64,000 nt of DNA, from the NCBI RefSeq assembly GCF_003003035.1, contig NZ_PVTS01000011.1, forward strand, positions 1-64,000, read 5' to 3'. The notes beneath the pieces were generated by a model. The model did not search any database. It saw only the letters and a program-made list of their open reading frames with translations, and had not been told where the DNA came from. Numbering within the stretch: position 1 is the first letter of the stretch; each line of letters opens with the position of its first letter. Position numbers and translations under genes: made by a program. The DNA comes from Marinilabilia salmonicolor (GTDB lineage: Bacteria > Bacteroidota > Bacteroidia > Bacteroidales > Marinilabiliaceae). Shown piece after piece: positions 1 to 64,000 of the stretch.

Positions 1-143
1 TTATTCGTAGTCCATCAATTGCGTGAAAATCCAATTTATACTGTTATTCATTGTTTTTAGTTGGCTATGAGGTTTTTGTTAAGTTGCCAGCAACGATTCT
101 ATAACCACACCTCAAAGTGCGGTTATTTCTCCTTTATCAAAAC

Positions 144-190
144 AAAAGGTGCACAATACATCCAAACACCGATTGTATTGTGCACCTTTT
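144..190. terminator. Perfect 17-bp hairpin with A/T flanks (bidirectional terminator-like)
   Basis: AAAAGGTGCACAATACA (144-160) is the exact reverse complement of 174-190, with a 13-nt loop. The outer A4 and T4 runs give a U-tract in either direction, as in a bidirectional rho-independent terminator. Its perfection and length would also suit a protein-binding site or a recombination site. The gene it serves to the left is outside the window. Confidence 0.6.
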
Positions 191-380
191 AATTCTTTAT
201 TAATTCTTCCCAGTCCTTTTGAGGAGAGGAATCTCAGATTTTCTTTAATCTCTATGTGGGATAGGGCCGTCAATTTGTTTTATTGTTTTAAAGTTTTTTT
301 GTTTACCGTAAAACTAACTTTTTTGTTTTCTTTTTCCAATAAAAATTAACACTTTTCCATCAACACTTTTTTTTAAAATA

Positions 381-410
381 AAAAAGGCCACCTTCCGGCA
401 GCCTTTCTTT
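381..410 (-). terminator. Rho-independent terminator of the element's long minus-strand operon
   Basis: Read on the minus strand, an 8-bp stem (385-392 with 397-404, two G-U pairs) closes a GGAA tetraloop and is followed by TTTTTATTTTA. It lies 23 bp beyond the stop of the RadA-like gene, the last gene of the operon. On the plus strand it is followed by TTTCTTT, so it may also work in reverse. Confidence 0.75.
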
Positions 411-432
411 AAACATAAACATTTCAAATTCA

Positions 433-2106
433 TCAAAACACCCCAATCTCCCCACTTCCCCCAAACCGATTTTTCTCAGCCCTGGCGACACCACCGGTAA
501 CCACTACTGAAGTATCGCAATCATGCTCCCATTCAGCACTTCCCCGGAAATTTCCGGTTTTGGTAACCTTATGGATGGTAACCAGATTCATGTTGGGGTA
601 TTTCAAGGTAAGTTTGGTGGCACCATCCGGAGAGAGACGGAGACTGTCGGCACTATCCAGGAACACCACATCGTATTTGCTCAAATCCGCTGGTATCTTA
701 TCGACCAGAAAGAAATCCGGATGCACTGCTTTGAGCATCTTGATTTTTTTCTGGAGGGTAGCTCCGAAACCTTCCTCATTGGCCACGAAGAGGACGGTTT
801 TCCCCATCTGGTCGGCCAGATATTTTGCCAGGTCGATTGCCAGGGTGGACTTGCCACTACCTCCTTTACCGTAGATCATCAAACGGAATGGTTCGCTCAT
901 TTCACCCAGAAGTTTATGCCACTTTCCGGAAAGGCCCATGGGATAGAAAGCTTTTTTCTCAAAGTCGGTGGAGGGTATTGCTTTTCCGGATTTGACCGTG
1001 ATTTTCCGGTTCTGTTTTTCCAAACCATCGATTCCGGCAAGACCTTCCAAACCATTAAGTTCTGACTGGCTGATGGTAGGGATAGTGCTACTTCCGGCAA
1101 TATATCTCTCCAGTGCTTTTCTAATAATCTGAAGTTTCGTGCTTAAAGGCTTTGAGGCATTAACCCCTGCTTTTCCGGCTTCGATCTTCTCCAATATCTT
1201 TTTTGCCTCCTCTTTAACTCCTGTTTTGCCCTGGATTCGTAAAAACCGTTTAATGACCAGAACTGCCGGCATGGTGGCAAGCCCGGTTGTAATAGATTTA
1301 AGCTCTGTAAGCTTATCTTCCGAGAAATTGACGGTTATGCTGCCACCATCATTGACCATGGCAATCAGCTTGTCCTGCATATACTCAATTTGGTCAGAGT
1401 AGCGCGAAGCTTTGCGCACCCGTCTTTCAATGATGGCTGTCTGTAGTGATTTCAGCATGGTGAGCAATTCCTCATGAGTCTTGGTTTTCCCGTTCATCGC
1501 CACAAAACGCCTTAGAAAAGATACTTCAGCATCCACCTTTTCGGTATGTTCGGGAAGTGGTTTGTCGATGCGGGCCAGTTTCTGCTTAATGAGCCCTTTC
1601 AAAATCGTTTCAGAAACTTCCTTTTTGGTGCCCTTGTCAGTTCGATAAACGTAGGTCGGTTCGCCCGATTCTGTATGCGAAAGGGATTCAATTTCCGATT
1701 TTTCCACATATCCGTTTACATAGGCATAGAGGAATTGACCTGCTTTGTATTTGTGCTTTTTCAGCTTTTTGCGGGTTTGGCGCGGCTTTTTTTGTTTTTG
1801 AGTTTCTTTGTTTTCCTGTTTCTTAGTTTTAGAATTTTTCTGTTTGGAAGTTTCTTTGTTTCCCGTTTTATCCTTTGTGCTTTTCAATGCTTCCGGATTG
1901 GCTTTGATGTCTTTGCCCAAATTCTCGAAATACTTATCCAGAATTCGATGGATAGTAGCCAGGTTGTCGGGGTTGGTTTCCTCATGAATGTTTTCAATAA
2001 TCTTAATGACCTCCGGGTGTTTGCGGTTAAAAAAGTCGCCGTGTGCCAGTTTTGAGAAGTCAATTCCTTTTGCTTTCTCAATGTAGTTGTCGATAGTAAA
2101 TGCCAT
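433..2106 (-). CDS. RadA/Sms-like RecA-fold ATPase with a long N-terminal extension
   Basis: This 557-residue protein ends in a P-loop ATPase core. It has Walker A GKGGSGKST (Lys about 419), Walker B-like VVFLDSAD (about 480), and at the extreme C-terminus KNRFG followed by EIGVF (about 544-557). KNRFG is the hallmark of RadA/Sms, the branch-migration ATPase of recombination. The RadA zinc finger and Lon-like C-terminal domain are absent. Instead there is a roughly 390-residue N-terminal region with a Lys/Gln/Asn-rich linker (about 85-125) and the motif GLEGLAGIDGLE (about 350). The ATG at 2106 is preferred because it carries the element's ATTTCACAAA start box and gives only a short gap after the helicase stop. 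It is the last gene of the operon. A role in element replication or recombination is inferred. Confidence 0.7.
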   Translation of the reverse strand: MAFTIDNYIEKAKGIDFSKLAHGDFFNRKHPEVIKIIENIHEETNPDNLATIHRILDKYFENLGKDIKANPEALKSTKDKTGNKETSKQKNSKTKKQENKETQKQKKPRQTRKKLKKHKYKAGQFLYAYVNGYVEKSEIESLSHTESGEPTYVYRTDKGTKKEVSETILKGLIKQKLARIDKPLPEHTEKVDAEVSFLRRFVAMNGKTKTHEELLTMLKSLQTAIIERRVRKASRYSDQIEYMQDKLIAMVNDGGSITVNFSEDKLTELKSITTGLATMPAVLVIKRFLRIQGKTGVKEEAKKILEKIEAGKAGVNASKPLSTKLQIIRKALERYIAGSSTIPTISQSELNGLEGLAGIDGLEKQNRKITVKSGKAIPSTDFEKKAFYPMGLSGKWHKLLGEMSEPFRLMIYGKGGSGKSTLAIDLAKYLADQMGKTVLFVANEEGFGATLQKKIKMLKAVHPDFFLVDKIPADLSKYDVVFLDSADSLRLSPDGATKLTLKYPNMNLVTIHKVTKTGNFRGSAEWEHDCDTSVVVTGGVARAEKNRFGGSGEIGVF

Positions 2107-2125
2107 TTTGTGAAATATTAGTTTT

Positions 2126-5100
2126 TCAGAATTCAAATTCCATCTCCATTTCCAGCTCCAGAGCTGTTGCCAGGGAGAATGCTTTTGGTTTTTTAGTTTC
2201 TTTGTTTTGTCCGATGCGCTGCCTGTACCGTTTTTTGTCGATGGCCAGCTGCTGACGTGCATACGCTTCATCCGGATCCTGATGTGCGATGGCCTCAGAC
2301 ACATCTTCATCCTCAAAAATAAGCTCGTACATGGTTCGTGACATCTGTGCAGATAATGAGTATTTGTCCTGCAGAATCTGTGTCACTTTGGACAATACGG
2401 ACGGATCGAAGCTACCCACCATATTGCTGCTTCTTTTGTTGAAGCCGTCATTTCCGTTCATGAGCCTAAACAACTCTGAATCGGTGTAAACATCCTTGTT
2501 ACGGGCTCCAAAGGGAATTACCAGGTCATAACCATCGTAGCCACGGGACAACACAATGCCATTGGTCAGTGCTACCAGTGAGTTTCGCTGCAGTGATTGC
2601 AAATAAGGCAAAATCTTAATGACCGGCACCTGAACACTGGCTGTTGCTTTGTCCTTTTCCCATCCATCGGGCATCAGAATACCTTTTTCTTTGCCTCCGC
2701 CCTGCAAAGTAAAATCAATCAGCTTTCCCCGGTAATTGGCAATCCCTTGAAGAATATTGTCCGTTATGATGTAACGGGTAATGCGATCCGCCTGGCGTTT
2801 TTTCATCATCTCATCCCACTGGTTGAGAATCTCCACCTGACTGTAATTGTCCAGCGAACTGCTCAATCCTATGATTCGCTCCACCATGGCTCCCTGATCA
2901 CCCGAAAGAGCCAGTACCATGTATTTACGGCCATCACCAACCGCAAAGCGTACCTTGATTTTGGAAAGCGTGTATGGGTTTTCTTCCTTATGGTTAATGA
3001 CAAATCCCAGAAAAACGGACGGAGACGGATCATTGGAAACAATGTTGGGCACATAAACGCCTCGTCCTGGATAAAAAATCCTAATGCGGTTGCGGATTGC
3101 CCGCCTGAGAAGTTCCGATTTTTCCTGCTCCGATTTGATAAGTGATGCTTTGGAATTCTCAATCTCATCCATCCGTTTTTTAAGGTAAGCAGACTGTTCT
3201 GCCTGACTTTTCAGTTTTTTGTAATTCTTCTCCTGACGAATGTGCCTGCGGGCTACGTCCAGGCGTTTATCAATGTGATTGAGCATATTTTGAAGCCGGG
3301 TCTCCAACGATTTTTCCATTCCGGCAATGATCTTTTCCGTATAAACCATCGGATCATCAGTGCCGGTGGTTTGTCCAATCAATTCCTGAATCTGACTTTT
3401 GCGGAACGGCTTACGTAGATTGGCACAATCACATGTTTTCAATATGGAATCGCGTCCGAAAGCACTCTTGCCGCCTTTCCCGGCCTTGATGACTTTCCGG
3501 TCAATGACCACAGCATCCAGGGCAACAGCTTCCACCTCCAAATCGTATTCCTCGATTTGTTTGAGATACTCCACGTATTCGGTGTATCGAAGAGCCATAT
3601 CGGTATAGAATTTCTCCTGGTCGGCTACCGATAGAATCGCCACGCGACCCGACACTTTCTGAATACCCCCTTCGCGTACTTCCGGAACCTCTAAGCCAAG
3701 AGGTTTGCCCAGCATTTCATCGATCTCCGGATTTTCTATGAGGTAATCTGCTACCAGCTTGTCACCGTATTTGTTCAGGAAATCCACCTGCTCACCTATC
3801 TGACTCTGATTGGCCTTTTGGTTACTGGTGGTGTTGGCATCAAGACTCCGGAGTTTTCTTTGCAGCATCATTTGAAGCCTCTTTTCAGCCGGAATGGCTG
3901 ATGAGATATACCGATAACGGGGCTTGAGTATCTGTCCGGTGCGGTTGATGCGACCGCGTTTTTGCACCTCGGTATTAATGTCCAGTTCAGGCTGAAGCAC
4001 AATCATTTCACGCTGCTTTACCTGTCCTTTGGCAACTTTACGGGTTACAATGGCATGGGCAGATGCACCGGTGGATCCACTCTGGTTGATAAGCAGGCAA
4101 TCCACCTCATTATCGTTGAATTGCCGGAAAGCATCATTGGTGGCAACCCGTTTTCGGCTTAAAATAGTACCCGTTTCCTTCCCGGAAAACTGCACCATGA
4201 TTTTCCGCCCGGTTACCTCCGCCACTTTGAAGCCTGCCTTTTCAATGATTTCCACAATCCGGTCAATGGGAGATATGGTGATTCCGGTGGAAACGCGGTC
4301 TATCTCATCAGTAATCCGGTTGTATTCTGCCAGGGCCTCTTCGCTGATCATGGTCGGTTCCAGGTAATCGTATTTCTTCTGCCCCCGGTAATCGGTAATG
4401 GTAATTTTCAAAACCGATTTGAGCCCCTTGTACAAGACATGTTTAAAATCTGTATTAATGGCTTCTCCGGGTGCGGATTCAGCAATCTCTTCCAGGAATG
4501 AACCCATGGTATTGGCAAAGGCAATAATCGGCTTGCGTCCGGCTTTCAGCGAACGGATGGCATCACGGGCCACATCCTCCGCTTTCAGACTCAAAAGCAG
4601 CTGATTGATCACATTAAAAACTTTGGAGAAATAGGGCTGATTGTCCACCCCTGCAGAAGAAGTGCCTTTTCTGGAGCTGGCTTCCCCGCCTTCAGCCTTC
4701 ATGGCATCATCCATGTTATCTACCGCCTCGGTGACATAATCCTTTTGAAAGGCAATGATGTCCCGGATAATTTCCGTTACCTTATCAGCAATGCGGCGGT
4801 GTTCCCGCTCATTTTCTGTCAATGTTATGTAATCCACCTCAATACCTTCAAAAGAGCGTTCGCGGCGAATCATTTGTCCCTCCGACACCAGCTGGGCCGA
4901 GAGAATCTCCTGCAATGCCACCCCGCCACGGGTAATGGAATCCACCAGCTCATCTTTGGTCATGTTGGCCTCCGAGAGACAGGTTTTAAGGGCATAAATA
5001 GGCATATTGTCTGGTCGCTTGGCAAAGGTGGCAGAGAGGAATACCACTCCCGCAGCATTCTGAATTACATTCATCAGAAAAGTGCCTGTTTGTGAAGCAC

Positions 5101-6001
5101 CCGAAGCATTGTGAGCTTCATCCATAATGATAATATTCCCCTCGGCCATTGTTGCCAGGAACATTGGTTTTAATGGTTTCTTATCCGGCTGATTGAACTG
5201 GGTATAGGTAGCCAGGATTACATCATATTTCTTTGGCAGTTGCTGCGATTTGAAAACCGATTCCTGAACAGCTTTGGCATCCGGCTGATAGAGAATATTT
5301 CCTTCCGCATCCTTTATTTTGGTTTTGGCATCATCGGCATTCACGATAAACGGCACCAGATGTCCGGAACCAATATCTGCCAGGTCGCGGTAGATGTCAG
5401 AGAAAAGGTTGGGCTTTTCACTTAAAAATATGGGAATCTTCTTTTGCTGATTGGCATAACGGATCATGGCCGCCGCAATACGTCCTTTCCCTATGCCTGT
5501 CTGGTCACCCACTATCAGCGACTGATTGCGCTCTTCAATATTGTAAATGGCCAGAGCTACGGCATCTATCTGCTCGGCAGAAAGAGCTGATGCAAGTTCT
5601 TCCTTGCTTTTGTACCCCAGCTTTTTACGAACCAGCTCAAACACATTGCCTCCGATATGCTTTTTGATTTTACGAGCTGCAATGTGCGTCTCATCCGCCA
5701 TAGAATCGGGCACCTGGGTTTCCAGAATAACCCCTTCTTCCGAAACCGGGATATAAAGTTCTCCCAGTCCTTTGCCTGCAGACTTGTGACCACGGGAAGT
5801 CAGAAACAACTGCCAGTGATGGGGATTGCGCTCTGATAAATCTTTCAGCCGGCCTGAGAACTTTTTAAAGCCCGAAGCCGGTTCAAAACCCCAAAACAAC
5901 AGTTTTTCACTGATTTCAGGGGCGGGTCTTTTGTCGAACGTTATTGTTGCTTTCGATTGCAGGGCCTGTTTCTTTTTGTCAATCTGTATGTGAAAGGTCA
6001 T
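2126..6001 (-). CDS. Strawberry-notch (SNO) family superfamily-2 helicase
   Basis: This 1291-residue protein has SNO-type helicase motifs: Walker A-like GDQTGIGKGR (about 164-173), the ATYTQF region, DEAH (about 295) and FLSATF. A helicase C-terminal half follows, with NQSGSTGASAHAI and QKRGRINRTGQ (motif VI, arginine-finger type). SNO helicases are common in large phages and conjugative elements, often as part of polyvalent proteins. The C-terminus is a KETKKPKAF linker followed by the acidic-aromatic tag ALELEMEMEFEF, which recurs on two neighbouring proteins. It sits between the methyltransferase and the RadA-like ATPase. A role in remodelling or protecting incoming element DNA is inferred from the family, not shown here. 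Confidence 0.8.
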   Translation of the reverse strand: MTFHIQIDKKKQALQSKATITFDKRPAPEISEKLLFWGFEPASGFKKFSGRLKDLSERNPHHWQLFLTSRGHKSAGKGLGELYIPVSEEGVILETQVPDSMADETHIAARKIKKHIGGNVFELVRKKLGYKSKEELASALSAEQIDAVALAIYNIEERNQSLIVGDQTGIGKGRIAAAMIRYANQQKKIPIFLSEKPNLFSDIYRDLADIGSGHLVPFIVNADDAKTKIKDAEGNILYQPDAKAVQESVFKSQQLPKKYDVILATYTQFNQPDKKPLKPMFLATMAEGNIIIMDEAHNASGASQTGTFLMNVIQNAAGVVFLSATFAKRPDNMPIYALKTCLSEANMTKDELVDSITRGGVALQEILSAQLVSEGQMIRRERSFEGIEVDYITLTENEREHRRIADKVTEIIRDIIAFQKDYVTEAVDNMDDAMKAEGGEASSRKGTSSAGVDNQPYFSKVFNVINQLLLSLKAEDVARDAIRSLKAGRKPIIAFANTMGSFLEEIAESAPGEAINTDFKHVLYKGLKSVLKITITDYRGQKKYDYLEPTMISEEALAEYNRITDEIDRVSTGITISPIDRIVEIIEKAGFKVAEVTGRKIMVQFSGKETGTILSRKRVATNDAFRQFNDNEVDCLLINQSGSTGASAHAIVTRKVAKGQVKQREMIVLQPELDINTEVQKRGRINRTGQILKPRYRYISSAIPAEKRLQMMLQRKLRSLDANTTSNQKANQSQIGEQVDFLNKYGDKLVADYLIENPEIDEMLGKPLGLEVPEVREGGIQKVSGRVAILSVADQEKFYTDMALRYTEYVEYLKQIEEYDLEVEAVALDAVVIDRKVIKAGKGGKSAFGRDSILKTCDCANLRKPFRKSQIQELIGQTTGTDDPMVYTEKIIAGMEKSLETRLQNMLNHIDKRLDVARRHIRQEKNYKKLKSQAEQSAYLKKRMDEIENSKASLIKSEQEKSELLRRAIRNRIRIFYPGRGVYVPNIVSNDPSPSVFLGFVINHKEENPYTLSKIKVRFAVGDGRKYMVLALSGDQGAMVERIIGLSSSLDNYSQVEILNQWDEMMKKRQADRITRYIITDNILQGIANYRGKLIDFTLQGGGKEKGILMPDGWEKDKATASVQVPVIKILPYLQSLQRNSLVALTNGIVLSRGYDGYDLVIPFGARNKDVYTDSELFRLMNGNDGFNKRSSNMVGSFDPSVLSKVTQILQDKYSLSAQMSRTMYELIFEDEDVSEAIAHQDPDEAYARQQLAIDKKRYRQRIGQNKETKKPKAFSLATALELEMEMEFEF

Positions 6002-6085
6002 ATCATTTGTTTTTTAGTTTTTCTGTTTCTCTATTTTTCAGTTTTTTACTTCCTGAGTTTTTCTGTTTCAAAGTTTTTCTGTTTT
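6002..6085. repeat. Low-complexity A/T tract resembling the Lys-rich linkers of neighbouring genes
   Basis: Read on the minus strand, this gap is a run of AAAGAAACTAAAAAAC-like units. It is very similar to the DNA that encodes the NKETKKQ-type linkers inside the helicase, LPD1 and RadA-like genes. It looks like decayed or mobile linker repeat. I see no promoter or hairpin in it. Confidence 0.45.
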
Positions 6086-7537
6086 TCAATTTCTTTGTTT
6101 TAATCTTTCCTTAATAGCTGCGATGCGCGCCTCCCTGTTGTTGAAAACCCGGCCAACGGTTATTTCTTCTCCGTCGATAAACCGGGCTGTCCAGGTGCGA
6201 TTGTGATAAAACTGTACTTTGGAAAAAGCCTTGTATCCCTTTTCCCTTTTGTCGGCTTTGCAGGCAAAAAGCTCCGGTACGACCTGTGATTCCTGTAAAA
6301 CCAGGGGCTCTTTCTGGCTTTTAATGGTTATTTCCACAATACCGGAACGTGGTAATCCGGTCACGATGCCATTGGTAATGATGTTTCCGGTGGCCAGGAA
6401 CGAAACGCGGTCTCCGGTTTTGAAAAGGTGTTCCGCCTTGGGTTTCAGAGCAGCAAGATCCAGGAAGTGTCTGATGTCACAATTAAGGATCCGCTGGTAA
6501 AGTGCATCAAGGGAAGAGACCACTTCCCGCAGGTGCCGGCTCTTTGCGCTGCCTTGCGGGGCATAATCCGCAATGCCTCCGGGTGTCTCCTTACGTCCTG
6601 CAATCAGGATAAGACGTGTATCAAAAGCGGTTCCCTGGCGGGAATAGAGTTTGTGCCCGTCAATGGGAATGATGTCCTCCACATGATAAAAGTGATAGAG
6701 AAAATTCAGAAAGTAACGGTCACCCTTATTGGTAATCAGTCCTGAATCGGGATTGTAACGGGTATGCCCGCCAATGATTATGGCTGCCCGCCCGTCATCC
6801 TTCATGGTCTCCAGGGAGCGGATGGCCATGATGTGTTCCAGCTTTTTGATGTGAAAACCCTCAACCTGTTCGATGGCTTCGAGATCACCAAAAGGCGGGT
6901 TGGTAATGATTCCGTCATAGATTCGACCAAATCCGAATGGAAGAGAAGCATCCAGACTGGTTATGGTTTTAAATGGCTGCCGGTTCAGGTTTTGAAGACG
7001 GATCTTATCCAGCTCGTTCACATGAAGCTGTTTGTAAGGTAGTGCATGACAAAGCAGTCCGTTTCCGGCGCTGGGCTCAAAGTATTGGGCCTCTCCCTTG
7101 GCCTTTTTGACCCATAACCCGGCCAAAAAAGAAATAGGTGCCGGAGTTGAATACTGTTGCAAAAGCACACTCATGGAAGTGCGATGCGAGAGGTTAATCT
7201 GTGAGCGATAAAGCTCAACTATCCTCTCAAATCGTTGACGAAAGTTTATTTTTTCATTAAAGGCAATTCTTCGGGCTTCCAGTACAATGGCCAGTTCTGT
7301 CAGCTCTTTTACCTTGTTTTGGTTGTCAATACCAAAGCGCTGACGGGCCAGCTTCTCAATGGTGGTTTTGTTGTGAGAAGTCTTTTTGCGTAGCTCCTGC
7401 TGAACGGCTTTTACAAAATCCGTTTCCCGGGAATTGGAACTGATGGAATCCTCCGAAAAGGCGAATTCCATCTCTGTTTCCAGTTCCAGAGCCAGGGCAA
7501 TAGCCAATATGGTGAGTGCAACTTTTGCGGTTTTCAT
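6086..7537 (-). CDS. N6-adenine-type DNA methyltransferase-like protein
   Basis: This 483-residue protein has the SAM-binding motif FEPSAGNGLL (about 155-164) and the catalytic NPPF motif (about 215) of gamma-class amino-methyltransferases. NPPFGDLEAIE and a later LYSRQGTAFDTRL resemble the methyltransferase domains of phage and ICE polyvalent proteins. The start follows the LPD1 stop by 5 nt, which implies translational coupling. The N-terminus begins with a hydrophobic stretch (KVALTILAIALALELE) that runs into ALELETEMEFAF, the same acidic-aromatic tag found at the C-termini of the two flanking proteins. No restriction endonuclease gene is beside it, so a self-protection or orphan role is more likely than restriction-modification. 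Confidence 0.7.
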   Translation of the reverse strand: MKTAKVALTILAIALALELETEMEFAFSEDSISSNSRETDFVKAVQQELRKKTSHNKTTIEKLARQRFGIDNQNKVKELTELAIVLEARRIAFNEKINFRQRFERIVELYRSQINLSHRTSMSVLLQQYSTPAPISFLAGLWVKKAKGEAQYFEPSAGNGLLCHALPYKQLHVNELDKIRLQNLNRQPFKTITSLDASLPFGFGRIYDGIITNPPFGDLEAIEQVEGFHIKKLEHIMAIRSLETMKDDGRAAIIIGGHTRYNPDSGLITNKGDRYFLNFLYHFYHVEDIIPIDGHKLYSRQGTAFDTRLILIAGRKETPGGIADYAPQGSAKSRHLREVVSSLDALYQRILNCDIRHFLDLAALKPKAEHLFKTGDRVSFLATGNIITNGIVTGLPRSGIVEITIKSQKEPLVLQESQVVPELFACKADKREKGYKAFSKVQFYHNRTWTARFIDGEEITVGRVFNNREARIAAIKERLKQRN

Positions 7538-7542
7538 AATTT

Positions 7543-9591
7543 TCAGAATTCAAAAGTCATTTCCATCTCCAGTTCCAGAGCTCTGGCCATCGTCACCGGA
7601 GGATTTTGTTTTTTTGTTTCTTTATTTTTTTGTTGGGAAGTTTCTTTGTTTTTCTGTTCTGATGGTTTTTTATTTTTCTGTTTTTCAGTTTCCACAAAAA
7701 CAACCCCGCCTTCAGCATTGCCCTGTTTATCCAGTTCTATAAATTCATCCACCCGCTGATCGGTAAAGGGCACAAAATGACCCAGGCCAATCACTTCACG
7801 GGCCTCACTGATAATGCTCTCAAACAATCGGTTAAGAAAAGTTCTTTCTTCTCCCTGAGGATAAACGCCCACCCCGAAATGCGCTCCGCTAACCAGATAG
7901 TTGTTTTCCATGCCTTTGGCACTCAACCGGTCAAAGACAAAACATTCAAAAGCCCTGGCAAACATCTCCACCGGAGAAGCCCAGTATTTTGTGCCGTAGA
8001 ATTTCGATTCCGCATAGAATTCTGAGATGTTGTTAAGGGTAAGCGGGATATCCAGAAATTCAAGACCAAACTTTCGTGGAATACTGCTCAGCAGCGCTTT
8101 GGCATTGCTGTAAAAGGAAGGATATTTTAGATAGCCCGGGTATCTTCGTTTCAGAAAATCGAGAGATTCTTCAGGTGACTCTCCGTATTCAACGCGAAAG
8201 GCGTATTTGGCATCTTTGGTATAAAACCGTCGGCTAATGATTTTTCCGGCATTGTGCTCATTATTGCCTCGGTAGATAAAGCGGGCCAGATTAGTGACTT
8301 TGTTGTATAACTCAACTGCCTTCGGATTTTGAATATAGCTGTCACTATCAATTTCTATATGCTTCTCACGAAATGCATAACATCCTGTGGCCATTTTACC
8401 TTTTCGAAGACCATAGCTCATCCCCAACAGATGGTCAAAGAAATGTCCCCACTCGTGTGCCACGGTTCCGTCCCCGCGCTTTCGCGTGAGATTGATAATT
8501 TGACGCATGGGCTCATAGTGCGCAAGGGCTTTCCCTTTTCCCCTGGCGGCAAATGCAATGGCCAGATTTCCGATTTCATGAATCCGGCAGATGTCAATAT
8601 CCAAAGCTTCACATAAATCTGTAATGGCACCAATGAAATAGCGGATATGCTCTTTCAGCTCCTTGTCGGTAATGGAATTGCCAATCTGCACGGCATTAAA
8701 ACCGTATCGCCTGGTCAGTACCTTTTCCGAGATGTCATTGTCAGAAATAAACAACCCACCTTTGCGCCTGATGTGCGAAAGCGGCAGGCCTGAGTTGATC
8801 TCAATTTTGTCGCTTTTACCGGTATTTTTTGTCGCCTTTTTGAAAGCCCAGTCCCAGGAAGGTTCCTTGTAGAGGACATTGGCGGTTTCATGAACTTTCC
8901 TGCTTTTCAATATCAGCATATTGGAAAAACGCGAAGAAAAGTTCTCACTTAAAAGACGCTGGAAGTAGTATCGCTTTTTCGTTTTAAAATAATGATCCAA
9001 TCGCTCGTAATGGTCTTTCAGAAAAAGATCAACTTCAGTATAATCCCGGCAATCTTTAAATTCCAGGGAGTGCCGTATCATTCCGGAAAGTTCTATCGTC
9101 ATTTGCGCGGAAGTGCTGTAGGCCATGGCTGCATCCAAAGACCACAAAACCTCAGGCAAATTATCCACTAAAGGCTTTACAGAATCATACTGACCAAGCT
9201 TCTGCTGGAGGTATTCGGCCGTCCTGACATAAACTTTCCGCATATCTGCCGTGTTTGAAGAAGGCTTTGGCGGAAAAGATTTTCGGAATTCATTCTTCAG
9301 ATAGCAAAGGGCCGGATCGGCATTGGATTCCTTCAGGATTTTAAAGTCATAAGCAGGCCAGACGTTGTCTTTTACCACCATTTCAATGGCTGAGACTTCA
9401 TCCTGTTCCAGTTTGTCCAGGTCTTTGGAGTTGACCAGAGATCGCATGGCAGCGCGCTCCTTGGCAGAACCCGGAACATACTCACCGGCATCCCTGAATT
9501 TGCGTTTTTTCTGCTTCTCCTTTAGGAATTCCACTAAATCAGGCGACTGGCCTAACATACTTCCAAGAAAAATGGTTCTTACCTTTCCCAT
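7543..9591 (-). CDS. LPD1-type large polyvalent protein with zincin motif
   Basis: This 682-residue protein contains VAHEWGHFFDHLLG (about 378-391), an HExxH zinc-protease signature typical of the LPD1 domain of phage and conjugative-element polyvalent proteins. A downstream EMFARAFECF may supply the third metal ligand. The N-terminal 300 residues are mostly helical and unassigned. The C-terminus is a Lys/Gln/Asn-rich linker with KNKET repeats, then ALELEMEMTFEF. The start ATG (9591) overlaps the end of the upstream small gene by 13 nt. Family knowledge suggests a protein delivered with the DNA or acting early against host defences. Peptidase activity is unproven. Confidence 0.7.
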   Translation of the reverse strand: MGKVRTIFLGSMLGQSPDLVEFLKEKQKKRKFRDAGEYVPGSAKERAAMRSLVNSKDLDKLEQDEVSAIEMVVKDNVWPAYDFKILKESNADPALCYLKNEFRKSFPPKPSSNTADMRKVYVRTAEYLQQKLGQYDSVKPLVDNLPEVLWSLDAAMAYSTSAQMTIELSGMIRHSLEFKDCRDYTEVDLFLKDHYERLDHYFKTKKRYYFQRLLSENFSSRFSNMLILKSRKVHETANVLYKEPSWDWAFKKATKNTGKSDKIEINSGLPLSHIRRKGGLFISDNDISEKVLTRRYGFNAVQIGNSITDKELKEHIRYFIGAITDLCEALDIDICRIHEIGNLAIAFAARGKGKALAHYEPMRQIINLTRKRGDGTVAHEWGHFFDHLLGMSYGLRKGKMATGCYAFREKHIEIDSDSYIQNPKAVELYNKVTNLARFIYRGNNEHNAGKIISRRFYTKDAKYAFRVEYGESPEESLDFLKRRYPGYLKYPSFYSNAKALLSSIPRKFGLEFLDIPLTLNNISEFYAESKFYGTKYWASPVEMFARAFECFVFDRLSAKGMENNYLVSGAHFGVGVYPQGEERTFLNRLFESIISEAREVIGLGHFVPFTDQRVDEFIELDKQGNAEGGVVFVETEKQKNKKPSEQKNKETSQQKNKETKKQNPPVTMARALELEMEMTFEF

Positions 9592-9803
9592 GGATCAAAA
9601 ACATCAATTATTTCGCTAATGCTGACATCTATCCAGTCGCCTTTCAATGCGGAGGCTTCGGGAGCCTGAACCACCTTCCCGTGAACCCATGATTTATTGA
9701 AGCAATAAACCTCTATGATTATCTCCGAATCCCCTCTGATCACTGAGATGTGACTGCGCTCAAAAAGCTGAGAGAATAGTTCTTCTGATTTTTTGGTTAC
9801 CAT
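9579..9803 (-). CDS. Small hypothetical protein (74 aa)
   Basis: I do not recognise this product. The ATG at 9803 is preferred over a TTG six bases upstream. It is soluble-looking and mixed alpha/beta, with a C-terminal acidic and aromatic stretch ending DVFDPWER. It overlaps the preceding 74-aa gene by 44 nt and the following LPD1 gene by 13 nt, so it belongs to a tightly coupled set between the lysis genes and the DNA-handling genes. Confidence 0.5.
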   Translation of the reverse strand: MVTKKSEELFSQLFERSHISVIRGDSEIIIEVYCFNKSWVHGKVVQAPEASALKGDWIDVSISEIIDVFDPWER

Positions 9804-9984
9804 ACTCAAGTACCGCTATGGATTTGACCTCTTTTTTATTGATGATGAGCTCGGCTACAGGAAGTCCCCGCTGGTTGTAACTCTTTATCAGCAGGTAGTA
9901 GCCGCTCTTTTCCGACACACCACTCAGTTCTCCACTGGTGTAGGAGTTACCGTTTAGGAAACTGACTTTGGCCCGGATCTTCAT
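9760..9984 (-). CDS. Small hypothetical beta-rich protein (74 aa)
   Basis: This is a short basic protein predicted to be mostly beta-strand (KIRAKVSFLNGNSYTSGEL and similar). I do not recognise the family. The start overlaps the stop of the holin-like gene as ATGA, a classic translational coupling. It ends in the frame-overlap zone with the next 74-aa gene. Confidence 0.5.
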   Translation of the reverse strand: MKIRAKVSFLNGNSYTSGELSGVSEKSGYYLLIKSYNQRGLPVAELIINKKEVKSIAVLEYGNQKIRRTILSAF

Positions 9985-10559
9985 TTGTAGTCTTTTTGCC
10001 GGCTGCCCATGGAGCTGCCAAAGTGAAAGCCCACCACCTGATTGCGCTCCTGGAGAAGCGAACCAATCACCGTTCCGATGGCTGCACCAACAACCGATCC
10101 CAGAGAACTGCCAATGGTTACTGCAGTCTGTTTGTCTTCAATGAAACCTGAAGCCAGGAATACAGAACTGATGGTCACTACCACCTGCACCAAAAGCAAA
10201 ATGAAGATATAGGTCAGATTCCGCCCGATGATCTGATGTCCGATGGCATCAGCTGAAGCCTTGTCGGCATCAATGTACTTCTGACGGGCACCGGCCCGGT
10301 CGGACACCTCTGTTTTATAGGCATCAATATCCAGGACATACATTTCTTTTTCCCACTGCATCCGGTATTGCTGCAATTCATCCAGTGCCAGCCTGGCTTT
10401 TTCATCCTTTTCGGCTTTGGTTTTAAGCAAATCACTCACTTTACCAATGGCAACCCCTGCGGGATTGGGAGATGTGGCAATCTCAAAAATATCAGTAGCA
10501 ATGGAGGGCACTTTCTGCACCACTTCGGCGCAGAACTGCTTAAATGATTTCTTTGCCAT
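9981..10559 (-). CDS. Holin-like membrane protein
   Basis: This 192-residue protein has an amphipathic N-terminal half rich in Lys and Glu and then two clear hydrophobic segments. These are YIFILLLVQVVVTISSVFLA (about 130-150) and a Gly-rich small-residue helix (SSLGSVVGAAIGTVIGSLL, about 158-178). The topology resembles phage and GTA holins that permeabilise the inner membrane. The gene follows the GH108 muramidase directly, separated by a few bases with a G-rich complementary strand, and that neighbour is the main support for the lysis assignment. The start ATG at 10559 lacks the element's usual start box. Confidence 0.6.
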   Translation of the reverse strand: MAKKSFKQFCAEVVQKVPSIATDIFEIATSPNPAGVAIGKVSDLLKTKAEKDEKARLALDELQQYRMQWEKEMYVLDIDAYKTEVSDRAGARQKYIDADKASADAIGHQIIGRNLTYIFILLLVQVVVTISSVFLASGFIEDKQTAVTIGSSLGSVVGAAIGTVIGSLLQERNQVVGFHFGSSMGSRQKDYK

Positions 10560-10560
10560 C

Positions 10561-10594
10561 GGGGTTAGGGATTAAGGGGGTTAGGGGGTAAGGG
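10561..10594 (+). repeat. Telomere-like G-rich run (predicted G-quadruplex)
   Basis: The plus strand has five G-runs of 3-5 bases separated by TTA, ATTAA, TTA and TAA, with the unit GGGGTTAGGG. It covers the last codons of the muramidase (residues PLPPNPLNP) and the gap before the holin-like start. The mRNA carries the C-rich complement, and the G-rich strand is the transcription template. It could stall polymerase or be a slippage-generated repeat. Confidence 0.6.
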
Positions 10595-11134
10595 TTTGTC
10601 ATCCATTGAAACTTGATTGAATACCCGTTCTTTGAGCCATCCGTAGATAAATTTGCGTTGTTCCGGTCGCGCCTGGGCAATCCTCACATAACGCGAACAC
10701 TGCACCGCATTCATCAGCATACAAAGTCTTTCGGGCATGGGGTAACGGTTGACAAAGGCCAGGGTTTTTATCCCCAGGCGACCATCCAAGTCCAGGTCGC
10801 TGCCATACCGGTTCCGGTAATTAAGCAGATTGCAGCTGTTCTGCAGAATTTCCACCGCTGTCTCCGGGCCCATATTTACGGCAGTGTCCAGCAACTCAAA
10901 AGCCAGCTGGTCATTGCTTATTTTATCAAAGCCGGGTTTGTACCAGTACTGCCGGAGATAAATCTCCCTGGCCGTTTTTACATTCAAATCTGCCATTGGC
11001 CCGTCATACCCGTTATCTCTGGCCGTTTTCAGGGTAATCCCGAATTTTGTTTCACCTCCCAAATCTGACGGATCATTCACGTACCCGCCTTCGATTTCAA
11101 TGATTTTGGAAATGAATTGATGTTCTCTTGCCAT
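10565..11134 (-). CDS. GH108-type N-acetylmuramidase (endolysin)
   Basis: This 189-residue protein opens with IIEIEGGYVNDPSDLGGETK, the GH108 signature in which the Glu of EGGY is catalytic. A C-terminal peptidoglycan-binding region (LNYRNRYGSDLDLDGRLG onward) completes the usual GH108 architecture and length. It would cleave peptidoglycan to release particles. The ATG at 11134 carries the ATTTCACAAA start box. A spanin-like gene lies upstream and a holin-like gene downstream, which forms a compact lysis cassette. There is no signal peptide, so export would depend on the holin. Confidence 0.85.
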   Translation of the reverse strand: MAREHQFISKIIEIEGGYVNDPSDLGGETKFGITLKTARDNGYDGPMADLNVKTAREIYLRQYWYKPGFDKISNDQLAFELLDTAVNMGPETAVEILQNSCNLLNYRNRYGSDLDLDGRLGIKTLAFVNRYPMPERLCMLMNAVQCSRYVRIAQARPEQRKFIYGWLKERVFNQVSMDDKPLPPNPLNP

Positions 11135-11153
11135 TTTGTGAAATTTTTATTGT

Positions 11154-11621
11154 CTATTTAATCGCATAGCCGGTGGGGAATATCTGCTCAAAAAGTAGCT
11201 TGTCATTTTCCTTTTTGATCAGCAGCATCTTTTTTATCTCTTCATTGCTGGAGCTAAGCAAAAGAAAATATTCATTAATCTTTTTCAGCTCCATCTTAAC
11301 GCTTGCATTGGTTTGACCGATACGACCATCCATTTCATCAAGATTGGTTGCTACCTGGCGAAAACTCCCTGCCACCTCCAGTCGGAAATGACGAAGACTA
11401 TCAGACGCTGCGTTTTTTTCATGCTTCAGCTCCACAAGCTCCTTTTGGAGAGTGGGAATATCCTGTAAATAAGCCAGCGTTTCATCGACCTTGCGCCCAA
11501 TTGTCCATATTTTTGTGATGACCGAAAAAGAAAGAATCCCGGCAACCAGCAGATTCATCATCCTGGCAGAAAACAAGCTGCTTCCGGTAATTATCCGTAT
11601 TTGTTGAATTAGTTCTCTCAT
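11154..11621 (-). CDS. Single-TM coiled-coil protein, possible inner-membrane spanin
   Basis: This 155-residue protein has one N-terminal transmembrane helix (about 20-40, MMNLLVAGILSFSVITKIW) and then a long heptad-rich segment to about residue 145. That is the topology of i-spanins and of some phage tail or holin accessory proteins. It immediately precedes the muramidase. No embedded lipoprotein o-spanin frame was found, so the assignment rests on topology and position. Confidence 0.45.
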   Translation of the reverse strand: MRELIQQIRIITGSSLFSARMMNLLVAGILSFSVITKIWTIGRKVDETLAYLQDIPTLQKELVELKHEKNAASDSLRHFRLEVAGSFRQVATNLDEMDGRIGQTNASVKMELKKINEYFLLLSSSNEEIKKMLLIKKENDKLLFEQIFPTGYAIK

Positions 11622-11625
11622 GGCT

Positions 11626-13293
11626 TTATCTGTTAAATCCGTTGTAGTTGAGCTTTATCAAACCGCCTTTGGGCATTTCGTTGCATTTCACGAAAGTGCC
11701 TCCCAGAAGAAAAGTCCCATCACGCATAGGCTTCATGAAATAGGCGGTTCCTTTGGTATTGGAAGAAGTTATGATTTCAGCTGTCCGGAAGCTTCGGTCG
11801 AAGGAACCATCACTGTTGATCCGGAAAAGACTGTTGGAAAAGACATCTTCCTGGTGAACCAAAGGATCAGCGCCATTGGTGCTCAGAAGAATCTTCCCGT
11901 CAGGTGTGGGATACAGTCTTCCCCCATTGCTGTTATGAGGATATGGCCCCAGGGAGAAATCAGTAACAAAAGTTTCATCCACAGTCCCGTCTGAATGTAA
12001 ACGCCAAATCTGGCTTGCTCCGTTAATACCTGTGCTTTGCCCTCCGGCCACCAGGATTTTCCCGTCAGGTAATACCACGATTCCGTTGAACCGCAATTCG
12101 GTAAGCCCTGATTTAAAGGTGGGGTCGGTTGTTCCGTCAGGATTCAGACGAACGCAAAAGAGGCTCTCCGAACTTCCGTTAATCCGGTTTTTACTACTGT
12201 AGCAAACCAGAATTTTCAGATCTTCCTGGATTGCAATAACGGACGGGGCATTCGTAGCAGAACTTCCCAAGAAAGAGAAAGTATTGTCAAAGGTTCCATC
12301 CGCATTCAACCGAACCAACTTGCCTGTAAAGGGTGTGCCTTCATAGCTTGCTATGGATGTGCCCCACACATAAACTTTCCCGTCCGGTGCTACATCAAAT
12401 CCATTGGGAGCTGCGGGACTACCGGAAGAGCTATAAAATCCCGTTACGGTATTTAAAAACAACGGATCCTGATTCCCTTCTTTGTCCAGCTTGCAAATAT
12501 GCTTGAAACGGTCATTGTAAAACTGTCCCAACACAATGGCACCGCTTCCATCGGGAGTCAGCTTCACCTTTGAGATGTAGGAATTCAAAAAACCGCCAAA
12601 ATCCGTGCGAAAGGGAGTTCCGTCCGCATTCAGCATAAAAAGGCGGTCAGTAGTTCTTGTTCCAAGGTAATCATAAGCCGAGGCAACCGCCCAGATTACA
12701 GGGTGCTCCGGATCCCCGCTGTAATCCACATCGATGGAAGAAACAGAGGGCGTCGAGGAAGAAGTTACATTGAAACCCCGCGAATTCTGATTAAAGATTC
12801 GTCTCCCCATTTTTTTGCGTGGTAAAAGCACCGAAGCAAATTCAGCGGTTGAATTGATTTCCATCTTGTATATTCCTTCTTTTACGGTGACAGTTGCCTC
12901 AGAGGCAAGGGAGAAATTATCAATTACCCTTTTCTGCTTACCGAAAACCCCGGTAAGCGACAAGTGTGAAATACCGGAGTTATACTCAGGCTGTGACAGC
13001 TCCACATCCTGATCAAAGACTACACATTGCCTGTCATCTGTTGGAGAATTAACCAACAAAGGTGAAACCAGAGCGTTCATCTCTTCTTCCAGCAGTGGCT
13101 TCCAGTGATCATTGGTGATACCTCCTGTCAGCACATATTTGGTTTTGGTACTGAGCACGCGGGTTTCCATGCCATCATAGCGAATTGCCGGGTTTATGGC
13201 GTTCCGCTCTTCCAGGGTAGCAACCACTGTTCTCTGAGTATCTACAGGCACATTCCTGTTAACTTTAAATCCGTCAATGACTTCAATAGGCAT
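11626..13293 (-). CDS. Delta-60 repeat propeller protein, probable receptor-binding or spike protein
   Basis: This 555-residue protein has a unique N-terminal 180 residues followed by repeated units of the form RLNPDGTTDPTF with PDGKILVAGG strands. This is the delta-60 (DUF5122) repeat that builds beta-propellers. I count about seven such DG-x-x-D-x-x-F units between residues 200 and 545. The ATG at 13293 lies 10 bp after the previous stop and gives a sensible N-terminus (MPIEVIDGFK). A longer frame from 13368 would overlap the upstream gene. Placed between candidate spike and lysis genes, it is best read as a host-recognition protein. No chaperone or tail-fibre triple-helix motif is seen. 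Confidence 0.6.
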   Translation of the reverse strand: MPIEVIDGFKVNRNVPVDTQRTVVATLEERNAINPAIRYDGMETRVLSTKTKYVLTGGITNDHWKPLLEEEMNALVSPLLVNSPTDDRQCVVFDQDVELSQPEYNSGISHLSLTGVFGKQKRVIDNFSLASEATVTVKEGIYKMEINSTAEFASVLLPRKKMGRRIFNQNSRGFNVTSSSTPSVSSIDVDYSGDPEHPVIWAVASAYDYLGTRTTDRLFMLNADGTPFRTDFGGFLNSYISKVKLTPDGSGAIVLGQFYNDRFKHICKLDKEGNQDPLFLNTVTGFYSSSGSPAAPNGFDVAPDGKVYVWGTSIASYEGTPFTGKLVRLNADGTFDNTFSFLGSSATNAPSVIAIQEDLKILVCYSSKNRINGSSESLFCVRLNPDGTTDPTFKSGLTELRFNGIVVLPDGKILVAGGQSTGINGASQIWRLHSDGTVDETFVTDFSLGPYPHNSNGGRLYPTPDGKILLSTNGADPLVHQEDVFSNSLFRINSDGSFDRSFRTAEIITSSNTKGTAYFMKPMRDGTFLLGGTFVKCNEMPKGGLIKLNYNGFNR

Positions 13294-13303
13294 AGCGCAG
13301 GGT

Positions 13304-14245
13304 TTATGGATAAATAACTGAAAAAACTTTGTTGACAACCGAAGTGGGCATGATGCTTCTCCAGACAAAATAGCTGTATGACCATTTTGGGAACGCCTGT
13401 GTGGTGGTAACCATCACATTTTGCATGGAAAAGGAATCTGAAACATCGAAGCCGTTGTTGTCACGAAAAACCGGTTTGATATTTCTGAAAGGGGTGGCAA
13501 ACCAGATGTATTGGTTTTCTCCGTTTAAAGGAATGGCAAACTCTCTGGTGGATTCGGGGACTACCAGTCTGGCCAGACCTGAATACAGATTAGAGCCACT
13601 CATAATCGGGCCCATGCCATAAAGAACCGGATAATAAAAGTGAAAGGTTCGCAAGCCCGATGCTATGCTTCCCGGCGATCCGTTTCCTCCCACATCAGCC
13701 AGAGCTTTAAAAACCTGCTTTTTATCGTGTAAAGGGGCAGTTCCATCGCCCTGAATGGTTATTGGTGTGGAAAAATCGTTGGTCGTGCCCACATGTACCA
13801 ACGCATCGTTGTTGGTCACATGAATAATCCGCCGATTGGCAACCTCTGTCTCATCGTTTGCGGTAATGATTGCCCTGAGCGTAACGGTCTGACTGGTGCC
13901 ATATTCATAGGTGGCATCACCGCCTGCAAAACCAATTTCGGCCGGAACAAATGGATAAAAGTATTTCTCCAGAAAACCTTTTACAGAGATGGCTGCAGGA
14001 TTAATTTGAGGGATGCCGGCCCGCTTTACCATTCGGTTGCCATCAAAGGGTAAATCAGTAATTACAGGCAGCTCATCTGTATTTACGGGATTATCGGAGT
14101 CACTCACGCTTCGGATGGAGGAAACAAGGTAAGGCTCATTGTCAATGATGACGTAATCTCCTTCCACAAAACGAACCCTTTGAGAAGAAAAGACATAATC
14201 GGGAAACAAAGTCTCTTTGCCGCTGGCAGAAGTAATGTATATCAT
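13304..14245 (-). CDS. Beta-rich structural protein, candidate vertex or spike base
   Basis: This 313-residue protein has no signal peptide or TM segment. It is rich in beta-strand sequence, with an Ig-like middle (EYGTSQTVTLRAIITANDET, about 110-130) and a C-terminal domain rich in Tyr, Trp and Phe. I do not recognise the family. The gene lies directly upstream of the propeller protein with a 10-bp gap, and the two probably form one surface appendage. The function is inferred from position only. Confidence 0.45.
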   Translation of the reverse strand: MIYITSASGKETLFPDYVFSSQRVRFVEGDYVIIDNEPYLVSSIRSVSDSDNPVNTDELPVITDLPFDGNRMVKRAGIPQINPAAISVKGFLEKYFYPFVPAEIGFAGGDATYEYGTSQTVTLRAIITANDETEVANRRIIHVTNNDALVHVGTTNDFSTPITIQGDGTAPLHDKKQVFKALADVGGNGSPGSIASGLRTFHFYYPVLYGMGPIMSGSNLYSGLARLVVPESTREFAIPLNGENQYIWFATPFRNIKPVFRDNNGFDVSDSFSMQNVMVTTTQAFPKWSYSYFVWRSIMPTSVVNKVFSVIYP

Positions 14246-14257
14246 AGCCGGATAGAT

Positions 14258-14833
14258 TTAAAGCATTTGGTAAGCCTCTTCGAATTGACGATCGGTTACG
14301 GGAAAAGCAGGGCCGTTTTCCATCACAGACATGGCCCGAACCAGTTTTCTCAATAGTGCTTTGGTGCTGACTAGTCCGGCATTTTTATCCAAACCTGTCT
14401 GAGAGGCAACAAAAGTGATGTAGCCGGAAGTATTGTTTTCCGAGATTGGTGCATACTTGCCGATAAGTTTGACCAAGGTGTTGTACCCGCGGTCAATATC
14501 GTTTTTCAGCTGTTTTATCATGGCTCTGACCCCGTACTCAAAAGAGATAAACTGCTCAAATGTCCCGTCAGAATTCTTATCTGCCGGAAGCTTTCCGTTC
14601 CAGGCAGAGGATGTAATCTTCAGGTTTCCCGGATTGTTATTGCGGATTCCCCGGGGATAAGTAGCGCTGAGAAATCCCGGCAGTCCGAAATAATTTCTGA
14701 CCACCGGGTCACTCTCACGACTGACATGGGGAAGAGATTTTCTTTTTTTGGCCTGTCTCACTGCTATGATGGCCAGTATCATGCTCCCTGCAATTAATGA
14801 GGCAGCTACAATGTGTCTGGTTCTGCTTTTCAT
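14258..14833 (-). CDS. TM-anchored lytic transglycosylase (phage P5-like muralytic virion protein)
   Basis: This 191-residue protein has an N-terminal TM helix (about 8-25) and then RGIRNNNPGNLKI, W-x-G, FEQFISFEYGVRAM and YAPISENNTSGY. These motifs belong to the small muralytic proteins usually annotated as structural protein P5. Such proteins are virion components that open peptidoglycan during entry. The ATG at 14833 is chosen over an upstream TTG and nearly abuts the previous stop at 14836. The membrane anchor fits a virus with an internal membrane, or a protein that acts from the host inner membrane. Confidence 0.7.
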   Translation of the reverse strand: MKSRTRHIVAASLIAGSMILAIIAVRQAKKRKSLPHVSRESDPVVRNYFGLPGFLSATYPRGIRNNNPGNLKITSSAWNGKLPADKNSDGTFEQFISFEYGVRAMIKQLKNDIDRGYNTLVKLIGKYAPISENNTSGYITFVASQTGLDKNAGLVSTKALLRKLVRAMSVMENGPAFPVTDRQFEEAYQML

Positions 14834-14835
14834 TT

Positions 14836-15318
14836 TCAAAAGGGAACATTAAGTGCATTAAAAATTTCGCGAACCCGAATTTTGTCTTTACTGCCCAGCT
14901 CTTCATTGAACCAGCCTACCAGGTTCAGGTCACTACCAAACCAGAGACTGGTCACGACCCCATACCGGCGAATGCCAAAAGCTTTGATGAGCATCAGCAG
15001 ATCATCGCGGTTGCGCATACTCTGAATGATGGCAAAAATGGTCTCCTCGTCCGTTCCCGGGCCGTCCATGGCCAGGTAAAGACTCTGTGCCATGATGCCG
15101 TATTCACTGTCGCTGAAGGAAAGGCCCGTTTTGCTTATCTGCAGTTTGCTCAGATTGTTCCCGGGAGTTTCTTTGGTATTTCCCTTGATCTTTTTGTAAA
15201 TAAAATAGCCTCCACCAACAGTCACAGCCGTTAGGAATACCAGTTTCATTATTGAAAAGGATTTCTCCATTATTCCGGGGGCGGCCTGTACGGCAGCGGC
15301 AGCAATCAAAGGATTCAT
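14836..15318 (-). CDS. Single-TM protein with an annexin-like repeat
   Basis: This 160-residue protein has an N-terminal Ala-rich segment and a TM helix (about 24-42, IMKLVFLTAVTVGGGYFIY). A C-terminal domain follows in which LYLAMDGPGTDEETIFAII and the later FGSDLNLVGWFNEEL match the annexin repeat layout (A-x-x-G-x-GTDE ... GSDL ... EL). Annexin-type repeats bind membranes, usually with calcium, and are rare in bacterial viruses. The gene is next to the TM-anchored transglycosylase and is probably a virion membrane protein. The similarity is recognised by eye and should be treated as a fold hypothesis. Confidence 0.55.
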   Translation of the reverse strand: MNPLIAAAAVQAAPGIMEKSFSIMKLVFLTAVTVGGGYFIYKKIKGNTKETPGNNLSKLQISKTGLSFSDSEYGIMAQSLYLAMDGPGTDEETIFAIIQSMRNRDDLLMLIKAFGIRRYGVVTSLWFGSDLNLVGWFNEELGSKDKIRVREIFNALNVPF

Positions 15319-15330
15319 TGACAAAAGAGT

Positions 15331-15513
15331 TTAAACCAGGTGGATGAACTTCAGTGCCATTTTGGCCACTGAAGGATTGTCGTTGACTTTCTGTAAAAGC
15401 AGTAAAAAATCATCGTGATTGACCTTCTTTACCACGTTTTGCAAAAGGTTCTCCATGCGCTTGACCTTCAAAAGGCTTTCGCTCTGAATCTGAATAGTGA
15501 TGTGATTCTTCAT
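15331..15513 (-). CDS. Small hypothetical helical protein (60 aa)
   Basis: This is a short, basic, mainly helical protein with no TM segment and no family I recognise. It starts 3 bp after the stop of the coiled-coil protein and ends 12 bp before the annexin-like gene. It is kept as a gene because of this tight operon packing and its neighbours' codon use. Confidence 0.45.
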   Translation of the reverse strand: MKNHITIQIQSESLLKVKRMENLLQNVVKKVNHDDFLLLLQKVNDNPSVAKMALKFIHLV

Positions 15514-15516
15514 GTG

Positions 15517-16518
15517 CTAAGCCTCCTTTGGTTGCAATGATTTTTCATTGATCAGTTCCAGTAATTCCAGCTGACCTTCGGGATTGTTTTCCATGAAAAC
15601 CATCACATGTATCAGGTGTTCAATGGACGCATCTGTCCAGGTGGAAAGAACCTCGGATATTTCACGAATGGTATTGTCTTTGGGTGTTGCTTCAGTTATC
15701 TGACTTTCTACTTTGGACTGAGATTGATTTGGGCCGGAAGTTGACTGATTCACATCTTCATCAATCCCCAGGAGCCCTTTCAGTATAGGACTTTTGGTGG
15801 CCAGCTGCATGGCAATATTGGTGATGGCTCCAATGCCCACATCTTTAATCAGACGGTTGGGTTTGTATTGCTCATTCTCCTCTTTCAGTTCTTCGTTGGC
15901 CGTTTCCAGACTCTCCAGAGACAGGCGGGTCTGACGAAGATCATCATCCAACTCCCTGTTCTCCGTGGTGAGCTTCTCCAGTTTCTCTTCAAGTGCCGAA
16001 ATATGGTTTTTCAGCTCCAGTTCGGTGAACTTCCGGTCATAGTTGAGCCGGTCAATCATCATATCTTTGGTGTGGCGTTCCCGCTCAAAAGCCAGTAGAG
16101 CGCCCAGCCCGTTTTTCACCCCTTCAAATCCTTCAATGCCACTCAATCCTTCGAAAACATTGTCGATGGCAGAAGGAGCAACTATGGGTTGCATCATTGG
16201 CATGTTGGCCGTGGTACCTCCGGGTGCAGGTTCATCGCTCACGCGGATTCTTAAAGGGTAATTGCTAAGGGCATTCCCCTTGATACCGGTAAACTCATCA
16301 ATGATGATTACATCGGGCGTGAAATTGTTCATCATCTTGTTGATGCATTCGCGAAACAATGTCCCGCCTTTCATTCTTTTGGTGATGAATTTATGGGCAA
16401 TTCCGGGGTTAGCGTCATTCTCATAACTTACCAGAAAAGCATAAGGGCTTTTTGCCTCGTCCCAGTAGTCGTATTTCCGGGCGATGGACTCAATTTCTTT
16501 TAAATACTTCTTTTCCAT
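15517..16518 (-). CDS. Coiled-coil structural or scaffolding-like protein
   Basis: This 333-residue protein has an N-terminal globular domain of about 125 residues. A Pro/Met-rich linker carries FEGLSGIEGFEG (about 125-136), and a long coiled coil follows (about 155-225). There is then a short hydrophobic stretch, a Ser/Gln-rich linker and a helical C-terminus. The GLSGIEG motif resembles GLEGLAGIDG in the RadA-like protein and VEGLAG in the 727-aa protein. I do not recognise the family. Coiled coil and position beside the capsid candidates suggest scaffolding or an internal structural role. Confidence 0.5.
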   Translation of the reverse strand: MEKKYLKEIESIARKYDYWDEAKSPYAFLVSYENDANPGIAHKFITKRMKGGTLFRECINKMMNNFTPDVIIIDEFTGIKGNALSNYPLRIRVSDEPAPGGTTANMPMMQPIVAPSAIDNVFEGLSGIEGFEGVKNGLGALLAFERERHTKDMMIDRLNYDRKFTELELKNHISALEEKLEKLTTENRELDDDLRQTRLSLESLETANEELKEENEQYKPNRLIKDVGIGAITNIAMQLATKSPILKGLLGIDEDVNQSTSGPNQSQSKVESQITEATPKDNTIREISEVLSTWTDASIEHLIHVMVFMENNPEGQLELLELINEKSLQPKEA

Positions 16519-16530
16519 GTCGTAAAAGCA

Positions 16531-16893
16531 TTATTGGTGATCGTGATAGATGGGCTGGACTTTCAAAAACTCCAGTTTGTAAGGGCGAAACGTCAGGTAA
16601 TTCTCCAGAGTAATTTCCAGATAGTCGCGAAAAGCGGCATACCTCGACAACTCCAGGTTTTCGTACTCAATGGCGGAGGTGGTAAAGGTGTTATCACTGC
16701 TTCGAATCCGCAGACGAGCCACCTGGTCAATGTCGTTGAGATTCTTTCCGGTCAGAAAGAAAAAAGCATTGCCTATGTCATGAATCTCTTTGGGGGAGTT
16801 AATCATAAGCACCATGGGCACGGTTACATGACTCTTGATGTTTTCCAGTTCATAAACCTTCTCCCGGATTCTTTCCTGCAGAATTACATCCAT
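16531..16893 (-). CDS. Small hypothetical structural-module protein (120 aa)
   Basis: This is a mixed alpha/beta protein without TM or signal. The ATG at 16893 is chosen; a TTG at 16905 immediately after the upstream stop would add four residues. I do not recognise the family. It lies between the largest capsid candidate and the coiled-coil protein and is probably a minor structural or assembly protein. Confidence 0.45.
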   Translation of the reverse strand: MDVILQERIREKVYELENIKSHVTVPMVLMINSPKEIHDIGNAFFFLTGKNLNDIDQVARLRIRSSDNTFTTSAIEYENLELSRYAAFRDYLEITLENYLTFRPYKLEFLKVQPIYHDHQ

Positions 16894-16905
16894 GACTTCA
16901 GACAA

Positions 16906-18057
16906 TTAAATAGTTTCGTAGAAGAAGTAAGTTTTCACATAAAAAGGGTTGACTGCCCGTCCGTTGTTTTTAAAAACCAGTCGTACAAAGGAGTTGACCT
17001 GTTCCTTTTGCGAAAGGCGAAGCAGATCGTAATGCACACTCTTGGAGTTCATGTTCAAATCGATGGGCATATCCCTGACTGCAATGTCACGACCGCTGTT
17101 GAACAACACACTGAGTTCTCCCACATTGGATTTGTCCCAGTTGATGTTTTGCCAGTAACTGCCCGATTTAACCCAGGTAATGTGGTTGAAATAGTGGTTC
17201 AGGACAATGCGGGCCGTCTCATAAGCGTCAAAACTGTAGATGTTGTAAGTCTGTGGCACATAACCAAACCAGGATGCGTCCGGGTAGCCATAAAGATTCC
17301 CAAACCAGGTATAGGCATTGACTTCTCTTGTTGCTTCGCGCCCTCCCGAAAAAATTGTCACATAAACAGTAGCCGTTTCATAGGTTTCCCGGGCAAAATT
17401 GGAAGGCTCCTCAAAAAAGGTGTTCCGGTAGTTGGGAGTGGTTGCCCCGGTTTTGTATGTCATCTCCTTTGTAAAATTCTGGTACCAGGCTTTCAAATCT
17501 TCCGGGGTCCAGGCTTTCTGTTGATTGACAAATCTAAGCGGTTCTCTTGTGCCGTAGATATAGCTTCCATCCACCAGCTTTTGTTTGTTAACCCCCAGCT
17601 GAACGTACCAGCGTTGCCTAAGACCGATGGCAAAGAATCCGGCATTTACGCGCTCTTTCAGCGTTGCCAGCTTTCCCGTAAGATAATCAGCCGTGAAAAT
17701 GCTTTTCTTCTCCGGATCCTGCTCCCTGTTTATCAGGGCAGTGATATATTCGGAAATCAACGCCTGGACAAACTGATCACGTGCTGATTCTGTCAGCGCC
17801 TGATCGCCTGCGCCATCTTCCAGGACGTTTCGTCCCAAAAATGCCGGGAGACCCTGATTGTCACTTAGAAAAGCCGTTGCCGTATAAGTAGGTTGCAGAT
17901 GGTCGTACCCCCAGGAAACGGTAACACCTTTTTCCCGGTCGTAGGCATTCACCAGCATTCCGGTAACCTCCCGTGTGTTGAGCGGTAACTGAATATCTGA
18001 CATAAAATCCTCTTTGGGAAAAGCCTGATGGGTATGAATAAGCACTTTCTTTGCCAT
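16906..18057 (-). CDS. Candidate major capsid protein (383 aa, beta-rich)
   Basis: This 383-residue soluble protein is rich in beta-strand, Tyr, Trp and Asn, with few charged helices. Its length suits a double jelly-roll capsid protein of tailless viruses. The C-terminal third (about 270-383) reads as a succession of short strands ending in SFVRLVFKNNGRAVNPFYV and YFFYETI. I cannot identify it by sequence. The call rests on size, composition, central position in the structural cluster, and the absence of any HK97-type capsid, portal or terminase gene. The start MAKKVL follows the previous stop by 17 bp. Confidence 0.4.
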   Translation of the reverse strand: MAKKVLIHTHQAFPKEDFMSDIQLPLNTREVTGMLVNAYDREKGVTVSWGYDHLQPTYTATAFLSDNQGLPAFLGRNVLEDGAGDQALTESARDQFVQALISEYITALINREQDPEKKSIFTADYLTGKLATLKERVNAGFFAIGLRQRWYVQLGVNKQKLVDGSYIYGTREPLRFVNQQKAWTPEDLKAWYQNFTKEMTYKTGATTPNYRNTFFEEPSNFARETYETATVYVTIFSGGREATREVNAYTWFGNLYGYPDASWFGYVPQTYNIYSFDAYETARIVLNHYFNHITWVKSGSYWQNINWDKSNVGELSVLFNSGRDIAVRDMPIDLNMNSKSVHYDLLRLSQKEQVNSFVRLVFKNNGRAVNPFYVKTYFFYETI

Positions 18058-18074
18058 GCCGGAAAGATGAACAA

Positions 18075-18494
18075 TTAATAATCAACAGCCCTCAAATAAA
18101 CGCTTACCGTGTAGGGGTAAACCGCTCCGGGAGCTGCACCGTCTTTGTAGTTCAACTTGATTTTGCTGTTGCGGGCACGTACCTCAAATTCATAAGGCAT
18201 ATCGTTGATGCTAACGCCCACTGTGCGGTTGATCAACACCGCCTCAAAGCCTTCAGGGATGATCTCCGTATCATCAATACTAAGATCAAGCATGGAGCCC
18301 ACCAGGGCATTTTGTTGATCCACATTGATGAACACACCGGTAATCCGGTCATGCTCCTGCTTGGTGTTGGTATTGAGTAATTGCGATTGTCCGGCTTCGG
18401 TTACCTGAAGCCTTAAAACCTGATACTTCTGTTTGCCTTTGGGAGGTTGCGGCTGAGCTTTCTTCTTTACCGCACCCAGTTCTTCAGTTTCCAT
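18075..18494 (-). CDS. Small beta-rich protein, candidate minor capsid protein (139 aa)
   Basis: This protein has a short Lys/Pro-rich N-terminus (residues 1-22) followed by a compact beta-rich domain. The ATG at 18494 (METEELG) is preferred because the longer frame would begin with hydrophobic sequence that looks like read-through of a terminator-like AT-rich stretch. It sits between two capsid candidates. A single jelly-roll capsid or penton protein is possible. I do not recognise the family. Confidence 0.4.
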   Translation of the reverse strand: METEELGAVKKKAQPQPPKGKQKYQVLRLQVTEAGQSQLLNTNTKQEHDRITGVFINVDQQNALVGSMLDLSIDDTEIIPEGFEAVLINRTVGVSINDMPYEFEVRARNSKIKLNYKDGAAPGAVYPYTVSVYLRAVDY

Positions 18495-18594
18495 GACAGA
18501 GTGTTTTTTAGTTTTTTTAGGGGTAAGAAAAGACGGCTTCTGCAGCCGCCTTTTCTTTGAAAAAATCCACAGCAGGATCAGAAACATAAAGCCC

Positions 18595-19356
18595 TTACTT
18601 CTTGTGGACTTTACATCCGATAAGCGTGAACTTCACTGCTTCAAGCGCTGATCCGGCTTTGGTCATGGTCAACCTGGGTTTAATTTCCATCTGGGGTTTG
18701 ATCCACTTGGGGTGATCCAGTTTGAAAATGTGAGGTTTGCCACCATCGGTACTTTCGTTGTTGAAAATCTCGCAGGAGATATTTTCAGGCAACAAACTTT
18801 CAGCTCCCACTTTTAATTCAAACTCACCGTTTTTAATTTTGGCCGGCAGATCATCCACAAAATCACTGTCTGTGGCAGCTCCGCCATCCGGGAATGTTCC
18901 GAAGTCAAGACACACGGCAGTAACCAGGAAATGCTCATTCAAATCGAGCTTGGCACCATTCAGGTTGCTGCGTCCTGTTGCCTTATCATCGCTACTGGTA
19001 AGCAGATCAATAACACTTTTGCCTTCGATGGCTTTAATTCCGTAGATGTTGGCATCCACCACCTGAAGCGCCCTGTTGGAAAGACCTTTTACAATCTCCG
19101 GAGGCAATTCATTCTTCTTCATTTCGAAGTAGCCCTTGGAGGTAATATCAGTGCGAAAAGCCGCAGCTGTCATTACACTGTTTTTACCTTTGTTTTGTCC
19201 AGCGCTGTGGGCCTGACGAACAAAGGGTTTTACCGCTTTTTGTGAAATTCTTTTGGCAGCGGGACGACGCACCTGGGCAGGAACGCCGATCTCACCCAAT
19301 ACACCTTCGATTTCCTCTTCCATGGAAGAGCTGGCATACTCTAAACCTTCAATCAT
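18595..19356 (-). CDS. Beta-rich structural protein with acidic N-terminal arm (253 aa)
   Basis: The first 35 residues are acidic and contain IEGLEY and EGVLGEIG. A basic stretch follows (about 33-60, RRPAAKRISQKAVK), and then a roughly 180-residue beta-rich domain with a Cys near the end. The arm looks like a propeptide or scaffold-interacting arm. The compact domain could be a second capsid or cement protein. I do not recognise the family. A 100-bp gap with T-rich sequence separates it from the next gene downstream. Confidence 0.4.
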   Translation of the reverse strand: MIEGLEYASSSMEEEIEGVLGEIGVPAQVRRPAAKRISQKAVKPFVRQAHSAGQNKGKNSVMTAAAFRTDITSKGYFEMKKNELPPEIVKGLSNRALQVVDANIYGIKAIEGKSVIDLLTSSDDKATGRSNLNGAKLDLNEHFLVTAVCLDFGTFPDGGAATDSDFVDDLPAKIKNGEFELKVGAESLLPENISCEIFNNESTDGGKPHIFKLDHPKWIKPQMEIKPRLTMTKAGSALEAVKFTLIGCKVHKK

Positions 19357-19417
19357 GGCATCTAATTAATTTGTGGTTAAAACTGTTGTTTATCGGAAAA
19401 AAGCAGTTGTTAGAATC

Positions 19418-20029
19418 TTACGCCGTTATGGAAAGATCATCATCTTCATCAATAGCCGAGATAGAGCCGTCTCCATCAAGTCCTGCAGTAATCTCATCAC
19501 TGGTCACGGCAGATAAGTCGCCAATATCAGCGGATCCCTGAATCTGGTCGGATACTTTCTCCGCATTCACATCCTGATCATCGTCAGGCCCCATCACGGG
19601 AATCTGATATTCGGGCAGTGCCTGATACGAAGGAGGAACATCTCCCAGGCCGGGGCCGGCAAGCATCTTCTGACCGGTGAACTTCTGAATTCCATCCACA
19701 ATACCATAAGCAGCAACGCCTAATCCCATGCGTTTAATCAGGGGGTGACGAATCATCTGATTAGCTATCAGACCTACGCCTGCAGTGGCCACGGGACGAA
19801 TTAAATCTTTCAGGTCGGTGCCGTCAATGCCCATCATACCGCTCACGGTATTGGTGCCTTGTTCAACAAAGCCGGCCACTGATTTTCCCAGGATAAGTCC
19901 TGCTCCGACGGCAGCTGCAACTTTTAAATCGTCCATCATCTTATCTCCCGATACACGGGAGGAACGCCTGCGGGATGCTCTGCTTGCATACCTTCGAGGC
20001 CTTCTGGTTGTTGTTTTTCTTTTTGCCAT
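19418..20029 (-). CDS. Basic, membrane-associated virion-like protein (203 aa)
   Basis: The N-terminal 27 residues are extremely basic (KRKTTTRRPRRYASRASRRR), as in DNA-condensing virion proteins. Two short hydrophobic Gly/Ala-rich segments follow (about 35-52 and 85-110), and then a strongly acidic C-terminal tail. It carries MMGIDG and LAGPGLGD motifs. The ATG at 20029 has the ATTTCACAAA start box. Basic tail, membrane segments and acidic tail would suit a protein linking genome and internal membrane. This is inference. Confidence 0.5.
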   Translation of the reverse strand: MAKRKTTTRRPRRYASRASRRRSSRVSGDKMMDDLKVAAAVGAGLILGKSVAGFVEQGTNTVSGMMGIDGTDLKDLIRPVATAGVGLIANQMIRHPLIKRMGLGVAAYGIVDGIQKFTGQKMLAGPGLGDVPPSYQALPEYQIPVMGPDDDQDVNAEKVSDQIQGSADIGDLSAVTSDEITAGLDGDGSISAIDEDDDLSITA

Positions 20030-20059
20030 TTTGTGAAATTTTTAAGGGGTTTCTCTCAT

Positions 20060-22243
20060 TTACCGAAGAATCACTTTTTTTACGCCTCTTCGGGTTTTTC
20101 TGCGTACTGCCGCCTTTCTTTTGACAGGCTTTCTTTTCTTTTTAGTCCGCCGGGGTGCCGGAGGGCCTGCCAGGGCTTTGGGGCGGCTGGTTGTTCGTGG
20201 CAGGGCTGCAGGCTTTCTTTTAGGCTTGAACATTACATAAGCTGCTGTTCCCACAAGAAGAAGTCCTCCGCCAATGAGTAACTTCTTTTTGTGCCTGGCC
20301 AGAAAGCCCGGTTGCTGAACTGGTGCTGGTGTTGACATAGTTGATATGGTTTGCATTGGAGTAGCATAAGATTGAACAGGGGCCCTGACCGTCACACGAG
20401 GTGCAGAAACGGTTGTCACAGGCCTGCTGTAAGTTTGTGTCCTGACTGTTGGTCGAACAGTGGCAGATTTCATCGTTGCAGGCCTGGAAGCCATCGGACG
20501 GCTGGAGGCAACAACGCTTTGAACCATTTTTGTAACCGGAACAGTTGTTTTTCCACGGGAAGAGCTTCCTCCTGACTTGTTCACCAGTGAGGATGTAAGT
20601 TTTCCGGCTGCCGGGGCCAGTGCCATGGTTAACGGGTTGGAAGCAACTACTGCCGTTAAAATCGGGGCAACCAGAGGTTTTGCAATCTTGGTAATCGTCT
20701 TGAAGCCTTTCTTAGCCACCTTGGAAACACCTTTTCCTACTTTTTTAGCCAACCTCCCGATTTTCTTAAAGAACCCACCTTCCAAACCACCGTCCAGGCC
20801 TTGGATGGAAAGTTTAAAAACGCCACTGTTTTCCAGAAGCTCTTCATACTTTTCCAATCTTTCCAGCACCTGATCGCGCATGGGCGTATGCCAGTATTTG
20901 ATGGCATCATTGAGCATGTTGAGCAGACTGGTCGAATCATTGGTGAAGTTCTGTACCAACGCAGGATTGACCTGGATCGCATCCCGTGTTTTTACCAGAT
21001 AATTGTAGGTTTTCTTCAAGACATCCTCGTCCGACACATCTCCCAGGCCATCCAGCCCTTCCAAAAATGTTTTTCCGGAGATGATTTCTTCGATATCCGG
21101 GTCTTCCAGACCATGGAGCATTTCGATGGGCATTCCTGCCAATCCTTCTACTGAGTAAAGTGAAGCCATATTAAAATCGTCTTTTTGTTCTGAATAGGGC
21201 TTCTCAAAATTGAAGCTGTCCAGAACCGGGTCAATAATTATTTCCGGGTTATTGTCTGTCGCGGGAATGCACACGTAGATATGTTGGTAGTAGTCTCGTC
21301 CGTAATATTTTGTTATCCTGAATTTGAAAGGGATATTCAGACAATGCAGGATGGAAGCACAAAAAATGGAATAACAGTCACAATCAATACCGGCGCTGTC
21401 AATGCCCATCTGCTTGTGACGCACCTGGCCGTCATGCCAGCTGCGCGCGGGTGTTCTAAGCTCCTCCACGCCGGGACGATCGCGGCGGTATTGCAGATAA
21501 TTGTAAGCAAACTCGAAGATGTTGGCCGCTGTTTCCTGTACGGTACGCCCTTTCAGAACCTCCGCTATTTGTGCTGCTTCCCGATGATGATCCCGGACAA
21601 TCTGAATGGCCAGGTCAACCACCTCTTCCACCTCGCCATTGCTGGTAAGTCGTTTGTTCTTATTATCCGGTTTGGGGAAGTATTTATTGAATTTGGAGCC
21701 ATCTTTCACTTTCCTGGGGCCTGCCGACAATGCCAGACCTGTCCCTTCCAGTGATTTGGTGGTGGTCATGGTGGCACCGTTAACCTTTACAGTTATGGAA
21801 AAACTAAGATGCTCGGCCAGGAGTTGTTTCAGCTGAGCTGAGTTATTAAGAATGTCCTGCGTTACCCCGTTACTGTTGAGCGCGTGAACAGGCATCTCTA
21901 TTCTGATGCTCTTTTCACCCGCACTATTGGGCATAATGACAGTAGTGGAAGCATCAGGAGTGGAATAACCAATGGGCTGTCCGTTGTAATATGCTTTTAC
22001 CGAAGGAATCTGGAGATTTACCGTATTCTCAGAATGGTTGTAAATTCGGATACCCACCGAAAGGACTACCCGGTAGGCCGCAATGTCCAATATATTGGAG
22101 GGAACAACCAGGTTATGGATCTTGAAAGAGGAAATAACAAAAGAAACCCGGTCACTGATGTCCATCAGCGACCAGAGTTTCTTTACTGCAATGCCGGTTC
22201 CGACGGCAAATAACCCAAACAAAACTGCTTTCTTCCGATTCAT
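20060..22243 (-). CDS. Multidomain membrane protein: LEA2-like domain, transglutaminase-like domain, basic TM tail
   Basis: This 727-residue protein starts with a TM helix (about 5-22). A beta-sandwich region resembling LEA-type-2/WHy domains follows (about 35-165), and then a transglutaminase-like cysteine-peptidase fold with Cys in IDCDCYSIFC (about 288), His in YQHIYV (about 323) and Asp in IIIDPV (about 338). After a helical segment there is a Lys-rich and Thr/Pro/Val-rich linker, a second TM (about 655-675) and a highly basic tail. Several GLxG motifs occur (VEGLAG, LEGLDGLG, LDGGLEGG). It is the first gene of the structural block. A virion membrane protein with maturation or entry peptidase activity is possible. 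Confidence 0.55.
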   Translation of the reverse strand: MNRKKAVLFGLFAVGTGIAVKKLWSLMDISDRVSFVISSFKIHNLVVPSNILDIAAYRVVLSVGIRIYNHSENTVNLQIPSVKAYYNGQPIGYSTPDASTTVIMPNSAGEKSIRIEMPVHALNSNGVTQDILNNSAQLKQLLAEHLSFSITVKVNGATMTTTKSLEGTGLALSAGPRKVKDGSKFNKYFPKPDNKNKRLTSNGEVEEVVDLAIQIVRDHHREAAQIAEVLKGRTVQETAANIFEFAYNYLQYRRDRPGVEELRTPARSWHDGQVRHKQMGIDSAGIDCDCYSIFCASILHCLNIPFKFRITKYYGRDYYQHIYVCIPATDNNPEIIIDPVLDSFNFEKPYSEQKDDFNMASLYSVEGLAGMPIEMLHGLEDPDIEEIISGKTFLEGLDGLGDVSDEDVLKKTYNYLVKTRDAIQVNPALVQNFTNDSTSLLNMLNDAIKYWHTPMRDQVLERLEKYEELLENSGVFKLSIQGLDGGLEGGFFKKIGRLAKKVGKGVSKVAKKGFKTITKIAKPLVAPILTAVVASNPLTMALAPAAGKLTSSLVNKSGGSSSRGKTTVPVTKMVQSVVASSRPMASRPATMKSATVRPTVRTQTYSRPVTTVSAPRVTVRAPVQSYATPMQTISTMSTPAPVQQPGFLARHKKKLLIGGGLLLVGTAAYVMFKPKRKPAALPRTTSRPKALAGPPAPRRTKKKRKPVKRKAAVRRKTRRGVKKVILR

Positions 22244-22387
22244 GAAACGAAATTAGCAGCAGGAAGATTCCCCTTTCGGGGTTGTTCAGGTTTAATGGGT
22301 GTTTCTGTTGTTTTTTGCCAGATAACCGGGATTCATCTGGCTTTTTGGCTGTTATCGGGGTTTGGTGGTTGCTGAGCGGCGCTGACC
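22244..22387. promoter_or_regulatory. Gap with inverted repeat between early and structural gene blocks
   Basis: GCCAGAT (22317-22323) and ATCTGGC (22335-22341) form a hairpin with an 11-nt loop, flanked by T-runs on the plus strand only. It therefore lacks a U-tract for the minus-strand operon. A smaller CCCC-GAAA-GGGG hairpin lies just upstream of the 727-aa gene. This is the largest gap within the operon and may hold the late promoter, but I see no TAnnTTTG element. Confidence 0.4.
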
Positions 22388-22675
22388 TTAATTGCGACGA
22401 TCAAAAAGCCTGTTGCTAATCTTCTCTTTCAAAGAAACTATGGCATCATCAAGCAGTTCAAAGCCCAGGTTTACAATTTTCCGGGAAACTTCCTCGGGTA
22501 AAAAATCTGGAAACCGAAACGCTGAATTGCCGGAGAGCTCTTTCAGGCGTTGCTTCATGGCCAAATGGATTTTAATAAACTCATCCTTATTGCCACCCTT
22601 GTCGGGATGAAATTCAAGGGCCAGGCGACGGTACTCGGTCTTTAGCTCCTGGAGGGTGTGACAGTGGTCGAACAT
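22388..22675 (-). CDS. J-domain (DnaJ-like) protein
   Basis: This 95-residue protein is almost entirely a J domain. TLQELKTEYRRLALEFHPDKGG contains the invariant HPD tripeptide (about residues 23-25), and helix III follows. J domains stimulate Hsp70 ATPase. Viral examples recruit host DnaK for replication or capsid assembly. It overlaps the upstream 94-aa gene by 34 nt and is the last early gene before the structural block. Confidence 0.8.
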   Translation of the reverse strand: MFDHCHTLQELKTEYRRLALEFHPDKGGNKDEFIKIHLAMKQRLKELSGNSAFRFPDFLPEEVSRKIVNLGFELLDDAIVSLKEKISNRLFDRRN

Positions 22676-22926
22676 GAGAAATACTTTTTAGTTTCGGGAC
22701 TATCGATATCGGGCAATCCAAAGTGGTCAATGACTATTTGGGCCTGCCGTGGAGTCAGCGTTTTGTGCGTAGGCGCATATCCGGCAGCCCGGAGTTGTTC
22801 CATGACCTCCCGACTCTCTTTCAGCATCCTGGAGAAGGCTTCCACCGGACGCGAGTAAACCCCTTCGCGCATGTACATCCGGGCGAAGAGGGACTTGGGG
22901 ACACACCCCTTGATTTTTACTTCCAT
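22642..22926 (-). CDS. Small hypothetical protein (94 aa)
   Basis: The ATG at 22926 (MEVKIKG) is chosen over upstream in-frame codons because the extra N-terminus would overlap the previous gene. The sequence is basic and mainly helical, with TPRQAQIVIDHFGLPD near the C-terminus. I do not recognise the family. It overlaps the J-domain gene by 34 nt. Confidence 0.5.
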   Translation of the reverse strand: MEVKIKGCVPKSLFARMYMREGVYSRPVEAFSRMLKESREVMEQLRAAGYAPTHKTLTPRQAQIVIDHFGLPDIDSPETKKYFSCSTTVTPSRS

Positions 22927-22942
22927 AAAATTGTTTTTGAAA

Positions 22943-23254
22943 TTAATGAATAGGGGAATTCTCGTTTCGAGGCCCTTGTTTTTCAAGGTTTCTTCCCGGA
23001 TAATGGTCATTCCAGGAATCGGTAAATGGGATCATCCGATCAATTTCCTTTCTTGTTCTGTTATCGAAGATGATGACTTTCTGAATTTCAGACTCGTTAA
23101 ATGCGCGCATAACGTAGCGCTTCAGCTTCATAGCACCATACTGTAGTGAGTAGTGATCCCACTTGGTGACAGACGCCCGGTTGGTTGAGGTTCCGTTTCG
23201 AAATACAATCCAGGCATAGGACAGAGCGGTATCCGGATCAAAAAATTTTCCCAT
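22943..23254 (-). CDS. Small hypothetical protein (103 aa)
   Basis: This is a soluble mixed alpha/beta protein rich in aromatic and charged residues. I do not recognise the family. It starts 12 bp after the replication gene's stop and precedes the 94-aa gene, so it belongs to the early transcript. Confidence 0.5.
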   Translation of the reverse strand: MGKFFDPDTALSYAWIVFRNGTSTNRASVTKWDHYSLQYGAMKLKRYVMRAFNESEIQKVIIFDNRTRKEIDRMIPFTDSWNDHYPGRNLEKQGPRNENSPIH

Positions 23255-23266
23255 GATGTTAAGGTT

Positions 23267-24787
23267 TTAAGCGTTTACAAGTTCGAAAGGCTGGTTGGTG
23301 CTTCTCAGCTGCCTGATCTCTTCCAACATAGACAAAAAGTGTTCGTTGCCCTTTTCGGCAGTTGGCTTTGTTCCCATTGGACAACTGGAAACACGCTGAA
23401 TGAATTCTGCCTCCAGGTATGGGATGCAGCGCCTTACGGAACTTAGCTGCCGGGTATAGTTTTCAATGGTGGGATTCTGCAGGTAGTCATCCACGCACTG
23501 CAACAGCTTCTTGCGTTCAGTCTTCTGCTTTGTCTTGCGATCCTGCCACATCTTCTTCTGCGTAATCCATCTGAATGTACCCATCAAACCATTGGGATTG
23601 TCTTTGTGAAAAAACATGGAGGGGGAAACAAACCACTGACCCGTCAGGTAATACTCTTTTTTGCGGAGATAACCGGAAGCCATGAGCAGACGATTTCGCA
23701 GGTTTTCGAGTTGTGTCTCCAAAGCCTTTGGGGAGGTGTCGTGGCAGAAGTAGTTGGCCGCCAAGTATTCGATGGTCTGCTTCTCTTCCGGCCGGTGAAT
23801 TTTACGCCCATTCCAAAGCTGGCCGCCATAGAGGGTTTTCAGATGGTCTGGCAAAAGCAGGTTGTCCTGCTGAGGATCTGCATTCCAAAGAAGCCAGACA
23901 GCGTATTTGTAGAGGTATTCAGCTGCCAGCAGCGACCTTTTCCGGGCATTTGACTCTCCTTGATTAACATAATCGCGCGCGCCCCCCGGCTCGTCGAAAT
24001 TTTGCACAGCAGCCCCTTCCAAAGAACATTCACTCCGTTCAGGGCCTGCACTCTGACCTACTTCCGGTGTCTTTAAAAGTGTCTTTTTGGGGTTTATTAA
24101 ATCCCGCATTTCATTGGCCTTTTCGGAAAGTGACAATTCTGGGTTATCAACACCCGGGGAATTAACCGGCATTATTTTTTTATTTTTTCTGAAAGAAACA
24201 GATACTTTAGATGGTTTGCAATTTGCTTTTTCTTTGAGATAAAGCGCTGAATTTTGGCCTTTTAAAAATTCTGACGTCGGATGATATTCCGGATCCTCTG
24301 CATCCCAGAGCAAGATCAACTCCGGATGAACGTACAAATCATAATTGGCCTTCACACCATGCGTTATTTTACTAACGATGGCACCGCATTCCTTCAGTCT
24401 TTCCAGACGTCGGTAAACGGTAGAGGCTGCCCTCGGAGTACTCCGACTCAATCGATATGCAAGATCCTTGTTGTTGGTATTAATACGTACCGGACTGCCG
24501 ACAGGAACAGGAAGCGGTGAGAGTTCCGTATTTTCAAAAAGGGAAAGCTTCAGCTCAAACTGGCTGACAGCTTCAAAGTAGAGTTGTTGCAGAAGTGAAC
24601 GGTGTGCTTCGGTTAGTTTCTTTCGCCTGGCTTCCGGGAAATTACGATTCTGCTCATCAATCTTCCGGTTGGTGTAAAAAATAAAATTATCCAGAATTTG
24701 CTGATGCAGCTGAAAACTTTCCCTTTTTATATAAGGCTTGACTATTGATTTTCTAGCCAAAGGTTTGTACTTTTGGACCGAATTCAT
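23267..24787 (-). CDS. Winged-helix replication initiator-like protein
   Basis: This 506-residue protein has a winged-helix DNA-binding segment (about 100-145; TPRAASTVYRRLERLKECGA is the recognition region). A disordered middle follows, and a helical C-terminal half. This layout is shared by plasmid and phage replication initiators of Bacteroidota. The ATG at 24787 overlaps the stop of a 19-codon leader ORF as ATGA and is preferred to an in-frame ATG at 24880, which would place the leader inside the gene. A locally GC-rich patch encodes GPERSECSLEGAAVQNFDEP (about residues 245-265), unlike the surrounding sequence. A role in starting element replication is inferred. Confidence 0.6.
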   Translation of the reverse strand: MNSVQKYKPLARKSIVKPYIKRESFQLHQQILDNFIFYTNRKIDEQNRNFPEARRKKLTEAHRSLLQQLYFEAVSQFELKLSLFENTELSPLPVPVGSPVRINTNNKDLAYRLSRSTPRAASTVYRRLERLKECGAIVSKITHGVKANYDLYVHPELILLWDAEDPEYHPTSEFLKGQNSALYLKEKANCKPSKVSVSFRKNKKIMPVNSPGVDNPELSLSEKANEMRDLINPKKTLLKTPEVGQSAGPERSECSLEGAAVQNFDEPGGARDYVNQGESNARKRSLLAAEYLYKYAVWLLWNADPQQDNLLLPDHLKTLYGGQLWNGRKIHRPEEKQTIEYLAANYFCHDTSPKALETQLENLRNRLLMASGYLRKKEYYLTGQWFVSPSMFFHKDNPNGLMGTFRWITQKKMWQDRKTKQKTERKKLLQCVDDYLQNPTIENYTRQLSSVRRCIPYLEAEFIQRVSSCPMGTKPTAEKGNEHFLSMLEEIRQLRSTNQPFELVNA

Positions 24788-24843
24788 TTTAGTATGTTTA
24801 AAGTGAATCGACCTCCATAGGGGTGCCACCCTGTGGTTGTCAT
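24784..24843 (-). CDS. 19-codon leader ORF coupled to the replication gene
   Basis: The ORF opens directly after the ATTTCACAAA box and ends with TGA overlapping the ATG of the replication gene. It encodes MTTTGWHPYGGRFTLNILK. The DNA resembles the leader in front of the excisionase-like gene: both have CAGGGT followed by GGCAC, and ACTTTAAACATA five bases before the main ATG. Translational coupling or attenuation is possible. It may not be expressed as a stable peptide. Confidence 0.45.
   Translation of the reverse strand: MTTTGWHPYGGRFTLNILK
24793..24804 (-). promoter_or_regulatory. TTTAAACATA half-site upstream of the replication gene
   Basis: TATGTTTAAAGT on the plus strand is identical to the 12-mer at 25221-25232 upstream of the excisionase-like gene. 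It is close to each arm of the palindrome at 25404-25436. It may be an operator half-site or simply a shared A-rich ribosome-binding region. Confidence 0.4.
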
Positions 24844-24921
24844 TTTGTGAAATTTGAGTGTTATCGCCAATAATGCTCATTAAAGGGGACTCAAAAAAGT
24901 CCCCTTTCTCTATTTAATGCC

Positions 24922-25215
24922 CTAATAATAAGGGCGTCTTCCGGTAGTTTTTGATTCTGCAAGGAATTCGTCCAGGGCTTCGCGGGTTATGATGTATTTC
25001 CTTCCTGAACGTTGAGCTTTGATTTCACCGCGTCGAAGAATTTGAACCAATGTGTTGCGGTGTACTCCGATGATTTTGGCAGCCTGTTCGGTGTCAAAAA
25101 TTTCTTTATCCGATATGGATACAATTTGGCTACTCAATGAGGCAAGTTCGCTTCTGACAAGTCTGATTTCGGACATCAGGACTTCAAACGGATTCTGAAG
25201 TGTTTGGGTTTCCAT
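24922..25215 (-). CDS. Excisionase-family helix-turn-helix protein
   Basis: This 97-residue protein has a helical N-terminus and then DTEQAAKIIGVHRNTLVQIL (about 44-63), the MerR-like HTH_17 fold of excisionase-type DNA-binding proteins, followed by a basic wing. Such proteins bend DNA at att sites or act as early regulators. It is the first long gene of the minus-strand transcript and faces the XRE-like repressor across a 298-bp control region. Confidence 0.75.
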   Translation of the reverse strand: METQTLQNPFEVLMSEIRLVRSELASLSSQIVSISDKEIFDTEQAAKIIGVHRNTLVQILRRGEIKAQRSGRKYIITREALDEFLAESKTTGRRPYY

Positions 25216-25231
25216 ACAATTATGTTTAAAG

Positions 25232-25276
25232 TTAAGTAATGCAGGGTTTTACTCTGTGCCATACCCTGCAAACCAT
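25232..25276 (-). CDS. 14-codon leader ORF with internal hairpin
   Basis: The ORF starts directly after ATTTCACAAA and encodes MVCRVWHRVKPCIT. An 8-bp perfect hairpin (TGCAGGGT, 25240-25247, with 25263-25270) covers most of it. The main excisionase-like ATG follows 16 bp after the stop. With the similar 19-codon leader at 24784-24843 it forms a pair of paralogous leader modules. Confidence 0.4.
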   Translation of the reverse strand: MVCRVWHRVKPCIT

Positions 25277-25403
25277 TTTGTGAAATTGATTATTAAATTT
25301 TTGTTTTTAAGTTTTATTATTTTCAATCTTTACTCTTGTTTTCAGCCCGCCCCTATTAAAAGCCCTCTTGCTTAAAACCTTTAATAAACTGAAAATCATT
25401 TAT

Positions 25404-25436
25404 TTTAACATACCTGATAAGTAAAGATATGTTAAA
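25404..25436. promoter_or_regulatory. Palindromic operator candidate
   Basis: TTTAACATA (25404-25412) and TATGTTAAA (25428-25436) are perfect 9-bp inverted repeats with a 15-bp spacer, so their centres are 24 bp apart. They lie next to the minus-strand promoter candidate and about 80 bp upstream of the repressor start. A dimeric XRE-type repressor on adjacent helical faces would fit. Confidence 0.55.
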
Positions 25437-25438
25437 CG

Positions 25439-25446
25439 CAAACATA
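25439..25446 (-). promoter_or_regulatory. Early-operon -7 element (TAnnTTTG)
   Basis: The minus strand reads TATGTTTG, an exact match to the Bacteroidota -7 consensus TAnnTTTG. A weak TTG lies 15 bp upstream rather than the usual 19. The palindromic operator starts just downstream, over the expected transcription start. Confidence 0.4.
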
Positions 25447-25513
25447 GAATAAAAGTAGATTCAATTCTAAATTTTAATAAAATTTTTTTCACTTTCATGT
25501 AAGATTTTTCAAA

Positions 25514-25885
25514 ATGTCAGTAAAAGAGAGACTTAAAACATTTATCAGGTACCGGGGCGTTGGTGAACGACATTTTTGCCGAACCATAGGTGTATCTGAA
25601 TCGTTTGTCAGTGCTATGCGAAAGTCGTTGCAACCTGATAAGATCAGCAACATCATCCACCAATACCCGGAGCTAAACATTTACTGGTTGCTCACCGGTG
25701 AAGGTTCCATGATTCAGAAATCTCATGCCAGGCTAAAAGAGGCCAAAACCACCATCCACGTTCTCAATGATCTCATCGACTCCCGGGAAGAGCGTATTCA
25801 TATTCTGGAAGAAGAGAACACTGCTCTTAAACGTGAAATTGACTCCCTGCACAAAAAAAATCACCCTTTACAAAGAACGTTATGA
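25514..25885 (+). CDS. XRE-like repressor with C-terminal coiled coil
   Basis: This 123-residue protein has an N-terminal HTH (RHFCRTIGVSESFVSAMRK, about 18-36) and the sequence YPELNIYWLLTGEGSM. That ending is typical of Bacteroidota XRE-type phage regulators. A C-terminal heptad region follows (about 85-118) that could dimerise. It is the only gene of the element on the plus strand and sits next to the palindromic operator. It is the best candidate for the lysogeny repressor. No LexA-type peptidase domain is present, so induction would not be by self-cleavage. Confidence 0.7.
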   Translation: MSVKERLKTFIRYRGVGERHFCRTIGVSESFVSAMRKSLQPDKISNIIHQYPELNIYWLLTGEGSMIQKSHARLKEAKTTIHVLNDLIDSREERIHILEEENTALKREIDSLHKKNHPLQRTL

Positions 25886-25900
25886 CTCCGGTGATTCTCC

Positions 25901-25932
25901 CGGGAAAGGTGGAGTCATCCTGACCTTTCCCG
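25901..25932. terminator. Hairpin between convergent repressor and integrase genes
   Basis: CGGGAAAGGT (25901-25910) pairs perfectly with ACCTTTCCCG (25923-25932) around a 12-nt loop. An overlapping GACTCC/GGAGTC repeat extends it. There is no strong U-tract, but the position between convergent gene ends supports termination. Confidence 0.55.
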
Positions 25933-26000
25933 AGCTTTACTCCACTTTTCGCGACCTTTTCAGCACCTTTCATCTGCATAAGTGCTGTAGTCGGCTCCTT

Positions 26001-27218
26001 TTAGTTCCATTTCACATTCTGCAACTGCTTTTTCAGCCGCTGTTCACTCTGATGGATGTAAATCATACTGGTTTTTATATCGCTGTGTCCCATGAGTTCC
26101 ATGATCAGATAGGGATTGGCTGTAATATCCGCCAGTAAAGTGCCAAAGGTATGTCTGGCCACATGAAAACTAATTGCTTTCCTGGTTTTGGCCATTACGG
26201 CAATAGCTTTCAAGTGACGATTTACAACCTGATTCGCTATTGGTTTGATGATCCGGGATGTCCCGTCTCTTTTTTCAAGCAGCTTTTTTAGAATTTGCTG
26301 GGGTTTCCCTTCAAACATTAGATACAATGGCAATACAACGTCCGTGGTTTTGGCGTATTCCACCTTGGCTTGTTTAAAGCGAATAGTGTATCCTTCTTCT
26401 GATGATTCAATGTTTTTTTCTTTTAAGGCCATCAGGTCAGAATAACGAATTCCGGTATAGGCTGAGAAAAGAAACAAATCCCTTACATAACTGATCTGTT
26501 CAAAGCCAACTTCCGGGAATTCCAGGTCTTCTATTCTTTGAACTTCTTCAAGAGATATATTCTCCCTGGTTCCCGGCACCTTTTTGGAAGAGAAATCATT
26601 GTAGGGGTTGTCTTCAGATTTGATATACTTTCGCTTAATGGCTATGTTGATAAAGCGCAACAGGTTTTTGTGATGCTTGTGAATGGTGTTTTGCTTAAGT
26701 GCTTTTGCCCGTAGCATTTTGTCGAAAGCCACCACCTTTTCATAGTTGAAGTCTGAGAACTCACAACGGTTTTCACCGCAGAATTCCTTAAAAATATTGA
26801 TGGTGTAGTTCCATTCTTTTCTTGTGCCGTAAGCCATGTGCTCATCATTTTCAGCCTCGGTTTCAAGAAAAGTGATAAAATCGAAGGGGGTGTTCTTGTT
26901 GTTAACAAAATCTTCCAGGACAGATTTTGAAAATTTACGGCCGCTATTGATCAGTGAATATTCAAAGTTTTGAATGTCACTAATCATGTTATGCAGATAT
27001 TGATTCATGGAAATGTAGTTGGGGTGGGAGGGTTTGACTTTGTCTTTGTACCTTCCTGAGGTTCCCCATTGCTCCGGTTCCAGAAAAATTTTTGTTGAAA
27101 TGTACTTTCGCTCTGTCCGGCTGAAGTAAATTTCCAGTTCCAACGGTGCTTTGTCGCCGTCTTCAAGTTTCTTCTTTCTCCTATTGAAGACAAACTTGTA
27201 CTTTGCTTGTTGCTCCAT
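26001..27218 (-). CDS. Tyrosine recombinase (integrase)
   Basis: This 405-residue site-specific recombinase has the Bacteroidota layout: an arm-binding N-terminus (about 1-100), a SAM-like core-binding domain (about 110-205) and a catalytic domain. Visible catalytic residues are Arg258 (TGIRYSD), His352 and Arg355 (FHVARH), His378 (LMGHSD) and the nucleophile Tyr387 (SMIYIH). It ends 192 bp from the 3' end of tRNA-Pro, the usual integrase-next-to-attachment-site arrangement. Tandem repeats lie directly upstream of its start. Confidence 0.93.
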   Translation of the reverse strand: MEQQAKYKFVFNRRKKKLEDGDKAPLELEIYFSRTERKYISTKIFLEPEQWGTSGRYKDKVKPSHPNYISMNQYLHNMISDIQNFEYSLINSGRKFSKSVLEDFVNNKNTPFDFITFLETEAENDEHMAYGTRKEWNYTINIFKEFCGENRCEFSDFNYEKVVAFDKMLRAKALKQNTIHKHHKNLLRFINIAIKRKYIKSEDNPYNDFSSKKVPGTRENISLEEVQRIEDLEFPEVGFEQISYVRDLFLFSAYTGIRYSDLMALKEKNIESSEEGYTIRFKQAKVEYAKTTDVVLPLYLMFEGKPQQILKKLLEKRDGTSRIIKPIANQVVNRHLKAIAVMAKTRKAISFHVARHTFGTLLADITANPYLIMELMGHSDIKTSMIYIHQSEQRLKKQLQNVKWN

Positions 27219-27231
27219 CTGTTTTCAAAAA

Positions 27232-27287
27232 AACGTGTTACATGGTATCACAAAAACGTGTTTTGTGTATCGCAAATGTATCACAAA
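27232..27287. repeat. 22-23 bp tandem repeats upstream of the integrase
   Basis: Two tandem units begin AACGTGTT and end GTATCACAAA or GTATCGCAAA (27232-27254 and 27255-27276). A half unit TGTATCACAAA follows (27277-27287). The GTATCrCAAA cores are 22 and 11 bp apart, so they lie on one helical face. They overlap the region where the integrase promoter must lie; TACATTTG on the minus strand is a perfect -7 match inside them. They could be integrase arm sites or an autoregulatory operator. Confidence 0.65.
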
Positions 27288-27340
27288 AACCGATTTTAAA
27301 TGTTTTTTTGAACAACAACAAAAGAAGTGCTAAAACAAAC

Positions 27341-27376
27341 AAAAGCCGCATAAACAGTGACGTTCATGCGGCTTTT
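27341..27376 (-). terminator. Terminator downstream of tRNA-Pro
   Basis: AAAAGCCGCAT and ATGCGGCTTTT form an 11-bp perfect stem with a 14-nt loop. On the minus strand the stem is followed by TTTTGTTTGTTTT. It separates the tRNA from the integrase. If the recombination point lies in the tRNA, this terminator came with the element. Confidence 0.75.
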
Positions 27377-27409
27377 GTGTTTTGTTTTTATTTGAAAATT
27401 TTCTTTCAG

Positions 27410-27484
27410 TCGGGATGAGAAGATTCGAACTTCCGACCCCTCGCCCCCCAGACGAGTACTCTAACCGGACTGAGCTACATCCCG
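27410..27484 (-). tRNA. tRNA-Pro(GGG)
   Basis: On the minus strand the cloverleaf is complete. It has acceptor CGGGATG/CATCCCG, D stem GCTC/GAGT, anticodon stem CTCGT/GCGAG with loop CTGGGGG (anticodon GGG), and T arm GGAAG-TTCGAAT-CTTCT. The discriminator base is A and CCA is not encoded. Its 3' end points at the integrase, so it is the probable attachment site. Confidence 0.93.
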
Positions 27485-27715
27485 AGCAATAATGTTGTCT
27501 TGTTTTTAAGACGGTGCAAAGATAACCAAATTGAAGGTCTCTGCAAGCCCCCAAAGCCAAAAATTGCGATTTTTTTAAGGTAGAAGAAACAACTGCTTTG
27601 ATTTTAAAAAAGTTACAATTTCCTTTTATTGATAAAAAGAAGATCGGGAATAAACATTATCTTTACGTAACTGACACAAAAGAAATCAGATTAAAACGAC
27701 TAAACCCATATTAAC

Positions 27716-28387
27716 ATGATTGACACAGAAGCTTTCAAAAGAATGTCTTACGGACTGTATGTCGTATGTTCCGGTAATCAGAGCAACGGAAACGGTTATA
27801 TTTCGAACAGTGTATTTCAGGTAACAGCAAGCCCTGCGCAAATGGCGGCCTGCTGCCACAAAGACAACCACACTGCAGGCATCATAAAAGAAACCGGAAG
27901 TTATTCCATTTCAGTTCTCCATAATGAGGCTGAAACGGCAATCATTGACAAATTCGGTTACAAAAGTGGAGCAGACATTGACAAACTAAAAGGGATGAAT
28001 GTGGAATATGGGGGAACCGGAATTCCAATTCTTCTCAACGAAGCCATTGCATGGATTGAATGTAAGGTGGTAAAACCGATTGATGTTGGCACCCATCTTA
28101 TTTTCATTGGCGAAGTGCTTCAGACTGAATTGCTGGACGAAACAAAACCTGCAATGACTTATGCGGAATTTAAAGAGAAAAAACAGCGAACGGCTCCTGC
28201 CAATGCCCCAACCCACATTGATGAACAAGAATCAACAGACTCAGAAAAATCAGGGGACAAATACGAGTGCCAGCAATGCGGGTTTGTTTATGAAAACGAC
28301 AAAGAGGGCACCCCATTTGATGAGTTGCCCGACGACTGGCAGTGCCCGGTTTGTGGGGCACCAAAATCAAAATTTAAAGCTATATAG
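27716..28387 (+). CDS. Flavin reductase-rubredoxin fusion (high-molecular-weight rubredoxin)
   Basis: This 223-residue protein joins an FMN-binding flavin reductase domain (about 1-155) to a C-terminal rubredoxin (about 180-223). The flavin domain contains [19 protein letters not shown] and [12 protein letters not shown]. The rubredoxin iron ligands are Cys185, Cys188, Cys210 and Cys213 (CxxCG and CPxCG). In anaerobes such Hrb proteins pass electrons from NAD(P)H to oxygen or NO reductases, such as flavodiiron proteins. No such partner is in the window. It is the first host gene beyond the tRNA. Its stop codon overlaps the edge of a short palindromic repeat. Confidence 0.85.
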
Positions 28388-28460
28388 TTTCTGTCCATAA
28401 AGTACCACTTGCGTCGTTACGCTTGCCGCCAAAATACTCATTTACGATTATATAGACATA
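28387..28460. repeat. Short copy of a dispersed MITE-like repeat
   Basis: The first 64 bp (28387-28450) match 41128-41191 with two mismatches. Both copies finish with TATAGACAT. Here the middle of the element is missing. The copy is flanked by CTATATA at 28380-28386 and 28461-28467, a candidate target-site duplication. It contains no ORF. Confidence 0.7.
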
Positions 28461-28526
28461 CTATATAGCCCTTATGAATCAAAGATCGACGAAATCAATA
28501 AGCCAGGTTTAAAAAGAATAGTTTTG

Positions 28527-28534
28527 TAGATTTG
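28527..28534 (+). promoter_or_regulatory. -7 promoter element of the ATP-grasp-like gene
   Basis: TAGATTTG matches the Bacteroidota -7 consensus exactly and lies about 15 bp before the ATG at 28549. No good TTTG lies at the -33 position; TTTA is the nearest. The very short leader implied makes this tentative. Confidence 0.35.
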
Positions 28535-28548
28535 CCAAAAATTTTTTG

Positions 28549-29778
28549 ATGTATTCCAGACTCTTCTTTTTCAACCCCACCAACGAAATGGCCATTGCCA
28601 ATGGGGAAGTATCCTATATGCCTCCGCGACACTTGCATCATTTCGAAATGGATATGGCTGCTCTGCCATGGCTGTTGGGCACTGAAAAAGATTACATCCT
28701 GGTCAGAAAGAAGGAAGGCAATTCTATTCAACATCTGGAACGGTTCAATTGGGATTTACCTTCTTTGGTAACCTCCCCCGAGGATCTTTCCTCCAAAGAT
28801 CAACACAACCTGTGGTTTTCTCCCTGGGGCTGGAGTCCGGCTGTTTACAGACATTTTAAGCCCTGGGAACCATTTAGCCATCCACTCTGGTCATCAAACC
28901 CCTTTGCCAACTGGAGAAAAGAGCTGGCGGGTATTTTGAGCAGAGAAACCAGTTATCAACTTCTGAAAAAGATCTTTGCCATAAAAAGTGCGAACCCATC
29001 GGCATATTCCCTCATTACCATTCCGGATATGCCCATGGAAGTTTACAAAGAAGAAAACCTCACCGAGATCCTCCAAAAGCAATCTCCTCCGTTGATTGTC
29101 AAGACACCCTTCAGTGCATCAGGAAGAGGACTGTTCAGAATACGAACCGCTGAAGATGCACCCGAAAAATCCCTCTGGGTAAAAGGGATGCTCAAAAGAC
29201 AGGGGAAAATATACATTGAAAAGATGCTCAGGAAAGTTCAGGATGTCTCTTTCCAGTTTTATATGAATCCTGATGAAATAACATTTCTGGGACACAATTA
29301 CTTCTATGCCGAAGCATCCGGACAATTTGCCGGCTGTGCCATCGGAATTCCGGAAACTTCCTCTCCCCTGTTCAGGGACCAAAAGCTTGTATCTGAATCC
29401 ATTGAACAGGCATCAGAACTTCTGCATAAAGGAGTCTCAGCATTGGGCTTAAATAAACACTATACGGGGCCTGCCGGGATTGACGGAATATTTACAGAAG
29501 ACACCAACGGCAAATTAAAGTTGCAACCCTGTCTGGAGATTAACCTGCGGTACAATATGGGATATGCCAATGTCCTTTTTAAACAAAAAATGCACCCTGA
29601 AGCAAAGGGGAAATGGAAAACAGGCATCTTTACTAAAGAAGGATGGAGGGAATTTTGCCAAAAAGAAAGCAAAAAACACCCGGTGAAGATGCTTGATGGC
29701 AAACCGATAAGTGGCTTTATTCCTTTTGTTGATCCTGAGGGCAACAAACTCTTTGGAGCCTGGCTGCACCTACGCTAA
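28549..29778 (+). CDS. ATP-grasp-like protein of unknown substrate
   Basis: This 409-residue cytosolic protein has an N-terminal domain with FFFNPTNEMAIANGE and an ATP-grasp-like core. The core includes PPLIVKTPFSASGRGLF (lysine and Gly-rich loop, about 185-200), IYIEKML (about 225) and LEINLRYNMGYANV (about 330, metal-ligand region). Proteins of this type occur widely in Bacteroidales without a known product. The family would ligate a carboxylate to an amine or thiol using ATP. The ATG at 28549 is used rather than the TTG before it. It is convergent with the patatin gene with only 1 bp between the stops. Confidence 0.55.
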   Translation: MYSRLFFFNPTNEMAIANGEVSYMPPRHLHHFEMDMAALPWLLGTEKDYILVRKKEGNSIQHLERFNWDLPSLVTSPEDLSSKDQHNLWFSPWGWSPAVYRHFKPWEPFSHPLWSSNPFANWRKELAGILSRETSYQLLKKIFAIKSANPSAYSLITIPDMPMEVYKEENLTEILQKQSPPLIVKTPFSASGRGLFRIRTAEDAPEKSLWVKGMLKRQGKIYIEKMLRKVQDVSFQFYMNPDEITFLGHNYFYAEASGQFAGCAIGIPETSSPLFRDQKLVSESIEQASELLHKGVSALGLNKHYTGPAGIDGIFTEDTNGKLKLQPCLEINLRYNMGYANVLFKQKMHPEAKGKWKTGIFTKEGWREFCQKESKKHPVKMLDGKPISGFIPFVDPEGNKLFGAWLHLR

Positions 29779-29779
29779 G

Positions 29780-30670
29780 TCAGGCTTGAGTTTCCTGCTC
29801 TTCAATCTTATCTTTTTTAAGGACGGGAGCAAGTTCCTCTTTTATCAACTTCAATGTCGCCTTGTAACCTACCTCCACCAAATCGTCAATCCGGTCAAAA
29901 TCGAAAAAGGTAAACTCTTTCATCTCTTCCGGTTCAATCATAAAATCACACAACTTACGACTCTCCACTACATTTTGCTCAACTCCAAGACTAAAAGCCC
30001 GCTGAGCAATATCTTTCATCCCCTCTATTTCTTTCATGGGACCATTGTAATTCACATGAACCCCTATCAAAGTCTGACATTTATCTTTTATGGACCGGGC
30101 CGGAAGATTGTCAAACAAACCTCCATCAATATACGTGACACCGTCAATCACCTGCGGCAAAATTATTACCGGAACGGAACAGGAAGCCAAAACAAAATCA
30201 ATGAGCGGTCCTTTTTCGCCTTTCACCTCATTTTTACCGTCGGTAATATTAGCAACCGACAAATAAAACGGCTTTTTAAGCGCAGAAAAATCATCCTTTT
30301 CAATTTTGTCTTTGAGAATTTTCTTCACGGCATCCAGTTCAAAAAAACCATTCTGACCAATGCGCAGTGAAACCAGATTGTAGATCTTATCCTTCTTCAC
30401 AATTTCCAAAATCTGATCAGGACTATATCCGGCTGCATAAAGCACTCCAATCAGAGATCCCATACTTGTGCCGGAAACAATATCGGGTGACATCCCGTTT
30501 TCATCAAGTGCCTTGAGAACGCCAATGTGAGCAAAGCCTCTGGCACTGCCACCACTAAGAGCAATCCCAATATTATGATCGTACCTGTTTTCAGCAGGGG
30601 CAGCAACTTCTTTGGAGGCTGCGTCCTCAGATTTATTTTTCTCTTTGGAGAACCAATTAAACCAACCCAT
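29780..30670 (-). CDS. Patatin-like phospholipase
   Basis: This 296-residue protein has the patatin catalytic dyad. GTSMG holds Ser69, and DGG holds Asp182 in YIDGGLFDNLPA. The oxyanion loop GGSARGFAHIG is at about 40-50. It would hydrolyse acyl groups from lipids, in the cytosol or at the inner membrane. There is no signal peptide from the chosen ATG at 30670 (MGWFNWF); a longer frame to 30709 adds a weak hydrophobic stretch. The first 30 residues form a charged linker. The gene is monocistronic, with a hairpin beyond its start. Confidence 0.88.
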   Translation of the reverse strand: MGWFNWFSKEKNKSEDAASKEVAAPAENRYDHNIGIALSGGSARGFAHIGVLKALDENGMSPDIVSGTSMGSLIGVLYAAGYSPDQILEIVKKDKIYNLVSLRIGQNGFFELDAVKKILKDKIEKDDFSALKKPFYLSVANITDGKNEVKGEKGPLIDFVLASCSVPVIILPQVIDGVTYIDGGLFDNLPARSIKDKCQTLIGVHVNYNGPMKEIEGMKDIAQRAFSLGVEQNVVESRKLCDFMIEPEEMKEFTFFDFDRIDDLVEVGYKATLKLIKEELAPVLKKDKIEEQETQA

Positions 30671-30724
30671 TCGACTGATTATTAGATAAAACTTCTGATT
30701 GACAATCACAAAGTAAAATTATCA

Positions 30725-30761
30725 AAAAAGGGAAAAACAACCAATTTGTTTTTCCCTTTTT
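30725..30761. terminator. Perfect 16-bp hairpin, bidirectional terminator
   Basis: AAAAAGGGAAAAACAA (30725-30740) pairs with 30746-30761 around CCAAT. An overlapping palindrome TTTTTAACG-AAC-CGTTAAAAA continues to 30777. On the minus strand it ends the 65-aa gene upstream of patatin. Confidence 0.8.
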
Positions 30762-30792
30762 AACGAACCGTTAAAAACGTTGTCTCATGCAT

Positions 30793-30990
30793 TTACTTCT
30801 CCACCGAGTACATAATCAATGCAGAATAGGTGTTAACTCCCTGGCTTGAATGTGATGAGTACTCCAGATCAAGAATTTGTTCAGGTGTAATAGCTTCCTC
30901 CTGCAAAAATGAATTCATTTGATCATCAAGAGACATATCGTAATCATCCAATCCGGTATACTGAAAGTGTTTGGTAAAAACTTTTTTCAT
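30793..30990 (-). CDS. Small conserved-looking protein (65 aa), Cse60-like
   Basis: This is a small acidic protein ending SSQGVNTYSALIMYSVEK. That C-terminal strand pattern resembles Cse60/DUF2758-type small proteins whose function is unknown. It has its own terminator at 30725-30761 and an A-rich ribosome-binding region. The identification is weak. Confidence 0.5.
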   Translation of the reverse strand: MKKVFTKHFQYTGLDDYDMSLDDQMNSFLQEEAITPEQILDLEYSSHSSQGVNTYSALIMYSVEK

Positions 30991-31167
30991 AGGTACATTA
31001 AATTAAAAAAATTAAACCGATTCCGTTTATAAACTGATTGACTCCGCAATCAAATTAGTTTGATTTCTTGTACGCAGAAAAGAGCTTTTTGATTCAAAAA
31101 AAGAGCGGAAGATCTTCTTTTTTTCAACAAACACCTGTAATTGATTGCTATATAACGCATAGCAATT

Positions 31168-31200
31168 AAAAAGGCCGGAAACATTGATGCGCCCGGCCTC
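31168..31200 (-). terminator. Terminator of the 93-aa gene
   Basis: On the minus strand AGGCCGG and CCGGCCT enclose a 14-nt loop and are followed by TTTTTAATT. It lies about 20 bp beyond the stop of the 93-aa gene. Between it and the 65-aa gene (30991-31167) there is only AT-rich sequence and an 8-bp ATTGCTAT/ATAGCAAT repeat. Confidence 0.75.
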
Positions 31201-31220
31201 TACAAACAATCAAAATCAGA

Positions 31221-31502
31221 TTATTTCAGGTTATTAACGGCCTCAACCAACTCAGAGAATCTTTTATCCATTTCGGTTCTGATTCCCTTGAAAAAAGCCT
31301 TCACTTTTTTGGGATCATCTTTCCCGTCGGGATGATTTACCTTTGCAATGACATCATTCCGAAAATCAATAGCATCAGTGACCACCTTTTTAAAATCTTC
31401 TTCTTTAATCTGATCAAATATCATTTTACGAACATAAGCTTCAGTAACAATTTCCGAAGCAAGGAAGTTTATGTCTTTTTTTAAATCACGAATACTTGCC
31501 AT
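31221..31502 (-). CDS. Small helical conserved protein (93 aa)
   Basis: This is an acidic, fully helical cytosolic protein (KKDINFLASEIVTEAYV, FRNDVIAKVNHPDGKDDP). It resembles a small protein common in Bacteroidales genomes with no assigned function. It is single-gene, with its own terminator. I do not assign a role. Confidence 0.6.
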   Translation of the reverse strand: MASIRDLKKDINFLASEIVTEAYVRKMIFDQIKEEDFKKVVTDAIDFRNDVIAKVNHPDGKDDPKKVKAFFKGIRTEMDKRFSELVEAVNNLK

Positions 31503-31841
31503 TTTTATCTGTTTTTATGGTTCTTCTTCAAATTTAGTTGTTTTTTTTGAACTCTGAGAATTGTGAATCAAGAAAAAAGCCCCTGATGGCAATTTTAATA
31601 GAAAAGGCCCCATACTCTTTCCATTTATCACAAAAAAACGAACATTCGTAAAAGAATACAATCATTTAGGCATTAATGAGAAACACCGGAAAGATAAATT
31701 CTTAAATTTGTGTGTGTCAGAAAGTGCTTGTGCTTTTTTTAACCCAAAAAGCGCAGCCTGACCCAAGTAACCCATGTTCAAAAAGAAAAAGACGACCCAA
31801 AACGTTGGGCCGTCTTTTTTACTTTATAATAAATTGTTTGA
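31503..31841. other. Intergenic region with a bidirectional terminator
   Basis: No gene is visible. The only structure is a hairpin at 31784-31820 (AAAGACG-A-CCCAA / TTGGG-C-CGTCTTT) followed by T6 on the plus strand and by T-rich sequence on the minus strand. It ends the peptidase gene at 31842. The remainder is AT-rich and probably carries the promoter of the 93-aa gene. Confidence 0.6.
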
Positions 31842-33122
31842 TTAATTCAGCCACACTTCAAGCTGGTCCATCACCCTGTTTTTTAGGGAGTCCGGTAAAT
31901 TATTTATTCTGGTCCGATGTGACCCTCCAGGTTTCTCAATTTTCAACATTTTACTAAACCCTTCAGGTTCAAGGGATGTTGCACTCCAGGGATCATTCTC
32001 CCCGGTAATAAGAATCATTTCAGGATCAATCTTCTTTAATTTTTTCAATATGCTGAGCGGCACCTGCTCATCAAAAGAAAGATTTTCCACCTCCGGAGCC
32101 ATAAAACGATTGGAAACGGTATCTTCCTTTATTTCATCCAGAAAATCTTTGAATGGAGCTGCCAGGTATGGATAATACCCGAGCTCTTTATATGCCTGAT
32201 AAAAGAAAGGACCAATTTCTTCCCACTGCTGATCTGAAAAATATCCAAAATCGCTTCCCTGATGCAGATGGGCAAAAAGCACTTCAGCATCTGCCCCGGG
32301 CTCGGGAATTTCATCCACAGGTCCGCCCCACTGCCACAAGCTAAATGGATATTCAAGCACTGACAACTCAAATGCACGCTCCTTCCCCATTCTAAAAGTA
32401 TATTCTTTTTGTGCAACCAAATCATTAAACCAGGGCATCAATTCCTCCTTGCGTTTCAAAACTTCTTTTTGAAAAACGGCAATTCGTTTGCGTTGTTCGG
32501 CTGTGCCCACACTGTCAAAGAACTCCACCAAACGGCGATCGTCCCGTTCAAAATTAAATGGCGCCACATAGGAAACAGTAACATCAACATCCTGTGGGAA
32601 AAAAGCCCGGTGAATCATTGCGGTCTGACCTCCCTTACTTATTCCGGTATTAACCCATTTGCCTTTGTAGAATTCCTTCAAGGCTTCAACTACCCGATGA
32701 TGATCTTTAGCAGCCTGCTCCACCGTCAGGTACTCCCACTGCACAGAATCGGGAACAGACTCTCCAAAATACCGATGCTCCACAACCACCTGATTGGCCT
32801 GCAGTAAAGAAGCCAGTTCGGATGTAAAATTTCCAGGAGCCATATAACCTTCTGTAATCAAGACCACAGGAGCTTCGTGGGATTTGTGAGACAGCCAGAC
32901 ACGTTGCTTAAAAAATCCTTTGTCCGGATTGTTGTGATCCAATGGTTGATTGATCCACAACAACCATGCTTTGGAGTACATGGAATCCGGTTTAATCTCC
33001 TCAATGGAAGAAAAAGCGGGTCGTGATTCCACAAACTCTGTGGCAGTTTGCCATTTTACACTACAAAATGAAAGAATACCGGTAAATACCAGCAGAAATG
33101 AAATTCGTAAAACTTTTGCCAT
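31842..33122 (-). CDS. S37/S28-type serine peptidase (tripeptidyl aminopeptidase-like)
   Basis: This 426-residue exported protein has an N-terminal signal with a possible lipobox (LSFC, Cys20). The alpha/beta-hydrolase core has NTGISKGGQTAM (nucleophile Ser about 160), GENDPWSA (Asp, about 370) and GGSHRTRI (His, about 400). QPLDHNNPDKGFFKQRVWL is typical of the PS-10/S37 family, which removes short N-terminal peptides, often after proline, in the cell envelope. Start and length fit the family. It is single-gene with a terminator at 31784-31820. Confidence 0.85.
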   Translation of the reverse strand: MAKVLRISFLLVFTGILSFCSVKWQTATEFVESRPAFSSIEEIKPDSMYSKAWLLWINQPLDHNNPDKGFFKQRVWLSHKSHEAPVVLITEGYMAPGNFTSELASLLQANQVVVEHRYFGESVPDSVQWEYLTVEQAAKDHHRVVEALKEFYKGKWVNTGISKGGQTAMIHRAFFPQDVDVTVSYVAPFNFERDDRRLVEFFDSVGTAEQRKRIAVFQKEVLKRKEELMPWFNDLVAQKEYTFRMGKERAFELSVLEYPFSLWQWGGPVDEIPEPGADAEVLFAHLHQGSDFGYFSDQQWEEIGPFFYQAYKELGYYPYLAAPFKDFLDEIKEDTVSNRFMAPEVENLSFDEQVPLSILKKLKKIDPEMILITGENDPWSATSLEPEGFSKMLKIEKPGGSHRTRINNLPDSLKNRVMDQLEVWLN

Positions 33123-33213
33123 TTTCTTACGTTAAATGAAATCTTCAAAGAGGCCAAAATTACATCAAATTGTTTTTCTTTGTAATGATTTAAGTTAATA
33201 AAAATAATAAACC

Positions 33214-34248
33214 ATGAAGCATCTTTCTACACTATCAGTATTCTTCTTTCTTTTCAGCTTAATCTCGGTAGCAGCCCCTTTAAAAGAGGTTCACCGTTCC
33301 ACCAAAACATACGACAATATAACATCGGTTGATATTAAAGGAGATTTTTGCAAAGTAATACTGAAACCATCGGCCACCCCGCAAGTTACCGTAAACAGTT
33401 TTATTGAAGCATCCAAAGACATTGAAGGTTTTGGCATCAATGACCAAACCGAAGCAGGAAAACTCACTTTGTTGGTGGCTGTTCCTTCAGAGCATGTATC
33501 CACCAAGTCGGGTGAAATTGAGATTCAATTACCTGCCGGCACGGAAATTAAAATCAAAACAGCTTCGGGTTACATTGAAGCTTCAGACCTGAAGGGGTGT
33601 AATGTAAATGCGCACGCCTCTTACGGAAAAATAATTGTGGAAAACTTAACGGGTGATTATTCTTTCAAAACCTCCACCGGAGGTATCAGTGTAAACCAAC
33701 TGAGCGGAAAAGTGTCTGCAACATCCACAAAGGGAGACATTGAATTGACGGACATTGATGCATCCACCACCATTGTTACCGACGCCGGAGCCCTGACTCT
33801 TAAAAATCTGAAAGGTAAAATTAACACCCAAAGCAACACAGGTACCCAAACCATCAATAATTTGACTGGTGACCTGATGCTAAGAACCTCCACCGGTGAG
33901 ATAACCCTCAACAACCTCAAAGGCAATATTGAGACTGCCAATGATGACGGGGATGTATGGTTAACGGATGTGGAAGGAACGTTGCGTCTGATATCCATTT
34001 CCGGCAACCTGGTGGGGAAAAACATCCTGCTAACCGACAATGCCTATTTTGAAACTACCAAAGGAAGAATTGAGATGGAACTCCGAAACGATATGAATGA
34101 ACTCACTTTTGATCTGGCGTCCAATTACGGTTTTCTTTACATCCCTGGAAAATCAAAGAAGAAAAAGCTGAGAGAAGGCAAAGGCCCCATTCTCATTTCA
34201 ACTTCATCGAATAACGGAGCGCAACGCTTCACATTGGTTAATGAATAA
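33214..34248 (+). CDS. DUF4097 beta-helix-like exported protein
   Basis: This 344-residue protein has a signal peptide (about 1-21) followed by a regular succession of short strands. Units such as TSTGGISVNQLSGKVSATST and GDIELTDIDAST repeat about every 20 residues, as in DUF4097 right-handed beta-helix proteins. These are surface or periplasmic proteins often linked to stress or adhesion in Bacteroidota. The C-terminus is Lys-rich. It is monocistronic, with a terminator at 34266-34304. Confidence 0.8.
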   Translation: MKHLSTLSVFFFLFSLISVAAPLKEVHRSTKTYDNITSVDIKGDFCKVILKPSATPQVTVNSFIEASKDIEGFGINDQTEAGKLTLLVAVPSEHVSTKSGEIEIQLPAGTEIKIKTASGYIEASDLKGCNVNAHASYGKIIVENLTGDYSFKTSTGGISVNQLSGKVSATSTKGDIELTDIDASTTIVTDAGALTLKNLKGKINTQSNTGTQTINNLTGDLMLRTSTGEITLNNLKGNIETANDDGDVWLTDVEGTLRLISISGNLVGKNILLTDNAYFETTKGRIEMELRNDMNELTFDLASNYGFLYIPGKSKKKKLREGKGPILISTSSNNGAQRFTLVNE

Positions 34249-34265
34249 TAGAGATATTAAAGAAC

Positions 34266-34304
34266 AAAAAGCCGTTCATCCCAAAATCGGAAGAACGGCT
34301 TTTT
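34266..34304. terminator. Bidirectional terminator between convergent genes
   Basis: AAAAAGCCGTTC (34266-34277) pairs with GAACGGCTTTTT (34293-34304) around a 15-nt loop. It serves both the DUF4097 gene and the giant minus-strand gene. Confidence 0.85.
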
Positions 34305-34326
34305 TATTTCTAAGCCCCATCAGGAA

Positions 34327-37300
34327 TTACTTCTTGTTTGATTTTCCTGACTGACTTTTGTCTGCATCATCATTTTTCTTACCACCTGCAGGCTGACCCT
34401 TGGATTGAGAAGCCTTTGCTTTCGTTGCATCAGCATCCTTTGCTCCACCCTTTTTGCGGCGCTCAAGTTCTTTAAGCACTGCATACTTTGCAGCTGCAAT
34501 GGTTTCACGATTCACTTTTTCGGTGATTCGTCCTTTCATCAAATCGTCAAACTCAATGTAACCATCCATCAGCAGCAACTGGGTAATCATATTGTTGATC
34601 ATCGTTTCGTCGCTGTATCCTTTGGCCTGGTAGAGTTTTCCTGAATCTTCAAGGAACTCTTGAGCAAAATCGGGATAGTTGGGCAAACTCATCAGTTCAT
34701 TACAGGTTTCCCCAAAGCTGCTCAACTCAATATTGAGGTTAGGAGTCACCAACAGTGGGCTGAACTCTTCCTTCTTGTCTTTAGGACAGAACATATTGAC
34801 ACCACTCATATCCACAGAAACTGAAGGATCATCCATCCTGACAAATTCTGCCTTCATCATCTTATCCAACTGATAAAGATAAAAATTGTATCTCCACAGC
34901 TCATTACTGCTCTGACCATTGGTGAAAATGTGACCATACTTCTCACGTACAATTCTACGTACGTGATTTTTCTTATCGTTGATCTCACTGCTATTGGCAC
35001 GCAGTTCCTTAATCAGATTGGTGAGCGATTGAGCAGCCTTTTGTGGTCCCATAATCTCTTTCCCCTTCTTGCCGATCTCAGTGGAAACGATACCACATTC
35101 AATCTTGGAACCTTCTCCATTACCGTCGGGCCCGCCACTCAGTACATCAATCAGCTGGTAGCGCTGCTCAATCTGTCCGTCCTGAGCAATAAACGGCTGT
35201 CCTGCAGGGGTACTGGCAAGGGAGTCGAAGATAGAGCTGAAGATATTTCTTGAAAGGATCACATCCTCCATCTGATCATTCAGTTCCACATGAGCAATAA
35301 AGCGGTTTTTCACGATATCGAAATTCACCTGAGTAACAAGCCATTTCTCATCTTCGAAAGGTATCTTTTTACCCATAAAGATCTGGTTGACCACTTTTTC
35401 AACATCTACCTTATCCATCATTTTGTATGAGGATGCCAGATAATACTTGCCATCTTTGGGATCAATTTCCCAATCAAGCACATCATCCAGATAGTTTCCG
35501 TGTTGCGACAACACCTCCACAATGTTCTTATCGGCGGTATAACGCGACAGGGTACGCTGAAAGTGTGGTCCATCCTGACTGGTTGCTTTTTCTTTTCGCT
35601 CACCATGCGAATCGATGTAAAGCAGGAAGTTTTCAGGATTACTGACTCTGGTAATACCGGCTTCCTCCTTGGAATAGTTGTGAGCAGTAAGAATGATATC
35701 AATCTTGTAAGGCATCTGAATTTCACACAGACCGCTGATAGTACTTCTGGAGTTCAGATCTTCCACATTACTGTCGGCACTACTCTCAAACAGGTATTTA
35801 TAATACTTTATGTATTCCGGATCAAAATCTGTAACACGTGAGAAGTCGCCCTCTTCAGTTCCAAATCCATAAATATTTCCCTCCTTGTCACGGAAAACAT
35901 GGTACATATCACCAGCCACATTCTTGATGGAGCGAACGCCCGGAAGATTCTGTTCCAACCATTTAAGTGTGAGTCCGGCAAGCATTTCAGACTTACCTAC
36001 CCCACTGTCACCATCCACTTCCACCACGAAAATGGAACCATCTTCCAACTCAATAGCAAAAAGTGATCCGTGTTTGGGAATACCACCCATCTCTTTCACC
36101 CGCTCATTCATCATAGTGAGCCATGGCTTCTTCACATCACCAAAATAATCGGCTTCCTTACGCAGGGGTGTCACCAGTGTTTTGATGTTACCACGAGGTC
36201 CTTTAATATCGAAGTACCCAACCTGCGGAAATGAGATTACTTTTTCCGGAGCTCCCAGCAACAGGAATACATCAGGCACAAAGTTTTCGGCCTCTTCAAG
36301 TGAAATATCTTTGTACTGAGTCAGTCTGAAAAAGTCGGTCAGATATTTAATATATCCCTTTTGGAAAATAATCAACTGGGTTACGACACCGCTTTTCATT
36401 ATTTTACAGCGATAATCGTCGGGATCCATATTGGCCACAAAACGAGCAAGTCGGCGTTCGAAGAATTTGGAATCGGGCTTGGTCGAAAGCGCTTTGATAT
36501 AATCGTTTTTCGACTTGTTACGATTCATATCCAACAGATACATAGGTTCATCATCTCCACGATCAATTTTGTGGAAAGGATATTCACGCTTCTTGGCATC
36601 GGTGGAGATACGTGTGTGTCGCTGAACCGATTGTTCAACAGAAATCACCCCACACTTGGTCATCACGTCATTGATCCAGTTGAGAGATCCTCCGTTAAAC
36701 TCCTTGAGGGTTTTGTCCTTAACTTCAAAATTACGGAATAGTGTGATACCATGCTGAATCATCTGGTTCACATCACTATTCTGACGTCTGAAATAGGTAT
36801 CCAACACTTTTATAAGTGTATGTGTATATTTATGGTAATAATCGGTACCTTTTGACAGATTCTGAAGAAGAATCAGGAAGCCCACAACTTTCTGGGTCAC
36901 CTCAGCCAAACGGGTTTCGTCCACTTTTATATCTTTCTTACGAAGGATATAATTCATGATGTCGTCCACCTCCTGAGGAAGAATATCGGTAAGAATATTC
37001 TCTGTAAATATCTTCAGATCGGCATCATCGGTACTGTTTATACGATCCTGAAGAAATTGCATCTTCTTGGTAACATGATTGAAGAAACTGTTGTCGTTCT
37101 TCAGCAGGTAGAGATAAAGCACCTGATCGCTGACCGACAGGTCGCTTTCGAAAACACGACGCTTCACCACATCTGCAATAAACCCGAGACTTCTGGCAGA
37201 GATGCCAATTTCAGAAAACTGTTTATCCTGACGCAGGGTTTCCACAAAGTGACTTACATAACGTTCCAAATCAAAGTCTTTAACTGCCAATCCGGTGACT

Positions 37301-40300
37301 TCCTCAAAAAGGTCACAGGCAATGCGTATCATTTCGCGACGACTGGGTTCGATGGTTGCCTGCTCAAATGGCAGGTTGAAGTGCAGGAGTATTTCCTGAA
37401 TGTGCTTCTTCAGCACGGCATTCACACCTTCCAGACGAGCCACATCCATGTAGTAGTCACCACTGGCCTGAAGCGTCAGAATCTTCATTTTCGTATCCGA
37501 GAAGAGCAGACGTTCCATCTCAATCAGGATTTCGCGCATGATGTTCTTCTCTTCCGGATCGTCGAGCACGTAATGATTCGGATGGAAAGTTTTCTTATTG
37601 TTAATGTATTTCAATATGGTGGCTTTGCTAAAACGCGAAGCAACTATATTGAAGTTAAGATTTCTCAGCTGAGGAATCTTCTTGTAGATCTGCGGAAGTA
37701 AATTCTCATATATTTTTGTAAATGCGCTGCTACGCACAAACTCTTCCACATCCCGGCAATCACCCACATTCCCCTGAAATTCAATCACTGAATTTTTAGA
37801 ATCTCCGATGGTGGTAATGGAGACACCACTAACCTGAGGGGATGCATGATAAAGCGAACGATTCTCATTGATGAGTAACGACTGATTAACTTTCTTAGTC
37901 AGGTCACGTACCTGTTCATAATCGGAAAATACAGCATTCAGGAATTCATTATCTTTTCCGGAATTCAGGATTTTACTCATCAACGCCGGAACTTCAGCTT
38001 TTGGTTCAGCCTTACGTGCAGCCTGCAGTTTTTTCCAGTAGTTTAAGAATAAGGTAAAGGCTGTTCGTACTTCCCTTTCAAAAATCTCATAACTTTTGGA
38101 TGTCCCCTCAATGAAACCACCCAATGAGAAGCGAACGACTCCGGTGCGATATGGTAGCGCTGAAATTCCTCTTTCACCGGCAATTTTTTTAGCAAAATCT
38201 TCAAGATCGTTGTAACTGCCAAAGTTTTTAAACAACAAATTGAAGAGATAAGAACCATCAGAATGGATAATAGAGACATCTTCAACCTCCAGTTCCTGAA
38301 TAACCTCTTCAGCAATTTTGGCGGCTGTCTTTAGACGCAGATTGGATTCCGTTCTGAAGTTTTTGTTGATTCTGAAACGGTTCAAACCTTTTACAAGTTC
38401 ACCTCCGTAATAGATATAGAAAGGCACATCCTTGTACTTAAAGTCATCGGGAAGTCCCAGAATATCAAGTTTGGCTAATGACACCAACTCATCGAGTAAA
38501 AACAGGTGCATGGGACTACCTTCGAATCCGGCACGTACCAAATCACCTGTCGCAGTTTTCTTTTTACCGTCATCAGCAAGTGAGGCAACGATAAAGCTTT
38601 CAATCTGATTGACAATCCGGCTACGGCTGGCATCTTTAGGCAATCTCGATTCCAGTTTATCCTTCAATGCTTTTGCCTTCAGACCAACCTCAAGCACGGC
38701 ATTCAGGAAGTACAGAGAGCTGCTGTTGCCTCTGACAGCCTGATTTCGTTTACGGGAATAATCAATAACCTCCTTCATGGCCGGAGTAGCCACTAGAGCA
38801 CCAAGACGATCGCCCGATCCTGCCAGGTTTTTGGTGGTAGAAAGTGACGATACAGCCCGCATTTTAGAGTAAACATTCTCATTATTGAAGATGTAACGGG
38901 AAATGGACCGCCATTTGGGCATCATCTCTTCTTTCACCTTCACACTATCGGTGTAAGCCTCGTCAAGCAACAGTGTAATTTTGCTATTGTTAACAAACTT
39001 CAGAAACTCAATCAGGCTTTCACGATTGAAATCACTGTATCCTGTAGGGTTGGACGGATCATTAATGATGATGGTAACATTTTCACAGAACCGATCCCAC
39101 AAATTGCCGCTTGCATCAAAAAGCTGTAAGGTGTTTTTGATTCTGGAAAGTTTTGTCAGCAGGCGTTCATAATCAATCCGTTGATCTTCCAGATTCTCAA
39201 TTTCAATATCAAACGGATTGATGTAAAACTTATCGTCTGAAAAGAGGTCTGTATATTCCCATGCAAGCACTTTATTATAAATGATGTACGGCTTCGGACT
39301 CTTATCGCGATAAAACAATAAATCGCGAATAATCATCTGTACATCATCAGAAATAGAGGTCTTGTCCAGGTTTCCAAGATCACTAATAAACCCTTTAATA
39401 ACCTTCTGATCTTCTTCGCTGAGCTTTTCAAAATCTTTATACACGCCAAGGTCGATAAGCACATTGCGGAACCGGCCTTTATTATCAGATTCATTGTCAA
39501 TTTTTGCAATGAATTTCTGATACTTCTCCATAAAGAGATTTACACCGAAATTTTTATGAAAATGGTTATGAAGCGTCCTTTTGTAATTATCAGGAATAAA
39601 GTTTATGATGGTTTTACACCTGTCAAGAATTTTATCCTCAATGGGTTTCACCTTACGCTGAAGCAGATATTCGCCATAGGTACGAATCTGGTTTCGTCCA
39701 CCTCCTTCAAGGATTGTGGCAATCTGCAAGGCAGGAGTGTCCGAATAAAAATACTTACGAATGCGATCTTCAAAAGTATTGATGAGGTCATCATTTTGTT
39801 TTTCACGCGTTTCGGGTGATGCTGCATTCTGGATAAACTGAATAAAATCGCGAAAACGTGCCAGGGAATATCGGTCCTTAAGAATCTGACGAGAAAATGA
39901 ATCAAATTTAAACAGATTGGTATTCTTCACCTGATCATTGGTTTGCCCCAGCTGTTCTTTTTTTATTTCGTCAAGTTCCTGATTGTAATCTTCAATTTTC
40001 TTATCGAGCAGTTCTTTAAATTCCACAAGGTTCTTGTTGTTCACATTCTCAAGTATCAACCTGAGGTTGAGCTGCGTATTGGCAGGAGCTCCAAGCTTCT
40101 TGGTATGAACTTTATTCAGGGTGTTGATAACCCCGTTGTGGAAACTAAAAACAAGAGAGGTATTGGAAGCATGTGATTCGGGAGAGTCGTCAATAACCAC
40201 GATGCGCGAAATAAGCGGGAACCATTTGGAACCGGCAAACATATTCTTACGCATATGTTTCACTTTCACCACAAAAACGCTGGATGTATCCTCCTGCATC

Positions 40301-41085
40301 AACTCATACAGTTCTTCGCTTTTGGTGTTTTCCAGCACTCGCACAGAGCTTGTACCGAACACCTCACCTTTTATCAGCTCCACAGCGGTATCGCTGTTTC
40401 CCGACACGACAGTCCGGATAAGTCCGTTAAGACCTTTAAAGTTGACTGCCCATTCGGTTCGGTGCAGAAAATTACTTTTCTCTGCTTTGGTGGTATAATG
40501 GGTACTCTGATTGATCATCTGCTCCAGAGTATCCATAAGATAATTCCAGTGAGCCTCATCAATATCTCCGATAACCCCTATGACATCACGAAAACGACGC
40601 AACTCCACAGGCGCATCACCAATAATCACCTTGGCCAGGAAATCGATGGTTTGTTCAGTTACAGGAGGCGTACCAACGGAAAAATCATGCGTATTTCGTA
40701 TGTTTTCAATCCACTTTTTCTGCTGTTTATTCACAATGTCATGGTCTGCAAAGTAACCAAGACGCCGGTTAAAACCCTGTTTCAGGGAGTTGTAAATAAA
40801 TGCCTTCGAGTCCTCGTGAGGATAGAGCATAAGAGAAATGTCCGAATACCCTGGAATTTCCTCACGAAATTTAAGGAGGAACTTTTGAATTTCGGCCTGT
40901 TGACGTGCCGGATCATTGGGCTCTTCATAACAAAGGCGCACAAAAGCCTTTAAATTATCGAAGACAAAGTTAGGCAGAAATACTTCTGCTCGTTCACCCA
41001 ACGAGGCATAAAGGTCGATGTATTCACGAGCCTCTTGTCGTAAAAAAGCTTTGGGGACTCCTTCGATTTGCATAATAAATGTCAA
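34327..41085 (-). CDS. Giant aminotransferase / HPr-kinase-like fusion protein (2252 aa)
   Basis: This very large cytosolic protein has no signal peptide. An N-terminal helical region (about 1-570) is unassigned. A fold-type I PLP aminotransferase-like domain follows (about 590-1060) with NDPSNPTGYS (about 672-681), LLLDEAYTDS (about 700), SLSTTKNLAGSGDRLG with the candidate Schiff-base Lys752, and a C-terminal FSLGG. After a long helical middle, DGDSGVGKSEML (Lys about 1698) matches the HPr kinase P-loop GxSGxGKSE more closely than other Walker A motifs. The rest of that domain (about 1620-2060) has PEPCK/HPrK-like features such as NVAGDMYHVF. The tail is a Lys/Asp/Ser-rich linker. The gene stands alone. 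The substrate is unknown. Confidence 0.6.
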   Translation of the reverse strand: MTFIMQIEGVPKAFLRQEAREYIDLYASLGERAEVFLPNFVFDNLKAFVRLCYEEPNDPARQQAEIQKFLLKFREEIPGYSDISLMLYPHEDSKAFIYNSLKQGFNRRLGYFADHDIVNKQQKKWIENIRNTHDFSVGTPPVTEQTIDFLAKVIIGDAPVELRRFRDVIGVIGDIDEAHWNYLMDTLEQMINQSTHYTTKAEKSNFLHRTEWAVNFKGLNGLIRTVVSGNSDTAVELIKGEVFGTSSVRVLENTKSEELYELMQEDTSSVFVVKVKHMRKNMFAGSKWFPLISRIVVIDDSPESHASNTSLVFSFHNGVINTLNKVHTKKLGAPANTQLNLRLILENVNNKNLVEFKELLDKKIEDYNQELDEIKKEQLGQTNDQVKNTNLFKFDSFSRQILKDRYSLARFRDFIQFIQNAASPETREKQNDDLINTFEDRIRKYFYSDTPALQIATILEGGGRNQIRTYGEYLLQRKVKPIEDKILDRCKTIINFIPDNYKRTLHNHFHKNFGVNLFMEKYQKFIAKIDNESDNKGRFRNVLIDLGVYKDFEKLSEEDQKVIKGFISDLGNLDKTSISDDVQMIIRDLLFYRDKSPKPYIIYNKVLAWEYTDLFSDDKFYINPFDIEIENLEDQRIDYERLLTKLSRIKNTLQLFDASGNLWDRFCENVTIIINDPSNPTGYSDFNRESLIEFLKFVNNSKITLLLDEAYTDSVKVKEEMMPKWRSISRYIFNNENVYSKMRAVSSLSTTKNLAGSGDRLGALVATPAMKEVIDYSRKRNQAVRGNSSSLYFLNAVLEVGLKAKALKDKLESRLPKDASRSRIVNQIESFIVASLADDGKKKTATGDLVRAGFEGSPMHLFLLDELVSLAKLDILGLPDDFKYKDVPFYIYYGGELVKGLNRFRINKNFRTESNLRLKTAAKIAEEVIQELEVEDVSIIHSDGSYLFNLLFKNFGSYNDLEDFAKKIAGERGISALPYRTGVVRFSLGGFIEGTSKSYEIFEREVRTAFTLFLNYWKKLQAARKAEPKAEVPALMSKILNSGKDNEFLNAVFSDYEQVRDLTKKVNQSLLINENRSLYHASPQVSGVSITTIGDSKNSVIEFQGNVGDCRDVEEFVRSSAFTKIYENLLPQIYKKIPQLRNLNFNIVASRFSKATILKYINNKKTFHPNHYVLDDPEEKNIMREILIEMERLLFSDTKMKILTLQASGDYYMDVARLEGVNAVLKKHIQEILLHFNLPFEQATIEPSRREMIRIACDLFEEVTGLAVKDFDLERYVSHFVETLRQDKQFSEIGISARSLGFIADVVKRRVFESDLSVSDQVLYLYLLKNDNSFFNHVTKKMQFLQDRINSTDDADLKIFTENILTDILPQEVDDIMNYILRKKDIKVDETRLAEVTQKVVGFLILLQNLSKGTDYYHKYTHTLIKVLDTYFRRQNSDVNQMIQHGITLFRNFEVKDKTLKEFNGGSLNWINDVMTKCGVISVEQSVQRHTRISTDAKKREYPFHKIDRGDDEPMYLLDMNRNKSKNDYIKALSTKPDSKFFERRLARFVANMDPDDYRCKIMKSGVVTQLIIFQKGYIKYLTDFFRLTQYKDISLEEAENFVPDVFLLLGAPEKVISFPQVGYFDIKGPRGNIKTLVTPLRKEADYFGDVKKPWLTMMNERVKEMGGIPKHGSLFAIELEDGSIFVVEVDGDSGVGKSEMLAGLTLKWLEQNLPGVRSIKNVAGDMYHVFRDKEGNIYGFGTEEGDFSRVTDFDPEYIKYYKYLFESSADSNVEDLNSRSTISGLCEIQMPYKIDIILTAHNYSKEEAGITRVSNPENFLLYIDSHGERKEKATSQDGPHFQRTLSRYTADKNIVEVLSQHGNYLDDVLDWEIDPKDGKYYLASSYKMMDKVDVEKVVNQIFMGKKIPFEDEKWLVTQVNFDIVKNRFIAHVELNDQMEDVILSRNIFSSIFDSLASTPAGQPFIAQDGQIEQRYQLIDVLSGGPDGNGEGSKIECGIVSTEIGKKGKEIMGPQKAAQSLTNLIKELRANSSEINDKKNHVRRIVREKYGHIFTNGQSSNELWRYNFYLYQLDKMMKAEFVRMDDPSVSVDMSGVNMFCPKDKKEEFSPLLVTPNLNIELSSFGETCNELMSLPNYPDFAQEFLEDSGKLYQAKGYSDETMINNMITQLLLMDGYIEFDDLMKGRITEKVNRETIAAAKYAVLKELERRKKGGAKDADATKAKASQSKGQPAGGKKNDDADKSQSGKSNKK

Positions 41086-41127
41086 TTAAAAATTCCGGTT
41101 AATAAATATCCTTTTGTCCTGTAATAA

Positions 41128-41286
41128 GTTTCTGTCCATAAAGTACCAATTGCGTCGTTACGCTTGCGGCCAAAATACTCATTTACGATTAGTAAACTCC
41201 GTTTTTGGCGGCTTCGCAAGCCTGGCAATTGGTGCTTTCTAACCAGAAACAGCTCTAAAAACAGAATTTGCTTAGTTTATAGACAT
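41128..41286. repeat. Long copy of the MITE-like repeat
   Basis: This 159-bp palindromic element has imperfect terminal repeats: TGTCCATAAAGTA at the left and TGTCTATAAACTA read inward at the right. It also has nested complementary arms (left AAAG-ACCAATTG against CAATTGGTGCTTT, and GCTTGCGG-CCAAAA against TTTTTGGCGG-CGCAAGC). The direct repeat CCTGTAA flanks it at 41118-41124 and 41287-41293. A 64-bp part is repeated at 28387-28450. It encodes no protein. Confidence 0.75.
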
Positions 41287-41397
41287 CCTGTAAATAATAT
41301 CTCCTGCAACCTGCGCTTAAAGATTTACTAATTTTAGCGCCATTTGATTTCAAAATGTTACAAATATAGATATATCAAAAATAAAATAAAAGCAAAA

Positions 41398-41438
41398 CCG
41401 CCCTGTTTTTATCCTTAGACACGGATATTAACAGGGCT
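41398..41438 (-). terminator. Terminator downstream of hflC
   Basis: GCCCTGTT and AACAGGGC pair around an inner TATCC/GGATA stem. On the minus strand the stem is followed by GGTTTTGCTTTTATTTT. It lies 54 bp beyond the hflC stop. Confidence 0.7.
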
Positions 41439-41491
41439 TAACGTTTTGCATTTACTTCTTACAGAACCTAATTCCGGCAAATCATGAAGAT

Positions 41492-42433
41492 TTAGCGGGA
41501 ACCCTTGAGGTATTTATACAATTCACTGTCGGTAGAAAGGATAACATGCGTTTGATCATCGAAGGTTTTTTCGAAAGTTTCCATGGATTTCATAAAAGTG
41601 TAAAGAGTTCTGGAAGCGGACGATCGGTTGTAGGCATTGGAATAAATGGCTGCAGCTTCACCATCGGCCCGTCCCATGATTTCCTCGGCTTCTCTGAATG
41701 CTGCCGATTGAATAGACTTGAGTTCCCGTTCCTTCTCACCGTTAATGCGAGAAGCTTCACCCTGTCCCTCAGACCTGAACTTGTCAGCTATGCGATAGCG
41801 TTCACTCTTCATCCGCTCATAAACCTGTGTGCGGACATCTTCCACATAGTTGATACGTTTCAGGCGGAAGTCCATCACTTTAATCCCCAAATCGGCAGTT
41901 TGTTCATTGGCTGCCTGAAGAATCATAGCCTGTATTTTCTCACGTCCCACATCAATCTGTTCCAGACTGTCACCAATCATTTCACTGATAACACCCGATG
42001 ACATAGGCTGTCTGTTACTTGTTCTGACAGCTTCAATAAGATTATGATTGGCAATAAAATCTCTTGTTTCCCCATCAAGAATATCATCGAGCCTGGACTG
42101 GGCGCCCAATTCATTACGCAGACGTATAAAGAACTGTAAAGGATCCACTATTTGCCAGCGGGCATAGGTATCTACAAAAATGTATTTCTTGTCTTTGGTC
42201 GGAATCTGGTTGGGATCACCATCCCATTCCATATACCGTTTCTCAAAAAAATTAGCCGTTTGAATAAAAGGAACCTTGAAATTCAGTCCCGGTGTTGTCA
42301 CAGCCTCTCCCACAGGTTTACCAAACTGGGTAACAACGACCTGCTCGGTTTCATCCACCACATAAATACTCCCCACCAGAGTAATTAATGCCAGAAAGAG
42401 AACAACTATTAAAGTAATTTTATTTCGTTTCAT
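41492..42433 (-). CDS. hflC: Protease modulator HflC
   Basis: This 313-residue protein has one N-terminal TM (about 7-25) and a stomatin/prohibitin/flotillin (SPFH) domain with EQVVVTQFGKPVGEAVTTPG. An Ala/Glu-rich coiled coil follows (REAEEIMGRADGEAAAIY), typical of HflC. With HflK it forms the membrane assembly that encloses and restrains FtsH. It is downstream of hflK with a 91-bp gap and ends the operon. Confidence 0.93.
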   Translation of the reverse strand: MKRNKITLIVVLFLALITLVGSIYVVDETEQVVVTQFGKPVGEAVTTPGLNFKVPFIQTANFFEKRYMEWDGDPNQIPTKDKKYIFVDTYARWQIVDPLQFFIRLRNELGAQSRLDDILDGETRDFIANHNLIEAVRTSNRQPMSSGVISEMIGDSLEQIDVGREKIQAMILQAANEQTADLGIKVMDFRLKRINYVEDVRTQVYERMKSERYRIADKFRSEGQGEASRINGEKERELKSIQSAAFREAEEIMGRADGEAAAIYSNAYNRSSASRTLYTFMKSMETFEKTFDDQTHVILSTDSELYKYLKGSR

Positions 42434-42524
42434 ATTCGATCTTTTATTATGTTGATTCGTACGAATCTCTTTAATTTAAAGGTTAAGGTCAAATGGAGGA
42501 ACCCCACAGGGTTCATGCTCCTGC

Positions 42525-43520
42525 TTATTCCTGGGGGTTAAGTTTTTTCACATTATCCATCTGCATCTGCAAGAGCGGCAATACATTGTTGCCCTCCTGG
42601 TCGGTAATAATCTTGTTGCCCAAACGAGGAATAACTTCCTGCAGTGTTTCCAGATATATCCGTTCACGGGTAACTTCAGGAGCCCTGACATATTCAGAAT
42701 AAAGTTCATTGAAACGAGCCACCTGTCCTTTTGCGTTGTTCACACGCTCAACGGCGTACCCCTCTGCTTTTTGGATGGTCTCTTCGGCCTGTCCTTTAGC
42801 TCTTGGAATTACTTTATTGTATTCCGATTTGGCCTGATTGATTAGCGTCTCTTTCTCCTGCTGAGCTTCGTTTACAGCATTGAAAGCTGCCTTAACCGGA
42901 TCGGGTGGATTCACATCCTGAAGGACCACCTGGTCAATTTTAACTCCCAGTTCGTAATTATTGGCCAATTCCTGAATCAGAACCTGAACACTGGAGGCTA
43001 TTTCGGCACGCCCAACAGTCAATACTTCATTTACTGTGCGGTCACCCACCACCTGACGGACAGCACCTTCTGATACATCACGCAGGGTGGATTGGGGGTT
43101 TCTGACCTTAAACAGAAATTTGTAAGGGTCATTGATACGGTACTGAACCACCCACTCCACATCGGCCAGATTCAAATCTCCGGTAAGCATCAGAGATTCA
43201 TCGCGTGTACCACTTTTGGTATATTCAGAGCGTACGTTAGATGAAGTTGTTCTAAAGCCAAACTCCAGTTTTTGCTGTCTTTCAACAGGAACTTTATAAA
43301 CGGTCTCGATGAAGGGAATTTTAAAATTCAAACCCGGCATCACAGTTTTGGTATATTTCCCAAACCGTACAATGACACCAGCCTCTTCGGGGCCAACCTG
43401 GAAAAATCCGCTCCAGGCCACAATTACAATAACGATTACTGCTGCAACCGATTTTATATTCTTCAATACTTTTTTCAAAACAGGAGGCATCTCCTGATTT
43501 GAGAATTCAAATTCACTCAT
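42525..43520 (-). CDS. hflK: Protease modulator HflK
   Basis: This 331-residue SPFH protein has a TM segment (about 25-45) and EEAGVIVRFGKYTKTVMPGLN. The helical C-terminal arm includes KAEGYAVERVNNAKGQVARFNELYSEY. It partners HflC in the FtsH-HflKC complex. It starts 59 bp after the stop of the trehalose gene and may be co-transcribed with it. Length and order (hflK then hflC) match other Bacteroidota. Confidence 0.93.
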   Translation of the reverse strand: MSEFEFSNQEMPPVLKKVLKNIKSVAAVIVIVIVAWSGFFQVGPEEAGVIVRFGKYTKTVMPGLNFKIPFIETVYKVPVERQQKLEFGFRTTSSNVRSEYTKSGTRDESLMLTGDLNLADVEWVVQYRINDPYKFLFKVRNPQSTLRDVSEGAVRQVVGDRTVNEVLTVGRAEIASSVQVLIQELANNYELGVKIDQVVLQDVNPPDPVKAAFNAVNEAQQEKETLINQAKSEYNKVIPRAKGQAEETIQKAEGYAVERVNNAKGQVARFNELYSEYVRAPEVTRERIYLETLQEVIPRLGNKIITDQEGNNVLPLLQMQMDNVKKLNPQE

Positions 43521-43579
43521 AATTTAATTAGAATTTCTCCCGCGTAATCGGGAATTACTTGCTTCGTATATAGACAAAT

Positions 43580-45805
43580 TTAGTGATTTTCAGACATAAC
43601 CCTCAGGAAATTCCTGACAGCATCCACAGTTTCGAGTTTGTATGCTGCATTGGTGTGTTTAATTCCCACCTTAATGGTTACGGCTTCGGGTGGCAACTCC
43701 TTAAACAGATATTCATCGGTCCAGTCATCTCCCATAGCCATTATGTAATCAAACTGCTTGTTTAGCAAATAGCGATTGGCAGCCACTCCTTTATTAATGC
43801 CACCGGTCTTCACCTCCACCACTTTGTTTCCTTCCATAATTTCCAGGTTGTGGTTGGCAACCATAGTTGTCAACTCATCCTTCAGTTCTTTGGCGCGCAA
43901 CTCGCCCAATTCGGCTTCGGCCTTTTCGTAATGCCACACCAGAGAATAATTTTTCTCCTCAAGGTAAGTTCCGGGAGTACGAACGACAAAACTATCAAGG
44001 ATAGGACGTACCATCGGCATCCATGAATTGGTGGCATTGGTCAACATTTGCCAGTCATTACCACGCTCACGCATCCACACTCCATGCTCACTAATGAGGC
44101 TCACATTGGAACCATCAAACCATTTGCTAAGGGTTTCCTTATCCCGTCCGCTGATAAGCACCACTTCATTTCTTTCATCGCTGGTAAGGGCATTCAGAAT
44201 CTCGTGCAATGGATCATCCGGAGCGGCACTGGGCTCTGCTTCACGCGTAACTTTCTTAAAATGTGTCAGTGTTCCGTCATAATCAAGGAAGATAGCTCGT
44301 GATTTGGCTTTGGAGAAGTCATCCAGTAATTTCTTACTGAGTTTGGTGGTAATTTTCTTTGCCAGAAAATCAGTCTGAATCTGAGCTATCCGCTTCAAAG
44401 AGGAGACAAATTGCTCTGCCCATTTAAACACATCATAACGCTTCAAACGCTTCTGAATAACAGACATACGGGCACGTTGCTCATCAATGGGCATCTCAAG
44501 TGCCTGTTTGATCGCATCAGCAACCTGGCTTTCATGATTGGGGTTAATTACAATGGCCTCGCCCATCTCTTTTACCACACCGGTCATCTCGCTGATAATC
44601 ATCACCCCGGTCTGATTGGTTCGTGAAGCCACATACTCTTTAGCCACAAGGTTCATTCCGTCACGCACCGGAGTTAACAAGGCTACATCGCTCATGCTGT
44701 AAAGCTCCACCAGATTTTCAAAAGGCATGGAGCGATAAAAATACCATACCGGAGCATAATTTACCGTACCGTAAAGTCCGTTGATGCGACCAACCAGTTC
44801 ATCCACCTCACGCTTGAGGCGCTGATACTGCGGAACACTATTGCGCGATGGCACTGCCAGCATCACCAGCGTTACTTTAGTTCTGTATTCGGGAAATTTT
44901 TCCAGGAATTTTTCAAAAGCCCTCAGCCGGTTGGGAATCCCTTTGGAATAATCAAGCCGGTCGATGGAAAGTATTAACTTCCTGTCGGGAGATACCAAAA
45001 AATACTTTTCCAATTCCTTATGCAGGGTAGATTTCTCCTGCATAGGCCTGGAAATTGTTTTGATTGCCGAATCATGAAACTTGTCATAGTCAATTCCCAT
45101 AGGGAAGGCATCAGCAAGAATAATTCTTTCATCGATATGTATCTGGTTGAATGAGATTTCATAACCAAATAAACGACGCACACTACTTAAAAAGTGACGT
45201 TCATAATCATAAGTGTGAAATCCGATCAGATCAGCCCCTAAAAGTCCTCCGAGCAGTTCGTTACGCCAGGGGAGAATGCGAAACACCTCGTATGACGGGA
45301 AAGGAATGTGCAGAAAGAAGCCAATGGTAATATCGGGCCGTTTGGCCTTTAGCATTCCTGGCACCAGCATAAGCTGATAGTCATGCACCCAGACAAAATC
45401 TCCATCTTCCACCACTTCGAGTGTCTTATCGGCAAACTTTTGGTTCACTTCTACGTATGATTCCCAGAACTCGGGAGAATAATCAACATATTGATTGAAG
45501 TAATGAAAAAGAGGCCAGATCGTTCTGTTACAAAAACCTTCGTAAAAGGTATGTACCTCATCGGCAGTAAGAGGGACGGTATCACACCCTTCCTTATCGA
45601 GCAACCCTTCAATTTCCTTAAACTGATCTACCGTATAGCTGTCGGTAGCTATTCCCGGCCAACCGATCCACCGGCCCTCAAAATCCTTGTAAACCGATTT
45701 CATTCCGGTGGCCAAACCACCCACACTGGGTTTTAACAAAAATTTATCATCTTCCGAAACTATACTGAATGGCAATCGATTAGAAACTATGTGAAGTTTT
45801 TTCAT
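43580..45805 (-). CDS. Bifunctional trehalose-6-phosphate synthase/phosphatase
   Basis: This 741-residue fusion has a GT20 synthase (about 1-475; SNRLPFSI, GWPG, and the sugar-nucleotide site RDGMNLVAKEY). A HAD-type phosphatase follows (about 500-741), with nucleophile motif FLDYDGTL (about 508) and GDDWTDEYLF near the end. It would make trehalose from UDP- or ADP-glucose and glucose-6-phosphate, for osmotic and stress protection. It is divergent from a GH15 enzyme across a 110-bp gap, and the two are probably co-regulated. Confidence 0.93.
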   Translation of the reverse strand: MKKLHIVSNRLPFSIVSEDDKFLLKPSVGGLATGMKSVYKDFEGRWIGWPGIATDSYTVDQFKEIEGLLDKEGCDTVPLTADEVHTFYEGFCNRTIWPLFHYFNQYVDYSPEFWESYVEVNQKFADKTLEVVEDGDFVWVHDYQLMLVPGMLKAKRPDITIGFFLHIPFPSYEVFRILPWRNELLGGLLGADLIGFHTYDYERHFLSSVRRLFGYEISFNQIHIDERIILADAFPMGIDYDKFHDSAIKTISRPMQEKSTLHKELEKYFLVSPDRKLILSIDRLDYSKGIPNRLRAFEKFLEKFPEYRTKVTLVMLAVPSRNSVPQYQRLKREVDELVGRINGLYGTVNYAPVWYFYRSMPFENLVELYSMSDVALLTPVRDGMNLVAKEYVASRTNQTGVMIISEMTGVVKEMGEAIVINPNHESQVADAIKQALEMPIDEQRARMSVIQKRLKRYDVFKWAEQFVSSLKRIAQIQTDFLAKKITTKLSKKLLDDFSKAKSRAIFLDYDGTLTHFKKVTREAEPSAAPDDPLHEILNALTSDERNEVVLISGRDKETLSKWFDGSNVSLISEHGVWMRERGNDWQMLTNATNSWMPMVRPILDSFVVRTPGTYLEEKNYSLVWHYEKAEAELGELRAKELKDELTTMVANHNLEIMEGNKVVEVKTGGINKGVAANRYLLNKQFDYIMAMGDDWTDEYLFKELPPEAVTIKVGIKHTNAAYKLETVDAVRNFLRVMSENH

Positions 45806-45915
45806 GGGTTTATGCTTTTTATTTTGCTTTAAAGTATAATGTTTTTTCTTTATTTTACAAACTTTGCATCGTCAAAACAAACAAAAAACTGAAAAGATTG
45901 AACACACTAACTAAC

Positions 45916-47721
45916 ATGAACAACCTAAATTATGGTGTTGTCGGTAACGGCAAAAGTGCAGCATTGATATCAGATAAAGGATCCGTGAACTGGCTTTGTT
46001 TACCAAAATTTGATTCTCCATCCATTTTTGCTGCACTACTGGACAAAGAAAGAGGGGGGCAATTCTCCATTGTATCCGTTACAGGAGCTGATATTACTCA
46101 AAGATATGAATTTCATTCCAATATTTTAATAACCCGATTTGAATGTGTCGACGGTATTTTTGAGATTCATGACTTCATGCCTCGCTACAAAACGGACAAC
46201 AAAGGCTATTACCTGCCTCCGGACCTCATCAGATATATAAAACTGATCGAAGGAAAACCAAAGATTAAAGTACACTTTGATCCCCGGCTGGAATACGGTA
46301 AATATGATACACACATCACCTTCAATGGAAAATATGTAAAAGCCTATACTACCAAAGGCAACTATGATTCTCTGTATTTGTATACCAGCATGGATAAGCT
46401 CTCGGTGGTAGGTCAGTTACCCATCACCATCGAAAAGGATCAGTTTATTCTCATCAGCTACAACCAGAAACTTTTGGCTCAGGACCTTAACAGAGCCTAT
46501 CTGAAGCTACAGAGAACAAAAGTTTACTGGCTCGATTGGGCAGAACGCACCACCAGATTCAAAAACTACAATGATGAAATCATGCGTAGCGCCCTATTGC
46601 TGAAGCTTTTGAGCTATCACAAAAGTGGGGCTATTCTGGCTGCAGTTACCACGTCACTGCCTGAAACCATCGGAGAGGTTCGCAACTGGGACTACCGTTT
46701 TTGCTGGATCAGAGATTCATCCATGGTGATAAAGGTCATGACCATGCTCGGCCATTTCAATGTGGCACATAAATATCTGAATTTTATTATTGACCTGCTC
46801 CCCGATAAGGATGAGAAAATTCAGATAATGTACGGAATCAACGGTGAGAAAAAACTTACCGAGACAGAACTGCCACACCTTTCGGGATATGAAAACAGCA
46901 AGCCGGTCCGCATAGGGAATGCGGCCTACAAACAAAAACAAAACGACATCTACGGCATTCTGGTTGATGTGATCTATCAGTTGTTTCACCTGTTCACCAC
47001 CTCTCTGGAGCACAGTGAGGAGTTGTGGACCATCGTCCGAAACATCATTAAAATTGTGGAACGCAACTGGCAAAAGCCGGATAAAGGTATCTGGGAAATC
47101 CGTCACAGCACCAAACATTTTACCTTCAGCAAGGTTCTTTGCTGGGTAGCTGCCGACCGGGGCATTAAAATAGCGGAGCTGCTGCACCAAAAAGAATACA
47201 TAGAGAAATGGGGCAAACTAAAAGAAAAAATCAGAAACGATATATTCAAAAATGCCTGGTCAGAAGAGAAACAAGCCTTTACACAGGCTTACGGAACGGA
47301 AGACCTGGATGCCTCTGTTTTGCTGATGGAAGCATATGGCTTCATTGAAGGGAAAGATCCCAAATTCAAAAGCACTGTAAAAGCCATCCAGGAAGAGCTT
47401 GAGTACAAAGGACTGATGTACCGATATAAGAATAAAGATGATTTCGGACAACCCTCTTCTGCATTTACGATTTGTTCTTTCTGGCTGGTGAGAAGTCTTT
47501 ACAAGATTGGAGAAAAGGATGAGGCCAAACGCAAGTTCGATGAACTGCTGAAATACTCCAATCACCTGGGGCTATTCAGTGAAGACCTGGACTTTGAAAC
47601 CAAACGAATGCTCGGGAACTTCCCGCAAGCATACTCCCACCTGGCATTAATTGACACAGCCATGTTGCTGGCCGGTGGAGAAATATCCAGTGAGGAGAAG
47701 ATTTTGGGGAATATTGGGTAA
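45916..47721 (+). CDS. GH15 family glucoamylase- or trehalase-like enzyme
   Basis: This 601-residue cytosolic enzyme has an N-terminal beta-sandwich (about 1-240, with VGNGKSAALISDKGSVNWLC). An (alpha/alpha)6 barrel follows, with ETIGEVRNWDYRFCWIRDSS and a C-terminal GLFSEDLD that carries the likely catalytic base. GH15 includes glucoamylases and bacterial alpha,alpha-trehalases. Its divergent pairing with the trehalose synthase/phosphatase makes trehalase or maltodextrin turnover plausible. The ATG at 45916 is preferred to an in-frame TTG six codons upstream. There is no signal peptide. Confidence 0.88.
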   Translation: MNNLNYGVVGNGKSAALISDKGSVNWLCLPKFDSPSIFAALLDKERGGQFSIVSVTGADITQRYEFHSNILITRFECVDGIFEIHDFMPRYKTDNKGYYLPPDLIRYIKLIEGKPKIKVHFDPRLEYGKYDTHITFNGKYVKAYTTKGNYDSLYLYTSMDKLSVVGQLPITIEKDQFILISYNQKLLAQDLNRAYLKLQRTKVYWLDWAERTTRFKNYNDEIMRSALLLKLLSYHKSGAILAAVTTSLPETIGEVRNWDYRFCWIRDSSMVIKVMTMLGHFNVAHKYLNFIIDLLPDKDEKIQIMYGINGEKKLTETELPHLSGYENSKPVRIGNAAYKQKQNDIYGILVDVIYQLFHLFTTSLEHSEELWTIVRNIIKIVERNWQKPDKGIWEIRHSTKHFTFSKVLCWVAADRGIKIAELLHQKEYIEKWGKLKEKIRNDIFKNAWSEEKQAFTQAYGTEDLDASVLLMEAYGFIEGKDPKFKSTVKAIQEELEYKGLMYRYKNKDDFGQPSSAFTICSFWLVRSLYKIGEKDEAKRKFDELLKYSNHLGLFSEDLDFETKRMLGNFPQAYSHLALIDTAMLLAGGEISSEEKILGNIG

Positions 47722-47758
47722 ACAAAATACCTGATTTCCTGATTGATATAAAACAAAC

Positions 47759-47791
47759 AGGGGCTGCCCAATACTTTTTGGGACAGCCTCT
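47759..47791. terminator. Hairpin terminator after the GH15 gene
   Basis: A 13-bp stem with one bulge (47759-47771 with 47778-47791) ends in a 6-nt loop and is followed by TGGTTGTTT. Further on, a perfect ATCCCGAA/TTCGGGAT hairpin (47934-47951) lies just before the stop of the convergent GH32 gene. The rest of 47722-47963 is AT-rich, with no gene seen. Confidence 0.65.
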
Positions 47792-47963
47792 GGTTGTTTA
47801 TATCATTTTCTTATTTCAATAGTCCGTTAAAAAGAATATAAACGCAAAGACACAATGACGCAAAGTTTTTATTATGAGAGAGTTATGCACTGCACTGTAA
47901 TTTATGTAAACCATTGATTATTAATTACTTCTAATCCCGAAACTTCGGGATAACGGAGTATTG

Positions 47964-49490
47964 TTATTTCCACACAGACTTCAGTGATTTGAATTTCACA
48001 TCAGCATAAAAAGAATTATTCTCCCCGGTTAATACCAACTCATTGTAGATTTCCTCAGGGAAAACCAGATTGGTCTGACTGGAAAGACCACCATTAACAA
48101 AAACCTCAACAGAACTCTGATCTACTATTATTTGAAGATTTAGAATCTCCTCATTAAAAACAACCGGGCTCTCAATTGATTTGCGAAAAGCACCTGAGAA
48201 GTCCGATGTTCCGGATTCTGTCCGGTCAAAAATTAACGCTCCCCTTTCCATATCATATCCAATCGTTACAAGTTCACCATTAGAGTTTTGCAACTTCAGA
48301 ATATTTCCTGAATTTGAAAATCCGCTTATGGAAACAGATAACTCATAAGCATCCGTAGCATCCAAATCCAAACTGACATCATTCGTTACCTGACCGGCAA
48401 ATAAGGCCACCTCTTTTTGCGATATCATATTAATCTCATCTACAATTTTAGAACCAACGATTAGATGCCCGTCCGGATGAGTGTAAAGAAAAAGTTCCCT
48501 GGGTAACGTCATAGCACCTCTGAATACAGAAGCAGGTGTTTGTCCGGCATACTCCCAATTGCTCATCCACCCCATAAAAATACTCCTGCCCTGAGGTTCA
48601 TTGCTCCAGGTCACACCTGCATAATTGTCTTTCCCATAATCGAGCCACAAAGGGTAAGGAGCATTGTCAGGAATAAACTCATTCCCGTCAAAATCACCAA
48701 CAAAGTATTGCGTGCCGGTTCCCCCGTTGGGTGCACCATTGGTACTGACAATCAGCACCCATTTTTCCTCACCATTATAGTCCATTGATATTAAATCGGG
48801 ACATTCCCAAACACCATACGGCAAACCTTCATAATATTCAAAAGCATTCAGTCTGGTCCATTCCAGCAGATTGGCAGAACCATAAAACGTAATGGAATTA
48901 TAGGTCGCCAAAGACATGATCCATTTTTCGGACTCTTCGTGCCAAAAGACTTTAGGGTCACGAAAATCATTAATTCCGGGATTGGGGATTACCGGATTTC
49001 CCTCATACTTTTTGAAGGATCGCCCGTTATCTGTACTATAAGCCAGTGATTGGGCCTGTTTGTCGCCGGCCGAAGTATAAATTGCAATCATGGCATTCTC
49101 CCCAAACCCGGCTGTGTTGTTCTTGTCAATAACAGCACTTCCCGAAAATATTGCTCCCAAATCGTCAGGAAATAAAGCAACGGATAAATGCTCCCAGTGG
49201 AATAAATCTTCACTAACGGCATGTCCCCAGCTCATGTTGCCCCAATCGGTCCCTAAAGGGTTGTGTTGATAAAAAAGATGATATTCACCATCAAGATAAA
49301 CCATCCCGTTGGGATCATTGATCCAGTTTTTCTCTGCGGTAAAATGGATTTGAGGCCGATACTGTTCTTCATAATCGGCCTGTACCTCCTCGTTTTCATA
49401 ATCTATTTCATCATTGTCACAAGAAAGTGTGACAAACCCGACAAGAAACAAATACAACAGGAACTTCACATTTTTTGATTTAAATTTCAT
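47964..49490 (-). CDS. GH32 fructan hydrolase lipoprotein (levanase/inulinase type)
   Basis: This 508-residue protein has a lipoprotein signal (Cys24) and an acidic linker, then a five-blade propeller with the GH32 triad: nucleophile Asp59 (WINDPNG), transition-state Asp178 (FRDPK) and acid/base Glu229 (WECPDL). A C-terminal beta-sandwich module follows. It would sit on the outer membrane or in the periplasm and cut beta-fructans. It is the last gene of the fructan locus, and the acidic linker after Cys is a typical surface-export signal in Bacteroidota. Confidence 0.93.
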   Translation of the reverse strand: MKFKSKNVKFLLYLFLVGFVTLSCDNDEIDYENEEVQADYEEQYRPQIHFTAEKNWINDPNGMVYLDGEYHLFYQHNPLGTDWGNMSWGHAVSEDLFHWEHLSVALFPDDLGAIFSGSAVIDKNNTAGFGENAMIAIYTSAGDKQAQSLAYSTDNGRSFKKYEGNPVIPNPGINDFRDPKVFWHEESEKWIMSLATYNSITFYGSANLLEWTRLNAFEYYEGLPYGVWECPDLISMDYNGEEKWVLIVSTNGAPNGGTGTQYFVGDFDGNEFIPDNAPYPLWLDYGKDNYAGVTWSNEPQGRSIFMGWMSNWEYAGQTPASVFRGAMTLPRELFLYTHPDGHLIVGSKIVDEINMISQKEVALFAGQVTNDVSLDLDATDAYELSVSISGFSNSGNILKLQNSNGELVTIGYDMERGALIFDRTESGTSDFSGAFRKSIESPVVFNEEILNLQIIVDQSSVEVFVNGGLSSQTNLVFPEEIYNELVLTGENNSFYADVKFKSLKSVWK

Positions 49491-49540
49491 AGTCTTAAAC
49501 TTTATTTTGGGCTTAAGTTTATAGTCGTATGTATATTTTT

Positions 49541-49652
49541 AGAGATTGCTTCTCCCGATTTCGTGCCTCATCGGGATCGCAATGACGCTCTTTCACTTTT
49601 TATGGAAGAGGTAGGTTCCGTCATTGCGAGGGCTATGCCCGAAGCAATCTCT
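49541..49652. repeat. 112-bp palindromic REP-like pair
   Basis: AGAGATTGCTTC (49541-49552) is complementary to 49641-49652, and CGCAATGACG (49578-49587) to 49619-49628. Each half resembles the widespread interspersed repeat with CGTCATTGCGAGG and GAAGCAATCTC. It lies between the GH32 and glycan-binding genes and can fold into a long stem-loop that might set relative expression of the two genes. Confidence 0.75.
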
Positions 49653-49714
49653 AATGAAAAAACGCTACTTTAAACTATAGCCTTTTTTCAAAAGACTCAT
49701 CATAAAAACTCATT

Positions 49715-50905
49715 CTAATTTCGTCGAGCCAGATAATTGATTGCATTCTTGGTAAACTTTTGAATATTTCCGTGATGAGGATTTTCACCATCAGGATTAA
49801 GTTCACCCTGTTCATTCTGGTTGAATTCGAATCCACCTATTCCCTGATATATAGCTTTGCCACCATACTCTTCAGTTGGCAAAAACTCTACAACTCCAGC
49901 CATCCAGTAATCCCGAATTCCGCCCCACACACCAAGCCATTCGGCCTGCAGTTCCTCAGTAAACGCCTGATAAATTTCGGGGTTATCATTGGGGCCGATA
50001 CCAAAATATCCGGGAATATTTTCTATCACATGATTATGGTCCTCTTTCCAACCAGGACCGATAACCGGGAACCACATATAACCATCATCATCGACATTCA
50101 TAGAAATTCCGCTATAAACAGGATGATTGCTTACATTGTGAGCCCATCCGCCATTTTCTGCATCCAGGGTAACACCTATCCCCCAACTGTCAGGGTTATC
50201 AGAACCTTCGCCCGAACCAATAACCATTGGGAACTCACTGGAAATTCGTCCCAAATCCCATAAATAGCCACAGGCATGGGAGTTCAACAACAGACCGCCA
50301 CCATCTTTATAAAAGCTATTCACTGCACTCAGAACCGAATTATCCAATGCAATCTCCGGCAATTCAGCACTCATATCATAGTACCACCAGAGCACACGAT
50401 ATTTTGACAAATCTGCCTCTCCGTTTTGAACTTCCTCAAAGCTTACAAATTCACCATTGTCATAATTAGAGAAAAACCACTCAGCGGCCGCTTTTTCGTC
50501 ATCGTCTTCGATAGTAGCAACACTCGAATGTGCACTAAGAAATCCAATATAAAACAACTCGGTGACATTTATGATGTAATCGTTATAGACGTTACCATTT
50601 ACCAATCTCACAGAAACAGGCTCCGAGAAATCCATTACACCCCCAATTTCAGGGCTCATTTCCACCCCTGCGGGTACATCAATCTCCACATTCAAGTTGG
50701 TTAAATCAGTACCATCCGGAACCTGAACATTAATTTCTCCATCAATTTCATTGATTTCACCTTCAACACCATTTACAGAAAAGCTCATTATTTGGGTATC
50801 TCCATCAAGCTCAAGGTTGCTGGCTGTCCATTCCTCCTGGCAGGAGCTAAAAAGCCCCCCTGCCAAAAGAAATATCATTACTGAAGCTATACTATTTCGT
50901 TTCAT
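49715..50905 (-). CDS. Surface glycan-binding lipoprotein (DUF4960, SusE-position)
   Basis: This 396-residue protein has a lipoprotein signal (Cys22, FSSCQEEW), an Ig-like N-terminal region (about 25-115) and a C-terminal DUF4960 domain with DGGGLLLNSHACGYLWDLG. DUF4960 proteins occupy the SusE/F position in the levan locus of Bacteroides and bind fructan at the cell surface. It follows susD and precedes GH32, as expected for that role. Confidence 0.85.
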   Translation of the reverse strand: MKRNSIASVMIFLLAGGLFSSCQEEWTASNLELDGDTQIMSFSVNGVEGEINEIDGEINVQVPDGTDLTNLNVEIDVPAGVEMSPEIGGVMDFSEPVSVRLVNGNVYNDYIINVTELFYIGFLSAHSSVATIEDDDEKAAAEWFFSNYDNGEFVSFEEVQNGEADLSKYRVLWWYYDMSAELPEIALDNSVLSAVNSFYKDGGGLLLNSHACGYLWDLGRISSEFPMVIGSGEGSDNPDSWGIGVTLDAENGGWAHNVSNHPVYSGISMNVDDDGYMWFPVIGPGWKEDHNHVIENIPGYFGIGPNDNPEIYQAFTEELQAEWLGVWGGIRDYWMAGVVEFLPTEEYGGKAIYQGIGGFEFNQNEQGELNPDGENPHHGNIQKFTKNAINYLARRN

Positions 50906-50943
50906 AACAAATATCTTTTTTTAATCACTGAATTACAGCACAA

Positions 50944-52629
50944 TTAATAACTTGGGTTTTGGTCATAAAGTCCCTTACTAAAGTTTATTTGCTGAAGCGG
51001 AATGGGAAGGTATTCATCCTTATTTTTATCAAAATCCCCATTTTCATAATAGGTGATTCGTTGCGCCTCAGACTGATAATACTCGTTCAAAACGCTATCG
51101 GCAACACCCCAGCGCACCAGGTCGAAAAATCGGTAGCCTTCCATGGCAAACTCCAATCTTCGTTCCCAGCGTAAAGCTTTCCGTGCAAAATCATTGGTCC
51201 AGTCACAATTGACTCCGTCCTCATACAGAGCAGTTTGTAAGTTAGGAGCATACTCAATTTTTGGAGTACTCACCTGCGCTCTGGCTCTGATTTTATTTAT
51301 CAACGGCAGCGCTTCATCTTCTCTGTTCAGTTCAATCAAAGCTTCGGCACGCATCAGCAACACATCAGCATAACGTATAATGATGCGGTTTTTCGAATTA
51401 CCATAAAATGGGTCAATGTTTATGAATGCATCGCTCTCGGGATCGACATTCTCTTTCAATGAAGCATAAACTCCGTAAATCCCGGGATTTCTGTTCCAGC
51501 TCTCCTCATAAATCTGATTATCATTGTATTTAAAAGGATAACCGGGTATAGCTACAGTATGGTACAAACGCGGATCAACAGTATGGATTCCTTCATCATA
51601 AGGTTCATCGTTATAGGAATCAAAAGCAGGCAGTCCGTTCTGTGTTTTAAAAGCATTCACCAGGTTATGACTTGGTTTATGAAAATCACAGCAGCCAAGC
51701 CCCTGTGGTGTAGCCAGCACATCTGAGAAATTCAGACGCCCGTGAAATGTTCCGTCATCATGGGAAAATTGAATGGAGAAAATGGCCTCCGGGCCGTTCT
51801 CATACGAACCGTGAATAAAATTATTGGCAAAATCCGGCTCCAGGGTGTAGGGAGAGCCCATGACATACTCAGTAAGCTGAAGCACCTCATTCAACATTGC
51901 CTGGTCAACCCCTGTGACGTTGTGTTGTGCATCCTGCTGGTAAGCCTGATAAAGCAGCACACGCGCCAGATAGGAAGCAGCGGCATAACTGGTAACACGT
52001 CCAACCTCATCTTGTTGTTTCGGGGTGTTTTCGTAAGCAAAACGGAAATCATCGGCAATCCTTGACCAAGATTCATCATTGGACAGTGCAGTATTGGAGA
52101 TGGTTTCATAATCTTCAGCAGGCACGGTTTCATCGATATAAGGCACATTTTTGAACAAGACCTTCAACAGAAAATAAAAATGTCCCCGGATAAAACGCAA
52201 TTCTCCGGTGCGTTCTGCTTTTTGTTTATACTGCTCCTCTGTCACAGAGTTCAAAACCCTGAGCGCTGCATTGGTTCTGGAAATACCAACATAGAGATTG
52301 AACCACATACCATCAGTGGGTCCCGCATCCAGACGCATATTCTCAGAGATTTCGTAAAAGTGAAAATCATCAATATCGGCCTCATCGCGACCTCCTTTGT
52401 AAGCATCATCAGACCTCACACTGCCATAAGGCCATAAACTGAATGGCACATCATAATGGTCGTTGCCAAGCATGGAATAAGCGGCAATCACCAGTTTGTC
52501 AATCTCATCGGGCGAGGTTACCTGACTTTCGTCGAGTACTCCCTGTGGTGTTTGCTCCAGAAAGCTGTCCTTACAACCACTGAAAAGCACCACCAACACT
52601 GCTGCAAAATATATTATTGTTCTTTTCAT
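50944..52629 (-). CDS. SusD-family glycan-binding lipoprotein
   Basis: This 561-residue protein has a lipobox at Cys19 (LFSGCKDSF) and the TPR-rich SusD fold, including the motif RFIRGHFYFLLKVLFKNVPY and the C-terminal RWGVADSVLNEYY region. It forms the lid of the SusC pore and binds fructan. It starts 11 bp after the susC stop, so the two are translated together. Confidence 0.95.
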   Translation of the reverse strand: MKRTIIYFAAVLVVLFSGCKDSFLEQTPQGVLDESQVTSPDEIDKLVIAAYSMLGNDHYDVPFSLWPYGSVRSDDAYKGGRDEADIDDFHFYEISENMRLDAGPTDGMWFNLYVGISRTNAALRVLNSVTEEQYKQKAERTGELRFIRGHFYFLLKVLFKNVPYIDETVPAEDYETISNTALSNDESWSRIADDFRFAYENTPKQQDEVGRVTSYAAASYLARVLLYQAYQQDAQHNVTGVDQAMLNEVLQLTEYVMGSPYTLEPDFANNFIHGSYENGPEAIFSIQFSHDDGTFHGRLNFSDVLATPQGLGCCDFHKPSHNLVNAFKTQNGLPAFDSYNDEPYDEGIHTVDPRLYHTVAIPGYPFKYNDNQIYEESWNRNPGIYGVYASLKENVDPESDAFINIDPFYGNSKNRIIIRYADVLLMRAEALIELNREDEALPLINKIRARAQVSTPKIEYAPNLQTALYEDGVNCDWTNDFARKALRWERRLEFAMEGYRFFDLVRWGVADSVLNEYYQSEAQRITYYENGDFDKNKDEYLPIPLQQINFSKGLYDQNPSY

Positions 52630-52640
52630 CGTTCCTCTTT

Positions 52641-55600
52641 TTAAAATGTAGCATTAATACCAAAAGTGAATGAAATGGGTTTTGGATATCCAAATCCGGT
52701 GTTTTCAGGGTCAACACCTGTAAAGTCCTTGCTGGCTATTGTGAACAGATTTTGACCGGAAACATAAACCCTGAATCGTTGCATTCTGATTCTTGAAGAG
52801 ATACTCTCCGGCAGCGTGTAGCCAAACTGGGCATTTCGCAGTTTCAGATACGACCCGTTTTCCACATAATAAGTGGAGAATCGTCCTTCGTTATTGATAT
52901 TGGTTGACTGAAGCGCAGGAATATCCGAATCAGGATTGGCCGGACTCCAGGCATTCAATAAGCGGGTTCCCTTATTGGAGCCGGTTTCTCTTACACTCCA
53001 GAAATCGGTAAAGGTTTTCATCGCATGCACATTCAAATCCACATTGTGAACCCCTTCGGCAAAAAGACTCAAATCGAACTGACGATACTCCAGATTGATA
53101 TTCAAACCATAAGTAAAATCAGGATGCGGGTCACCAATCCAGGCGCGGTCTTCCTCAGTAATGAAGCCATCTTCATTCAAATCTTTGTATCTGATGCGGC
53201 CCAAACCTTTACCATCCTGTACGGCATGATTGTCCACCTCATCCTGGGTTCTGAAGAGACCATCAGTAACATATCCAAACATTGACCCGATTGGACGTCC
53301 AAGGATATTTCCTCCCTGTTCTCCTGTGCTGTAGGCATTCCACACATATTCCGGGAGTTCAGTGATTTCATTTTTGTATGCAGAGATATTTCCACTGATG
53401 TCGTACGACAACCCGTTGCTCATTTCTCCACGATACCCCAGAGAAAAGTCTAATCCGGTATTCTTCATGGATGCCCCGTTAAAAGTCTGACTACCGCCTT
53501 CGCCAATTACAGCAATATAAGGAGGTGTAACAAGCATATCCTCAGTCTCTTTCTGATAAACCTCAATGGTTCCGTAAATGGTTTGTTTCAGGAAACCAAA
53601 ATCCACACCTATATTACTCTGGGTCGTGGTTTCCCATTTCAAATCAGGATTCCCGATTTGCTCTCTTTTAAATCCTGAGGGCAACTGGCCGGTTCCTTTG
53701 CCTTCGATATCATAAGCAGTACCACGAATAATCACCCACGTAGGGTCAGCAATACCATAATCGGGAACAAAAGAGGTCAGCGTTCCATAATATCCGTCAT
53801 AACTCTGATTTCCTGTCTGGCCCCAGCTGGCGCGTAACTTCAAATCAGAAACAAAATCAGCATTGTCCATAAAAGATTCCTGGCTGATTCTCCATCCTAA
53901 GGAAAAAGCAGGGAAAAAACCGAAGCGATTATTTTCTCCGAAACGTGAGGAACCATCATACCTTACTGTGGCTGATGCCATATATCGATTATCGTAGGTA
54001 TAATCGGCCCGTCCAAAATATGAAAGAAGAGAATAACCAATTGAACCACCGGTAGTTCTGGCATCGCCGGTTCCGGTATTGGGCCACATAAAATCAGTGG
54101 TTTCCACATCAAATCCCTCCTTTGTGGCGTTAAAATCTATATTTTCTTCCCGGAACATTTCTGTACCGGCCAGAAAATCAACATTGTGGTTGCCGGTCTG
54201 AAGATTGTAAGTGGCTGTATTGGTCCAGGTCCATTTCAACCAGTGTCCCTGTTGCATATCAACCGCAGTCCGGTCGTTTTTAAGGAATCCTGCCTGATAA
54301 CTTCTGGTGAAACTTCTTTTGTAGAAATTCCCGTAATCCAGTCCGAAGCTGGTTTTAATATTCAATCCTTCAACAGGTTCCAGGTTGGCATAACCATTTC
54401 CAAAAGTACGCCAGTAACGGTAACTGTTGTCTTTATTGGCGTCCAGCACCCTGAGTGGGTTATCACGGTCGTTCATACCTCCCGTAGGGCCACCCCATCC
54501 ACCATCTTCAGTGTAAACAGGAATAACCGGCAAAGCCTGAATGGCCTGGTCTATTGCCGCTCCCGCATTGGCTTCCAGCTCCTGAGTCATATTCAGAGTG
54601 AAATTTTCACCAATGGTCAGTTTATCATCCCAAAGCTTATATTCGGAGTTCATCCGTGTGGAAACACGGCTGAAATTACTGTGCTTGATGATTCCTTCGT
54701 TGTCAAGGTAACCGACAGAGAAAAAATAGTTTCCTTTTTCTGTTCCATTGCTCACTGATAGGTTATAAGACTGCATAAGAGCAGGACGGGTGACTTCTGA
54801 AAACCAGTCTGTATCAGCAGGTCGCATGGTTTGAGCTGCATCCAGATAAGCCGGCAGTAAAATTTTATTAAGTTCGGGATTCCCGTTTCCATCGTAGCCC
54901 CAATCGTATTCATACCCCATATTATTGGTATTGGGTTCAGCGCCCCTGTTCACATAGGCCTGCCACATAGCCTGTCCGTATTGCTCTGTATTTAATACAT
55001 CAATCTTGTTGTTGTAATAAGATGAGGAAAGGTATGCATCAAATTCAACAACCGTTTTACCTTCTTTGGCCTGTTTCGTGGTAATAACAATTACCCCATT
55101 GGCGGCACGTGAACCGTAAATACTGGCTGCCGACGCATCTTTCAGCACCTGAATACTCTCAATATCATTGGAGTTCAATTCATGCATACCTGCCTGAGTA
55201 GGAACACCGTCAATGATATAAAGCGGATTATTATCGGACCTCAGAGAGTTGATTCCGCGAATGTTGATGCTGGCATTTCCTTTTGGACTACCGTCTGAAG
55301 TAATGCGCACACCCGGAATCCGTCCCTGCAATGCTTTTATCGGGTTGCTTTCCGGACTTTTCATCATGTCATCCACTTCCACAACCGAAACGGCTCCGGT
55401 AATATCAGAGCGTCTCTGTGATGAGTAACCGGTCACTACAACCTGTTCCAAATCCACATATTCCTGTTCCAGGGTTACATTAATGGTTCGCTGCCCATTT
55501 ACAGGAACCTGAACAGTCTTCATACCAATGAAACTAAATACGAGCGTTTCTTCTCCCGACACATTAATAGAATATTGTCCTTCCGCATCGGTTATAGTCC

Positions 55601-55775
55601 CCTCCGTTGTTCCTGCTTTCACAATGGTAACACCGGGCAAAGGATATCCCTCTGAATCGACGACTGTACCGGTAACCTCAATCCCCTGGCCCATAACCCC
55701 GGGGATAAACAGCCCCACAAAGGCCATTATGAGCAAACCCCTTTTCAAGGTTCTAAAATTTCGATTTTTCTTCAT
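52641..55775 (-). CDS. SusC-family TonB-dependent transporter
   Basis: This 1044-residue outer-membrane protein has a signal peptide, a carboxypeptidase-regulatory-like domain (about 30-115), a TonB-box/plug region (LEQVVVTGYSSQRRSDITGA, then SINIRGINSL and YIIDGVP) and a beta-barrel that ends in a Phe (GINATF). It imports fructo-oligosaccharides with the following SusD protein. It follows the fructokinase with a 58-bp gap. Confidence 0.96.
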   Translation of the reverse strand: MKKNRNFRTLKRGLLIMAFVGLFIPGVMGQGIEVTGTVVDSEGYPLPGVTIVKAGTTEGTITDAEGQYSINVSGEETLVFSFIGMKTVQVPVNGQRTINVTLEQEYVDLEQVVVTGYSSQRRSDITGAVSVVEVDDMMKSPESNPIKALQGRIPGVRITSDGSPKGNASINIRGINSLRSDNNPLYIIDGVPTQAGMHELNSNDIESIQVLKDASAASIYGSRAANGVIVITTKQAKEGKTVVEFDAYLSSSYYNNKIDVLNTEQYGQAMWQAYVNRGAEPNTNNMGYEYDWGYDGNGNPELNKILLPAYLDAAQTMRPADTDWFSEVTRPALMQSYNLSVSNGTEKGNYFFSVGYLDNEGIIKHSNFSRVSTRMNSEYKLWDDKLTIGENFTLNMTQELEANAGAAIDQAIQALPVIPVYTEDGGWGGPTGGMNDRDNPLRVLDANKDNSYRYWRTFGNGYANLEPVEGLNIKTSFGLDYGNFYKRSFTRSYQAGFLKNDRTAVDMQQGHWLKWTWTNTATYNLQTGNHNVDFLAGTEMFREENIDFNATKEGFDVETTDFMWPNTGTGDARTTGGSIGYSLLSYFGRADYTYDNRYMASATVRYDGSSRFGENNRFGFFPAFSLGWRISQESFMDNADFVSDLKLRASWGQTGNQSYDGYYGTLTSFVPDYGIADPTWVIIRGTAYDIEGKGTGQLPSGFKREQIGNPDLKWETTTQSNIGVDFGFLKQTIYGTIEVYQKETEDMLVTPPYIAVIGEGGSQTFNGASMKNTGLDFSLGYRGEMSNGLSYDISGNISAYKNEITELPEYVWNAYSTGEQGGNILGRPIGSMFGYVTDGLFRTQDEVDNHAVQDGKGLGRIRYKDLNEDGFITEEDRAWIGDPHPDFTYGLNINLEYRQFDLSLFAEGVHNVDLNVHAMKTFTDFWSVRETGSNKGTRLLNAWSPANPDSDIPALQSTNINNEGRFSTYYVENGSYLKLRNAQFGYTLPESISSRIRMQRFRVYVSGQNLFTIASKDFTGVDPENTGFGYPKPISFTFGINATF

Positions 55776-55833
55776 GATTTTGCTGTTTAAGTTGACTGTA
55801 TAGATTTATTCCAATTCTCATAACATGAATGCT

Positions 55834-56715
55834 TTATTTACCAATACCGGACACCAGCTCTTCCGGAATCACCGGCATTGCACCTGCCCGGGTGCAAACA
55901 AACGCCGAGATTTCAATAGCAGAGCGATGAATCTCTTTTAAAGATTTATTTGCCAGTAACCCGATGGTCAGTGCAGCCGTGAACGAGTCTCCTGCTCCTA
56001 TCGTATCTGAAACCTCTACTTTCGGAGTTTCCATTTCCGACATCTCCTCGCGGGTAATTAGGGCACTTCCGTTACTGCCTTTGGTCAAAGCAACCAAACG
56101 CAGATTATATTCCTCCAAAAACTGCCGGCAAACAGACACATCATCTCCTGACATATTGAACAGTTTTCTCAGCTCATCTAATTCTTCATCGTTAATTTTG
56201 AATACAGTAGCATGCTCCAGTGAGCTTTCGATAATCTGGCGACTATAAAAAGACTGTCTCAGATTGATATCAAAAACCTTAATACACTTCTCGGGAGCCA
56301 TTTCTAAAGCGTGCTGAATGGTTTTGGAGGAAACTTCGGAGCGTTGTGCCAGGGAACCAAAACAAATGGCATCTGCCGACACAATGGCCTCTTTAGCCGC
56401 GTCGTTCAATACAATAAAATCCCATGCAACATTCTCATTTATCAAATAATCAGGAACTCCGTCCACTAACTTTACATCCACCGTTCCTGTTGGTTTATCA
56501 ACACGGGAAATACCATTCGTCAGGTTTCGCTCCTGAATAATCTTTAATATTTCATCTCCCTCTTTATCATTTCCAACAGCACTGACTGCTGCCCCGCGCG
56601 CACCCAATTGTTGAGCGTGCCAGGCAAAATTGGCGGGAGCCCCGCCCAATTGTTTGCCTTCGGGTAAAAGATCCCACAGAATCTCTCCTATTCCGACTAC
56701 AATTTTTTTCTCCAT
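55834..56715 (-). CDS. PfkB-family fructokinase
   Basis: This 293-residue kinase has the two PfkB signatures: GGAPANFAWHAQQLGA near residue 20, and DTIGAGDSFTAAL (about 235-247), whose Asp is the catalytic base. It phosphorylates fructose released by the GH32 enzymes to fructose-6-phosphate. Its place in the locus matches the levan/fructan cluster of Bacteroides. Confidence 0.93.
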   Translation of the reverse strand: MEKKIVVGIGEILWDLLPEGKQLGGAPANFAWHAQQLGARGAAVSAVGNDKEGDEILKIIQERNLTNGISRVDKPTGTVDVKLVDGVPDYLINENVAWDFIVLNDAAKEAIVSADAICFGSLAQRSEVSSKTIQHALEMAPEKCIKVFDINLRQSFYSRQIIESSLEHATVFKINDEELDELRKLFNMSGDDVSVCRQFLEEYNLRLVALTKGSNGSALITREEMSEMETPKVEVSDTIGAGDSFTAALTIGLLANKSLKEIHRSAIEISAFVCTRAGAMPVIPEELVSGIGK

Positions 56716-56731
56716 GACTTTTTATTTTGGG

Positions 56732-56983
56732 AAATACCCGTTGCCCTTAGGGATTGTGCCGAAATAACTTGCCGCTTTAAACTTGTTCTTTTGCTCTTTA
56801 ACTTCCTTGAAAACCCATTAAATAGCTCGCTATTCGCAGTATTTTCAAGTCGGTAAAGAACAAAATAACTTCGTTAAATCTGTCAATATATTTCATTACA
56901 AACCCTTAGCCCGACAGGTAAGTGCTGCCTTTTTTGCGGGCAAACACCCGGTTTAACATGCTGACTTCAGACAACGGGTATTT
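56732..56983. repeat. 252-bp element with perfect 12-bp terminal inverted repeats
   Basis: AAATACCCGTTG (56732-56743) and CAACGGGTATTT (56972-56983) are exact inverted repeats. Inside lies a second imperfect stem (TTGTTCTTT ... CTTGAAAA ... TTTTCAAG ... AAAGAACAA). The element fills almost the whole 273-bp gap between fructokinase and the porter gene and has no ORF. It is either a MITE or a very long regulatory hairpin. Confidence 0.6.
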
Positions 56984-56988
56984 TGGTT

Positions 56989-58341
56989 TTATTCTTCTCT
57001 CAATCCTAACTCTGACTCAATCTCTTCCAGTGATTTTCCTTTGGTCTCCGGTATTTTTGCCATAATAAATACAAAGGCTACGATGGTAAAGACCAGGAAG
57101 AATCCGAAGGCAGCGGCTCCGCCCAGACCGTTGAGCATCCAGGGGAAAAACTGCACCACGATGAAAGTACAAACCCAACTTACTGCGGTAGAAACCGACA
57201 TGGCTATTCCACGAATCTTATTGGGATATATTTCCGAAGTAACCACCCACATTACGGGTGCCAGAGAAGCGGCAAAAAAGGCGATGTATCCAAGAATTGA
57301 TATCAACACACCCAGACTGTCTGCTCGTCCGGTCATAAATGCAAAAACCAGGTAGAGAAGAGAAATGGTCATACCACCTGTGCCTATGAGCAACAGTTTT
57401 TTCCTGCCAATCCGGTCTATCAGCCAAACGGCAACCAGGGTAAACAGAAAGTTTACCACCCCAACCATAATGGCCTGCAAAAGAGCCATATCGCTCCCCA
57501 CTCCGGTTTGATTAAAGATGGTGGGAGCATAAGCAATGATTGCATTGATACCGGTGATCTGCTGAAAGGCTGCCAGCATGATTCCCAGAAATACAACCTT
57601 GCCCAACTTACCTTTAAACAAGGATGAAAACTTCACTCCTTTTCCTGACTTCCTCTGGTCCTCTTCAATCCTTGTCAGAATAGAGTCATACTCTTTCTGA
57701 GCATTCGCCGTTCCGGCAACTTTTTTCAAAACACCCAGTGCTTCATCCTTGTAACCTTTTAAGATGAGCCACCGTGGACTTTCCGGAAATTTTATCAACA
57801 TAGCGGCAAGAAACGGAATGGCAATAAACAAAGGACTTGCCAGCATCCATCGCCAACCTTCATCGAATCCTATCATGTAATAATCAAACACATAAGCACC
57901 TAATATCCCAATTACAACCCCCAACTGATTAAAGGTTCCCAAAGTTCCTCGGACTCTTGCGGGTGATATTTCGCTTATATAAGTGGGTACCATAACAGAA
58001 ACTGCTCCCACACCGACTCCTCCGATTACTCTTGCCAGCGACAGCGCAATCATTGAGTTGGCCAACCCACTCCAAACGGCTGAAATACCAAATAAAACGG
58101 CGGTAATGACCAATACCATTTTGCGTCCGATTTTCTCGGACAACGAACCGGCAGTAAAAGCACCAATCATACACCCAATAATCAGAGCACTGACCACCAG
58201 GCCAATCTGAAACTCACTCAAAAGAAACTGCGACTTTATGGAAGAGACCGCACCGGAAATGGCAGCCATATTAATTCCAAAAATCAAACTCCCCATCACT
58301 GCTACAATGATGGCCCACAACAAATTTTTTTCAATCTTCAT
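56989..58341 (-). CDS. Sugar porter family MFS transporter (fructose importer)
   Basis: This 450-residue protein has 12 predicted TM segments and the sugar-porter signatures GRKMVL, FPESPRWLILKG, QQITGINAIIAYAP and PETKGKSLEE. It would bring fructose across the inner membrane in symport with protons. It lies between a GH32 gene (31-bp gap) and the fructokinase gene, so hydrolysis, uptake and phosphorylation are encoded together. Confidence 0.93.
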   Translation of the reverse strand: MKIEKNLLWAIIVAVMGSLIFGINMAAISGAVSSIKSQFLLSEFQIGLVVSALIIGCMIGAFTAGSLSEKIGRKMVLVITAVLFGISAVWSGLANSMIALSLARVIGGVGVGAVSVMVPTYISEISPARVRGTLGTFNQLGVVIGILGAYVFDYYMIGFDEGWRWMLASPLFIAIPFLAAMLIKFPESPRWLILKGYKDEALGVLKKVAGTANAQKEYDSILTRIEEDQRKSGKGVKFSSLFKGKLGKVVFLGIMLAAFQQITGINAIIAYAPTIFNQTGVGSDMALLQAIMVGVVNFLFTLVAVWLIDRIGRKKLLLIGTGGMTISLLYLVFAFMTGRADSLGVLISILGYIAFFAASLAPVMWVVTSEIYPNKIRGIAMSVSTAVSWVCTFIVVQFFPWMLNGLGGAAAFGFFLVFTIVAFVFIMAKIPETKGKSLEEIESELGLREE

Positions 58342-58372
58342 AGCTCTATATTTTTGCCAATTGAATTGGCCT

Positions 58373-59902
58373 TTATTTCCAAATAGATTTTAATCCCCGT
58401 ACCTGCGATGACACCACTTTGGTTTGAGACGATTCAACCACTTCCACATTATTCAAAAGCTCCTGCGGAAATACCAGGTTGGTCATCTGCAATCGTCCTC
58501 CATTTACCAACAATTCACTGGAAGACTGGTCCACAACCATCTCTATCTCTGTAACCGGCCCGAAATCAAGAGGAGCAGTTACCAGGTCGGTAAAATTTTC
58601 ATGAAATGCTGTTTGGCCCGAGTTGCTGCGGTCGAAAGTGAGTAAGCCTTTTTCCAAATCAAACAGGAAGATTGCCTTGTCTCCTTTTGTATTTTTCAAT
58701 GCAATTTCAAAGAGTGAGCTTTCATTGGTCTCCACATTCATCTGATATTGGTAAGCCGGGAATTCTTCGGGATTCACAGTAAGTACATTACCTTTTTCCC
58801 ATTCGGACGCAATTTTGTCCAATGTTTCCACAAATTCGGACTGCACAAAGAGATTGCCTGACGCATCTTCTTTCAATGTCAGTTTTCGGGGCAATGTATT
58901 TGAGCTACGCCACTTTTCGGTGGGCACAACATTGGCATACTGCCAGTTGCTCATCCAGCCGATAAACAGGCGACTTCCGTTTTCATCCGGCACATTAGAC
59001 CAGGTTACCCCGGCATAATTGTCTTTTCCGTAGTCCAGCCACACTTCCTTTTCAGCAGGCCAGTCGGAAGTGAATTCTGTTCCATCAAAATCACCGATGT
59101 AATACTTTGTTCCTGACCCGCCATTAGGGGCACCCGGATTTAAACTCACCAGCAAAACCCATTTCTCTTTCCCATCAGGAGTCGTCATCGGAAAAAGATC
59201 AGGACATTCAACCACACCTCCATGGTCAACACCACTTCCAAAATCACTTTCAAAAGCCCAGGTTTTTAAATCGGTGGATGAATAAAAAGAGACCCGGTCT
59301 TTCACAGCCAGTGCCATAATCCACTCCTCTCTGTCTTTATGCCAGATTACCTTTGGGTCTCTAAAATCTCTTATTCCGGGATTATCCAATACCGGATTGC
59401 CTTCATATTTCTTCCAGGTTCTACCATTATCCAGACTATAAGCAATACCTTGAGTCTGATAATCGATATCACCATTGGCTTCTTTTTCATGGCTGTGATT
59501 GGTGTAAATGGCGACAAGCGGAATTTCTCCATCCTTTCCGAATCCGGAAGTATTGTTGACATCCGCAACTGCACTACCTGAAAATATGGTCCCCAATGAA
59601 TCGGGATAGAGCGCAATTGGCAGATGCTCCCAATGAATCAAATCTTTACTGATTGCATGTCCCCAGTGCATGGGACCCCAAACAGTACTATCAGGATGAT
59701 ATTGATAGAATAAATGGTATTCACCCTCAAAATAAACCATACCATTGGGATCATTCATCCACTGATTTTCAGGACTAAAATGGACCTGAGGTCTCCAGGG
59801 CTCATTCATGTATTCTCCCGAACGATTAACATTTTCTTTTTTCACGCCTGTACACGATAACATCATCGGTACAATGAATAGTGAAATCAATAATTTCTTC
59901 AT
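58373..59902 (-). CDS. GH32 fructan hydrolase lipoprotein (second copy)
   Basis: This 509-residue protein has a lipobox at Cys17 (MLSCTGV). The GH32 catalytic residues are Asp51 (WMNDPNG), Asp182 (FRDPK) and Glu232 (VECPDL), followed by a C-terminal beta-sandwich. It is clearly related to the GH32 at 47964 but diverged, and probably has different linkage preference or location (periplasm versus surface). It is the first gene of the fructan operon, divergent from the sensor. Confidence 0.93.
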   Translation of the reverse strand: MKKLLISLFIVPMMLSCTGVKKENVNRSGEYMNEPWRPQVHFSPENQWMNDPNGMVYFEGEYHLFYQYHPDSTVWGPMHWGHAISKDLIHWEHLPIALYPDSLGTIFSGSAVADVNNTSGFGKDGEIPLVAIYTNHSHEKEANGDIDYQTQGIAYSLDNGRTWKKYEGNPVLDNPGIRDFRDPKVIWHKDREEWIMALAVKDRVSFYSSTDLKTWAFESDFGSGVDHGGVVECPDLFPMTTPDGKEKWVLLVSLNPGAPNGGSGTKYYIGDFDGTEFTSDWPAEKEVWLDYGKDNYAGVTWSNVPDENGSRLFIGWMSNWQYANVVPTEKWRSSNTLPRKLTLKEDASGNLFVQSEFVETLDKIASEWEKGNVLTVNPEEFPAYQYQMNVETNESSLFEIALKNTKGDKAIFLFDLEKGLLTFDRSNSGQTAFHENFTDLVTAPLDFGPVTEIEMVVDQSSSELLVNGGRLQMTNLVFPQELLNNVEVVESSQTKVVSSQVRGLKSIWK

Positions 59903-60194
59903 AACGTCTCTTTTTGTTAAACCTTTAAACCTGTCTTATCTTGCTTTTGCAAATTTTCGTTAACACAAACATAAAGATGTTACCAACAACCCACCTATCC
60001 CGGATGTTACCAACCCTATCAATTTTGTTTCCAACATCACCTTTAATCCCTTAACAATAACAGGTGTTACATGCATTGTAACATGAGTGATACCCATTTC
60101 AAAAAACAGTTCATCACCCCTAAATTCATTTCCTTTTTTCCACTGAATTAGTTTTAATTTTCCTTAATTTGCCAATATCAATCCAATCACTTTT
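59903..60194. promoter_or_regulatory. Divergent control region of the fructan locus
   Basis: Between the GH32 gene and the hybrid sensor are two direct repeats GATGTTACCAAC (59976-59987, 60003-60014; 27 bp apart). There is also an inverted GATGTTGG-like copy (about 60029-60040 on the minus strand) and a palindrome TGTTACA-TGCAT-TGTAACA (60065-60083). The shared core is GTTAC. They are candidate binding sites for the AraC-type domain of the adjacent sensor. Confidence 0.6.
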
Positions 60195-62951
60195 ATGAAA
60201 AATTACCTAATTCCCCTTTTTATATTAAGTGCAATACTTTTTTCTGTCCTTACCGGCTGCAACAAAGAGAAAAAAGAGACTTTTCACATCGGATTTTCCC
60301 AGTGTGCCAGTGACGTATGGCGAGAGACCATGAACAAAGAAATGGTCATGACAGCCGCATTATACCCTGATATTCAGCTAACCATCCTTAATGCAGAAGA
60401 AAACACCCGACGCCAGGAGCTTCAGATTCAGGAATTAATTAATAAGGACGTGGACTTGTTAATCATTTCGCCCAATGAATCGGGGCCCATCACTCCCATC
60501 GCCGAAGAAGCCTTTAATCAGGGAATCCCCACCATAATCATTGACCGGGAGATAAACTCAGAAAATTACACCGCCTTTGTAGGAGCCGACAATACCCAAA
60601 TTGGCAAAGATGTAGCCTCCTACATTGCCAATATGAATAACGGAAGAGGAGCGATTTTTGAAATAAGAGGCATGGATGGTTCCAGTCCGGCCAAAGACCG
60701 TAACAGCGGTTTTATGGAAGTACTGAAGAAATATCCTGATTTAAAAATTAAAGAAAGTGTTGAAGGCAAATGGTTGCCTGAGATAGCTGCACAAAAAGCA
60801 GCAACGGCATTTAATGAGTATGATTTTGACATTGTTTTCGGGCACAACGATGTGATGGCACAAAGTGCAAGGAGAGTGGCAGATTCATTAAACATCAACA
60901 ACCTCTTTGTGGTAGGTATAGATGCGCTTCCAAACCTGGGGATGGAACTGGTGGAACAAGGGGTATTACAAGCTTCTTTCATTTATCCTACCGGAGGGAA
61001 AAAAGCCATCGAAGTAGCCAGAGATATCCTGACAGGAAAAACGTTTCAGAAACAAAACATTCTGGGGACATCGGTCGTTGATAGTTCCAATGTAACAGTT
61101 TTGCGTCTTCAGATGGATCAGGTGATGGCTTTTCAGGATATTTTGAACCGCCAGACAAGCCGCATTAAAGAGCAGGAAATCCAGTTTAACGACCAGCGTT
61201 CCCTGCTCAATGTGGCATTAATCAGCCTTGCTCTATTGGTCGTTTTATCGCTTTGGCTTGCCTATTATTACACCATGATTCGCCGACGAAATGCCGAATT
61301 AGACCATAAAAACAAAGCCATTGAAAACCAAAAAGAACAACTTCAAAATCAAAACCACCAAATCAGGGAAATGAACAAAGAGGTTCAAAGGGCCACTCAG
61401 GCTAAACTGAGCTTCTTTACAAATATAAGCCACGAATTCAGAACGCCGTTGACACTCATTCAGGCACCGGTCAATGAGGTTCTCTCGTCTCAGGATATTG
61501 AAAAGATCCCGTCGGTGAAGAATAATCTATTGCTGGTCAGGCAAAACAGTGACCGCTTGCTAAGGCTGATTAATCAACTCATGGATTTCAGAAAAATGGA
61601 TGCCGGTAAACTCAAATTAAATATCTCTAAAGTCAACCTTCATCAGCTTATCGAAGAAATATATAACGCATTCATTCCTTTGGCCCGTCAAAAAAACATT
61701 GATTTTTCATTTGACTGTCCTTCAACGAACAGAATCATCCACCTGGATGTCGATAAAATAGACAAAGTTCTTTTTAATATTCTTTCAAATGCCTTTAAAT
61801 TCACGCCTCAAAACGGGCGTATCAGAATTAATGTTTCTCCTGTTGATGATACAAAAATAAAAATTGCTGTGGCCGACTCAGGGCCGGGAGTCCCTCACAA
61901 GAAAAAAGATAAAATTTTCAAACCATTTTATCAGCAGGACGAGCACCGTTCTGCCGGAACAGGAATCGGTCTTTCTTTATCAAAGGGGTTTATTGACCTC
62001 CATAAAGGAGAAATCCTTGTGGCAGACAATACCCCTACGGGAAGTATATTTACAGTTATCCTTCCTGATAACAAAGACCTGCAGGCGACCAATAATTTAA
62101 AAACAGCACCGGACATTTTTGCTCAACCGGTTATCGATGAAGTCAAGAAAGACACAAATTCTGATGATTTCTTCCCAGATACCATTCAGCCCAAACCAAC
62201 TTTACTCATTGTGGAAGATGATGAACAACTCAAATCCTATCTTCTACAATTATTGTCCTCCGACTATTCCATTGAAACAGCATCCAACGGGAAGGCCGCA
62301 CTTTCTTTACTTGAAAAAAATCAGGCAGACCTGGTACTGACCGACCTCATGATGCCTGAAATGGACGGTACCGAACTGACCGGCCACCTCAAGAACAATA
62401 TTGAAACTAGTCACATTCCTGTCGTCATGCTTACAGCCAAGGCCGGCATGGAGCAAAAAACTGAGGGCATTGAAACCGGGGCCGATGCCTATATAGAAAA
62501 GCCTTTTGACCCCAAATACCTCAAAGTCCGAATAAAAAAACTTATTGAACTGCGTAAGACGCTTCGCAGCCATTATCAAAAAAACATTGGTAATTTCTAT
62601 TCCGATGGAACAGACTTCAACACCCCATCTATTGATCAGAAGTTTCTCTCCAGATTACATTCAACCCTGGAAGAATGGTACACAGACCCGGATTTCTCCG
62701 TGGAAAAAATGAGTGAAATCGTTGGACTTTCAAGGATCCACCTTTATCGAAAAATGAAAGCATTGACCAACTACACCCCATCAGAATACATCAACAAATT
62801 CAGGCTTCATAAAGGAATGCAAAGACTCAGGAATGAGAAAGGAAACATCTCAGGAATAGCTTTAGACGTGGGGTTTACCTCACCCGCCTATTTCACCAAA
62901 AAATTCAGGGAGGAATTTGGCAAGACCCCATCAGAGGCAATTGAAGAATGA
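60195..62951 (+). CDS. Hybrid two-component system with periplasmic sugar-binding sensor (fructose type)
   Basis: This 918-residue protein combines an N-terminal signal, a type-1 periplasmic binding protein domain (about 30-310; NPNESGP-like ligand loops, FGHNDVMAQSA), a TM (about 343-362), HisKA with His413 (ISHEFRTPL), HATPase (ADSGPGVP, GTGIGLSL), a receiver with Asp717 (VLTDLMMPEMDG), and an AraC HTH. This is the layout of the fructose-sensing regulator of Bacteroides levan loci. It should bind free fructose in the periplasm and activate the divergent operon. Confidence 0.95.
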   Translation: MKNYLIPLFILSAILFSVLTGCNKEKKETFHIGFSQCASDVWRETMNKEMVMTAALYPDIQLTILNAEENTRRQELQIQELINKDVDLLIISPNESGPITPIAEEAFNQGIPTIIIDREINSENYTAFVGADNTQIGKDVASYIANMNNGRGAIFEIRGMDGSSPAKDRNSGFMEVLKKYPDLKIKESVEGKWLPEIAAQKAATAFNEYDFDIVFGHNDVMAQSARRVADSLNINNLFVVGIDALPNLGMELVEQGVLQASFIYPTGGKKAIEVARDILTGKTFQKQNILGTSVVDSSNVTVLRLQMDQVMAFQDILNRQTSRIKEQEIQFNDQRSLLNVALISLALLVVLSLWLAYYYTMIRRRNAELDHKNKAIENQKEQLQNQNHQIREMNKEVQRATQAKLSFFTNISHEFRTPLTLIQAPVNEVLSSQDIEKIPSVKNNLLLVRQNSDRLLRLINQLMDFRKMDAGKLKLNISKVNLHQLIEEIYNAFIPLARQKNIDFSFDCPSTNRIIHLDVDKIDKVLFNILSNAFKFTPQNGRIRINVSPVDDTKIKIAVADSGPGVPHKKKDKIFKPFYQQDEHRSAGTGIGLSLSKGFIDLHKGEILVADNTPTGSIFTVILPDNKDLQATNNLKTAPDIFAQPVIDEVKKDTNSDDFFPDTIQPKPTLLIVEDDEQLKSYLLQLLSSDYSIETASNGKAALSLLEKNQADLVLTDLMMPEMDGTELTGHLKNNIETSHIPVVMLTAKAGMEQKTEGIETGADAYIEKPFDPKYLKVRIKKLIELRKTLRSHYQKNIGNFYSDGTDFNTPSIDQKFLSRLHSTLEEWYTDPDFSVEKMSEIVGLSRIHLYRKMKALTNYTPSEYINKFRLHKGMQRLRNEKGNISGIALDVGFTSPAYFTKKFREEFGKTPSEAIEE

Positions 62952-63054
62952 AAAGAGTTAATAAACCGTTCTGATTACTTTAAAGAAGTTCCGTTTTCCG
63001 GTAAAGCAGATACCTAACCCTTCCAACCACCTGTTTTACAACAAAATAACCTTC

Positions 63055-64000
63055 CTATTTAACCCTAAAATAACTAATCTCTTCAAGCATTTGAGCAGCC
63101 AGAGAAGAGAGTTCACTACTTCCTGATGAAACCTGTTCACTGATGGCTGCACTTTGTTGAGTGATACGGTTCAATTCCATAAGAGCGCTGTTTACCTGGT
63201 CGGCTCCAACAGACATCTCACGACTGGCCGCCGTAATTTCTTCCATCGCCTCAAGGTTACCGCGCAAATCGGGTTCTAAAGCAGATAGCCGAGATTCGGT
63301 CTCTTCTGACATATTTGTACTCTTCTCAACAAGTGCAGTGATGATGTCAGCATCAGCACGACTTCTCTCAGCCAGCTTACGGATTTCGGCTGCCACCACA
63401 GAAAAGCCCTTTCCGTGTTCGCCTGCCCTGGCTGCTTCAACGGCAGCATTAAGGGCCAGAATATTGGTCTGACGGGCAATATCACTGATAGCATCTATCC
63501 GATCGGATACTTCCTGCATCAATTTGCGTGTTTCCATTGACATTTTAACACCTTCAAGAATTTCACCGGTCATTTTTTTGGCATTCTCACGAGCTTTTAA
63601 AGAATTGTCAGAGTTCTGCTGAATATTCCCAACCATCTCCTCCATACTGGAGCTAACCTCTTCTGATGCGGAGGCCTGCACATTAGCACCTTCAGACATC
63701 TCCACAGAGGCCTTATTCATCTCGTTTCCGGCATTATTTATCTTTCTTGCCCGCTCTTCAATGCCCTGCACAACTATTCTCAGACGATTTACCATGCTGT
63801 TCAATGAGGCCCCCAACATACCGATTTCATCTTTCCGGTCTTCATGACTTTGTATGGTCAGGTCTCCCTTCTCCATTTCAGTGGCAAAAGAAACAGCCCT
63901 GCGAAATCCAAAAGAGATATCACGCGATTGATAAAAAAGAAAGACAAGAATAATGGCTAAAATGGTAAATACAGAACCACCCACCGTAAACACAAGTTCT
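63055..64000 (-). CDS. Methyl-accepting chemotaxis protein, C-terminal part (truncated by window edge)
   Basis: The open frame runs past position 64000, so the N-terminal sensor is missing; an in-frame GTG at 63993 is not a credible start. Visible are the end of a TM segment, a HAMP domain (about the first 75 residues, [10 protein letters not shown] and [10 protein letters not shown]) and a full signalling domain. The latter has the conserved hairpin tip [20 protein letters not shown]. It would relay signals to CheA/CheW. The end is convergent with the fructan sensor. Confidence 0.93.

Follow-up and report, generated by a model that had tools for sequence, protein, structure and literature searches.

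The described systems closest to the locus analysed here include the Dar proteins of phage P1, the cargo peptides of encapsulins and the polyvalent proteins of Iyer et al. 2017. The likeness to P1 Dar lies in an adenine methylase and an SF2 helicase, separate or fused, that are encoded beside virion genes (PMC9024508; PMC5512222). DarB of P1 reaches the capsid through a short peptide, and in the parts of that paper drawn on here the signal was N-terminal and the authors, who expected a common signal among the Dar proteins, found no consensus (PMC9024508). Encapsulin cargo is similar in that several enzymes share a short peptide, placed terminally after a linker (PMC7925596). The polyvalent proteins are alike in their modules, which include LPD1, a methylase-helicase pair, HExxH and PBECR1, and the sections of that account consulted made no mention of a shared peptide tag (PMC5512222). 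No description of such a tag was found in the portions of the open-access PMC literature covered by the search.

The window, a stretch of 64,000 nucleotides at the start of Marinilabilia salmonicolor contig NZ_PVTS01000011.1, and homologous Bacteroidota elements had a Dar-like enzyme pair, a PF13872/PF13871 helicase with an NPPx methyltransferase adjoining or fused, together with the large-polyvalent-protein-associated domains LPD1, LPD23 and PBECR1. Unlike in P1, several enzymes here share a visible tag that is mostly C-terminal and varies by lineage, as known from sequence alone. Unlike encapsulin peptides, the tags were also internal and N-terminal and their carriers were phage DNA enzymes, and unlike in polyvalent proteins the modules were mostly separate proteins.

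Three copies of the tag were present in the window, all on the minus strand. The SNO-type (strawberry-notch) SF2 helicase (2126-6001, minus strand, 1291 aa; PF13872 2.5e-22, PF13871 4.9e-19) ended in ALELEMEMEFEF, its final 12 residues (2129-2164), and the LPD1-domain protein (7543-9591, minus strand, 682 aa, HExxH motif; PF18796 1.1e-19) ended in ALELEMEMTFEF, likewise its final 12 residues (7546-7581). The remaining copy, ALELETEMEFAF, formed residues 16-27 (7457-7492), near the N-terminus, of an adenine-methyltransferase-like protein (6086-7537, minus strand, 483 aa, NPPF motif; phrog_14770 3.5e-14). A Pfam search of this protein gave no match; it is named for its NPPx motif and for relatives that match Eco57I/N6_Mtase. 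When up to 3 mismatches were allowed, a 24-base pattern of the tag had 3 matches across the full 4.79 Mb genome, one at each of the three tag sites, and its backwards control had 0, which bears out the claim of the sequence-only reading that these three enzymes carry the same tag. An 18-base pattern matched the window at 5 places where 0.59 would be expected, two of the five being register-shifted duplicates on two of the three known copies. When 16-residue windows were compared between every pair of ORFs in the element, the tag made up three of the top five (ranks 2, 3 and 5). The top one (score 63) joined the LPD1 linker to an adaptor/ATPase protein (433-2106). This Lys/Glu-rich KNKET linker (7603-7650, minus strand) did precede the LPD1 copy of the tag, as had been noted, but it was shared separately from it, since it also resembled the linker of the untagged adaptor/ATPase. 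At the DNA level the copies were similar; in the 12 codons compared between SNO and LPD1, there were one amino-acid replacement and three synonymous GAA/GAG differences. All three tags were kept in M. salmonicolor and M. rubra relatives; the SNO tag was identical in all three Marinilabilia genomes compared, the LPD1 tag differed by one residue among them, and the methyltransferase tag differed by one residue in each of the two same-genus relatives.

Phage genes of the window included an endolysin (10565-11134, minus strand; phrog_315 7.6e-43) and a virion-type lysozyme/transglycosylase (14258-14839, minus strand; phrog_873 2.6e-35). Tail-family matches were found at 11626-13368 (phrog_25379 7.8e-9) and in the lysozyme (phrog_2276 1.8e-13), and no portal or terminase family was found among the 14 window proteins scanned. 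A virion protein of 253 aa (18595-19356, minus strand), with relatives in 40 loci, is probably a single-jelly-roll capsid protein. Its AF2 model (pLDDT 70.7) best matched SPV1 6oj0 (146 aligned residues, rmsd 3.7) with a Z of 8.8, which is near background for models without clear relatives. The predicted fold resembles those of the vertical single-jelly-roll tailless viruses (SPV1, P23-77, SH1/HHIV-2); unlike those viruses, the elements here reside in Bacteroidota and encode large enzymes. A second virion protein gave a poor model (pLDDT 52), and none of 50,697 phage records matched a virion protein of 281 aa. A BFVD search returned weak matches, capsid proteins among these. The viral-contig scan gave no matches with the window SNO protein as query and 15 distant loci with the LPD1 protein.

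The collection comprised 101 loci, each 7 kb or longer and with an identifiable SNO ORF of more than 600 aa, and 73 were left after removal of incomplete ORFs and of repeats with identical last 60 residues. Tag sequences differed between elements and were the same within one element. A 14-residue window common to the SNO C-terminus and another ORF of its locus was found for 42 of the 73 non-redundant helicases, compared with 0/73 for reversed, shuffled and mid-protein controls and 1/73 for foreign tags. The partner best fitted its own helicase tag in 11 of 11 tag classes, and in 10 of 10 when the partner was chosen by position alone; the class-level test (11/11) weighs more because the 73-locus set is still rich in Marinilabiliaceae. 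The 31 helicases without a shared tag consisted of 15 methyltransferase-helicase fusions, four tagged helicases without a found partner (L135, L136, L137 and L145) and 12 SNO ORFs judged by eye to have no tag, of which 11 were distant homologues and one (L129) was cut short. Most homologues lacked the Marinilabilia sequence and bore a tag of their own, and the result named as refuting in the sequence-only reading did not arise in the form given there. The contrary cases were these 12 of 73 SNO ORFs and, of the 46 NPPx ORFs in the vicinity of a helicase, the 7 that were untagged.

Among the 706 other ORFs, 63 carried a tag, and a methyltransferase or HExxH motif was present in 57 of these; 43 of the 63 partner tags were no more than 25 residues from a free C-terminus. 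In most tags hydrophobic residues alternated with charged ones, which were acidic in some lineages and basic in others. A 429-aa ORF of locus L085 was rejected as a carrier (score 40 against the tag, probably chance). Bacteroides phage BS-TP4, the best phage match of the helicase, has it as part of a 5391-aa polyprotein in which no shared tag was found, its sole long alternating run being unrelated to the tag. Fused methyltransferase-helicases accounted for 15 of the 73 loci, while in the window the enzymes are separate proteins. An inner tag copy was located between the modules in 10 of the 15 fused proteins and in 0 of 58 unfused helicases, which indicates that the tag goes with the enzyme module; a fused homologue with the tag between its domains had been proposed as a check in the sequence-only reading. 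The inner copy best fitted the end tag of its own protein in only 7 of the 15 fusions, ties counted. As far as sequence comparison can tell, the DNA-handling enzymes of many Bacteroidota prophages are marked by a single short peptide that is specific to the phage.

We consider it somewhat probable that this peptide serves for docking or loading and is recognised by a partner from the same phage, with an adaptor domain as the best candidate, and that the enzymes are gathered for the virion and for anti-restriction. The SNO helicase, the adenine and other methyltransferases and the LPD1 peptidase-like protein would each present a strand of 12-19 residues, often after a flexible linker, either terminal or at the seam of fused modules. 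The putative reader would be the N-terminal domain of the adaptor encoded after the tagged genes, which here is fused to a RadA-like ATPase. Binding would rest on the packing of hydrophobic faces and the pairing of opposite charges, so that tag and reader could drift together and the sign could flip. The enzymes would probably be gathered in one virion-borne complex that shields incoming phage DNA from restriction in a manner similar to P1 DarB, and their packaging in the virion is plausible by that analogy. It is possible, though we hold it with less assurance, that this amounts to a private code in which each lineage has one peptide and a co-evolving reader on the RadA-like adaptor, and only its own enzymes are delivered.

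In the window, the adaptor is fused to a RadA/Sms-like ATPase (433-2106, minus strand, 557 aa; PDB RadA 5lkm 1.6e-6; TIGR00416 1.4e-8, far under the family cut-off), and its N-terminal domain (about residues 1-62; 1921-2106, minus strand) is the candidate reader, with charge opposing tag charge across loci. The adaptor family was present in 53 of the 73 elements. No adaptor was found in the other 20, some of them at contig ends; tags were present in Flectobacillus and Emticicia without a clear adaptor, and the tagged helicase gene of Runella is followed by one for a different protein. Charge analyses covered 51 loci, leaving out the untagged L150 and L166 and the 20 without an adaptor match. 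Locus L119 had acidic tags where its relatives have basic ones, and among its untagged proteins the adaptor showed the strongest opposite shift in charge (+7.8, compared with at most +4.7 elsewhere). Over 17 clusters, the charge of the adaptor N-terminal domain opposed that of the tag (rho -0.82, p 5e-5, the adaptor having been chosen after the L119 comparison and p being uncorrected for that choice). This was the most negative of 338 adaptor windows, and the best of 1121 helicase windows reached -0.69. In a column test, the top 4 of 118 columns were all within this domain, and the held-out window genome and L114 fell with their own class, whereas L119 failed. A tree-aware test had only 4 tag sign changes to use (2 pairs agreed, 0 disagreed and 2 showed no difference; p 0.5), and in the genus of the window a domain charge of -4 or -5 stood beside an acidic tag, against the trend. 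The domain is therefore the best candidate reader at a suggestive level, because the tree-aware test lacks power and the window genus fits partly.

Repeat spread or gene conversion at the DNA level, the peptide itself having no function, would account for the repetitive codon pattern of the window copies and for near-identical tag codons in L146 (10/11) and L147 (10/12 and 11/12). Overall, however, the same codons were used at 321 of 726 identical tag residues against 300.6 expected, close to codon usage, and the same placement recurred in many lineages, which makes this explanation extremely improbable. The tag is kept at the protein level and not at the codon level by this comparison, and the DNA conservation that had been reported among the window copies did not extend across lineages. 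Its presence on unrelated enzymes, its change in step within each element, its position between fused modules and this protein-level conservation give good support to the earlier proposal of a common handling signal. Degradation signals of the ssrA type end in -AA, as did 16 of the 73 helicases, but the remaining ends varied, the window tags finish with EFEF, and there are also copies at inner and N-terminal positions, so this function is very improbable. The amphipathic strand shape and the likeness of tags within an element would also suit strand-to-strand pairing that ties the enzymes together without a reader. Such pairing is improbable, as similar tags within one element had the same charge sign in 63 of 63 pairs (not independent, since pairs were picked by similarity), which would cause repulsion, and fused helicases without other tagged partners were still tagged.

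Inner copies exactly between modules and HExxH proteins among the carriers could indicate a protease site that separates the modules of a polyvalent protein, whether ancestral or still existing, or else a remnant left by the splitting of fusions. This option of the sequence-only reading explained least, because cutting at the 43 of 63 partner tags near a free C-terminus would separate nothing; tags also remained alike across separate proteins of one element, and we regard it as rather unlikely. Direct binding of the tag to a capsid or other virion protein, with the adaptor uninvolved, deserves more weight and is still unlikely. The tagged genes adjoin virion genes, an N-terminal peptide loads P1 DarB and carries a reporter as well (PMC9024508), and encapsulin peptides are short and C-terminal with a flexible linker and hydrophobic and ionic contacts (PMC7925596). 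In the one charge swap examined, that of L119, no virion protein had an opposite change matching that of the adaptor. Docking to a partner was the best supported of the options first put forward for the tag.

These elements bear on how phages select large enzymes for the particle, as a common signal is visible in them and can be traced through many lineages. The signal comes with a putative reader and with natural variants of swapped sign, which opens its specificity to direct testing. The tags would also offer orthogonal peptides for bringing proteins to a chosen partner.

The three copies of the tag, a peptide of 12-19 residues, were present in the window where the sequence-only reading had placed them, in the SNO helicase (2126-6001), the methyltransferase (6086-7537) and the LPD1 protein (7543-9591), all on the minus strand. 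The gene row runs LPD1, methyltransferase, SNO helicase and an adaptor fused to a RadA/Sms-like ATPase (433-2106, minus strand) consecutively, after lysis and probable capsid genes. The element is a prophage-like stretch whose larger ORFs lie on the minus strand, and it may be incomplete because the window starts at a contig edge. Profile matches identified an endolysin and a virion-type lysozyme, both on the minus strand, and the predicted fold of 18595-19356 (minus strand; relatives in 40 loci) was that of a probable single-jelly-roll capsid protein. An integrase-like ORF (26001-27218), named by eye from the sequence, had 25 relatives in 22 loci. PF04473 matched the protein at 20060-22243 (minus strand) below the cut-off (E 0.0027), pointing to a possible transglutaminase-like domain, and a weak match to the same family precedes tagged methyltransferases in Flectobacillus and Emticicia.

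Sharing of the tag was scored between each helicase C-terminus and the other ORFs of its locus, as a 14-residue window with a BLOSUM62 score of at least 45. A total of 42 of 73 non-redundant helicase C-termini shared such a window, compared with 0 reversed, 0 shuffled, 0 mid-protein and 1 dissimilar foreign C-terminus controls (1, 0, 1 and 5 at a score of 40; each of 73). The partner best fitted its own helicase tag in all 11 tag classes. Taking as partner simply the nearest ORF with the adenine-methyltransferase motif NPPx, chosen by position, gave 10 of 10; L060, which has no NPPx ORF and whose partner was picked by hand, was left out of the latter. The sequence-only reading had held the DNA to be conserved as well, but 321 of 726 identical residues used the same codon against 300.6 expected from codon usage, so the peptide was kept and not the DNA. 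The tag is almost certainly real and under selection. T-rich low-complexity DNA encoding the Lys/Glu-rich KNKET linkers (in the proteins at 433-2106 and 7543-9591) also fills the intergenic gap at 6001-6110, so a simple repeat that spread may be the source of the linker, but not of the tag.

In the 42 elements with a shared tag, 63 of 706 other ORFs were tagged; sorted by motif, they comprised 38 with NPPx, 18 with HExxH, 1 assigned as a cytosine methyltransferase and 6 others, one of which (in L055) is a further DNA methyltransferase (phrog_757, 3.4e-65). Five additional ORFs of 221-241 aa scored 36-43 against the tag, and Pfam places that of L057 among the C5 methylases. The tag lay at most 25 residues from the C-terminus in 43 partners, internally in 16 and N-terminally in 4. 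Among NPPx ORFs near the helicase, 39 of 46 scored at least 36 and 7 scored below. The fused homologues with a tag between domains that the sequence-only reading had envisaged were found: 15 helicases are fused behind a methyltransferase, and in 10 of them the end tag recurs as an inner copy, scoring 39-54, at a place that separates NPPx from the helicase core. None of 58 unfused helicases had one scoring at least 39. The inner copies of L117 and L133 were weak, at 39 each; a reversed control in L122 reached 40, the top value for that set. None was found in the fusions L078, L114, L115, L139 and L165. Counting ties, the inner copy fitted its own end tag best in no more than 7 of the 15 fusions, because acidic lineages match each other. 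Inner copies also precede a second methyltransferase or a PBECR1 domain.

SNO matches were present in 22 of 100 related genomes. From a genome scan, the best 80 of 86 loci were taken, together with their host names. Among relatives, the ALELE-type tag was observed only in the two of the same genus. Marinilabiliaceae relatives (approximately 50% identical) have helicases ending at or near KLKLVKLRAKAILIKQKQL, a type also carried by their methyltransferases and LPD1 proteins. Other helicase tags were LELEALALELELELLNFAA in Ohtaekwangia, KYKYRLRLQLQ in Flectobacillus, KILKLKALAAKAKYKL in Emticicia, LELEAESIIIMQMQ in Ichthyobacteriaceae and KFVFKLKLQLQLAA in genomes G051 and G008. No recognisable tag was found in the SNO homologues of L061, L062, L065, L066, L150, L153, L155, L156, L158, L159 and L166; in L166 a 277-aa protein adjoining SNO ends in KRKRKQMQQALAVEIEL, resembling the L060 tag. 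In L129 (9998-14439) the SNO ORF is cut short, and the ORF that comes next was read by eye as reverse-transcriptase-like; an intron or other insertion may interrupt the SNO ORF. The residues -AA directly after the tag end 16 of 73 helicases (L064, L068, L076-L078, L113-L115, L122, L127, L132, L134, L139, L142, L152 and L165). Genomes G030, G042, G055, G058, G039 and G008 had four to six SNO matches each, some being contig-end fragments, and likely hold several such elements each. All 16 typed tags had a larger beta than alpha moment, and for 12 of them fewer than 100 of 2000 shuffles reached the observed value; the common basic tag, with 409 of 2000, was a weak case.

The tag is probably a docking or targeting signal. 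In the simplest account it would be a docking tag whose reader is encoded by the same phage, the likeliest reader being the N-terminal domain of the adaptor (1921-2106, minus strand, in the window). Adaptor homologues, alone or fused to the RadA/Sms-like ATPase, were present in 53 of 73 elements. In L119 the tags are acidic and those of close relatives basic. Among its 18 ORFs with homologues, charge changed by -8.4 in the tagged methyltransferase and -13.2 in the tagged helicase; the largest positive change in the other 16 was in the adaptor behind the tagged genes (+7.8 in 15 residues; next +4.7). With the helicases grouped at 65% identity into 17 clusters, charge in a 40-column window of the adaptor domain correlated with tag charge at rho -0.82 (p 5e-5; -0.83 with L119 added). 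None of the 338 adaptor windows gave a more negative value, and the 1121 helicase windows reached -0.69 at best. Of 118 columns, the four with the strongest charge association sit in this domain. The tree held only four changes of tag sign, and independent pairs gave 2 in agreement, 0 in disagreement and 2 without difference, so a tree-aware test cannot reach significance. Two held-out cases, the window and L114, fell with their class, and the third, L119, did not. Contrary to the trend, the domain charge in the window's genus is -4 to -5 despite an acidic tag, although three of the four key columns are basic. No clear adaptor was found for the Flectobacillus and Emticicia tags (best match 0.012, in a small search). 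Overall, the chances that the adaptor domain is the tag reader appear evenly balanced.

A second motif, LxGLxGI/L, was recurrent, with 60 occurrences against 15.2 expected from shuffled proteins (369 ORFs, 20 loci; approximately 4-fold). It lies in the adaptor/ATPase of the window (1027-1059, minus strand) and in the proteins at 15517-16518, 19418-20029 and 20060-22243. In most lineages it sits where the adaptor part ends; it also occurs in several virion proteins, and may serve for cleavage during maturation or as a second docking motif.

According to PMC9024508 and PMC5512222, a peptide signal loads the phage P1 methylase-helicase DarB into the capsid, and DarB protects phage DNA; PMC12810830 states that DarB packaging requires DarA and Hdf, a requirement which resembles the adaptor role proposed here. 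By analogy, DarB loading would suggest a purpose for the tag, and it is about an even bet that the tagged enzymes ride in the virion. With a probable jelly-roll capsid protein and large enzyme genes, these elements may represent a group of tailless Bacteroidota phages that has not been described before.
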